From positions 1 through 33,996 of the forward strand of contig JAJCYP010000137.1 in assembly GCA_029262855.1 (NCBI GenBank): DNA of 33,996 nt, in the 5' to 3' direction. Positions 1 to 33,996 of the stretch are shown here, one piece after another; position 1 is the first letter of the stretch; the number at the start of each line of letters is the position of its first letter. Below the pieces are notes generated by a model. That model did no database searches. It saw nothing but the letters and a program-made list of their open reading frames with translations, and had not been told where the DNA came from. A program made the position numbers and the translations under genes. The DNA comes from Bacteroidota bacterium (GTDB lineage: Bacteria; Bacteroidota; Rhodothermia; Rhodothermales; UBA10348).

Positions 1-1778
1 AGCTTCGCCACATCCGTCCCCCGGGTCAGATCGGGGGAAATCGGCACCCAATCGGTCGAGACACCGTCCTCCGTCCGCCATATGCGGTAGGTCCCGTAGT
101 AGAGGACATCCGGATCATAGGGGTCCATGGCCAGGGGTGTCGCAAAGTTACGTCGCTCGTCGTCCAGTCCCGGAATCCCCGTCCCTATCGCGACTGGGAA
201 GGGGAACGGATTCCCGAACAGGCCATCGACCCGGATCATGTTGCCCCACTGGGACTCGACGTACATGCGCGTGCCGTCACCCGGGATGGGAAGGACGTAG
301 AAGCCGTCTCCGCCGAAGGCCGCTTTCCAATCTCCAGCCGCGCCCGTCGAGGTCCAGACGGTGCCGTTGTCCTGAGTCCCGCCAAACAGCCGCTCGGGCC
401 TCACGGGATCGAAGGCGATCTCGTAGAATTGGGTGATCGGGAGGGGTGTCAGCTTTTCCCAAGAGGCACCCCCGTTGATGGAAACGGCTACGCCGCCATC
501 ATTGCCCTCAAATATGGAGTTTGGATTCGAAGGGTGGAAAACCATCGCGTGATGATCCACATGCGTTCCACCGACCCCGCTGAACGTGGCCCCCCCGTCG
601 TCGGACCTCATGATGGTTGTGTCCAGAACCCAGACCCGGGCGGGATCCACAGGGTCAACCCGTACCTGTCCAAAAAACCAGGAGAAGGCAAAGCGCCCTG
701 AATCCACGATCGTGCCCTCGGGATGGGCATCTTCCCACGAATCGCCGCCGTCCGTAGAACGAAACAGCCCCAGAAAACCGCTGCCGTCCGTGTAGTACGC
801 GTACATCGTCCCCGGGAACGTCTCCGAAATGGCAATTCCGATTCGCCCGATGCGCACTCGCCCGGACTCGTCCACGTGGTCGTCGGGGTCGGGCAACCCC
901 CGGGATGCGTCCAGCGCCTCCCAGGTCAGGCCACCGTCCGTGGAACGATGGACTCCGCTGCCTCGCCCGTACAGATACGATCCCGAGACGCGCCGAACCC
1001 GCTGCCAGGTGGTGGCGAAGAGGACGTCGGGGTTGTCGGGCCGCATGGCCAGGTCCACAACGCCGGTCGAATCGTTGACAAAGAGCGTCTTGTCCCAGGT
1101 CAGGCCACCATCCGAACTGGCATACACGCCCCGCTCCGGATTGGGAGCGAAATAGCTCCCGACGGCGGCCACCCAGAGTCGGTTTGGGTCCTCGGGATGG
1201 ACAATCACCCTGCCAATGCTGACCGTCTCGGCCAGTCCACGGTATTCCCAGGTATCACCGGCGTCGGGCGACCTGTAGAGACCGCCTCCGGCGTAATTGT
1301 TGTGTCCTCCGTTGGCCTCGCCCGTCCCGGCATAGATCACATCCGCGTTGGATGGGGCGATTGCGATGTCGCCCATGCTCAGGAAGGGCTGCTCATCAAA
1401 GATGGGATCCCAGTGACGCCCCAGATCATCGGACCGGAAGATTCCGCCCGTGGCAGCTCCGGCGTAGATGGTCTGCGGACGATCCGGGTGGATGGCGAGG
1501 TCGGTGACCCGGCCACCAATATTGGTCGGGCCAGCGAAATTCCACGTGCCCAGTCTGGCGTCCTTACGGGCGGCTTTGAGCGCGGTTTTCTGCGCGAGGG
1601 CATCCCGGTACGCAAGAGGGTCGGCCTCAAAGTGCGGATAGGTACGCTGCAGCCATCCCGTCTCGGAGGGCTCTTTCGCGGACTGCGCTGGGGCTGGACT
1701 CTCGGCGTCGGCGGGCCACAGCATGACCAGCGTCACGCCTGAGAGGATCAGAAAGGAAAACGCCGTGCGGATGCGCAT
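1..1778 (-). CDS. Secreted BNR/sortilin (VPS10)-like beta-propeller protein, 3' end outside window
   Basis: The minus strand is open from an ATG at 1778 to the left edge: 592 residues are visible and the C-terminus is missing. The N-terminus is a signal peptide (basic MRIR, hydrophobic core, then WPADAES). From about residue 60 it reads GPTNIGGRVTDLAIHP, followed by repeated propeller blades with Asp-box-like S-x-D-x-G-x-x-W motifs (RSDDLGRHW, RSPDAGDTW, SSDGGLTW, RSTDGGDSW, SINGGASW) and 'HP-x-x-P-x-x-(I/V)-(Y/W)' spacers. This is the pattern of large secreted proteins annotated as VPS10/sortilin-like or BNR-repeat 'glycosyl hydrolase' in Bacteroidota. The family is real, but enzymatic activity is usually unproven, so I call it a surface or extracellular propeller. 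A T9SS tail would be expected at the missing end; that is inference. A DUF4399 lipoprotein gene lies just upstream on the same strand (29-nt gap), so the two may be co-transcribed. Confidence 0.85.
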   Translation of the reverse strand, partial: MRIRTAFSFLILSGVTLVMLWPADAESPAPAQSAKEPSETGWLQRTYPHFEADPLAYRDALAQKTALKAARKDARLGTWNFAGPTNIGGRVTDLAIHPDRPQTIYAGAATGGIFRSDDLGRHWDPIFDEQPFLSMGDIAIAPSNADVIYAGTGEANGGHNNYAGGGLYRSPDAGDTWEYRGLAETVSIGRVIVHPEDPNRLWVAAVGSYFAPNPERGVYASSDGGLTWDKTLFVNDSTGVVDLAMRPDNPDVLFATTWQRVRRVSGSYLYGRGSGVHRSTDGGLTWEALDASRGLPDPDDHVDESGRVRIGRIGIAISETFPGTMYAYYTDGSGFLGLFRSTDGGDSWEDAHPEGTIVDSGRFAFSWFFGQVRVDPVDPARVWVLDTTIMRSDDGGATFSGVGGTHVDHHAMVFHPSNPNSIFEGNDGGVAVSINGGASWEKLTPLPITQFYEIAFDPVRPERLFGGTQDNGTVWTSTGAAGDWKAAFGGDGFYVLPIPGDGTRMYVESQWGNMIRVDGLFGNPFPFPVAIGTGIPGLDDERRNFATPLAMDPYDPDVLYYGTYRIWRTEDGVSTDWVPISPDLTRGTDVAK

Positions 1779-1807
1779 GAACGGTGGGAGGGATGCAGCG
1801 GCGGAGC

Positions 1808-2209
1808 CTACTCTACGGTCAGCTGGATCTCCGCCTGCAGGCCCTCGAGCGCCATGTGTGCGCCATCGGCCATCTGCAGTCGCAGGATGTGCTCTCCGGG
1901 TGGGAGATCGAGGGAGGCCGTGGTTGCACCCGTACCGAAATGGATGTGCGCGGAGTCGGCGGGCACAACGGAACCGGCCGTGACGAAGGGCTGGTCTATG
2001 ACGAGGTGGAAGTGCCCGGTATTCGCCTCGAAGGTACCGGCCGGGGCGATTCCGATTCCCTCGGCACCCATCGACACGGCCACGGGACTTTGGACGGTGG
2101 CCCCGTCCAGGGGCGACTCGAAGAACACCCGGCTGGCGGGCTCATCGGGGGTGTCGCTGCAGGCAACGACGAAAAGGACCGGGAAAAGCAGGGATAGAAA
2201 GCGGTTCAT
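1808..2209 (-). CDS. DUF4399 family lipoprotein
   Basis: A 133-residue protein. The chosen ATG at 2209 gives a lipoprotein signal peptide, MNRFLSLLFPVLFVVAC, with the lipobox V-V-A-C at residue 17; an earlier in-frame start at 2299 would bury this signal and is unlikely. The mature part contains SPLDGATVQSPVAVSMGAEG, GHFHLVID and HIHFGTG, then LPPGEHILRLQMADG, which are the hallmarks of DUF4399 (histidine-rich, one small beta-sandwich domain). The function of this family is not established; its conserved histidines suggest a metal site, which is inference. It is predicted to be anchored in a membrane facing the periplasm or outside. It is divergent from the ABC ATPase gene with a 125-bp spacer and directly upstream of the propeller gene. 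Confidence 0.85.
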   Translation of the reverse strand: MNRFLSLLFPVLFVVACSDTPDEPASRVFFESPLDGATVQSPVAVSMGAEGIGIAPAGTFEANTGHFHLVIDQPFVTAGSVVPADSAHIHFGTGATTASLDLPPGEHILRLQMADGAHMALEGLQAEIQLTVE

Positions 2210-2243
2210 TGGGGCTGAGGCGTGTGGGACCTGACAAACGGAG

Positions 2244-2255
2244 CCATCCGGATGG
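2244..2255. promoter_or_regulatory. 12-bp perfect palindrome in the divergent spacer
   Basis: CCATCCGGATGG is its own reverse complement and lies in the 125-bp spacer between the DUF4399 lipoprotein gene (minus) and the ABC ATPase gene (plus). It could be an operator for either gene. A palindrome this short can occur by chance in high-GC DNA, so support is weak. I could not recognise a convincing promoter next to it. Confidence 0.2.
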
Positions 2256-2334
2256 GGTTTCGCGAGGCATGCGTCGGCCGCTGGTGTTAGTTTGCCCATC
2301 GCATCACCGCCTCCGGCAACATCGCACCGAGCCT

Positions 2335-2961
2335 ATGACTGAACTGAGCGCCAGCGGACTGGGCAAGCGATTCGGCGGTCGCATCGTCTTCCGGGACATC
2401 AGCCTGAGGGTCGAAGGCGGAAGCAGCGTCGCGATTACCGGTCGCAACGGCTCCGGCAAATCGACCCTGGTTCGTGTCCTGGCCGGTGTGCTCAGACCCA
2501 CCAGAGGGACGGTCAGCCTGTCGGTGGACGGCCATGTGATTCCGGCCGAGCAGCGACCCTTCCGGACCGGACTGGTGGCCCCCTACCTGAACCTGTACAC
2601 ACGTTTTTCGCCAGCCGAAAACCTGCGCTTCATCGCCCGGGCCAGATCCCTTCCGGATCGCGAGGGACGCATCGCGGCCACGCTGGAACGGGTTGGATTA
2701 TCCGACCGCGGCGGCGATCTGGTCGCGACGTTTTCGTCAGGAATGATCCAGCGGGTCCGTTTGGCCGCTGCGCTGATCGCGGACCCGGACGTGCTGATCC
2801 TTGATGAGCCCACCTCAAACCTGGATGAGGCGGGCCATGAGATCGTTCGAAGGGCTATCGACGATGCGCGCCAGGCCGGACGCGTGGTGGTGGTGGCCAC
2901 GAACGACGCGCGCGAAGCAGCCGCCTGCGACGCCCAGTGTTCCGTCGACGCCCGGGGCTGA
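2335..2961 (+). CDS. ccmA: ABC transporter ATP-binding protein, CcmA-like (haem exporter / cytochrome c maturation type)
   Basis: A 208-residue ATPase. The ATG at 2335 places MTELSASGLGKRF directly before the ABC fold; an upstream in-frame start at 2209 would add 42 residues that do not look like protein. Walker A is GRNGSGKST, the signature is FSSGMIQRVRLA (the S-S-G-M-x-Q-R form is typical of CcmA), and Walker B plus D-loop is DVLILDEPTSNLD. The short length and the absence of any membrane segment fit CcmA, which pairs with CcmB to drive cytochrome c maturation. No ccmB, ccmC or other ccm gene is adjacent, so the partner is either elsewhere or different. Calling it a general ABC ATPase is safe; the CcmA assignment is moderate. 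Its TGA abuts the comF stop codon with no spacer. Confidence 0.8.
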   Translation: MTELSASGLGKRFGGRIVFRDISLRVEGGSSVAITGRNGSGKSTLVRVLAGVLRPTRGTVSLSVDGHVIPAEQRPFRTGLVAPYLNLYTRFSPAENLRFIARARSLPDREGRIAATLERVGLSDRGGDLVATFSSGMIQRVRLAAALIADPDVLILDEPTSNLDEAGHEIVRRAIDDARQAGRVVVVATNDAREAAACDAQCSVDARG

Positions 2962-3633
2962 TCACGGTGAACCCGGTCTGCGGGAAACGGCCACCGCCAG
3001 CCCATCGACTGACGCTGCCCCGGCTTCGAGGAGCGCCCTTGCCGCGGAATTGAGCGTGGTCCCCGTCGTTACCACATCGTCCACGAGAAGCACGCGTACG
3101 CCAGCTACCCCCTCCAGGGCACAAAACGTATCTGCCGCAAGCAGCCGGCGGGTGCTGGAGGTCTTTCCCGTCTGGGAGATGGAGGGCACCGGACGCCTCA
3201 AGGCGGGGCTCACGGGCAATCCCAGCTCATCCGACACTCCCCTTGCGATTTGCTCGGCCTGATTGAAGCCCCGTTCCAGACGGCGTGATCGGTGAATGGG
3301 GACGGGCACGATGGCATCGAGGTCACCGGTCTTCGGCACCAACCCGGCCGCCTGCTGCCCGAGCCAGGCTGCGAGGTCCGGGCAGAGGCTGTATTTGACC
3401 GCGTGAATCGCGGCCCTCACTGGGCTACCGGGTTCGGTGTACCAGAGACACCGCAGGCTCGACAGGCCGGATTCGAATACGGGGCATAGCCTCGCGGGGA
3501 CTTCGGGGTCTGCCCGAGGAACGCGGGCTGAGCAGGGCAGGCAGAAGAAACCGCCGCCGGCCGGTCGGTTGTCGCAGGCCGCACACGTCCTCGGGAACAA
3601 GAAGGCGTTCAAGTCCCTGAGAGCAGTTCGCAT
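2962..3633 (-). CDS. comF: ComF family phosphoribosyltransferase-like protein
   Basis: A 223-residue protein starting at the ATG at 3633 (MRTALRDLNAFLFPRTC); an earlier in-frame start at 3750 would add 39 residues without family resemblance. The N-terminus carries the ComF zinc-ribbon cysteines (CAAC, then CLPC). The rest is the type I phosphoribosyltransferase fold: AIHAVKYS, the conserved VPVPIHRSRRLERGFNQAE, and the PRPP-binding loop VLLVDDVVTTGTTL. ComF is required for DNA uptake in naturally competent bacteria, probably at the inner face of the membrane with ComFA/PriA-type helicases; many genomes keep it as a lone gene, as here. The gene is convergent with the CcmA-like gene and divergent from the small gene at 3765 with a 131-bp spacer. 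Confidence 0.9.
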   Translation of the reverse strand: MRTALRDLNAFLFPRTCAACDNRPAGGGFFCLPCSARVPRADPEVPARLCPVFESGLSSLRCLWYTEPGSPVRAAIHAVKYSLCPDLAAWLGQQAAGLVPKTGDLDAIVPVPIHRSRRLERGFNQAEQIARGVSDELGLPVSPALRRPVPSISQTGKTSSTRRLLAADTFCALEGVAGVRVLLVDDVVTTGTTLNSAARALLEAGAASVDGLAVAVSRRPGSP

Positions 3634-3764
3634 GCGCCGCGCTGACTCTCCTGGGGGAGAATCGTTGAAATGGAGACTTGTGACCGAATTGGGATCGCTG
3701 ACTCTCCGGTTGGCGACCAAAAACCCCGTATACTCCAATAAACCGCGCATTCAATGAAAGGTGT

Positions 3765-4052
3765 ATGGCTACGCGCAAACGAAGGGGGATGTGGATCAAG
3801 AACAGCCACACCAAACCCGTTGAAATAGAGATGGCAAACCGCACGGTGCAACTCGACCCGGGAGAGAAGCTCTTGCTTTCTGCCGAGGAAGTTCGGGACA
3901 CGACCCTGCGGGCCAACCTGCAGGTTCGGGCGGTATCGATTGTCCGACCCTCCACAGATGAAGAGGAGGAAGCTCTGACCGAGCATCTCCGGGGAGGGGG
4001 GCCGCCCGTTGAAGTACCACCGGATCGCCTTCAGGACGCAACCGAAGGCTGA
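3765..4052 (+). CDS. Small conserved-looking protein of unknown function
   Basis: A 95-residue protein that I do not recognise. ATG at 3765 is preceded by a purine-rich GAAAGG about 5 nt upstream, one of the better ribosome binding sites in the window. The first half (MWIKNSHTKPVEIEMANRTV, then LDPGEKLLLSAEEVRD) looks like a compact beta-rich domain; residues about 65-95 form an acidic, proline-rich and probably disordered tail (STDEEEEALTEHL). There is no signal peptide or membrane segment. It lies immediately upstream of the mannosyltransferase gene, and the two overlap if that gene uses its upstream TTG at 4009, so they are likely co-transcribed. The codon pattern looks native. Function cannot be inferred. 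Confidence 0.65.
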   Translation: MATRKRRGMWIKNSHTKPVEIEMANRTVQLDPGEKLLLSAEEVRDTTLRANLQVRAVSIVRPSTDEEEEALTEHLRGGGPPVEVPPDRLQDATEG

Positions 4053-4083
4053 CGCAACCGAAGACAAACGAAGCAACGCTCTA

Positions 4084-5235
4084 TTGAAGATCCTTGCTCT
4101 TGAGCCCTGGTACGGCGGCTCACACAAGAATTTCCTGGATCACCTGATCCGGCACAGCGGACACGAATTCCAGACGGTGACCATGGCGGCCCGGTTCTGG
4201 AAGTGGCGGATGCACGGCGGTGCCGTGACCATGGCCCGTAAAGCGGGCGTGCTTTACGATGGTGCCGAGAAGCCCGACCTGATTTTTGCCAGCAGCATGG
4301 TCAACTTGCCGGCGTTTCTGGCGCTGGTGCGTGATCGGTTTGGCTCCGTGCCTGTCCTGCTGTACATGCACGAGAATCAGCTGACCTACCCGTTGCCCGA
4401 GGGCCGTGAGCGGGACCACACCTACGGGTATATCAACTACCTCTCGTGCCTCGCCGCCGATCGCATCGTCTTCAACTCGCAGTATCATTTTGACGAGTTC
4501 ATGGAGGCCTTGCCGGTCCTGCTCCGCATGTTTCCGGATTATACCCACCTGCACACCGTCAAGCAGATCCGCGACAAGTGCGAGGTGATGCATCTCGGGA
4601 TGGATCTCGTTGGGCACGACGAGCACAGGGACGCCTACGGCCCTCACCCATGGGGGCCCGGCATGAAGTCGCCCATCATCCTGTGGAATCAGCGCTGGGA
4701 GCACGACAAGAATCCCGAGGCCTTCTTCCGGATGATGAATCGACTCGACGATTCGGGACACGACTTCCGGTTGATCCTGGCCGGCGAACGGTTCAACGAG
4801 CAGCCCCCGGAATTCGAGCGCGCCTTCGAGCGCTACGCCGAGCGGATTCTGCACTATGGGTACGCCGAAGACTTTCCCGAGTACAGCAAACTCCTGCACC
4901 GCGCCGACATCGTGGTCTCCACGGCCATCCACGAGTTCTTCGGCATCTCCATCATGGAGGCCATTTATTGCGGATGTCACCCCCTGCTTCCCAACAAACT
5001 GAGCTACCCGGAACTGATACCGGAGTCGCTCCACTCGCCGCTGCTTCATGCGCCGGTGCTGTACGAGGACGAGGACGAACTCTACGCCATTCTGGGGCGG
5101 ATTCTGAAGGGAGAGGATCGCCCGCTCCCGGTCTCCACCCTGCGACGGGTGCCGGAGCATCTCGAATGGAGTCGTCACATTTCGTCCTTCGACGGCCTGT
5201 TCGAGTCGATGACGGCCAGCACGGTCCCCGGATGA
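4084..5235 (+). CDS. tRNA-queuosine alpha-mannosyltransferase-like glycosyltransferase (DUF3524/GTDC1 family)
   Basis: A 383-residue GT-B glycosyltransferase. The N-terminus KILALEPWYGGSHKNFLDHL, then FWKWRMHGGA, FASSMVNL, MHENQLTYP, YGYINYLSCLAADRIVFNS and DKCEVMHLGMD match from memory the DUF3524 domain of GTDC1, the animal enzyme reported to mannosylate queuosine in tRNA-Asp. The C-terminal half has ILWNQRWEHDKNPEAFF and the GT4-type E-x7-E motif in STAIHEFFGISIMEAIYCGC. The predicted reaction is transfer of mannose from GDP-mannose to the cyclopentene-diol of Q34; the bacterial substrate is inferred, not shown. The TTG at 4084 gives a start matching the family (M-KILALEP). A TTG at 4009 has a better GGAGG-like site but overlaps the previous gene and adds 25 unrelated residues. 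The stop overlaps the next gene's ATG. Confidence 0.85.
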   Translation: MKILALEPWYGGSHKNFLDHLIRHSGHEFQTVTMAARFWKWRMHGGAVTMARKAGVLYDGAEKPDLIFASSMVNLPAFLALVRDRFGSVPVLLYMHENQLTYPLPEGRERDHTYGYINYLSCLAADRIVFNSQYHFDEFMEALPVLLRMFPDYTHLHTVKQIRDKCEVMHLGMDLVGHDEHRDAYGPHPWGPGMKSPIILWNQRWEHDKNPEAFFRMMNRLDDSGHDFRLILAGERFNEQPPEFERAFERYAERILHYGYAEDFPEYSKLLHRADIVVSTAIHEFFGISIMEAIYCGCHPLLPNKLSYPELIPESLHSPLLHAPVLYEDEDELYAILGRILKGEDRPLPVSTLRRVPEHLEWSRHISSFDGLFESMTASTVPG

Positions 5236-8201
5236 ACCTCAGACTCGCCGCGGCCTCGCTGATGTTCTGGGCCGTCCTCGTGCCAGGCGTCTCGACGGCG
5301 CAGCGCTTTGTCGAGACCACCAGCCTGGTGGAAACCAGGATCAGCGGAATCCAGCGACCGGTCAATGGAGGTGCCGTGATCGATTTCAACTCGGATGGCC
5401 TCATGGACATCCATCGTGAGGGACTGCTGCAGAGGCAGCGGCCGGACGGGTCGTACGAGAACCTGGGTCAGTCGCTTGGAATCGATGACCTGACCGGGCG
5501 AACCGAAGGGAGCGTCTGGGCCGACTACAACAACGACGGTCACCTGGACCTCTTCATTATCGACGCACTCCGTGCCCCCCGCCTGTTTCAGAATTCGGGC
5601 AGGTGGCTGTTCAACCGCACCGACCGGTCCATGCGATTGCAGGGACTCCCTTCCATGCTGGGTGCGACCTGGCTTGACGCAGACGGGGACGGGTGGCCGG
5701 ACCTTGCCGTCACGGGCGCCTCGGGCACTCAGCTCCACGTGAATGGCGGCCCCGGAGCATTCACGAGGCGTCTGAACCGTCCAGACCTCATCGGCTGCGG
5801 CCTGTCTGCCCACGACTACTCCAGCGACGGCAAGACCGATCTCTACGTCAGCGCGTGTCTCAGGGCTCAATTTCCGTCTGATATTTTCCTGATTAACAAC
5901 GGCTCCGGTTTTCTTCAGGTCGATTCCCGCGTGATGCCGACCACAAACGGTCGCCTGGCAAGAGGCAGCGAGTTTCTGGACTTCGATCGGGACGGGGATC
6001 TGGACCTGTTCGTAGCCAATGAGATCGAAGAGCCCTTCGAGCCTCCTCGAGACGCCCAGGATCGCCTCTTCAGAAACAACGGGGACGGGACCTTTTCCTT
6101 TGTGCAGAATTCCGGCGCAGAAGGAGCGGCCGGCGACCAGGCCTGGGGTGTAGCTTCCGCCGATTTCGACAACGACGGATGGGTGGACCTGCTCGTCACG
6201 AACCGCTTCGCGACCGACATCTCGGCCGCATCCTACAAGATCTTCCGTAATCAAGGGGATGGGACCTTTGCGCTGGAAAGCGACACCGGTCTCCCCCGGG
6301 ACGACGCGGAGTCTCGAGGGGTGCCGCTGGTGGGCGACCTCAACGGTGATGGCGCGGTGGACATCTACTTTGCCGCCGAACTGGGCGATCGCCTCTTCTA
6401 TAACGATGGGAACGACAATCACTTCCTCCGGGTGCGTCTGCGCGGACTCGCCGACGAGGGCTTGATACCGACGCAGGGGCTGGGCGCCCGCATCGTCGTC
6501 TGGACGGGCGGCTCCGGTCAGGCCGGCTACATCTCAGGCGGCAGCGCACACGCCAGTCAGCATCACGGACTTGGTGCGCATTTCGGCCTGGGGACGTCCG
6601 CGATGGCGGACTCAGTCGTGGTCACCTGGGTGGATGGGACCGTTGACCGATGGTCTGGACTCCAGGGGGATCGAGAGGTCATTCTCGAGCAGGGCGGCGC
6701 CTCAGGATCCAAGGTCGGGATGTTCGGGCTGAGCGCTCCAGTCGAAAACCGGCGCATCGACCTGTCCGACGGTGACGTGGACTTTTCCTGGGAGGCGCTG
6801 AGCGACCCCTCCGGGCAACAAGTGACGTACGACCTGACGATTTCGGGGCCGGCGGTCGACACGAGCTTTACCGGGCTGACAACCACCACAATCACCGTGA
6901 ATCCGGACTTCCTGCTCCAGCAGCAGACCTATTTCTGGACCGTGACGGCTCATACACGCTTCGAGGTCCGGACCAGTCTGGAGCGACGGACTTTCCGGTA
7001 TGGCGGAGCGAATGCCCCTCCTCCCGTCAAGGTGGACATGTCGCTCAAGGCGCTCCTTTCGGGGCAGCTGGCCTTCGCCGACTACGACAATGACGGTGAT
7101 CTGGACCTGGCGCTGACGGGCACCGACGGAATTGGAGGGGAGGCGCGCGTCTATGCCGCCGTCGATACACTCATCCCCGACGGCGAGATCGACATCTCCT
7201 TCAAGGTGCTCAGGGACACACAGTCCATTCTTCGAGAGGTCCGCGACGGTCACGTCTCCTGGGTGGACTACGACGGCGACGGTGATCTCGACCTCTTCCT
7301 GGCCGGGTACTTTCAGGATATCGACGGGGTGGTCTCGGTTGAGGCCGAGCTCTACAACAATGCGGTCGTCTTTCAGCAGAGCGTGCAGGCGTCCGCGGGC
7401 ATACCCGGCATTCATCAGGGAGACGGCGATTGGGCCGACTTCGACGGTGACGGAGACCTGGATCTCCTGCTGTCAGGCGCGACCGCTGTCGCGGCCCCCT
7501 GGGCGCCGATGACCGACATCATCGTGAACAACGGCGGCACCTTCTCGCCCCTCAACGCGGGAATGACGGGAGCCCGGTTTTCGCGAGTTGCCTGGGTGGA
7601 CTATGACACCGACGGCGACCCGGATGCCGTAGTTCTGGGCCAGGATGAGAGCGGCGCCCCAAGGTCCTGGGCCTACCGGAACAACGGCGGCAGCTTTTCG
7701 CTCGTCGATCTCGGGCTTCCGGCGCTCTATTTCGGTTCGATGGACTGGGCCGATTATGACGGCGATGGCGACCCCGACCTCGTCATGAACGGAGCCGTGC
7801 TTTCTCCGGCTCTGTTCTCGGGCCGGGCCTACATCTTTCGGAATGACAACGGGTCCCTGACCAGTCTCGGGGCCGAGCGGGACCTGGCCCAGGTTGGGTT
7901 CGGCGATGTAGTCTGGCTGGACTATGACCTGGACGGCGACCTGGACGTCCTGCTGTCCGGGGCCTCAGAACCGTTCGGCGAGCGCGTCGCGACGGTTTAC
8001 CGGAACGAGGACAATGTCCGCTTTGCCGAGGAATTCAGACTTTCAGGCGTCCTGTTTGCCGGCATCGCGGCCGGCGACTATAACCAGGATGGAGACCAGG
8101 ATGTGATACTGGTCGGCGAAGGCGAGGACGGTAAGCCATCCGTGCTCTTCCTCCTGAACCTGGTTCGGCCGGAGACCATCCCGGATCCGCTGCTCCAGTA
8201 G
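5232..8201 (+). CDS. Secreted FG-GAP/VCBS repeat protein with ASPIC/UnbV domain
   Basis: 989 residues beginning at ATG 5232, which overlaps the upstream TGA as ATGA. The signal peptide runs to about residue 23 (VLVPGVSTAQ). Residues about 40-395 hold integrin-like FG-GAP/VCBS repeats with calcium-type loops (DYNNDGHLDLF, DADGDGWPDLAV, DFDRDGDLDLFV, DFDNDGWVDLLV). Residues about 397-486 form an ASPIC/UnbV domain (GLGARIVVW, GSAHASQHHGLGAHFGLG, SVVVTWVDG). About 500-593 looks like a fibronectin III-type beta-sandwich. Residues about 614-975 carry a second repeat set (DYDNDGDLDLAL, DYDGDGDLDLFLAG, DFDGDGDLDLLLSG, DYDLDGDLDVLLSG). It probably forms two calcium-binding beta-propellers outside the cell. 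It ends in NLVRPETIPDPLLQ without a recognisable T9SS tail, so the export fate beyond Sec is unclear. Role unknown; adhesion or polymer binding is a guess. Confidence 0.9.
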   Translation: MNLRLAAASLMFWAVLVPGVSTAQRFVETTSLVETRISGIQRPVNGGAVIDFNSDGLMDIHREGLLQRQRPDGSYENLGQSLGIDDLTGRTEGSVWADYNNDGHLDLFIIDALRAPRLFQNSGRWLFNRTDRSMRLQGLPSMLGATWLDADGDGWPDLAVTGASGTQLHVNGGPGAFTRRLNRPDLIGCGLSAHDYSSDGKTDLYVSACLRAQFPSDIFLINNGSGFLQVDSRVMPTTNGRLARGSEFLDFDRDGDLDLFVANEIEEPFEPPRDAQDRLFRNNGDGTFSFVQNSGAEGAAGDQAWGVASADFDNDGWVDLLVTNRFATDISAASYKIFRNQGDGTFALESDTGLPRDDAESRGVPLVGDLNGDGAVDIYFAAELGDRLFYNDGNDNHFLRVRLRGLADEGLIPTQGLGARIVVWTGGSGQAGYISGGSAHASQHHGLGAHFGLGTSAMADSVVVTWVDGTVDRWSGLQGDREVILEQGGASGSKVGMFGLSAPVENRRIDLSDGDVDFSWEALSDPSGQQVTYDLTISGPAVDTSFTGLTTTTITVNPDFLLQQQTYFWTVTAHTRFEVRTSLERRTFRYGGANAPPPVKVDMSLKALLSGQLAFADYDNDGDLDLALTGTDGIGGEARVYAAVDTLIPDGEIDISFKVLRDTQSILREVRDGHVSWVDYDGDGDLDLFLAGYFQDIDGVVSVEAELYNNAVVFQQSVQASAGIPGIHQGDGDWADFDGDGDLDLLLSGATAVAAPWAPMTDIIVNNGGTFSPLNAGMTGARFSRVAWVDYDTDGDPDAVVLGQDESGAPRSWAYRNNGGSFSLVDLGLPALYFGSMDWADYDGDGDPDLVMNGAVLSPALFSGRAYIFRNDNGSLTSLGAERDLAQVGFGDVVWLDYDLDGDLDVLLSGASEPFGERVATVYRNEDNVRFAEEFRLSGVLFAGIAAGDYNQDGDQDVILVGEGEDGKPSVLFLLNLVRPETIPDPLLQ

Positions 8202-8216
8202 CCCGCCGGGCGGCTA
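8199..8216. repeat. Inverted repeat spanning two convergent stop codons
   Basis: TAGCCCGCCGGGCGGCTA joins the TAG of the FG-GAP gene to the TAG (reverse strand) of icd. The five-base arms TAGCC/GGCTA are complementary and the GC-rich centre can also pair as GCCC/GGGC. It could act as a bidirectional RNA stop or end-protection hairpin for both transcripts. No T-run follows on either side, so it is not a standard intrinsic terminator. Confidence 0.3.
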
Positions 8217-9458
8217 GCCCATGTTCTCGAGAAGCGCCTCGCCGAACTCCGAACATTTCAGGAGCGTGGCTCCCTCCATCTGGCGCTCGAAGTCGTAGGT
8301 CACCCGCTTCTGGGTGATGGTCTTCTCCATCGCTGAGATGATCAGGTCCGCGGCCTCATTCCAGCCCATGAACCGGAACATCATTTCGCCGGAGAGGATG
8401 ACCGAACTCGGGTTGACCTTGTCCATTCCGGCGTACTTGGGCGCGGTGCCGTGCGTGGCCTCGAAGATCGAGAGCCCCGTGTCGTAGTTGATGTTGGCGC
8501 CGGGCGCGATACCGATTCCTCCAACCTGCGCGGCCAGCGCGTCGGAGATGTAGTCGCCATTCAGGTTCATTGTGGCGATGACCCCGTATTCCTTCGGTCG
8601 CGTCAGAATTTGCTGCAGGAAGGCGTCGGCAATCACGTCCTTGATGGTCGGTCCGTCAGGGATCTGGCACCACGGGCCGTCACCGATGACGGTCGCCCCG
8701 AATTCCTTCCGAGCCAGCTCGTATCCCCAATCGCGGAAGCCGCCCTCGGTGAACTTCATGATGTTGCCCTTGTGAACCAGGGTCACGCTCGGGGCGCCCT
8801 TCTCGAGGGCGTGCTTGATGGCCGCGCGCACAATCCGGTTCGTTCCTTCCTGCGAGATGGGCTTGATTCCGATGCCGCTGGAGTCGGGGAAGCGGATCTT
8901 GCCATGTTCGGTGGGGAAAGCCTCCTTGAACATCGCCATGAACGTCTGGACGTCCTTGGTGCCGTTCTCGAACTCGATGCCGGCGTAGATGTCTTCCGAG
9001 TTCTCGCGGAAGATGATCATGTCGATGTCCTCCGGGGCCTTGACCGGGGAGGGCACCCCTTCGAAGTATCGTACGGGGCGGACACAGGCGAACAGATCAA
9101 GCTTCTGGCGGAGCGCCACATTCAGCGAGCGGATTCCACCGCCGATTGGCGTGGTCAGCGGGCCCTTGATGGAAACCTTGAATTCCTCGATGGCCGTCAG
9201 AGTGTCCTGGGGGAGCCATTCGCCGTAGTTGTCCATGGCCTTCTGGCCGGCGAACGTCTCAAACCAGGCGATCTTGCGGTCGGGGCCGTACGCCTTCCGG
9301 ACCGCGCCGTCCAGCACATGCTGCGCCGCTGCCCAGATGTCGGGACCAATTCCGTCTCCCTCGATGAACGGGATGATGGGATGGGCAGGGACGTGCAGTC
9401 CGTCCGGGCCCATGGTGATCTTCTGTCCGTGGGAGGGAGGCGTGAGGTTGTCGTACAT
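8214..9458 (-). CDS. icd: NADP-dependent isocitrate dehydrogenase
   Basis: 414 residues from ATG 9458 ([14 protein letters not shown]), aligning with the N-terminus of E. coli Icd; an in-frame GTG at 9494 would add 12 residues and is less likely. It converts isocitrate to 2-oxoglutarate and CO2 with NADP+ in the TCA cycle, as a cytosolic homodimer. Visible signatures are [33 protein letters not shown] (including the serine that is phosphorylated in E. coli), [43 protein letters not shown] and [14 protein letters not shown]. Length matches the family (about 416). It is the last gene of the minus-strand run sigma factor, anti-sigma factor, GT2, icd, 99 nt downstream of the GT2 gene. Whether it shares their transcript is not visible. 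The assignment is firm. Confidence 0.97.
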
Positions 9459-9557
9459 ATTCGCTGGGAAACTGGTGGTCTGAAAGGAGTGCACCGGGCA
9501 CTGCGCAAATCTAGGTTCACCGGAACTGTCCCATGGTTGCGCTCCGGTGAAATCGCA

Positions 9558-10313
9558 TCATTGACCGATCTCCCGTGGCCCGGCCTTCATCCGTCCGAAG
9601 AGTGCCTTGAACCTGAGCTCCCACACCTTCCAGGCGGCCTCGTAGACAATCGACCGGCTCATCTTCGAATCCCCCTCGGTCCGCTCGATGAAGATGATCG
9701 GCACCTCCTTCAGCCGGAATCCCAGCTTCCAGGCCCAGTATTTCATTTCGATCTGGAAGGAGTAGCCGTTCGACTTGACGCGCTCGAGCGGGATGGCCTC
9801 GAGCACCCGGCGGTGGTAGCACTTGAATCCGGCGGTGACGTCTGCGATTGGCAGCCGTGTAATCGCCCGGGTATAGATGCCGGCGCCGTAGGAAAGAATG
9901 AGTCTGGACAGCGGCCAGTTGATCACGCGAACACCCTGGATGTAGCGTGACCCGACCACGAGATCTGCGGTGTCAGCCCGAACCGGGGCGAGGAGAGACG
10001 GTATGTCTGACGGCTGATGGGACAGGTCCGCGTCCATCTCGCAGATGTACGTGTATCCGTTGTCCAGGGCGAACCGGAATCCCGCCAGATAGGCCGTTCC
10101 CAGTCCGAGTTTGCCGGGGCGGGAGAGCACATGCACCCGGCCGGGATAGCGCGATCCAATCGTCTGCACTATTTCCGCGGTTCCGTCCGTCGACGAGTCG
10201 TCCACCACCAGGATGTCGGGATCACCCAGATCCAGCACCTGATTCAGCGCCGAGGCAATGTTTCTGGCCTCGTTGAATGTGGGGACTATGACAATTGCGC
10301 TCGAGGAGGGCAA
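9558..10313 (-). CDS. Polyprenol-phosphate mannose synthase-like GT2 glycosyltransferase
   Basis: A 251-residue family 2 glycosyltransferase. It has IVIVPTFNEARNI, the nucleotide-binding ILVVDDSSTDGTAEI, the metal-binding region CEMDADLSHQP, LVVGSRYIQGVRVINWPLSR, and GFKCYHRRVLEAI. This set and the lack of C-terminal membrane helices fit the soluble Dpm1/Ppm1 type, which transfers mannose from GDP-mannose to polyprenyl phosphate on the cytoplasmic face of the membrane. The lipid-linked mannose then feeds protein or glycan mannosylation outside. The only possible start in this frame is TTG at 10313, because a stop codon lies seven codons upstream, and no clear ribosome binding site is present. 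It sits between the anti-sigma gene and icd on the same strand. Substrate could instead be another sugar nucleotide. Confidence 0.88.
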   Translation of the reverse strand: MPSSSAIVIVPTFNEARNIASALNQVLDLGDPDILVVDDSSTDGTAEIVQTIGSRYPGRVHVLSRPGKLGLGTAYLAGFRFALDNGYTYICEMDADLSHQPSDIPSLLAPVRADTADLVVGSRYIQGVRVINWPLSRLILSYGAGIYTRAITRLPIADVTAGFKCYHRRVLEAIPLERVKSNGYSFQIEMKYWAWKLGFRLKEVPIIFIERTEGDSKMSRSIVYEAAWKVWELRFKALFGRMKAGPREIGQ

Positions 10314-10402
10314 GGCGGGCTGGTATCCGGTTCAGGGTGCAGAGGGAATTGGCCGTGATCCACCGACAGACGCGCTCCGGGTTCCTTGAGCGGCACCAAA
10401 GA

Positions 10403-10693
10403 TCAGGACGTGACACCCCGGTCTTTCAGGAACGCCAGCGTGTGCTCCACCAGGTCACTCGGTAACTCCGAATCCCTGCACTCTCTGGCCAGCTTGATCG
10501 TGTCCTGGTACTGTTCCAGGTAGGAGGTGCACGTGCCGCATCGTCCCAGGTGTTTCCGGTACCGCTCGCTGGTTTCCGCATCCAGCGTCTCATCCACGTA
10601 GTCCATCAGAAAGCTGTTCACTTCCTGGCAGGAGGGGGTGCCCATCAACCTCCGAATCATCGGAGCGGCCATCCGCATCAGGTGCTTCTTCAT
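10403..10693 (-). CDS. Zinc-finger anti-sigma factor (zf-HC2 type)
   Basis: 96 residues from ATG 10693 (MKKHLMRMAAPMI). The core has C at about residue 22 (SCQEVNSFLMDYVDETLD) and the H-x3-C-x2-C motif HLGRCGTC, the zinc-binding pattern of ZAS/zf-HC2 anti-sigma factors that hold ECF sigma factors inactive. A longer open frame running upstream to 10912 overlaps the sigma gene and is not coding there. No transmembrane helix follows the zinc finger, so this is a soluble anti-sigma factor, unlike the membrane-spanning RseA type; a redox or metal signal through the cysteines is possible but inferred. It lies 25 nt downstream of the sigma gene, as expected for a cognate pair. Confidence 0.85.
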   Translation of the reverse strand: MKKHLMRMAAPMIRRLMGTPSCQEVNSFLMDYVDETLDAETSERYRKHLGRCGTCTSYLEQYQDTIKLARECRDSELPSDLVEHTLAFLKDRGVTS

Positions 10694-10718
10694 GACTCTA
10701 CGTGATTCAATGCCCGGA

Positions 10719-11324
10719 TCAGTTACTGATGTGGGAATCCAACAGCTTTCGGAGTGCCTGCCGGGCGCGATGCAGCCGGACCCGCACTGCGCCATTCGAC
10801 ACATCGAGCATGCGGGCGACCTCTTCGGTCCGGATTTCTTCGATGTCGCGCAACGTGACGACAACCCGGTAATCCTCAGGAAGCTGGGCGATGGCCTGGT
10901 GCACCAGTTCACGACGCTGACTCAGTTCGGCCAGGCGGTGCGGATTCCAGGTCTCCGCGTGGTCCACGTACATTCCGCCGCTGAACTCCGGCTGCATGCG
11001 CTCGACCGCGGCCTCGTCCAGAGGTGACAGGCGGCGAGATTTTCTCAGTGAGCCGCGGGCCAGGTTGATTCCAATCGCGTAGAGCCAGGTGGTAAACTTG
11101 GCCTCGCCGCGGAACGTGTCGAGTCGCTGGTAGGCCTGCAGAAACGTCTCCTGCATCAGACTGGCGGCCTCGTCCTCGTCATTCACGACGCGGTTGATCA
11201 CCCGGAAGAGACGCGGCGATTCCTGTCTCACCAACTGCTCAAACGCCGCCCCATCACCCGCGAGGAGCGCTTCGACGTCCAGGGGATCGCCGGGTTGTGA
11301 TGTGGACTTGCCTTTAGTGGCCAA
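10719..11324 (-). CDS. ECF (RpoE-type) RNA polymerase sigma factor
   Basis: About 201 residues if it starts at TTG 11324 (LATKGKSTSQPGDP read as M). Sigma region 2 is visible as FEQLVRQESPRLFRVINRVV, DEDEAASLMQETFLQAYQRL, and FTTWLYAIGINLA; region 4 as VHQAIAQLPEDYRVVVTLRD, EEVARMLDVSNGAVRVRLHR. Length is normal for ECF factors. The start is uncertain: no ATG lies before region 2, another TTG at 11435 would add 37 residues rich in Arg/Ser/Pro that look non-coding, and neither start has a clear ribosome binding site. The adjacent anti-sigma gene supports a two-gene regulatory unit. The sigma may direct its own promoter in the spacer before pdhA, which holds a perfect 18-bp palindrome. Confidence 0.9.
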   Translation of the reverse strand: MATKGKSTSQPGDPLDVEALLAGDGAAFEQLVRQESPRLFRVINRVVNDEDEAASLMQETFLQAYQRLDTFRGEAKFTTWLYAIGINLARGSLRKSRRLSPLDEAAVERMQPEFSGGMYVDHAETWNPHRLAELSQRRELVHQAIAQLPEDYRVVVTLRDIEEIRTEEVARMLDVSNGAVRVRLHRARQALRKLLDSHISN

Positions 11325-11380
11325 AGCGTGCGAGGTGGAGTATTCGGATGTGGCGAGTATACGGCGGCCGCTTCTACAGG

Positions 11381-11398
11381 GCAGGAAGCGCTTCCTGC
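11381..11398. promoter_or_regulatory. 18-bp perfect palindrome between sigma factor and pdh operon
   Basis: GCAGGAAGCGCTTCCTGC reads the same on both strands and sits in the 209-bp spacer between the divergently transcribed sigma-factor and pdhA genes. Nine-base perfect half-sites with no spacer fit an operator for a dimeric regulator. It could control either gene or both. No known regulator motif is recognised in it. Confidence 0.4.
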
Positions 11399-11410
11399 GT
11401 GGTGCGCTCG

Positions 11411-11446
11411 ACGGCCTGCGGTTAAGAAGCGGCAAACCGCCGTTTT
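11411..11446 (+). promoter_or_regulatory. Hairpin plus short T-run upstream of pdhA
   Basis: On the plus strand GCGGTT (11418-11423) pairs with AACCGC (11435-11440) across an 11-nt loop, extended by ACG/CGT with a bulge, and TTTT follows at 11443-11446. It resembles a weak intrinsic terminator. No upstream plus-strand gene needs terminating here, so it may be a leader attenuator for pdhA if transcription begins further left, or a chance structure. Confidence 0.25.
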
Positions 11447-11533
11447 ATCTCCCCCCAATCGCCTATTTTTCCTTGCTGTCCGCTTCGGCGTTTTGAGCGC
11501 GGAGCGGTGTCCTTAACAAGTGAACAGATTGTA

Positions 11534-12679
11534 ATGGCGAGTCAAACCAAGGGGACTACCCGGCGCCGCAAGCCGGCCGCGAAGAAGACCACCCCGGTCG
11601 AGACGAACGGTCAGTCGGAAAAATTTCCGGAGGCTGCGCTCAAGCTGGAACGTACCTTCGAGTCCTATCCGGCGGGCAAGTTTACCCACAAGGACGTGGG
11701 ACTCTCGGCCGATCAGGTCATGGCGATGTACCGCAACATGCTGCTACAGCGCCGCTTCGAGGAGCGCGCTGCACAGATGTACGGCAAGCAGAAAATCGCA
11801 GGTTTCCTCCATCTCTACATCGGGCAGGAGGCCGTTTCGACCGGTACGGCCGCGGCCCTCGAGATCGGCAAGGACTCGGTGATCACCGCGTATCGCGACC
11901 ACGGTCACGGACTGGCGCTTGGCATGAGTGCCAATGAGTGCATGGCCGAGCTCTTCGGCAAGATCGACGGCTGCTCCCGAGGAAAGGGCGGGTCGATGCA
12001 CTACTTCTCCAAGGAGAAGGGATTGTTCGGCGGCCACGGTATCGTGGGTGCGCACATCCCGGTGGCCGTCGGCATCGCGTTCGGGCACAAGTACCGGGAG
12101 ACCGGCGGCGTGTGTGTCGGTTTCTATGGGGACGGCGCGGCCGGTCAGGGCGCCGTCCACGAGGCGTCGAACCTCGCCTCGCTCTATGAATTGCCCGTCA
12201 TCCTCGTGGTGGAGAACAACCACTACGCCATGGGCACGGCGGTGCACCGGGCGTTTGCCGAGACGGAGTTCACCCGTCACGCGGTCGGATACGACATGCC
12301 GGCGGCCGTCGTGAACGGCATGGACGTCTTCGCCGTGACCAAGGCCATGCAGGATCACGTGGCGATGGCGCGTGAGAATCGGTCGTCGATGCTGGAGATC
12401 CGCACCTATCGGTACCGCGGACACAGCATGTCTGATCCGCAGAAATACCGCACCAAGGAGGAGCTGGAGTCCAAGAAAGACGAGGATCCCATCATCCGCC
12501 TGAAGGCCTACATCCTCGAGGCGAAGATGTCCGACGCCGAGGCGCTCGACGCCATCGACGAGGACGTCAAGGCGGAGGTGCTGGCATCGGTGGAGTTCGC
12601 CGAGAAGAGTCCGGCTCCCGATCTCAGCACGATCTACGAGGATGTCTACGAAGAGGACGATTACCCCTTCATTTCGTAG
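11534..12679 (+). CDS. pdhA: Pyruvate dehydrogenase E1 component, alpha subunit
   Basis: 381 residues from ATG 11534 (MASQTKGTTRRRKPAAKK). With E1beta it decarboxylates pyruvate and reductively acetylates the lipoyl group of E2, in the cytosolic complex that feeds acetyl-CoA to the TCA cycle. Visible features: YGKQKIAGFLHLYIGQEAVS, the thiamine-diphosphate motif GDGAAGQGAVHEASNLASLY ending in VENNHYAMG (GDG...NN), FGGHGIVGAHIPVAVGIAF, and the phospho-loop region YRGHSMSDPQKYR. The loop and GGHGIVGA motifs favour pyruvate over branched-chain 2-oxoacids. The first 30 residues are a Lys/Arg/Thr-rich disordered extension absent from most bacterial E1alpha proteins. A more upstream frame start at 11507 is possible but has no better site. 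First gene of a pdhA-pdhB-pdhC operon; E3 is not in the window. Confidence 0.96.
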   Translation: MASQTKGTTRRRKPAAKKTTPVETNGQSEKFPEAALKLERTFESYPAGKFTHKDVGLSADQVMAMYRNMLLQRRFEERAAQMYGKQKIAGFLHLYIGQEAVSTGTAAALEIGKDSVITAYRDHGHGLALGMSANECMAELFGKIDGCSRGKGGSMHYFSKEKGLFGGHGIVGAHIPVAVGIAFGHKYRETGGVCVGFYGDGAAGQGAVHEASNLASLYELPVILVVENNHYAMGTAVHRAFAETEFTRHAVGYDMPAAVVNGMDVFAVTKAMQDHVAMARENRSSMLEIRTYRYRGHSMSDPQKYRTKEELESKKDEDPIIRLKAYILEAKMSDAEALDAIDEDVKAEVLASVEFAEKSPAPDLSTIYEDVYEEDDYPFIS

Positions 12680-12721
12680 GTCACGCGGCCGCGCACAACT
12701 TTAGATAAGAGAGACTAGAAC

Positions 12722-13702
12722 ATGGCAATTCTTCAGTACCGAGAGGCCCTCCGTGAGGCCATGGTAGAGGAGATGGAGCGCGACGAGACCATCTTCCTGA
12801 TGGGCGAGGAGGTTGCGGAGTACAACGGAGCCTACAAGGTGTCCGAGGGCATGCTGGACCAGTTTGGTCCCAAGCGGGTGATCGACACGCCGATTTCCGA
12901 GAACGGCTTCTGTGGTCTTGGAATCGGGGCCGCGATGAATGGACTGCGTCCGATCATCGAGTTCATGACCTTCAACTTCTCGTTTGTGGCGATCGACCAG
13001 ATCATCAACAATGCGGCGAAGATGCGGTACATGTCAGGTGGCCAGTTCAAGGTGCCGATCGTGTTCCGGGGAGCCAACGGCGCCGCTGGTCAGCTCGGGG
13101 CCACGCACAACACCTCGACCGAGTCCATTTACGCGACGATTCCAGGCCTGAAGGTGATTGCGCCCTCCAACCCGGACGACGCCAAGGGACTGCTGAAATC
13201 GGCCATCCGCGACGACAACCCGGTGATCTTCCTGGAGTCTGAGGTGATGTTCGGACTGAAGGGCGAGGTGTCCGAGGAGAAGGACTACATCATCCCCATC
13301 GGCCAGGCGCGCATCGCCCGCGAAGGCGACGATGTCACCATCATTGCCCACGGAAAGAGCCACTGGATTGCCATGAAGGTGGCCGAGCGCCTGGAAGCCG
13401 ACGGGTACAACGCCGAGGTCATCGACCCGAGGACGCTGCGTCCCTTGGATATGCCCGCCATTCTGAAGTCCATCAAGAAGACCAATCGCTGCGTCATCAT
13501 CGACGAGTCCAATCCGTACGCCAGCATCTCCAGTGAGATGACGTACCGGATCCAGGAGAAGGCCTTCGATGACCTGGATGCGCCCATCATGCGCATTACC
13601 ACCAAGGACACGCCGGCGCCGTATGCGAAGAACCTGATGGCCTACTACATGCCCCAGGAAGATGAGGCGTATGAGGCCTGCAAGAAGGTGATGTACGTCT
13701 AA
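12722..13702 (+). CDS. pdhB: Pyruvate dehydrogenase E1 component, beta subunit
   Basis: 326 residues, the usual length for E1beta. ATG 12722 is preceded by AAGAGAGA about 8 nt upstream. Signatures include LREAMVEEMERDETIFLMGE, DTPISENGFCGLGIGAAMNG, FMTFNFSFVAIDQIINNAAK, MRYMSGGQF, GQLGATHNTS and the C-terminal VIDPRTLRPLDM, all typical of the transketolase-like beta subunit that completes the E1 heterotetramer and helps bind thiamine diphosphate and E2. It lies 42 nt after pdhA and 20 nt before pdhC on the same strand, so the three are almost certainly co-transcribed. Confidence 0.97.
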   Translation: MAILQYREALREAMVEEMERDETIFLMGEEVAEYNGAYKVSEGMLDQFGPKRVIDTPISENGFCGLGIGAAMNGLRPIIEFMTFNFSFVAIDQIINNAAKMRYMSGGQFKVPIVFRGANGAAGQLGATHNTSTESIYATIPGLKVIAPSNPDDAKGLLKSAIRDDNPVIFLESEVMFGLKGEVSEEKDYIIPIGQARIAREGDDVTIIAHGKSHWIAMKVAERLEADGYNAEVIDPRTLRPLDMPAILKSIKKTNRCVIIDESNPYASISSEMTYRIQEKAFDDLDAPIMRITTKDTPAPYAKNLMAYYMPQEDEAYEACKKVMYV

Positions 13703-13722
13703 CTGAAAGACCCCGAATTGAA

Positions 13723-15102
13723 ATGGCTATAGCGGTTGAGATGCCCAAGATGAGTGACACCATGGAAGAGGGTGTGCTCGTTGCGTGGCTCGCAGAGGAA
13801 GGACAGTCCGTGTCTGCCGGCGATGTGATCGCCCAGGTGGAAACCGACAAGGCGACCATGGACCTTGAAGTCTACGATGATGGCGTGCTCCTGAAGCGCG
13901 TTGTCGACGAGGGAGCAGCTGTCCCGATCGGAGCACTGATTGCGGTCCTGGGGCAGAAGGGAGAAGATCCCGGTGCTATCCTTGCCAAGTATGGATCAGG
14001 CGATGGGGCCGCGGCTGCGCCCGCGGGTGATGGGGCTGCACCTGAGGCGGAGGCCGGTTCCGAGCCTGCGGCAGATCCCGAGCCGGCCGCTGTGGCCCCT
14101 GCCGCCGCTGTGGCCCCGGCGGCCCCTGCCGCCCCGGTGGCATCTTCGGCCCCGGCGGCGTCGAACGGCCGCACCAAGGCCTCGCCCCTGGCACGGCGCA
14201 TGGCCACGGAGCACGACATTGATATTGCTCAGTTGTCGGGATCGGGCCCAGAGGGCCGCGTAATCAAACGGGACATCGAAGCAGCGATTGCCGGTGACGT
14301 GCCCCGAGCCAAGCCTGCACCTGCACGTGCTCCCGAACGTGCTCCCGAACTGGCGGCATCCAGGCCGTCTCGTCAAGCGCCGGCGCCTGTTGCAGCGGCG
14401 GACGGTGGATTCGACTCGGCGCCCATTTCGCAGATGCGAAAGGCCATCGCCCGCCGTCTCGGCGAGAGCAAGTTCACGTCGCCCCATTTCTACCTGACGG
14501 TGGACGTGGCCATGGAGAAGGCAATCGCACTGCGTGTCCAGTTGAATGAGATCGGTGCGGCCCAGGAGAAGGCCAAGGTGTCCTTTAACGACCTCATCAC
14601 CAAGGCCTGTGCGCTGGCCCTCCGGCAGCACAAGTGGGCGAATGCCTCCTGGATGGAGAAAGAGGGCGAGATCCACTTCCACCAGGATGTGCACGTGGCC
14701 ATCGCGGTGGCCATCGACGACGGGTTGATCACGCCCGTCATCCGTCATGCAGATCGCAAGGGGCTTTCGCAGATTGCCGCCGAGACCCGCGAACTCGCTG
14801 GCCGCGCCCGCAACAAGCAGCTTCAGCCCGACGAATTCTCCGGCTCGACGTTCTCGACGTCCAACCTCGGGATGTTCGGAATCGAGGAGTTCACGGCCAT
14901 CATCAATCCGCCGAACGCGTGCATCCTGGCGATTGGGGCCATCCGCGACGAGGCGGTGGTGGTTGACGGCGCCGTGGTCCCCGGCAAGCGAATGAAGCTG
15001 ACCCTGAGCTGCGACCACCGTGTTGTGGATGGCGCAACCGGGTCCGAGTTCCTCGGTGCGGTGAAGCGCTATCTGGAGGAGCCGCTCGGGTTCTTGCTCT
15101 AA
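13723..15102 (+). CDS. pdhC: Dihydrolipoamide acetyltransferase, E2 of the pyruvate dehydrogenase complex
   Basis: 459 residues. Residues 1-80 form a single lipoyl domain (VEMPKMSDTMEEG) with the lipoylated lysine at about 43 in VETDKATMDL. An Ala/Pro-rich flexible linker follows (about 95-150). The peripheral-subunit binding domain is at about 155-192 (SPLARRMATEHDI, GSGPEGRVIKRDIE), a second linker at about 195-225, and the catalytic acetyltransferase domain to the end, with the conserved DHRVVDG motif (His about 432). It moves the acetyl group from lipoate to CoA and forms the core of the complex. Family versions have one to three lipoyl domains; this has one. ATG 13723 follows pdhB by 20 nt; the stop is 6 nt before the metallophosphoesterase start. 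Confidence 0.97.
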   Translation: MAIAVEMPKMSDTMEEGVLVAWLAEEGQSVSAGDVIAQVETDKATMDLEVYDDGVLLKRVVDEGAAVPIGALIAVLGQKGEDPGAILAKYGSGDGAAAAPAGDGAAPEAEAGSEPAADPEPAAVAPAAAVAPAAPAAPVASSAPAASNGRTKASPLARRMATEHDIDIAQLSGSGPEGRVIKRDIEAAIAGDVPRAKPAPARAPERAPELAASRPSRQAPAPVAAADGGFDSAPISQMRKAIARRLGESKFTSPHFYLTVDVAMEKAIALRVQLNEIGAAQEKAKVSFNDLITKACALALRQHKWANASWMEKEGEIHFHQDVHVAIAVAIDDGLITPVIRHADRKGLSQIAAETRELAGRARNKQLQPDEFSGSTFSTSNLGMFGIEEFTAIINPPNACILAIGAIRDEAVVVDGAVVPGKRMKLTLSCDHRVVDGATGSEFLGAVKRYLEEPLGFLL

Positions 15103-15108
15103 GAAGGC

Positions 15109-15915
15109 TTGACCCGCATAGCCCACATCTCGGACGTCCACTTCGGACGCATTGAGCGAAAGGGAGTCGTAGAAGCCCTCGTGGCCGATGTCCATGCCGA
15201 GAAGCCGGACATGGTGGCCATCAGCGGAGACCTGACCCAGCGGGCCTACTCCTGGCAGTACAAGGCGGCGGCCCGTTTCGTGCGTTCCTTCGAGATGCCG
15301 GTGTTGGTGGTGCCCGGCAACCACGACGTCTGGCCCATGTGGTGGCCGGGCAGGCGCGTTCGAACGCCCGTCAGTCGCTTCGAGACCGTGATCACCGGTG
15401 AGCTGTCGCCTCTGGTTAAACTGCCGGAGGCCTGGATCCTCGGGCTGAACTCGGCCCACGGAAAGACCGTCAAGGGTGGGCTGGTTACGGCCGAACAGTC
15501 AGAGCGGGTCCGGGTCGCGTTCAAGGGTGCCCCTGACATTCGGGTGCTGGTGGTGCATCACCCGCTGGCTCCCATGCCACATGCGTCAAAGTCCGACGTG
15601 GCCGTCGGCGGTCGAGGCCTGCTGGCGGCGGCCGCGGAGTGCCGGGTTCAGGCAGTCCTGGGCGGACACCTGCATGTTGTCCAGAATATCCGGTCCGAGG
15701 AAGGTCCGATGCTGGTCCACGCCGGGACGGCCACATCAACCCGGGGACGGGGGCAGGACAAGACCGCCAATACCTACAACATCGTGATTCTGGATGGCCA
15801 GTCGGTTGTGGTGGAGCGGCGGGATTTTGATGGGCTGGAGTATGGGATGGTCAGGCGGGAGACGCTGGCTGTCAGTCCGAATCTGATGCGGCCGGGGATT
15901 GGGATTGGGGTTTAG
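15109..15915 (+). CDS. Metallophosphoesterase (calcineurin-like)
   Basis: 268 residues with the full set of metal-binding motifs of the superfamily: RIAHISDVHFG (D-x-H), ISGDLTQ (GD), VVPGNHDVW (GNHD), VVHHPLAP and LGGHLHVVQ (GHLH). These coordinate two metal ions and hydrolyse phosphomonoester or phosphodiester bonds; the closest named relatives are CpdA/Icc-type cyclic-nucleotide or 2',3'-phosphodiesterases, but the natural substrate is not readable from sequence. The start is TTG at 15109, forced by the domain beginning four residues later; only 6 nt separate it from the pdhC stop, implying co-transcription and perhaps translational coupling. The AAGAAGG before it is too close to be an ideal ribosome binding site. 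The C-terminus ends in an odd PGIGIGV encoded by repeated GGGATT units. Confidence 0.9.
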   Translation: MTRIAHISDVHFGRIERKGVVEALVADVHAEKPDMVAISGDLTQRAYSWQYKAAARFVRSFEMPVLVVPGNHDVWPMWWPGRRVRTPVSRFETVITGELSPLVKLPEAWILGLNSAHGKTVKGGLVTAEQSERVRVAFKGAPDIRVLVVHHPLAPMPHASKSDVAVGGRGLLAAAAECRVQAVLGGHLHVVQNIRSEEGPMLVHAGTATSTRGRGQDKTANTYNIVILDGQSVVVERRDFDGLEYGMVRRETLAVSPNLMRPGIGIGV

Positions 15916-15968
15916 ATGACCGCCTGGGCCGTTACGGGAGCCCAGAGTCAGCGCTCTTTTGGTTGAGC

Positions 15969-16223
15969 ATGATGCCCAACCCAATGAGCCCGACCGTATT
16001 TGTCCAAGATGGATTCCGTTTTCATTTCTGGACGAGGGAGGAAGACCGAATCCACATCCATGTTGTACATCCGGATGGAGAAGCTAAATTCTGGCTGGAG
16101 CCGGAGGTTGAGCTGGCCAGGAACTATGGCCTCCCACCGAAGATATTGAGACGGGCGCGCAAACTCGTAAACAGTAGGTCTGATGAGATTATCAAGGAAT
16201 GGCAACGACGCAAGGGTCGTTGA
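15969..16223 (+). CDS. DUF4160 domain protein
   Basis: 84 residues from ATG 15969; ATG 15984 (MSPTVFVQDGFRF) matches the usual family start even better, and a TTG at 15963 is also possible. The sequence SPTVFVQDGFRFHFWTREED, HIHVVHPDGEAKFWLEPEVE and LARNYGLPP is the DUF4160 pattern, which ends in a helix (DEIIKEWQRRKG). These proteins are often found next to DUF2442 genes and the pair has been compared to toxin-antitoxin modules; the biochemical role is not established. The gene overlaps the following DUF2442 gene by 41 nt. Base composition here is more AT-rich by eye than the flanking pdh genes, suggesting a transferred cassette (inference). Confidence 0.8.
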   Translation: MMPNPMSPTVFVQDGFRFHFWTREEDRIHIHVVHPDGEAKFWLEPEVELARNYGLPPKILRRARKLVNSRSDEIIKEWQRRKGR

Positions 16224-16452
16224 GATAGGTAGGGACGGCTTTTCTCTGCGGGTCGGCGAAGAGGTCCTATTCCTTCCCTATCAGGAGTTTCCGTGGTTCA
16301 AGTCCGCATCGGAGGCTGCTGTCCGGGGAGTGGTCACTCACAATGATGCCCACCTCTCGTGGCCTGCGTTGGATATAGACCTGGAGGTTGACGCCATCAG
16401 ACACCCGGAGCAATTTCCGATCGTGTTTGAACCAGATCCCCAGGTGAAGTAG
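16183..16452 (+). CDS. DUF2442 domain protein
   Basis: 89 residues from ATG 16183, overlapping the end of the DUF4160 gene by 41 nt in another frame. The sequence GFSLRVGEEVLFLPYQEFPW, FKSASEAAV, HLSWPALDIDLEVDAI fits the DUF2442 family (a small domain with a conserved 'F-P-W-F...W-P-x-L-D-x-D-L' pattern). Together with its neighbour it forms the common DUF4160-DUF2442 pair. Function unknown; a role as the antitoxin-like partner is only a hypothesis. The stop lies 3 nt from the stop of the convergent giant gene. Confidence 0.78.
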   Translation: MRLSRNGNDARVVEIGRDGFSLRVGEEVLFLPYQEFPWFKSASEAAVRGVVTHNDAHLSWPALDIDLEVDAIRHPEQFPIVFEPDPQVK

Positions 16453-16455
16453 CGC

Positions 16456-19400
16456 CTACTTCAACACAACAAACCTTCCTGAGGCCGCGTCCGCCCCGGC
16501 GGTGAGGCGATACAGGTAGACGCCGGATCCCAGGTGGCCCGCATCGAGGGCGATGGTTTGCCCGGCTCCCGCGGGATACAGACCACCCTGAACCTGAGCT
16601 ACCCGGCGACCGGTGAGGTCAAAGACATCGACCCGGACATCAGCTTCCCGAGGCAGGTCAAATCTGAGGGAAGTGGTAGGATTGAATGGATTTGGGTAGT
16701 TGCCAAGAAGCCTGAATGCCACAGGCAGATCCGCGTCGGGATCCACCGTAGTCGTCACGGCTCCGTCGTCGACATGCCCGTCCGGGAGCACCACGAATAT
16801 CCGGAGGGATCGATCCTGATCCACTCCTGACGGCAGCGTATTGAAACCGGTGACAACCACCGGTATGACAGAGCCACCGAGCCCCGCAAAATCGAATCGC
16901 TGGGCGGCGAGAATACCTCCTCCCGGACCGCGAACCTGCACGTGGGTAAGATCAGCAGGAATGCGATCCACGGCGGCTACCTGCCCTTGACTGAGTGCCT
17001 GTGTCCGGCTCGCAATTTCCAGCGTGATGGCATCAAGATCCGATCCGGCGTGGACTGCGACTGGGCGGACCGAGCTCGAAGAGGACTCAGGCGTCACGTT
17101 GGCTACGGCCAGGCTCTCGTTCGGGCCCAGAACCAGCAGCGTCCGGTTTGAGGCTGTCAGGGCTGCTGCGGCTTCGGCGAAGGGTGCCCCTGCTACACGT
17201 CCCGATGCGGTAAGACCGGCGAAACCAGTCTCCGGAACCCGAAATGGCACGACGGACGTCGCACTCCCAAAGGAGATGGTAGCTCCAAAGTCCTCGTCCA
17301 GATAGACGTCGACGCCGTCGAAGCCGGGCGTCGCGTTGGCGTGTATGGCCTGCACAAAGGCGAGGTCGGTTTCAACGGGATCCGAAACACCGATCGACAT
17401 GGTAGAGCCCGCCGGGGTCAGTCCCCCCAGAAGATTCGAAGCCGTGAAGGTGATCCGATCTCCGTCGACGACTCCCGCGGTCGCGGCAGCAGGAAGCGTC
17501 CACGGTCCCAGCTGTCCGCTCAACTGTGCGAGAAGACGGGCTGGCGCCACATCTGAAAGGTCCGACGCCGGTATCTCCGTCGAAATGGAATAGGGCTGTG
17601 ACCTGGCGAAGTTGACAGAACTACCAACGTGCCACGAATAGGGTGCCGTGCTCAACAGGCCATCCGCAACCGGAAAACCCGCGAGGCCTCCCGGCCACCC
17701 TGATCGGTAGGACACGGTCAGCTGAGTGGAGGTCAGGAGGCTGCCAATCGACATCGTGAGCGGTCGGTATTCGATTGGACTGCCTAACGGGTACACATAC
17801 GTCTCACTCGTACCGGCACTCAAAGAGCGTCGGACGGTCCCGCTGATGTGACTGAACGCATTCCCGGGGCGCTGAAGGGCGGCAGACGACGAAGGCAGAG
17901 TCAGGACCTGGGACCCGGTATCCAGCACACCTCGACCGAGGCTGATAGCCGAGGAGACGGTCAGGTCCGCACCCTCCAGGCGAGCAAGCGGAGCGCCGGC
18001 CAAGGCCGATTGAGCCATGGAGAGCGAGCTGACGGTTTCAGGACCGTTCTCCAGGACCAGCCTCTGATCGTCGCCCGTGAAGATCAGGCTCAATGTGCTC
18101 CCCAGATTCCCCCTGACCCAGACATCAGATTGAGCGTCCAGCACCAGGCCCAGATAGCCGCCCTCGATGAACGCAGCGTCGGCTACCTGCAAGGCAACGG
18201 CACCCGTTACCTGGGCATCCACGTCGAGCAGGAAGCCGCCCCGGGATATAAGGTTGGCGAAGGGTCCCGACGTAGTAGTCCCTCCGAGCAGGTGGACGCT
18301 CTCGGCCGCTGTGACGGTTTGCCCGTTGAGATTGAGAATGTCCGCCAAATCGGCGAGTCGTACGGTCATTGTCCGCATCTGCCGGTCCCCATTGAGGATC
18401 ACGCGCACCGTGCCCTCCGTCCCCGCCGCAATCTGAAGGCTTCCGATCAGGGCGTTGGGGGGGAGCAGGTCGTTCGAAATCAGCAGGTCCACGAACGGAG
18501 AGGAAAGGTAGACGTCGATTTCACCTCTAGTGGTGTAGCCGGTGCTCGCATTCAATACGGCGGGGGACGTTCGCCCCAAAGACGCCTGGACCAGGGTAGC
18601 GCCCTCATCAAACTCCAGACTTCCGGTGAGGGATAGCCTGCCCGCCCATACGGCGAGACCGTCCGTAATTCTAAGAGCCGAGCCGTAGGAGACGGTGTTT
18701 CCCGCCGCCGCGAGAACACCGAGCCGGCGCACCTGGCCAAACCCGGCCGTGAGCTCCGGTCCGGCGGTGAGTGTTCCAGAAAAGCCGGAAGCAGCGCCCG
18801 AAATGGACCCGTCGTGCAGATCGTAGAACAAATCATAGGCACCGAGAAACTCCGGAGCGCGCGTGAGCAGGCCGCTGCCCTGCTGCACAATCACCGCGCC
18901 TGCTCCGATCTGAAGTTGCTGGTCGGCGGCGGCCGTCAGTCGGGCCCCACCGCGTCCGACCGCCAATCGTTTCCCGACGGTCAGGGTGCGTCCGTTGTTC
19001 GGGAGGGACAGATTTCCTCGGATCCGGACATTGTCCAGCGTCACGGAGGACTCCAGCGATACAGAGGCCTGTCCGGCGCCGAGTACGAGCTCCCCATAGT
19101 GATCGTCATCGAGGGGAAACAGTGCCGCGTCAGCGAGACCTTCCGGTGCTCCGGCCGGGAGCATGGGGGCAGCGGCGCCAACGAGGCGACCGCCCGAGCT
19201 CTGAAAGACCGATTGCGAAGAGCCCGATAGCACAAGGTCATTCAGCCCCAGATCGAGAATTCCCGATTCCAGACTGAACTGCTTGTTCGAAACCACAATC
19301 TCATGCGGCTCTCCCGTGCTGAGAATGCGCACCGTATCGGTGCCACTGGGAGCGCGCATTCGGAGGTTCGCCGAGTTGAGCTCGATGTCATTTCCGAGGG

Positions 19401-22400
19401 TGATGGCGCCGGGGCCTACAAGAATCAGGTCCCCACCGGGTCCGGCCAGGTCTCCGAAGAAGGCATCCCGACCGCCGTCACCTCCGACGCCATCAGTGTC
19501 GAGCGTGTGGCTCGGGCCGGCAAGGGTCAGATTGTACTGCTCCATGAAGAAGTCGCCGTCCACCACCACCAGGCTTTCACTCACAGTCAGATTCCCGGCA
19601 AGGATCACATCGTCTGATGTGGCATCGTCGGCCGGCGCCAACCTCAGTCGCGGCAAGGGGGGAGAGATTGCCAGTGTGGAAGAGCCGGTCAGAACAAGAA
19701 ATCCACCATCCTGAATACCCGGGCTGGTAGCTCCCGGCCCGACCGTCACCTCGGAAGTGGCATCAATGAGGACGAATGCGCCTGGACCCATGTAGATTGA
19801 ATGGTCCGGCCCAATCATGAGATCTGTACCGTCCATCGCGAGAACCGCGTTGCTGCCGAGATCCAGCCGTCCTGCGATCTCAACGGTCGCGTTGGCAAAG
19901 GTCGCGGTGGTTGAGACCATGCTGGAAGCGGAGGGTGCCAGCCGGGCCGCTCCGTCGGTGACCTCGAGGCGGTCCAGAGTGGCCACATCGACGAGCGTGG
20001 CAGGCGAGCCCTCCGAGACCTGGAGGCTCGCAATCGAAGATCCAGTGACGGAGTTGGCACCACGAGTGCGGACGTATCCGGTGCCGGCTACTCTGCCGTC
20101 CACGCGGTGCACGCCGGGACCGCTGGCAATTACGTCGCCTCCTTCCAGGCGGAGGAGGGAGCCTGATGCAACGGTGAGGCTGCCCGCTATTCCGAGATCC
20201 TGGCTCAGTTGAACTCCGAATACCGCTGGAGTATTGAGGGCGTCGGTGACCGAGACGCGCAAGTCGCGGACGGGGCCAAAGCCCAACTCGGTCGAAGGCA
20301 TGTACAGTGTCTTCAGCGCGCCAAACCACGTGAGATTGAACGGAGCGGAATCCGGATTGATGGCACCGCCCTGTAGCGCCCCGTCGATAATGCCATCCGT
20401 CGGCAAATCATCTGCCACGTTGAGAGCGAGTCCGGCCTCCGGGCCAGAGAACACCAACTCAGCTGCTCCGAGGTTCAGACGCCCGCGTGCGAGTCGCAGC
20501 GTGCCCTGAACACGTAGCCTGGGCCCTGAAAAAACAGTAGCCTGCACGCCGCTGGACAATTGGATGGTCAGGTCACCAAAGGTCCCCGCTCCCGACAGTG
20601 AGGTGGTTGCCGAAAGGATCTCGGCACGACCACGGTAGCTGCCGGAGACCCCCAGGGAGCCCATCGGACGAAGGATGGCTGTTCCCAGGTCGATCGAGCC
20701 CGAGATCGAGGACGCGCCTGCCACGGCAATCGTGCTCGCTGTGGCAACGCTGTTACCAGCTCCGGATGCACTCAGGCTCTCGATGGCAAGCTCTGCGGGA
20801 AGTCGAAAGACACTGGACCCTCCCGAGAGGCGAACGGCCGCTGCAGCCAGCGCCAGAGTGATCTCGGAAAGATCAGAGTCCGCTCCCAGCTCGAGGAGGG
20901 AGCCTGAGCCACCGCCGATCTCACCGGTACCCGAGACGCCACCCGACGCGATCAGGCTTCCAGACGCCTGCAGATCCAGCGCTCCCGAATCGAGTCGGAC
21001 CGGGCCAACCGCGGTCAGGACTGTTGACGGCGCAATGACCAGTCTGCCGAACGCGATGTCGATTGAGCCCGAGGCGTTCGTGTTCTGGGCCAGCGTGACG
21101 GTCGACCCGGACACAGAAAACGGTGGGAGAGAGGCCGTACCCGAAATCTGTTGCGCCGTGCCGGCAAAGCTTAACGTGCCGGTGGGAGTCCAGGAGAATG
21201 AACCGGTGTCGGCTACCGTGAGGTCGGACAGGAGCGTCAGTTCGGCTTCAAGAGCCAGCTCATTTCCCGCGCCTATCGCGAGGGTATTCTGGACGGAGAG
21301 CGGTTGCACGACCCGAATCGTCGTCGTGCCCCCCGCAATGGAAGCCACAGATCCGAGCGTCCCAGGGAAAGCGATGATATGCGACCCCGGCTGCGAGATT
21401 TCCAGCGACGGGATGCCTCCGACTCCGCCAGCAACCGATACCAGGTCTCCACCGATGGCGATTTCCGAGTTCGCGCCGGCCTCCAGCGCCCCGGCCTCGA
21501 TGACAACATCAGCCCCTGAGGTGAGCCTGCCGCCAGCGGGAAGCGCCAGCTGACCAGATTCAATCCGGAGATTGCCGACCGTTGTCGACGTCGACAGCAC
21601 GTGGGTCCCCTGGAGAATCACCAATCCGCCGGAAACCGAAAGGGACGACCCAAAGTCCGCCCCGGCGCCCGACAACGTCAACGCAGGCCAGGAGAGGCTG
21701 CCGGAAATCGCCTGCCGGGACGATCCCTCCAAAATCACTTCAGAGATCCCGATCAGTGATCCCGTGCCCGAAACCGCTCCCAGAAGTGTTGCCGACGCGT
21801 TGGCTGACGAGGCCAGAGTTCCGTCCAGCGTCAAACCGCCGCCCACGGTGAGCGAAGTCGATGCAAGATCCAGCGTGGTTCCTGCTGCGATCTCGAGGGC
21901 GTCAGTGATCGTAGGCGCCGCACCTTGCAGACTGGTCGTTCCCGATAGTACCTCAAGTTGCTTCAGGGTCTCGGCAATCAGCGTCGAATTACCCGATGAC
22001 ACGACCCAAGGCAGGGCCCCGCCGCCGGATATGGATCCATCAGAGATCAGCAGGCGGCCATCGCCCGAAATCGACCCGCTGCTGATGAACTGGTTCGCCG
22101 AACCCGCGACCGTGAGATCTCGCCCCGCGAGGTCAATCGTTCCCGTGTTGTTCAGGGCAATAGGCAGGTTCGTGACTCCGCGCAGGATCACCGGGCCCTC
22201 AAGCCGAACCTCGTCCGTGTTGGAAATACTGCCCGGCAAATCCAGAAGCGCGGTCTGAATTCCCAGGACGATCTGTCCGTTGATGTTGATCAGATCCGGA
22301 GCCCAGGCGCGTCCGTCCACCAGCCTTCGCAGCGCGATCACGCCCTGACCGCTGTTCTCGATGCGGCTGGTGCCGAGGATGACGGACGATGCGGCGCCGA

Positions 22401-23334
22401 AGGAGAGCTGTGCTAGGTCAATCGTCCCGCTCCCCCGGTTTACGATTCCTCCGGCGGGCGGGAAGGCTCCCGTGATCGAGAGCTCGTCTCTGAACAGCGC
22501 CGAGCCCGTAAAGGAGTCGGCTCCGTGTACCGGCTGATCCGACCCGTCTATCTCCACGATCCCGGTAAAGGTGACATTCGCGTCGTTCTCGAATCGCAGA
22601 CGACCGCGCGGCAGCGTGATGGCACCGACGGTCGATGGACCGCCCGCAAAGAGCAGCGTAGTGTCGGACAGGTCGGCGGGGAGGCGATGGGCTCCGGCTC
22701 CGATTTCGACGGTGCGACCCCCCGGGAGATACCCGATGGAGCCCGCAAGCGAGACACCCCGAAAGGCGACCCGTGCCGAGTCCGGTGCGGCCTTCGCTGA
22801 ATTGGAAGGGTTGGTTCGGCCCGGGACCCCGACGGGGCTCTCGACCACAACAGTGAGGCCCGCGAACTCGACCGTCCCGCTCTGGAAGATGAGCGAGTGG
22901 AGGAAGTTGAGCAGGTCCGGTGCGGCCGGTGTGTCAATGTTGACGATGCCCTCCCCGAAGACCAGGCGCGATGCTGATCCCGCACGGAAGGAAATCGAAC
23001 CGCTCCCGGAAGCAATCAGAAAGTACTCCTCTGAAAATCGGACCTCATCGGCCCCCGCAAACGAGTTGATCACGAAGGAGACGCTCTTTCCGGCCTCGTC
23101 GAGGCGAATCCCATCCACGTCATCTCCCTGGAAATATTCGCCGGCGGCCACGCAGACCTCGCCCCCGGAAGCCGCCGCGCGATAGGCGCTTTCGAAAGAC
23201 CTGAGCGGCTGTGTCAGCGTGCCCGGGTTGCCATCGGCTCCGTCCGAGGCGTTGACGTACAAATCACAGGACTGCGCCTTTGCCTGCGGCAGCATCACAA
23301 AAGAAATAAACAGAACGAAAATCAGTCGATGCAT
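16456..23334 (-). CDS. Giant secreted beta-helix protein with DUF4397-like region and T9SS sorting domain
   Basis: 2,292 residues from ATG 23334 (MHRLIFVLFISFVMLPQAKA, a good signal peptide); an in-frame GTG at 23379 would place 15 residues before it. The mature start CDLYVNASDGADGNPGTL, AYRAAASGGEVCVAAGEYF is the opening of a right-handed parallel beta-helix (pectin-lyase-like/DUF1565 style). Residues about 80-1750 are short repeating turns rich in Gly/Ser/Leu/Val (for example SGSLSWPALTLSGAG) that fit a long beta-solenoid. Around 1800-1950 comes a module with YVYPLGSPIEYRPLTMSIG shared with the rightward giant. About 1990-2190 resembles DUF4397 (VQAIHANATPGFDGVDVYLD). The last about 88 residues are a T9SS type A tail (LLGNYPNPFNPTTSLRFDLP ... 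GVYLYRL). Expected to be carried across the outer membrane and attached to the surface. Its exact role is unknown; adhesin or extracellular fibre is the likely class. Confidence 0.9.
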   Translation of the reverse strand: MHRLIFVLFISFVMLPQAKAQSCDLYVNASDGADGNPGTLTQPLRSFESAYRAAASGGEVCVAAGEYFQGDDVDGIRLDEAGKSVSFVINSFAGADEVRFSEEYFLIASGSGSISFRAGSASRLVFGEGIVNIDTPAAPDLLNFLHSLIFQSGTVEFAGLTVVVESPVGVPGRTNPSNSAKAAPDSARVAFRGVSLAGSIGYLPGGRTVEIGAGAHRLPADLSDTTLLFAGGPSTVGAITLPRGRLRFENDANVTFTGIVEIDGSDQPVHGADSFTGSALFRDELSITGAFPPAGGIVNRGSGTIDLAQLSFGAASSVILGTSRIENSGQGVIALRRLVDGRAWAPDLININGQIVLGIQTALLDLPGSISNTDEVRLEGPVILRGVTNLPIALNNTGTIDLAGRDLTVAGSANQFISSGSISGDGRLLISDGSISGGGALPWVVSSGNSTLIAETLKQLEVLSGTTSLQGAAPTITDALEIAAGTTLDLASTSLTVGGGLTLDGTLASSANASATLLGAVSGTGSLIGISEVILEGSSRQAISGSLSWPALTLSGAGADFGSSLSVSGGLVILQGTHVLSTSTTVGNLRIESGQLALPAGGRLTSGADVVIEAGALEAGANSEIAIGGDLVSVAGGVGGIPSLEISQPGSHIIAFPGTLGSVASIAGGTTTIRVVQPLSVQNTLAIGAGNELALEAELTLLSDLTVADTGSFSWTPTGTLSFAGTAQQISGTASLPPFSVSGSTVTLAQNTNASGSIDIAFGRLVIAPSTVLTAVGPVRLDSGALDLQASGSLIASGGVSGTGEIGGGSGSLLELGADSDLSEITLALAAAAVRLSGGSSVFRLPAELAIESLSASGAGNSVATASTIAVAGASSISGSIDLGTAILRPMGSLGVSGSYRGRAEILSATTSLSGAGTFGDLTIQLSSGVQATVFSGPRLRVQGTLRLARGRLNLGAAELVFSGPEAGLALNVADDLPTDGIIDGALQGGAINPDSAPFNLTWFGALKTLYMPSTELGFGPVRDLRVSVTDALNTPAVFGVQLSQDLGIAGSLTVASGSLLRLEGGDVIASGPGVHRVDGRVAGTGYVRTRGANSVTGSSIASLQVSEGSPATLVDVATLDRLEVTDGAARLAPSASSMVSTTATFANATVEIAGRLDLGSNAVLAMDGTDLMIGPDHSIYMGPGAFVLIDATSEVTVGPGATSPGIQDGGFLVLTGSSTLAISPPLPRLRLAPADDATSDDVILAGNLTVSESLVVVDGDFFMEQYNLTLAGPSHTLDTDGVGGDGGRDAFFGDLAGPGGDLILVGPGAITLGNDIELNSANLRMRAPSGTDTVRILSTGEPHEIVVSNKQFSLESGILDLGLNDLVLSGSSQSVFQSSGGRLVGAAAPMLPAGAPEGLADAALFPLDDDHYGELVLGAGQASVSLESSVTLDNVRIRGNLSLPNNGRTLTVGKRLAVGRGGARLTAAADQQLQIGAGAVIVQQGSGLLTRAPEFLGAYDLFYDLHDGSISGAASGFSGTLTAGPELTAGFGQVRRLGVLAAAGNTVSYGSALRITDGLAVWAGRLSLTGSLEFDEGATLVQASLGRTSPAVLNASTGYTTRGEIDVYLSSPFVDLLISNDLLPPNALIGSLQIAAGTEGTVRVILNGDRQMRTMTVRLADLADILNLNGQTVTAAESVHLLGGTTTSGPFANLISRGGFLLDVDAQVTGAVALQVADAAFIEGGYLGLVLDAQSDVWVRGNLGSTLSLIFTGDDQRLVLENGPETVSSLSMAQSALAGAPLARLEGADLTVSSAISLGRGVLDTGSQVLTLPSSSAALQRPGNAFSHISGTVRRSLSAGTSETYVYPLGSPIEYRPLTMSIGSLLTSTQLTVSYRSGWPGGLAGFPVADGLLSTAPYSWHVGSSVNFARSQPYSISTEIPASDLSDVAPARLLAQLSGQLGPWTLPAAATAGVVDGDRITFTASNLLGGLTPAGSTMSIGVSDPVETDLAFVQAIHANATPGFDGVDVYLDEDFGATISFGSATSVVPFRVPETGFAGLTASGRVAGAPFAEAAAALTASNRTLLVLGPNESLAVANVTPESSSSSVRPVAVHAGSDLDAITLEIASRTQALSQGQVAAVDRIPADLTHVQVRGPGGGILAAQRFDFAGLGGSVIPVVVTGFNTLPSGVDQDRSLRIFVVLPDGHVDDGAVTTTVDPDADLPVAFRLLGNYPNPFNPTTSLRFDLPREADVRVDVFDLTGRRVAQVQGGLYPAGAGQTIALDAGHLGSGVYLYRLTAGADAASGRFVVLK

Positions 23335-23747
23335 GCGTTGTCGCGGTGTTGCTTCGTGAAGATACCGTTGTATATGCACTCAGAACTGAAAAGAAGGGCG
23401 ATTGGGACGATCGAGTCACCTGCTATACACCGCAATAGTTGACAATGACTCACTTCCTGCCGCATTTTCGCATGAATGCCTTGTTACCGCTTCCAAAAAA
23501 GGGTGGCGAGGCTTTGGGTAGATCGCTTTCGAGCGGTGTATTCCCGCAGTACAAGAAGCTCACCCACTTCGACTTCTTACCCTTTGCTGAGTAATCGCCC
23601 ACCGATTTCAGGTATGGCGACTGGTGCATCTGCTACCGGTCGCGTTTGCTGTTACTCAACTTGTTCGGGCGTTCGCACATTCTGTTCGATAACACCCACA
23701 TTCTCTTGATCTCTATTTCTACTAACTCACGGAAAGAGGCTCAGTCC
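23335..23747. promoter_or_regulatory. 413-bp divergent spacer between the two giant genes
   Basis: No coding sequence is evident. The region is visibly more AT-rich than its flanks and must hold promoters for both giant genes. TTGACA occurs at 23439-23444 on the plus strand, but no good -10 box follows at normal spacing. A small hairpin with a TTCG loop lies at 23522-23537 (CGCT/AGCG core) within what may be the rightward 5' leader. GGAAAGAGG at 23731-23739 is a purine-rich ribosome binding site for the rightward giant; the leftward gene has none visible. Confidence 0.5.
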
Positions 23748-26700
23748 ATGGACAGCAAGAAATTGCTACAGCTCTTCTCGAAGACTGCATTCGCATCCCT
23801 CGTCCTGGTGGCGATGATGGGTCTGCAGATAGCTTCGGCGGCGACGATCTTTGTATCGTCGACGACGGGTTCGGACGCTTTTGATGGCGCTACGGCAACC
23901 ATCTCTGGCGGATCGGGTCCGAAGGCTACACTCGCAGCGGCATACGCCGCGGCTGCTGCTGGTGACACAATCAGCATCGAAGCCGGCGCTTACGGCGAAA
24001 ACTTCGACTTCGGTACAGCAGCCAAGGGGGTAACCGTTGTGGTTACGCCGGCTGGTGCTGTAACCGTCGCGACGTTTGCCGGGACGTCAACCATCAACAT
24101 CACGACTGGGACGATTACGCTTAATAGCGGGACGGGCTCAATCGCGGTTGCTGGTGGCACATTCACACTAACCTCCGGTACGCTTGCGCTCGGAACAGGC
24201 AAGCTTGCCTTCACCGCTGCGACGACTCTGAACGTCACCGGTGGCACGGCAACGGGAGCCTCCCCAGGCTACACCGGAGCGGTTACGGCCAACTACACGA
24301 AGGCTGCCGCTGGTTCTGCAGGAACGGAAATCCCGGCTAACCTGAACGGTGGTACGCTAACCGTTAACGGTGCCTTCAATACGACCTTCCCTGCTACTCT
24401 AGTGGCTGGAAGCGTTGTTACTGCTGGCTCCGCTACGGGTGTTACCACCTTCTCTGGTGCGGTCACCGTCACCGGCGCTGTCACTCACAACGGTGATGAC
24501 ATCGTCTTCGGTGCGCTGAACCTCTCCAACGGCGCAGTCACCTCTGCTGGTGGCGGTGCTGATCAGACCTTTGTGGCTGGTGCGGTTACTGCTACGCAGG
24601 ACTTCGCTGCTCAGGGTGGTACGATCACCAACACGGCGCCTTCCGCGATGACGCTTGGCAGCTTGACTGTCAACTCAACTATCGTCGGCGCTGGGAATGG
24701 TGCAAGCGATCCGCTGGCCTACACAGTTGCCAACACGGGTACGCTGACGGTCAATGGAGCCATCACAGAAGGCTCGGCGTCGGACGCTAGCCCCGAGACG
24801 GATGGCGCAGCCATCGCGCTGACCAATAGTGGCACAGCCACTCTTGGTGCAAGCTCATCGATCTCAGGTGCGTTCAACAACACGGGCGGAACGCTGGCAC
24901 TCGGCAGCTGGACGCTTACTCTTGCTAAGGATGTCGCGGCTGGAAACAACGCGATCACCGGCATGGGTACGGTAACCGGCGCAACGTCGACTGTCGCAGT
25001 ATCTCGCGACACGGGCGTTCCTGCCTCTACGGGTGTTGCTGCTCCCGCCTTCGATATCGCCGGTTCGGTTAACATCTCCGGTAACGGTGGTGTAGTCGGC
25101 GCGATTTCTGTTGCTGGCGCTGTTACCAACTCAGGCAACGGCGCGATTGCCGCGGCTACCCGCACGGGTGGCAACCTGAGCAACACCGGCAACGGTGCGG
25201 TCACTGCACTCGTTACCGTCGGCGGCAGCCTAACCATGGCAGGCACCGGCGGCGTGAATGGTGGTGGTGACTTTGATGTAGCTGGCGGAGCAACCTTCTC
25301 CGGCAACTTCACGATCGCCTCTGGTGCGACCAACGACATTGACGGCGCGGTTAGCGTTTCCGGTGCCGTTGTACTCGCGGCCAACACGACCTTCGGTTCC
25401 GGTTCTGTCACCTCGACGGGTGGACTCACCATCAACAACGGCATCACGCTGACGATGAACGGTGACCTCAACACGTCGCTTGGCGGCGCTTTCCTCGCAG
25501 GTACCGCGGCCAACTCGGTTGCTGACAACGCGACGCTGGCCTTCGTCATCGCGCGCGGCACTACGGCAACTTATACGCCTGGTCCGAATACCTCGGTTGA
25601 TGACCTGATGCTCAGTGCATCCGGTACGACGGGGACGGCCACTTTGGTGATGGGACAGTCGGTTGCGATCGACGAGAACTTCACGACGATGCCTAACACG
25701 TCGGTCAACCTCGGCAACTTCCTGATTCGCCACACCGGTAATACGGCACGTGCGGCGGTTGGTGGAAACATGACCACTCCGGCTGGTCAGGATGGTGCAC
25801 TGGCATTCGAGGGTACCACCAACACCCTTGAGGGACTCGGAGCAATCTCCAATATCCTCGTAAACGTGGGTGCTGGAAATCGTCTTGCCGTCGTCGCAGC
25901 TGCCGCCCCGTTGGCTGCTGGTCCGACATCGATTGACTTCACAGGCGCACTCTCGTTGTTTACGGGTGGAGTCACCATCGCCGCTGGATCTGACGTCTCG
26001 CCAACCGGCTCGACCGCTGAGATTCGCCGCAATGCCGCAGCAGCGGCTGCTGTCACCGACATCATCGGTGCGGGCACGGTCAACGGAGATAATCGTACCT
26101 ACACCCTGACCATCTTCGGTGCCGGTGCAGTTACGGCCGCCTCCGAACTGGCTGTGACGGGTATCACTACCCTCAACGTCAACGACACCGCTACCTACAC
26201 CTCTAACAAGAGCGCAACCGTAGGCAACGTCAACGTTGCTGTCGGCGCCACTCTTGCGAACGGTGCAGGCTTCGACCTCACGGCGACGGGCACGGTTGCC
26301 AACGCCGGTACCGTCAACGGTGCGGTTGGCGACCAGCTCATCCTCACGGGTGACAACGCGTCGCACACCAACACCGGTAACATCAACGCTGATCTAAGCG
26401 CCCAGGCGTCTGGCATCACTGTTACGGGTACTACGACACTCTCCGCTGGTGCACAGGCTGCTTCTCTGACCAATGTCATTGTTGGCGACGGCGCAGCTGG
26501 CACGGGCACCGAGTCCCTTACCCTAACCAACATCCAGCAGATCGACGGTACAGTCGCTGTCGCTTCTGACGGTAGCCTTTCTCTTGGACTCGTCCAGGAT
26601 GACGGCACCGCCGGAACGGGTGACGGTGATGAAGGCTCTGTTGCTGGTGCGATCACCGTTACCGACGGTGGTTCAATCACGCTGACGACCAACGTCCGGG

Positions 26701-29700
26701 GACAGGCTGCTGTGACGGTTGGAACGTTAGGCGACACCGCCGTGCCGACCTTCAACTTCAACGGCAACGAGTTCAACATGGGTGCTGCAGCCTTCGCGGC
26801 TGACTGGAACGCCAATCTCGGTACCAGTGGTAACCTCGAACTCGACGCTGCTGGTACGGTCACGACCAACGCCAACAACGCCACGCCAAGCACGCCAACC
26901 TCAGCCCTTCCGGGTCTCCAGGTTGACGTCGCTTCTGCGCTGGCCGGCAATACTCGCGTCGTGGGTCTCACCGATGTGAACGCTGCACTCACCGGTGGCT
27001 TCGGCCTCACGGTGTCTGGCACGATGAACGTCGGTGCGGGCATTACGAACAACGTGACGATCATCGGCACGACGGTTAACATTGAAGGCGCGCAGACCCT
27101 CACCGGTTCGCTGACCGTCAATGCGACCTCTGTCGACTTCGTCGGAACGACCGCTGCTGCGGACTCATGGTCCATTACGCTTTTCTACACGCATACGGCT
27201 GGTGCTGTCTCCCAGACGAACACCGACATCAACGTTGCTGGTACGTTCACGCAGACGGCAGGTAACTACACCCTCACGGGAAGTGACCTGAACCTGGCTG
27301 GTGCCGCCACCTACGTTGCAGGAACGTTCTCCGCCGCCGGTTCTGGCGACGAAGTCCGCTTCCGCGGTGCAGTTGCGGCCGTCAACACCAGTGGTACAAC
27401 CTGGACCATCCCGAACGTGGATGTCGAGCGTGCCGTTGTGATTGACGGAGCCGCTGGTACGGCCGCCGACGGCCTGACGATTGGCAACCGCCTCGAACTG
27501 GCTGCCGCAGCCGGCCTGACGGCTGGCAACGGTTCCGGAGCAGGTACGCCGACCGGAACCATCACGCTCGGCGATGGCAGCGGAACGCTGTACATCGATG
27601 CTGCGGGTGGAACGATCGCGGACGCTGGTGCCGACGGCTCGGTAGTCTACGGTTCTGACACGACGACGATTGAGTACAACGGTACTTCACCGTCGACGCT
27701 TGAGCTGTTCACGACCTTCGACACGCTGATAATCAATGCTGCAGTAGCCCTCGCCGATGCGCGTGCGGTTACGGTCAATAACATTGACATCAACGCAGTC
27801 GGATCGGACATCGATGCCAACAACGACGGCGACAACAGCATCACGCTGACTGCCGACGGCACAGTGAACTTCGGTGTCGGTGGCGCTCCGTTTGTTGGTC
27901 CTGAGACCTTCACGCCGGCTGCGATCACGGACTACAACCTGATCTACGATAGCCCGTCCGTGACGACGACCGCTCAGGAATGGGCGGCAACGTGGACGCC
28001 GGATGTCACCGTCTCTGGAAACGGAGCGGGTGTTCAGACTGTCACCATGGGTGGTAGCCGTGGGGCAACCTCGTTGACGATGAACGGAGCTGGTCCGGAC
28101 GTGCTGGAATTGGGTGGATTCACCCTGTCAGTGTCCGGAGCCGTCACGCTTAACGGTGTGGCAACAGTTACCAACGTTGTTGGTGGAGGAGCGCTTGCCT
28201 TTACTGGTACTGCGGTTCAAACTCTGGCCGGCGGACTTACGCTTGCAGGAGTGACGGTTAACAACCCTGCGGGTCTGACCCTCACCGGTGGTGACCTGAA
28301 TACTTCGGGCACGGTCTCCGGGACCGCCTGTCTTGCACCTGGCACCAATGGCCTAACTCTCACGAATGGTGTTATCACCACTGGTGCGAACCGGGTCATC
28401 ATCTGTCACGCTAGCACGACGGTTCAGGGTTACACCCGCACCAACGGAGTTGTCTTTGGCAACGTCCAGGTTACTGTCGATGGTACGGCACCTCTCAACA
28501 CGACAGACCGTGTGCAATTCCCATTGGGAGATGCGTTGGGCAATTGGCGTCCGTACGCCATTACCTTCAACTCTCCGGCCAACCTGGCCTCTGATCCGAC
28601 GCTCGTCGCTTCCTACGAAGAGACGAACCCGGGCGGAACGAATGGTCTTCCAGTAGCAGCTGTCGATGATCTCGGCGCCAACTTCACGGTGAGCCGCTAT
28701 CCCGACTTCCACTGGAAGGTTACCTCGGCTCCGACAGTGACCCCGTCCATCAGCTACGACGTTGAGTACCGTGCAGACGGCTACGCCAACTTCGCCGTTG
28801 AGGATATCGAGAAGACCCGCGCGATCCGTCGTCAGGACGGATCCACGGCCAACTTCTGGATCAAGGTTGCCAACGGCGCCTCTGACAACGACAACTTCGC
28901 TGTCTCGGCCGACGAGCCTGTGATGGTTGCTCGTAATGCGGTAGGTGCCATCAACGCCGACGGTGTTCTCTTCACCATCGGTCTTGAGAACAACCTGGCT
29001 GGCTCGGCGATTGCTGACGCTACGGTCAACGCCGGTACCTCAACCCCGGGTGTCGATCTGTCAACGATCTTCTCCGGTGGCGACCGTGCCGGTGCCGCAC
29101 CGACCTACACGTACGCAGTCTCCGGCGGTGACGCTGCGGTCGCTACGGGTGCAACGGCGGGCGATACCTTCACCATCACTGGTGTAGCCGCTGGTTCCAC
29201 CACGTTCACCATCACAGCGACTGACTCGTTTGGCTCGACAGCAACCGCTACGGCTACTGTCACGGTCAACGAGGCATTCGCTGCCGGTACTGATCTCGCT
29301 GATCTCGCCGCTGTGAACGTCGGCGCAGCCGACGCAACGGTTGACGGATCCGGTTCCCATCAGGGTGGAACGGCTCCTGTCACCTACACGGTTGCAACGA
29401 GTGACGCAGCTGTGGCTACGGCCACTGTTGATGGCGCTGGAAGCATTACCGTCACCTATGTAGGTGCCGGCACGGCGACCATCACGCTGACCGCTACGGA
29501 TGCCCTTGGCTCCACGGTCGTCGATTCGTTCGACGTCACGGTCAACTCTGCAGTCTCTGCGGGCGGCACCCTGACCAACCAGTCCGTCAACAATGGCGCC
29601 ACGGTTGATCAGGACGTGTCTGGCGAGTTCTCCGGTGGAACCGGTGGATTCACCTACACCGCTGCTTCTGGCGACGCTGATGTCGCGACCGCGGCAGCAA

Positions 29701-30719
29701 GCGGCTCGACGGTCACGACCACGGGTGTCAACCCGTACGTCATCACCGCAGGTGCAGTCACTGCTGACGCGGCTCCGGCCACGATCACGGTGACCGCAAC
29801 CGACGCTCTTGGCAGCACGGTCTCTTCGACCTTCGACGTTGAAGTCAACCCCGTCCTCGGTAACGTGGACGGAAGCGGCGGCGTCAGCCCGGCATCAGCC
29901 AGCCTCGCCCTGGATTCATTCCTGGGCCTCGCCACGCTGACTGCCAAGCAGTGGACTGCTGCTGACTACAACATCGATGCTGCGGTCACGCCGTTTGACG
30001 CTGCGCTCATCTTCGACGCATGGTTGAACCCGACTCCGGGTGCTGCCAGCAAGAAGGAGTTCGCCGCCAACCCGGCTTCTGATGTCGCCTTTGGCGAAGT
30101 GAACATGCAGGTGACCAAGGTCACGATTCCTGTCACCCTCACCGGTGATCAGGCGGCTGCTGTCTCCTTCAGCTTCGAGACGTCGATCAACGCAGAGCTT
30201 GCAAGCGTAACCGGTGTCACCGGAACGATTGAAGGCTGGACCGTGAGGCACTTTGTCGGCGAAGACGGAATCCTCCGTATCGCTGGCTTCGGCTTCGAGG
30301 CCATCCCGAGCAACGGCGTTGTTGCCAACATCAGCCTTGAGCTGACGGATGTCGGTACTGAGTTCGCGCTTCGCGGACAGGGTGCTGTCAATAACAACCC
30401 GGCAACGGAGATTGAAGGCATCGACGTCGTCGAGCTGCCCGAAAACTTCGCGCTGCTTGGCAACTATCCCAACCCGTTCAACCCGAGCACGAACATCTCC
30501 TTCGACCTGCCGGCTTCTGCTGACGTCTCGATTGAGGTCTACGACATGCTGGGTCGCCGGGTGATGGTTCTTCCGATGCAGACGATCCAGGCTGGCTCGA
30601 AGCGTTCAGTTCAGCTGAATGCCTCTCAGCTCGCTTCGGGATCCTACTTCTACCGGGTCATTGCCCAGATGGAGAGCAAGACGCAGGTCGACAACGGCCG
30701 GATGATGCTCATCAAGTAG
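23748..30719 (+). CDS. Giant secreted beta-helix protein with Ig-like repeats, dockerin-like and cohesin-like domains and T9SS sorting tail
   Basis: 2,323 residues from ATG 23748, which follows GGAAAGAGG by 8 nt; the frame is open 34 codons further upstream but that part has no signal-peptide form. The signal peptide ends near residue 28 (MMGLQIASAA). The mature start TIFVSSTTGSDAFDGAT, then AAAAAGDTISIEAGAYGENF parallels the leftward giant. Residues about 80-1560 are Ala/Gly/Thr/Val/Asn-rich beta-solenoid turns (GAVTVTGAVTHNG) with very few Lys, Arg or Cys. About 1561-1750: YPxG-like module (VQFPLGDALGNWRPYAITF). About 1754-2033: three Ig/cadherin-like repeats each containing ITATDSFGST- or TATDALGST-like strands. 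About 2037-2095: dockerin-like duplicated loops (NVDGSGGVSPASASLALDSF; DYNIDAAVTPFDAA). About 2111-2225: cohesin-like domain. About 2230-2323: T9SS type A tail with LLGNYPNPFNPSTNISFDLP. Probably an abundant cell-surface protein; biochemical role unknown. Confidence 0.92.
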   Translation: MDSKKLLQLFSKTAFASLVLVAMMGLQIASAATIFVSSTTGSDAFDGATATISGGSGPKATLAAAYAAAAAGDTISIEAGAYGENFDFGTAAKGVTVVVTPAGAVTVATFAGTSTINITTGTITLNSGTGSIAVAGGTFTLTSGTLALGTGKLAFTAATTLNVTGGTATGASPGYTGAVTANYTKAAAGSAGTEIPANLNGGTLTVNGAFNTTFPATLVAGSVVTAGSATGVTTFSGAVTVTGAVTHNGDDIVFGALNLSNGAVTSAGGGADQTFVAGAVTATQDFAAQGGTITNTAPSAMTLGSLTVNSTIVGAGNGASDPLAYTVANTGTLTVNGAITEGSASDASPETDGAAIALTNSGTATLGASSSISGAFNNTGGTLALGSWTLTLAKDVAAGNNAITGMGTVTGATSTVAVSRDTGVPASTGVAAPAFDIAGSVNISGNGGVVGAISVAGAVTNSGNGAIAAATRTGGNLSNTGNGAVTALVTVGGSLTMAGTGGVNGGGDFDVAGGATFSGNFTIASGATNDIDGAVSVSGAVVLAANTTFGSGSVTSTGGLTINNGITLTMNGDLNTSLGGAFLAGTAANSVADNATLAFVIARGTTATYTPGPNTSVDDLMLSASGTTGTATLVMGQSVAIDENFTTMPNTSVNLGNFLIRHTGNTARAAVGGNMTTPAGQDGALAFEGTTNTLEGLGAISNILVNVGAGNRLAVVAAAAPLAAGPTSIDFTGALSLFTGGVTIAAGSDVSPTGSTAEIRRNAAAAAAVTDIIGAGTVNGDNRTYTLTIFGAGAVTAASELAVTGITTLNVNDTATYTSNKSATVGNVNVAVGATLANGAGFDLTATGTVANAGTVNGAVGDQLILTGDNASHTNTGNINADLSAQASGITVTGTTTLSAGAQAASLTNVIVGDGAAGTGTESLTLTNIQQIDGTVAVASDGSLSLGLVQDDGTAGTGDGDEGSVAGAITVTDGGSITLTTNVRGQAAVTVGTLGDTAVPTFNFNGNEFNMGAAAFAADWNANLGTSGNLELDAAGTVTTNANNATPSTPTSALPGLQVDVASALAGNTRVVGLTDVNAALTGGFGLTVSGTMNVGAGITNNVTIIGTTVNIEGAQTLTGSLTVNATSVDFVGTTAAADSWSITLFYTHTAGAVSQTNTDINVAGTFTQTAGNYTLTGSDLNLAGAATYVAGTFSAAGSGDEVRFRGAVAAVNTSGTTWTIPNVDVERAVVIDGAAGTAADGLTIGNRLELAAAAGLTAGNGSGAGTPTGTITLGDGSGTLYIDAAGGTIADAGADGSVVYGSDTTTIEYNGTSPSTLELFTTFDTLIINAAVALADARAVTVNNIDINAVGSDIDANNDGDNSITLTADGTVNFGVGGAPFVGPETFTPAAITDYNLIYDSPSVTTTAQEWAATWTPDVTVSGNGAGVQTVTMGGSRGATSLTMNGAGPDVLELGGFTLSVSGAVTLNGVATVTNVVGGGALAFTGTAVQTLAGGLTLAGVTVNNPAGLTLTGGDLNTSGTVSGTACLAPGTNGLTLTNGVITTGANRVIICHASTTVQGYTRTNGVVFGNVQVTVDGTAPLNTTDRVQFPLGDALGNWRPYAITFNSPANLASDPTLVASYEETNPGGTNGLPVAAVDDLGANFTVSRYPDFHWKVTSAPTVTPSISYDVEYRADGYANFAVEDIEKTRAIRRQDGSTANFWIKVANGASDNDNFAVSADEPVMVARNAVGAINADGVLFTIGLENNLAGSAIADATVNAGTSTPGVDLSTIFSGGDRAGAAPTYTYAVSGGDAAVATGATAGDTFTITGVAAGSTTFTITATDSFGSTATATATVTVNEAFAAGTDLADLAAVNVGAADATVDGSGSHQGGTAPVTYTVATSDAAVATATVDGAGSITVTYVGAGTATITLTATDALGSTVVDSFDVTVNSAVSAGGTLTNQSVNNGATVDQDVSGEFSGGTGGFTYTAASGDADVATAAASGSTVTTTGVNPYVITAGAVTADAAPATITVTATDALGSTVSSTFDVEVNPVLGNVDGSGGVSPASASLALDSFLGLATLTAKQWTAADYNIDAAVTPFDAALIFDAWLNPTPGAASKKEFAANPASDVAFGEVNMQVTKVTIPVTLTGDQAAAVSFSFETSINAELASVTGVTGTIEGWTVRHFVGEDGILRIAGFGFEAIPSNGVVANISLELTDVGTEFALRGQGAVNNNPATEIEGIDVVELPENFALLGNYPNPFNPSTNISFDLPASADVSIEVYDMLGRRVMVLPMQTIQAGSKRSVQLNASQLASGSYFYRVIAQMESKTQVDNGRMMLIK

Positions 30720-30734
30720 TAGAGTGTTCGCAAC

Positions 30735-30754
30735 GGGGGGCCTTCCGGCCCCCC
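30735..30754 (+). terminator. Strong GC hairpin after the rightward giant gene
   Basis: GGGGGGCC, a TTCC tetraloop and GGCCCCCC form a perfect 8-bp stem 15 nt after the stop codon. There is no T-run after it, so it may stop transcription only partly, or protect the 3' end of the giant mRNA while allowing some read-through into the cohesin gene 53 nt downstream. Confidence 0.55.
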
Positions 30755-30764
30755 AGCGCGACTT

Positions 30765-30778
30765 CTAGATCCATCTAG
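30765..30778. repeat. Short inverted repeat before the cohesin gene
   Basis: CTAGATCCATCTAG has perfectly complementary 6-bp arms around CC. It lies between the GC hairpin and the ATG of the cohesin/CHRD gene. The 2-nt spacer is too tight for an RNA hairpin, so a protein binding site is the better guess. Could be chance. Confidence 0.25.
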
Positions 30779-30806
30779 CACACACCCAAGAAGAGCTATA
30801 AAACCC

Positions 30807-33023
30807 ATGCGAAAGGTTCTCAATAACTGGCTGCGGACTGCTGCCCTTGCCGTCGCGTTTATCGCGATGGGCGCGGACGTGTCGCTGGCACAGGTAACTG
30901 TGTCAGTCAACGACATTTCTGGACGTCCAGGCGAGTCAGCCTCCATAGCCGTGAGCCTGAGCGGCGTCGAGGGTGGAACAGACATTCAGTCGTACAACCT
31001 TACGGTTGGTACGGCGAGTGGAAACGTTGCACTTGCCTCGATCGATTATGTGGGCACGCTGGCCGAAGGATTCACCAACAACAACAACGCTGGTGCATTT
31101 CCGACAACGGCTGACGTGACCATCGGTGGTTTTTCCATCGGTACCGACATTACTACCTCGGGCACGCTGCTCATTCTCAACTTTAATTTTGTGGCCGCCG
31201 GGTCAGATACAGTTACTCTGACCGGTACCACGTTTAATGCTGGAGACCCAGCCGTTGCTTTTGGTTCCGACCTGACCGCAGCAGTTGTGTCGTCCAATCG
31301 CTTCCTGAATGCCTCGACGCACAGCGTCTTGACGACGGCTCCTGATTTCATGATTGAAATCACGGCCGAAGACGCATTCACGGCTGGCGATAATGTGATT
31401 TCCTTCAACTTCGATCTGGATTACGATCCGGCCGTCGTTACGCTCGGCACCGCTGTGGCTGGTGACTTGAATGCGTCTGGCTGGACCGTGAACCAAAGCG
31501 GAGCTGCGGGTTCGCTCACCATCGGAGCATTCCGCTCTGGTGGCACCGCGCTTATCGGTGCTGGCGTCATCGTTCGCATCCCGGCGTCAGCCGGGGCTGC
31601 CGGTACGACGGCTCTCGACCTGAACTCAGTGGTCTTCAACGCCGGCTCGCCGGTGTATGCTGATCGCGACGGTTCGGTTACGGTCACCTTTATTTCCGCC
31701 AACGTGGCTCCTGTTGCAACCGATGCTTCGGCATCGACCAGCAACTTCGAGTCTGTTGACATCACGCTGAGTGCCACCGACGCCGATAGTGGTCCCTCGG
31801 GACTCACTTTCACCGCGACGCAGCCGGCAAACGGCTCCGTCACGGTTAGCGGCAATGTGGCCACCTACACCCCGAACTTCCCGTTCACGGGCGATGACAG
31901 TTTCACCTTCACCGCCAACGACGGCGAAGATGATTCCAACGTCGCTACCGTCACAGTAACCTCGACCGCTACGGGCGAGGCCTACCTGGCCGGTGTGAAC
32001 GAGGTGCCCTTTGTGGCTACTCCGGGTTCTGGTTGGGTGACGGTCTCGATTGCAAACAACGTGGCGACCTTCACGGGTTGGTTCACCGGTTTGTCTGGTG
32101 ACTTCTCCGCCTCTCACGTCCACGCCGCCGGCGTTGGTGTGAATGGCGGCGTCGTCCAGGCCCTGACCGGTGGTATCACGCTTGACCCGGGCAACCGCGG
32201 CGGGTCGTATAACACCACGGTCGACCTGTCAACGAACACCGCTCTCGCGGATGCAATCTGGGGCGGCGGCGCCTACGTGAACGTTCACTCGGCCGCTTAT
32301 GGCCCGGGAGAACTTCGCGGCCAGATTCTTTCGGGAGGAAACGTGGCGCCCAACGGCACGGACGTTCGCGCACCATCCTCGGTGAGGATCTCCGGCAACA
32401 GCGAAGATCGGCTGTACTCTGTCAGCTGGCTTCCGGCTGCGGATGCTGACGGCGACGAGGTTCACTACCTCTACCAGTTGTCGATGAACGGCAGCTACAC
32501 CGACATCGTGTTCTTCGACTCCTTTGCCGACGGCAACGGATTCCGGGTCACGGTGGGTGAGGCTGCGGAACTCTACGATCTGGTTACGGATGCCGAACCA
32601 GGCATGGTTGACGTGGGTGGTTCCATCACGCTGTATCACCGCGTGATCACCACGGACGGCTCCCGCTGGACGGCAGGTACAGGCGCCTCCATCACCCTCG
32701 AGCGTGGCACTGTCACGGCAAATGAGGGCGAGACGGAGCTTCCGGCCGAGTTCGCACTGAAGGGCAACTACCCGAACCCGTTCAATCCGACTACCAGCAT
32801 CCAGTTTGATCTGCCGGAGACGGCTGATGTCGCAATCACTGTGACGGATATGCTTGGCCGCGAGGTCATGAATGTGCCGACTCAGTCGATGCAGGCTGGA
32901 TCCAACCTCTCCGTGCTGGTGCAGGCTGGTTCGCTGACGTCAGGTCTCTATCTGTACCGGGTTACGGCCCGCTCAGCTTCGACGACCTACTCGAAAGTTG
33001 GCACGATGACGCTTATCAAGTAA
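30807..33023 (+). CDS. Secreted protein with two cohesin-like domains, Ig/cadherin-like domain, CHRD domain and T9SS tail
   Basis: 738 residues from ATG 30807; AGAAGAG about 11 nt upstream is a possible ribosome binding site. Signal peptide to about residue 28 (ADVSLA). Residues 29-165 (VTVSVNDISGRPGESASIAV, SGVEGGTDIQSYNLTV) and 178-297 (ISFNFDLDYDPAVVTL) look like two cohesin-type beta-sandwiches. Residues 300-386 form a cadherin/Big-type domain (LSATDADSGPSGLTFTA, YTPNFPFTGDDSFTFTANDG). Residues 388-510 match the CHRD domain (AYLAGVNEVP, SASHVHAAGVGVNGGVV, AYVNVHSAAYGPGELRGQI). About 645-738 is a T9SS type A tail (LKGNYPNPFNPTTSIQFDLP). Expected to be displayed on the surface. The cohesin domains could bind the dockerin-like segment of the giant encoded just upstream, which is a hypothesis. 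A strong terminator follows. Confidence 0.92.
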   Translation: MRKVLNNWLRTAALAVAFIAMGADVSLAQVTVSVNDISGRPGESASIAVSLSGVEGGTDIQSYNLTVGTASGNVALASIDYVGTLAEGFTNNNNAGAFPTTADVTIGGFSIGTDITTSGTLLILNFNFVAAGSDTVTLTGTTFNAGDPAVAFGSDLTAAVVSSNRFLNASTHSVLTTAPDFMIEITAEDAFTAGDNVISFNFDLDYDPAVVTLGTAVAGDLNASGWTVNQSGAAGSLTIGAFRSGGTALIGAGVIVRIPASAGAAGTTALDLNSVVFNAGSPVYADRDGSVTVTFISANVAPVATDASASTSNFESVDITLSATDADSGPSGLTFTATQPANGSVTVSGNVATYTPNFPFTGDDSFTFTANDGEDDSNVATVTVTSTATGEAYLAGVNEVPFVATPGSGWVTVSIANNVATFTGWFTGLSGDFSASHVHAAGVGVNGGVVQALTGGITLDPGNRGGSYNTTVDLSTNTALADAIWGGGAYVNVHSAAYGPGELRGQILSGGNVAPNGTDVRAPSSVRISGNSEDRLYSVSWLPAADADGDEVHYLYQLSMNGSYTDIVFFDSFADGNGFRVTVGEAAELYDLVTDAEPGMVDVGGSITLYHRVITTDGSRWTAGTGASITLERGTVTANEGETELPAEFALKGNYPNPFNPTTSIQFDLPETADVAITVTDMLGREVMNVPTQSMQAGSNLSVLVQAGSLTSGLYLYRVTARSASTTYSKVGTMTLIK

Positions 33024-33047
33024 GCCATCTGCTTGTCTTTTGGAGAG

Positions 33048-33084
33048 CCCCGGCTCGCGTAAAGCGGGTCGGGGTTTTCTTTTT
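33048..33084 (+). terminator. Intrinsic (rho-independent) terminator
   Basis: CCCCGGCTCGC (33048-33058) pairs with GCGGGTCGGGG (33064-33074) over a GTAAA loop, an 11-bp stem with two G-T wobbles, followed by TTTTCTTTTT (33075-33084). It begins 25 nt after the stop codon of the cohesin/CHRD gene and is the clearest terminator in the window. It implies that the next cohesin gene has its own promoter in 33085-33184. Confidence 0.92.
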
Positions 33085-33184
33085 GGCCCGAATCCTGCTG
33101 CTTCCTCGCGTGTTTGAGTGAGGAACTTCATCGCCACGGGCAGTATTCCTACCTGCCGCCACTAACTGCAAGATTCCGCCGCCT

Positions 33185-33996
33185 ATGCGCTTGCTACAGG
33201 GTCTCGAAAAGACAGCGGGCCTCCTTCTGGCCTTACTTATTGCCGCTTTTCTGCCACTTACCCTACAGGCGCAGGTCACGGTTACCGTGGCGGACGTCTC
33301 GGCCGGTGTTGGCCAGGAGGTAGATGTACCGGTGATTCTCTCCGGCGTTGAGGGCGGTCAAGCCGTCAGCTCGTTTCAGATAACGGTCAGTATTGCCGAT
33401 GCGGGCGTCACCGTGGTCCGGCCAGACGCAGGAAGTCCAAACTTCCATGTTGCCACGGGTACTCTCGTCCAGAACTTCACCGTCAGCTCGAATGACGCCA
33501 ATGGTCGAATCGGAGGATTCACAAGTTCGACCAATGCGTTTGCTGGATCGGGGACGCTGATCTTCATCCGCATGAAGGCCACCTCGGCGATCAGTACCAC
33601 GGTCACCCTGAACGATTTTAAGCTCAACTCAGGCAATCCCTCGCACACGCCCACCGCCCCCAGCTTCACCTTCGACGCCACCGGCGGCGGAGGAGGCGGA
33701 GGCAACAACACCCCAGTATCCTCAGACGTCTCCGTCACAACCTCTGAAGACACCGCGGTCACTGTCTCCTTCAGCGCCACCGACGCCGACAGCGATCCAC
33801 TGACGTACTCCGTCGTCGCAGGTCCATCCACCGGCACCGTCGGCGCTGTCTCCGGCAACGAGGTCACCTACACGCCCACGTCTGGCTTCACCGGTACCGA
33901 CACCTTCACCTACAAGGCCAACGACGGAACCGCCGACTCCAACACCTCCACGGTCACGGTCACTGTCAACGCATCAAGCGGCGGCAACAACACGCC
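33185..33996 (+). CDS. Secreted cohesin-like and Ig-like repeat protein, 3' end outside window
   Basis: The frame is open from ATG 33185 to the right edge (270 residues visible). The signal peptide ends near residue 29 (LPLTLQAQ). Residues 30-165 are a cohesin-like domain whose start, VTVTVADVSAGVGQEVDVPV then SGVEGGQAVSSFQITV, is closely similar to the first cohesin of the preceding gene, so the two genes look like tandem paralogues. A seven-glycine linker ending in NNTP leads to a cadherin/Big-type domain at about 178-262 (SFSATDADSDPLTYSV, YTPTSGFTGTDTFTYKANDG). Another linker (SSGGNNT) begins at the very edge, suggesting that the Ig-type module repeats beyond the window. A T9SS tail is expected but not visible. 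No good ribosome binding site is seen before the ATG. Confidence 0.88.
   Translation, partial: MRLLQGLEKTAGLLLALLIAAFLPLTLQAQVTVTVADVSAGVGQEVDVPVILSGVEGGQAVSSFQITVSIADAGVTVVRPDAGSPNFHVATGTLVQNFTVSSNDANGRIGGFTSSTNAFAGSGTLIFIRMKATSAISTTVTLNDFKLNSGNPSHTPTAPSFTFDATGGGGGGGNNTPVSSDVSVTTSEDTAVTVSFSATDADSDPLTYSVVAGPSTGTVGAVSGNEVTYTPTSGFTGTDTFTYKANDGTADSNTSTVTVTVNASSGGNNT

Follow-up and report, generated by a model that had tools for sequence, protein, structure and literature searches.

Dockerins and cohesins are the plugs and sockets from which other microbes assemble cellulose-digesting complexes. Cohesin- and dockerin-like modules outside cellulosomes reportedly occur in all three domains of life, going by the title of a 2009 paper by Peer et al. 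Here we describe a gene cluster from the phylum Bacteroidota in which a giant surface protein, p1, is followed directly by the genes of two smaller cohesin-bearing proteins, p2 and p3. The solved structures closest in fold to a cohesin domain within p1 are cohesins of two Clostridium perfringens enzymes, GH84C and a hydrolase of family 33 (2w1n, 2vo8, 2jh2). Like the one in p1, these cohesins stand outside a cellulosome. However, according to the PDB titles they are carried on glycoside hydrolases, while here they are found on surface proteins of the type IX secretion system (T9SS) in which no enzyme is recognised.

A cellulosome-like complex is described for Ca. Stygibacter (Cloacimonadota), where, in the accessible part of the account, a scaffoldin-like protein has a conserved C-terminal attachment domain (PMC8542988). 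There the dockerins are on glycoside hydrolases and peptidases, and the scaffoldin has 3,755 residues and contains CBMs, while in our locus the giant itself bears the dockerin and neither a CBM nor an enzyme was found. The likeness to p1 is that a dockerin is also present on a halomucin-like protein that is not an enzyme. Non-cellulolytic cohesin-dockerin surface proteins are also described for ANME archaea, and the part of that paper open to us reports dockerins together with S-layer domains, as well as single chains that combine a dockerin with several cohesins (PMC9012536). These are variable archaeal proteins, in contrast to the conserved neighbouring gene pair seen here.

With these two precedents, at least as far as their accessible text goes, the statement in an earlier sequence-only reading of this DNA that such an assembly would be new is too strong. 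A literature search of titles and abstract openings, with subscription papers mostly outside its range, did not find this conserved gene pair. Non-cellulosomal cohesin-dockerin systems are already published, and the pair described here, conserved and enzyme-free, seems to be a new variation on them.

The giant protein and its dockerin

The window, i.e., the whole stretch of DNA that was analysed (33,996 nucleotides), contains the following features:

16456..23379, minus strand: p4, a second giant protein, divergently transcribed, with a T9SS tail that passes the NCBIfam cut-off and narrowly misses that of Pfam
23748..30719, plus strand: p1, giant surface protein, 2323 residues from the chosen ATG (open frame from 23646)
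29856..30041, plus strand: p1 dockerin type I-like domain (Pfam, family profiles, structure model)
29862..29897, plus strand: p1 dockerin loop 1, degenerate, position 12 is Ser (p1 residues 2039-2050)
29964..29999, plus strand: p1 dockerin loop 2, positions 1, 3, 5, 9 and 12 filled, Gly6 replaced by Ala (p1 residues 2073-2084)
30072..30437, plus strand: p1 cis cohesin-fold domain, directly C-terminal to the dockerin (structure model, fold comparison)
30465..30680, plus strand: p1 T9SS type A sorting domain (Pfam, NCBIfam)
30807..33023, plus strand: p2, 738 residues, with a signal peptide (by eye), two cohesin-type domains, Big_9, CHRD and a T9SS tail
30891..31301, plus strand: p2 cohesin-type domain 1 (Pfam 12.6 bits, weak; dyad match)
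31302..31700, plus strand: p2 cohesin domain 2 (Pfam 22.2 bits; 5nrk_A, Z 16.4, rmsd 2.1, 130 aligned)
31980..32327, plus strand: p2 CHRD domain (Pfam E=6.8e-18)
32769..32996, plus strand: p2 T9SS tail (Pfam, NCBIfam)
33185..33996, plus strand: p3, with a signal peptide (by eye), a cohesin and Big_9, cut by the contig end
33275-33658, plus strand: p3 cohesin (Pfam 31.7 bits)

A long repetitive N-terminal region makes up the first part of p1, followed by a PKD/Ig-like stretch, the dockerin, the cohesin-fold domain and the T9SS tail. Six pieces preceding the dockerin gave no Pfam family over cut-off, and beta-helix repeats were recognised by Pfam in three of five relatives' giants scanned. When the PDB was searched with a profile of the whole of p1, only two dockerin entries, 8x39 and 8x3a, were returned (E 0.008-0.009).

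The dockerin-like segment lies where the sequence-only reading had placed it. The isolated 74-residue piece of p1 matches Dockerin_1 (PF00404) with 18.0 bits (E=0.0032), below the cut-off of 22.9, and neither the full-length protein nor a 198-residue piece matches it with Pfam. However, a nine-member family profile ranks solved dockerins first (8x39, E=1.2e-5), and with ten further relatives added (19 members) solved dockerins are found at E=3.3e-15. Since both profiles find solved dockerins, the resemblance is beyond chance, and a chance likeness is ruled out. Dockerin_1 is also over the Pfam cut-off in all five relatives' giants scanned; six of the 19 modules, including that of the window, have no Dockerin_1 match at E 0.1. 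Judged from its sequence, what p1 carries is a divergent type I dockerin.

Type I dockerins have two calcium loops with ligands at positions 1, 3, 5, 9 and 12. The earlier description of a duplicated calcium loop in p1 is half true: loop 2 is filled, with Pro-Phe at positions 10-11, and its D1 and D12 are invariant in 9/9 family members, but loop 1 is without its last ligand, position 12 being S, G or A in all nine. With this degenerate loop 1, p1 departs from the pattern of two filled loops. In the structure model, the dockerin part has helices at 16-26, 34-40 and 50-61 at low confidence (pLDDT about 30-57). The linker between the dockerin and the cis cohesin varies in length and sequence.

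Cohesin domains, export and the lack of a recognised enzyme

The domain following the dockerin in p1 has a cohesin fold in the predicted model (2jh2_C, Z 13.4, rmsd 2.5, 118 aligned) and gives no match to Pfam Cohesin (PF00963). This domain had been overlooked, and it rules out that cohesins are confined to the next two genes. It does hold that these two genes start with cohesin-like domains, but unevenly so by Pfam, as p3 is over the cut-off of 24.1 bits while both domains of p2 are under it. Of the two profile searches that had been proposed, PF00404 and PF00963, only the p3 cohesin therefore scored over cut-off, the dockerin and the p2 cohesins falling below. Modelling of isolated domains, proposed as well, gave cohesin folds for the p1 cis domain and p2 domain 2. 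For the latter, the fold is clear in the predicted model. The two p2 domains together match the cohesin dyad 3l8q_C (247 aligned, Z 13.0, rmsd 7.3), and the fold of domain 1 is assigned from this dyad match and local profiles because most VIA-align rows cover domain 2.

The T9SS type A tails of p1 and p2 pass both the Pfam and NCBIfam cut-offs. These tails and the CHRD domain of p2, described earlier, are confirmed. As the window is the whole contig, p3 is truncated, and its tail, seen in the proteins of relatives only, would lie beyond the contig end. SprA of the secretion machinery is encoded in the same genome (SprA_N E=4.7e-88).

No catalytic domain was recognised in p1-p3 by Pfam or NCBIfam, in line with the earlier remark that a catalytic carbohydrate-active domain is missing, and no CBM is among the Pfam matches of p2. 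Scaffoldins combine a cellulose-binding module with several cohesins, whereas p2 shows two cohesin-type domains and no such module by Pfam. A genome-wide Dockerin_1 search gave nothing at E 0.01 and four matches at E 1, all under cut-off; as the dockerin of p1 is missed by it too, divergent ones could hide. The module profile A1 (E 1e-6, 10/17 candidates scored) found only p1 in this genome, and BLAST with the p1 module returned only p1 itself. A cellulosome was rejected, as p1-p3 have no recognised catalytic domain and the genome has no Dockerin_1 match over cut-off in this search, which misses p1 as well. Taken as a whole, the earlier observation was mostly right and understated, and its interpretation is partly supported.

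Gene order across relatives

The module, i.e., the dockerin with its following cohesin, was matched whole or in part in 64/296 genomes of the phylum, many of the weaker matches spanning only part of it. We read 45 genes with the module across the phylum. A cohesin-type gene lies at most 3 kb downstream of 34 of them, two of these cases being soft (the neighbour in L086 is another module gene and that in L205 a 14-bit fragment). An upstream cohesin-type gene was found in 0/36 genes with 1-3 kb of upstream sequence available. By group, the downstream gene is present in 9/9 cases in family f1, in 7/16 of the other loci of the order (counted per locus outside the f1 loci, the second copy of G001 included) and in 18/20 elsewhere in the phylum (one locus per genome, hand-picked rather than random among the best-scoring of 50 matching genomes outside the order, with five equally scoring genomes left out). 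The nine order-level loci where it was not found include all six of genus g22, and two of these g22 loci had just 1.1-1.4 kb of downstream sequence; Pfam gave one weak match (19.4 bits) beside the giant of G083. Two further loci, G045:C117 and G045:C156, were dropped, as their dockerin has no following cis cohesin. Several genomes are incomplete.

Of the 27 genomes in family f1, nine have the module and ten a p2 homologue that is strong (E<1e-30), and the two sets agree except for G013, where a contig end lies about 0.1 kb from the end of this homologue; G002 and G022 have weaker cohesin matches only. As f1 sequences were used to train the local cohesin profiles, these are not independent there. 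Pfam is independent, and Cohesin is over its cut-off in 9/10 downstream proteins scanned from the 20 phylum loci. That the genes are so regularly adjacent speaks for a dockerin-cohesin pair that is functional. The gene order could also come from surface proteins being co-regulated, without any contact between them.

Readings of the dockerin-cohesin pair

We suggest, with a probability of roughly 0.55, that p1, p2 and p3 belong to a single assembly on the cell surface, free of enzymes, in which the dockerin of p1 is held by the cohesins of p2 or p3. The three proteins would be exported by the type IX system, after which the p1 dockerin would plug into a p2 or p3 cohesin in a calcium-dependent manner, presumably mainly through the filled loop 2 and the helix after it. 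The smaller cohesin proteins could then hold the giant in a layer or fibre, which would most likely serve in adhesion or as a matrix. As for the in-chain cohesin, it may act as a competitor, keep the dockerin capped before export, or join one giant to another. Counter-points to the assembly are the ligand missing from loop 1, the low-confidence dockerin model, the six modules with no Dockerin_1 match, the nine order-level loci where no downstream cohesin gene was found, and the cis cohesin, which could satisfy the dockerin.

Pairing in cis is accordingly the first alternative: the dockerin would fold onto the cohesin-fold domain following it, giving a stalk module that is closed and lies close to the T9SS tail, and leaving the p2 and p3 cohesins for other ends. 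A cohesin-type domain directly after the dockerin in 25/27 loci, partly a product of selection as the loci were found by whole-module search, fits this arrangement, as does the spread of the module through the phylum. However, the linker between the two is variable, and the downstream cohesin gene is left unexplained. Further, in family f8 (17 dockerin proteins from 16 hand-picked loci out of 29 matches) 14/17 proteins have a dockerin of the same type alone near the C-terminus, with no cis cohesin. We consider pairing in cis alone unlikely. The f8 genomes also encode T9SS proteins with tandem cohesins, and together with the lone dockerins this makes pairing in trans plausible in this order.

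Both partners being present in one chain, the dockerin of one giant could also bind the cis cohesin of the next and form a self-polymerising layer, with p2 and p3 as terminators or cross-links. G091, with three module genes in tandem, would suit such a chain, yet binding by this cohesin subfamily is only putative and the idea appears improbable. Slightly more doubtful still is that the modules are inherited spacers that have lost binding. The degenerate loop 1 and the sub-threshold Pfam score of the dockerin point in that direction, while the invariant D1 and D12 of loop 2 and the preserved gene pairing, which is not expected if binding were lost, speak against it. Finally, an anchor for enzymes encoded elsewhere, i.e., a T9SS cellulosome, is very improbable, for although a polysaccharide lyase is among the secreted proteins that bear dockerins in f8 relatives, the searches of this genome described above (Dockerin_1, which misses p1 also, profile A1 and BLAST) gave no such partner.

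Returning to the assembly of p1 with p2 and p3, it can tentatively be speculated, at slightly less than even odds, that in much of the phylum part of the surface is built from a conserved pair of proteins, free of enzymes and exported by T9SS. One would be a giant, in many cases beta-helical, that ends in dockerin, cohesin and tail, its dockerin plugged into the other, a protein with tandem cohesins whose gene follows immediately downstream. Such a pair would be structural, not digestive, and would precede or parallel the scaffoldin-type systems of the same order. If true, cohesin-dockerin pairing would serve not only to digest biopolymers but also to build the surface throughout a phylum, giant T9SS proteins of so far unassigned function would gain a role, and new binding pairs would be on offer.

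As to the surroundings of the genes, the window contains no promoter-like sites found by our search and no excess of terminator-like sites (5 observed vs 8.1 expected). A viral contig search gave none matching, and a plasmid search with p2 returned three records covering just 12-27% of the query. A homologue of the divergently transcribed p4 is kept as a neighbour in the loci of family f1.

Domain content of the genes at the contig end

The window (33,996 bases) is contig C137 in full, part of a genome of 4.74 Mb, and carries these genes:

p1, giant surface protein: rightward, start ATG at 23748, 2323 aa
p2: rightward, at the window end, 738 aa
p3: rightward, at least 270 aa, the gene being cut by the contig end
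p4, second giant: leftward

The dockerin-like segment that the sequence-only reading described in p1 is real and correctly placed. Against Pfam, however, the isolated segment is sub-threshold (18.0 bits, Dockerin_1 cut-off 22.9), and a full-length Pfam scan of p1 shows no dockerin match. Among 19 modules (the dockerin plus the next domain of the same chain) from relatives and the window, 13 have a Dockerin_1 match with E no higher than 0.1; six, the window's among them, have none. The best matches of a nine-member family profile are nevertheless solved dockerins (1.2e-5), and a 19-member profile reaches them at 3.3e-15. We accept the segment as a dockerin because the relatives' modules and these profiles settle its identity.

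In f1, the family of the window's genome, loop 2 has D at positions 1 and 12 and N/D at position 3 in 9/9 sequences, with D (6/9) or S (3/9) at position 5. Loop 1 has N/D at position 1 (9/9) and D at position 3 (8/9), and an acid at position 12 in 0/9. In relatives outside f1, loop 1 retains D at positions 1 and 12 in 10/10; position 3 is variable and Gly6 is present in just one of the ten. From these residues we infer that the first loop of the p1 dockerin is weakened and the dockerin one-sided.

The two following genes do start with cohesin-like domains, unevenly by Pfam: p3 is above the cut-off, while in p2 domain 2 is slightly below and domain 1 far below it. The two p2 domains were modelled together with a mean pLDDT of 80.4; in this model domain 2 resembles solved cohesins (Z 16.4, rmsd 2.1, 130 residues) and both domains together a cohesin dyad (Z 13.0, rmsd 7.3, 247 residues). 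The earlier reading overlooked that the p1 domain following the dockerin, here the cis cohesin, also has a cohesin fold. It has no Pfam cohesin match in p1 itself, and the structure predicted for it, with pLDDT blocks of 74-91 starting at residue 81, aligns with C. perfringens cohesins (Z 13.4, rmsd 2.5, 118 residues). In relatives, 3/19 modules match Pfam cohesin here at E 0.1, the f1 member G004 scores 21.6 bits, and 2/5 giants of other families exceed the cut-off. p1 thus combines a dockerin and a cohesin in a single chain.

The T9SS tails of p1 and p2 are confirmed as type A sorting domains above both Pfam and NCBIfam cut-offs; that of p4 is above the NCBIfam cut-off only. Relatives' p3 homologues have type A tails (1/2 scanned above the Pfam cut-off), and SprA is present in the genome. 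Signal peptides were assigned by eye. No catalytic domain was recognised in p1-p3 by Pfam or NCBIfam; the sequence-only reading had noted the lack of a carbohydrate-active one.

Conservation of the gene pair

Among the 27 f1 genomes, window's included, the module occurs in nine and a strong p2 homologue in ten. These are the same genomes except for G013, where only about 0.1 kb separates the p2 homologue from a contig end; G002 and G022 have weaker cohesin matches only. The order p4-like giant, p1, p2, p3-like is retained in the f1 loci as far as contigs extend. Three loci have an extra protein of 151-168 aa, which apparently consists only of a cohesin-like domain behind its signal peptide (weak Pfam match in 1/3), lying between the p2 and p3 homologues and without a T9SS tail:

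L069 11614-12099 (+), small cohesin-like protein
L071 11167-11619 (-), small cohesin-like protein
L072 6887-7390 (-), small cohesin-like protein

In an even draw of 296 phylum genomes (E 1e-6), the module matches, whole or partially, in 64: six in f1, eight in the rest of the order, 16 in the class and 34 in the remainder. Neighbourhoods were read at 45 loci (nine f1, 16 order, 20 elsewhere in the phylum, the last chosen one per genome from the best-scoring of 50 matching genomes outside the order and thus not a random sample), after dropping two order-level rows in which the dockerin had no cis cohesin behind it. In the 3 kb downstream of the module gene, a cohesin-type gene is present in 9/9, 7/16 and 18/20, respectively, counting two soft positives (L086, whose neighbour is another module gene, and L205, a 14-bit fragment). 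All six loci of the genus g22 are among the nine order-level negatives. Upstream, a cohesin-type gene was found at 0/36 loci having 1-3 kb of sequence there. Pfam Cohesin is above cut-off in 9/10 downstream proteins scanned and Dockerin_1 in 5/5 giants, three of which have beta-helix repeats.

Two loci show other arrangements. In G001, a sister genome, another giant ending dockerin-cohesin-T9SS is encoded at a second site (L089 7991-14890, -), with no cohesin gene within 3 kb. At L086 (1437-19999, -), three dockerin-cohesin module genes in tandem are followed by a 438-aa cohesin-like protein.

Proposed function and known systems

The observed domains, tails and gene order of p1-p3 are best explained by a surface assembly: the dockerin of p1 would plug into a cohesin of p2 or p3 at the cell surface. 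The reason is that adjacent plug and socket genes are kept together over many genomes, are mostly tailed, and no enzyme is recognised in p1-p3. The binding would presumably depend on calcium and serve adhesion or a matrix. The main difficulty is the cis cohesin of p1, which may cap the dockerin, compete for it or polymerise the protein.

In f8, a related family of the same order, 14/17 proteins read have the same dockerin type without a cis cohesin; a polysaccharide lyase 14 domain is present in one of them. Three f8 genomes, with 7, 10 and 12 dockerin matches, encode proteins that combine a T9SS tail with several cohesins, four to six according to local profiles (6 and 3 stretches by Pfam in the two scanned), each adjoining a single-cohesin T9SS protein:

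L082 7506-11006 and 11228-11998 (-), cohesin proteins; six PF00963 stretches, E=9.8e-47, plus DUF4397
L083 6912-9521 (-), cohesin protein
L084 8600-11224 (+), cohesin protein

These three genomes likely have a T9SS scaffoldin system. Since f8 dockerins mostly lack a cis cohesin and multi-cohesin T9SS proteins occur in the same genomes, f8 favours dockerin-cohesin binding in trans in this order.

The sequence-only reading took a non-cellulolytic assembly of this type to be new. Cohesin-dockerin systems beyond cellulosomes are, however, already established: dockerin and cohesin proteins that are not cellulolytic, a number of them bearing S-layer domains, are described in ANME archaea (PMC9012536), and in Ca. 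Stygibacter a scaffoldin-like protein whose C-terminal attachment domain is conserved (PMC8542988). For Melioribacter, cellulases without dockerins are reported (PMC3534657). A literature search of titles and abstract openings gave no earlier description of a conserved, enzyme-free pair of dockerin giant and cohesin gene.

Two minor features were seen. A short two-Cys tail (like CFPAE..C) follows many C-terminal dockerins in f8 and also the dockerin of g22 giants (L133-L148 C-termini; L018, L019, L023), and a disulphide is possible. Between p1 and p2, window 30735-30754 forms a very stable hairpin of eight G-C pairs with no T run, and folding of the intergenic stretch beats 200/200 shuffles (z -3.35); the hairpin may keep the transcripts of p1 and p2 apart or make them more stable.
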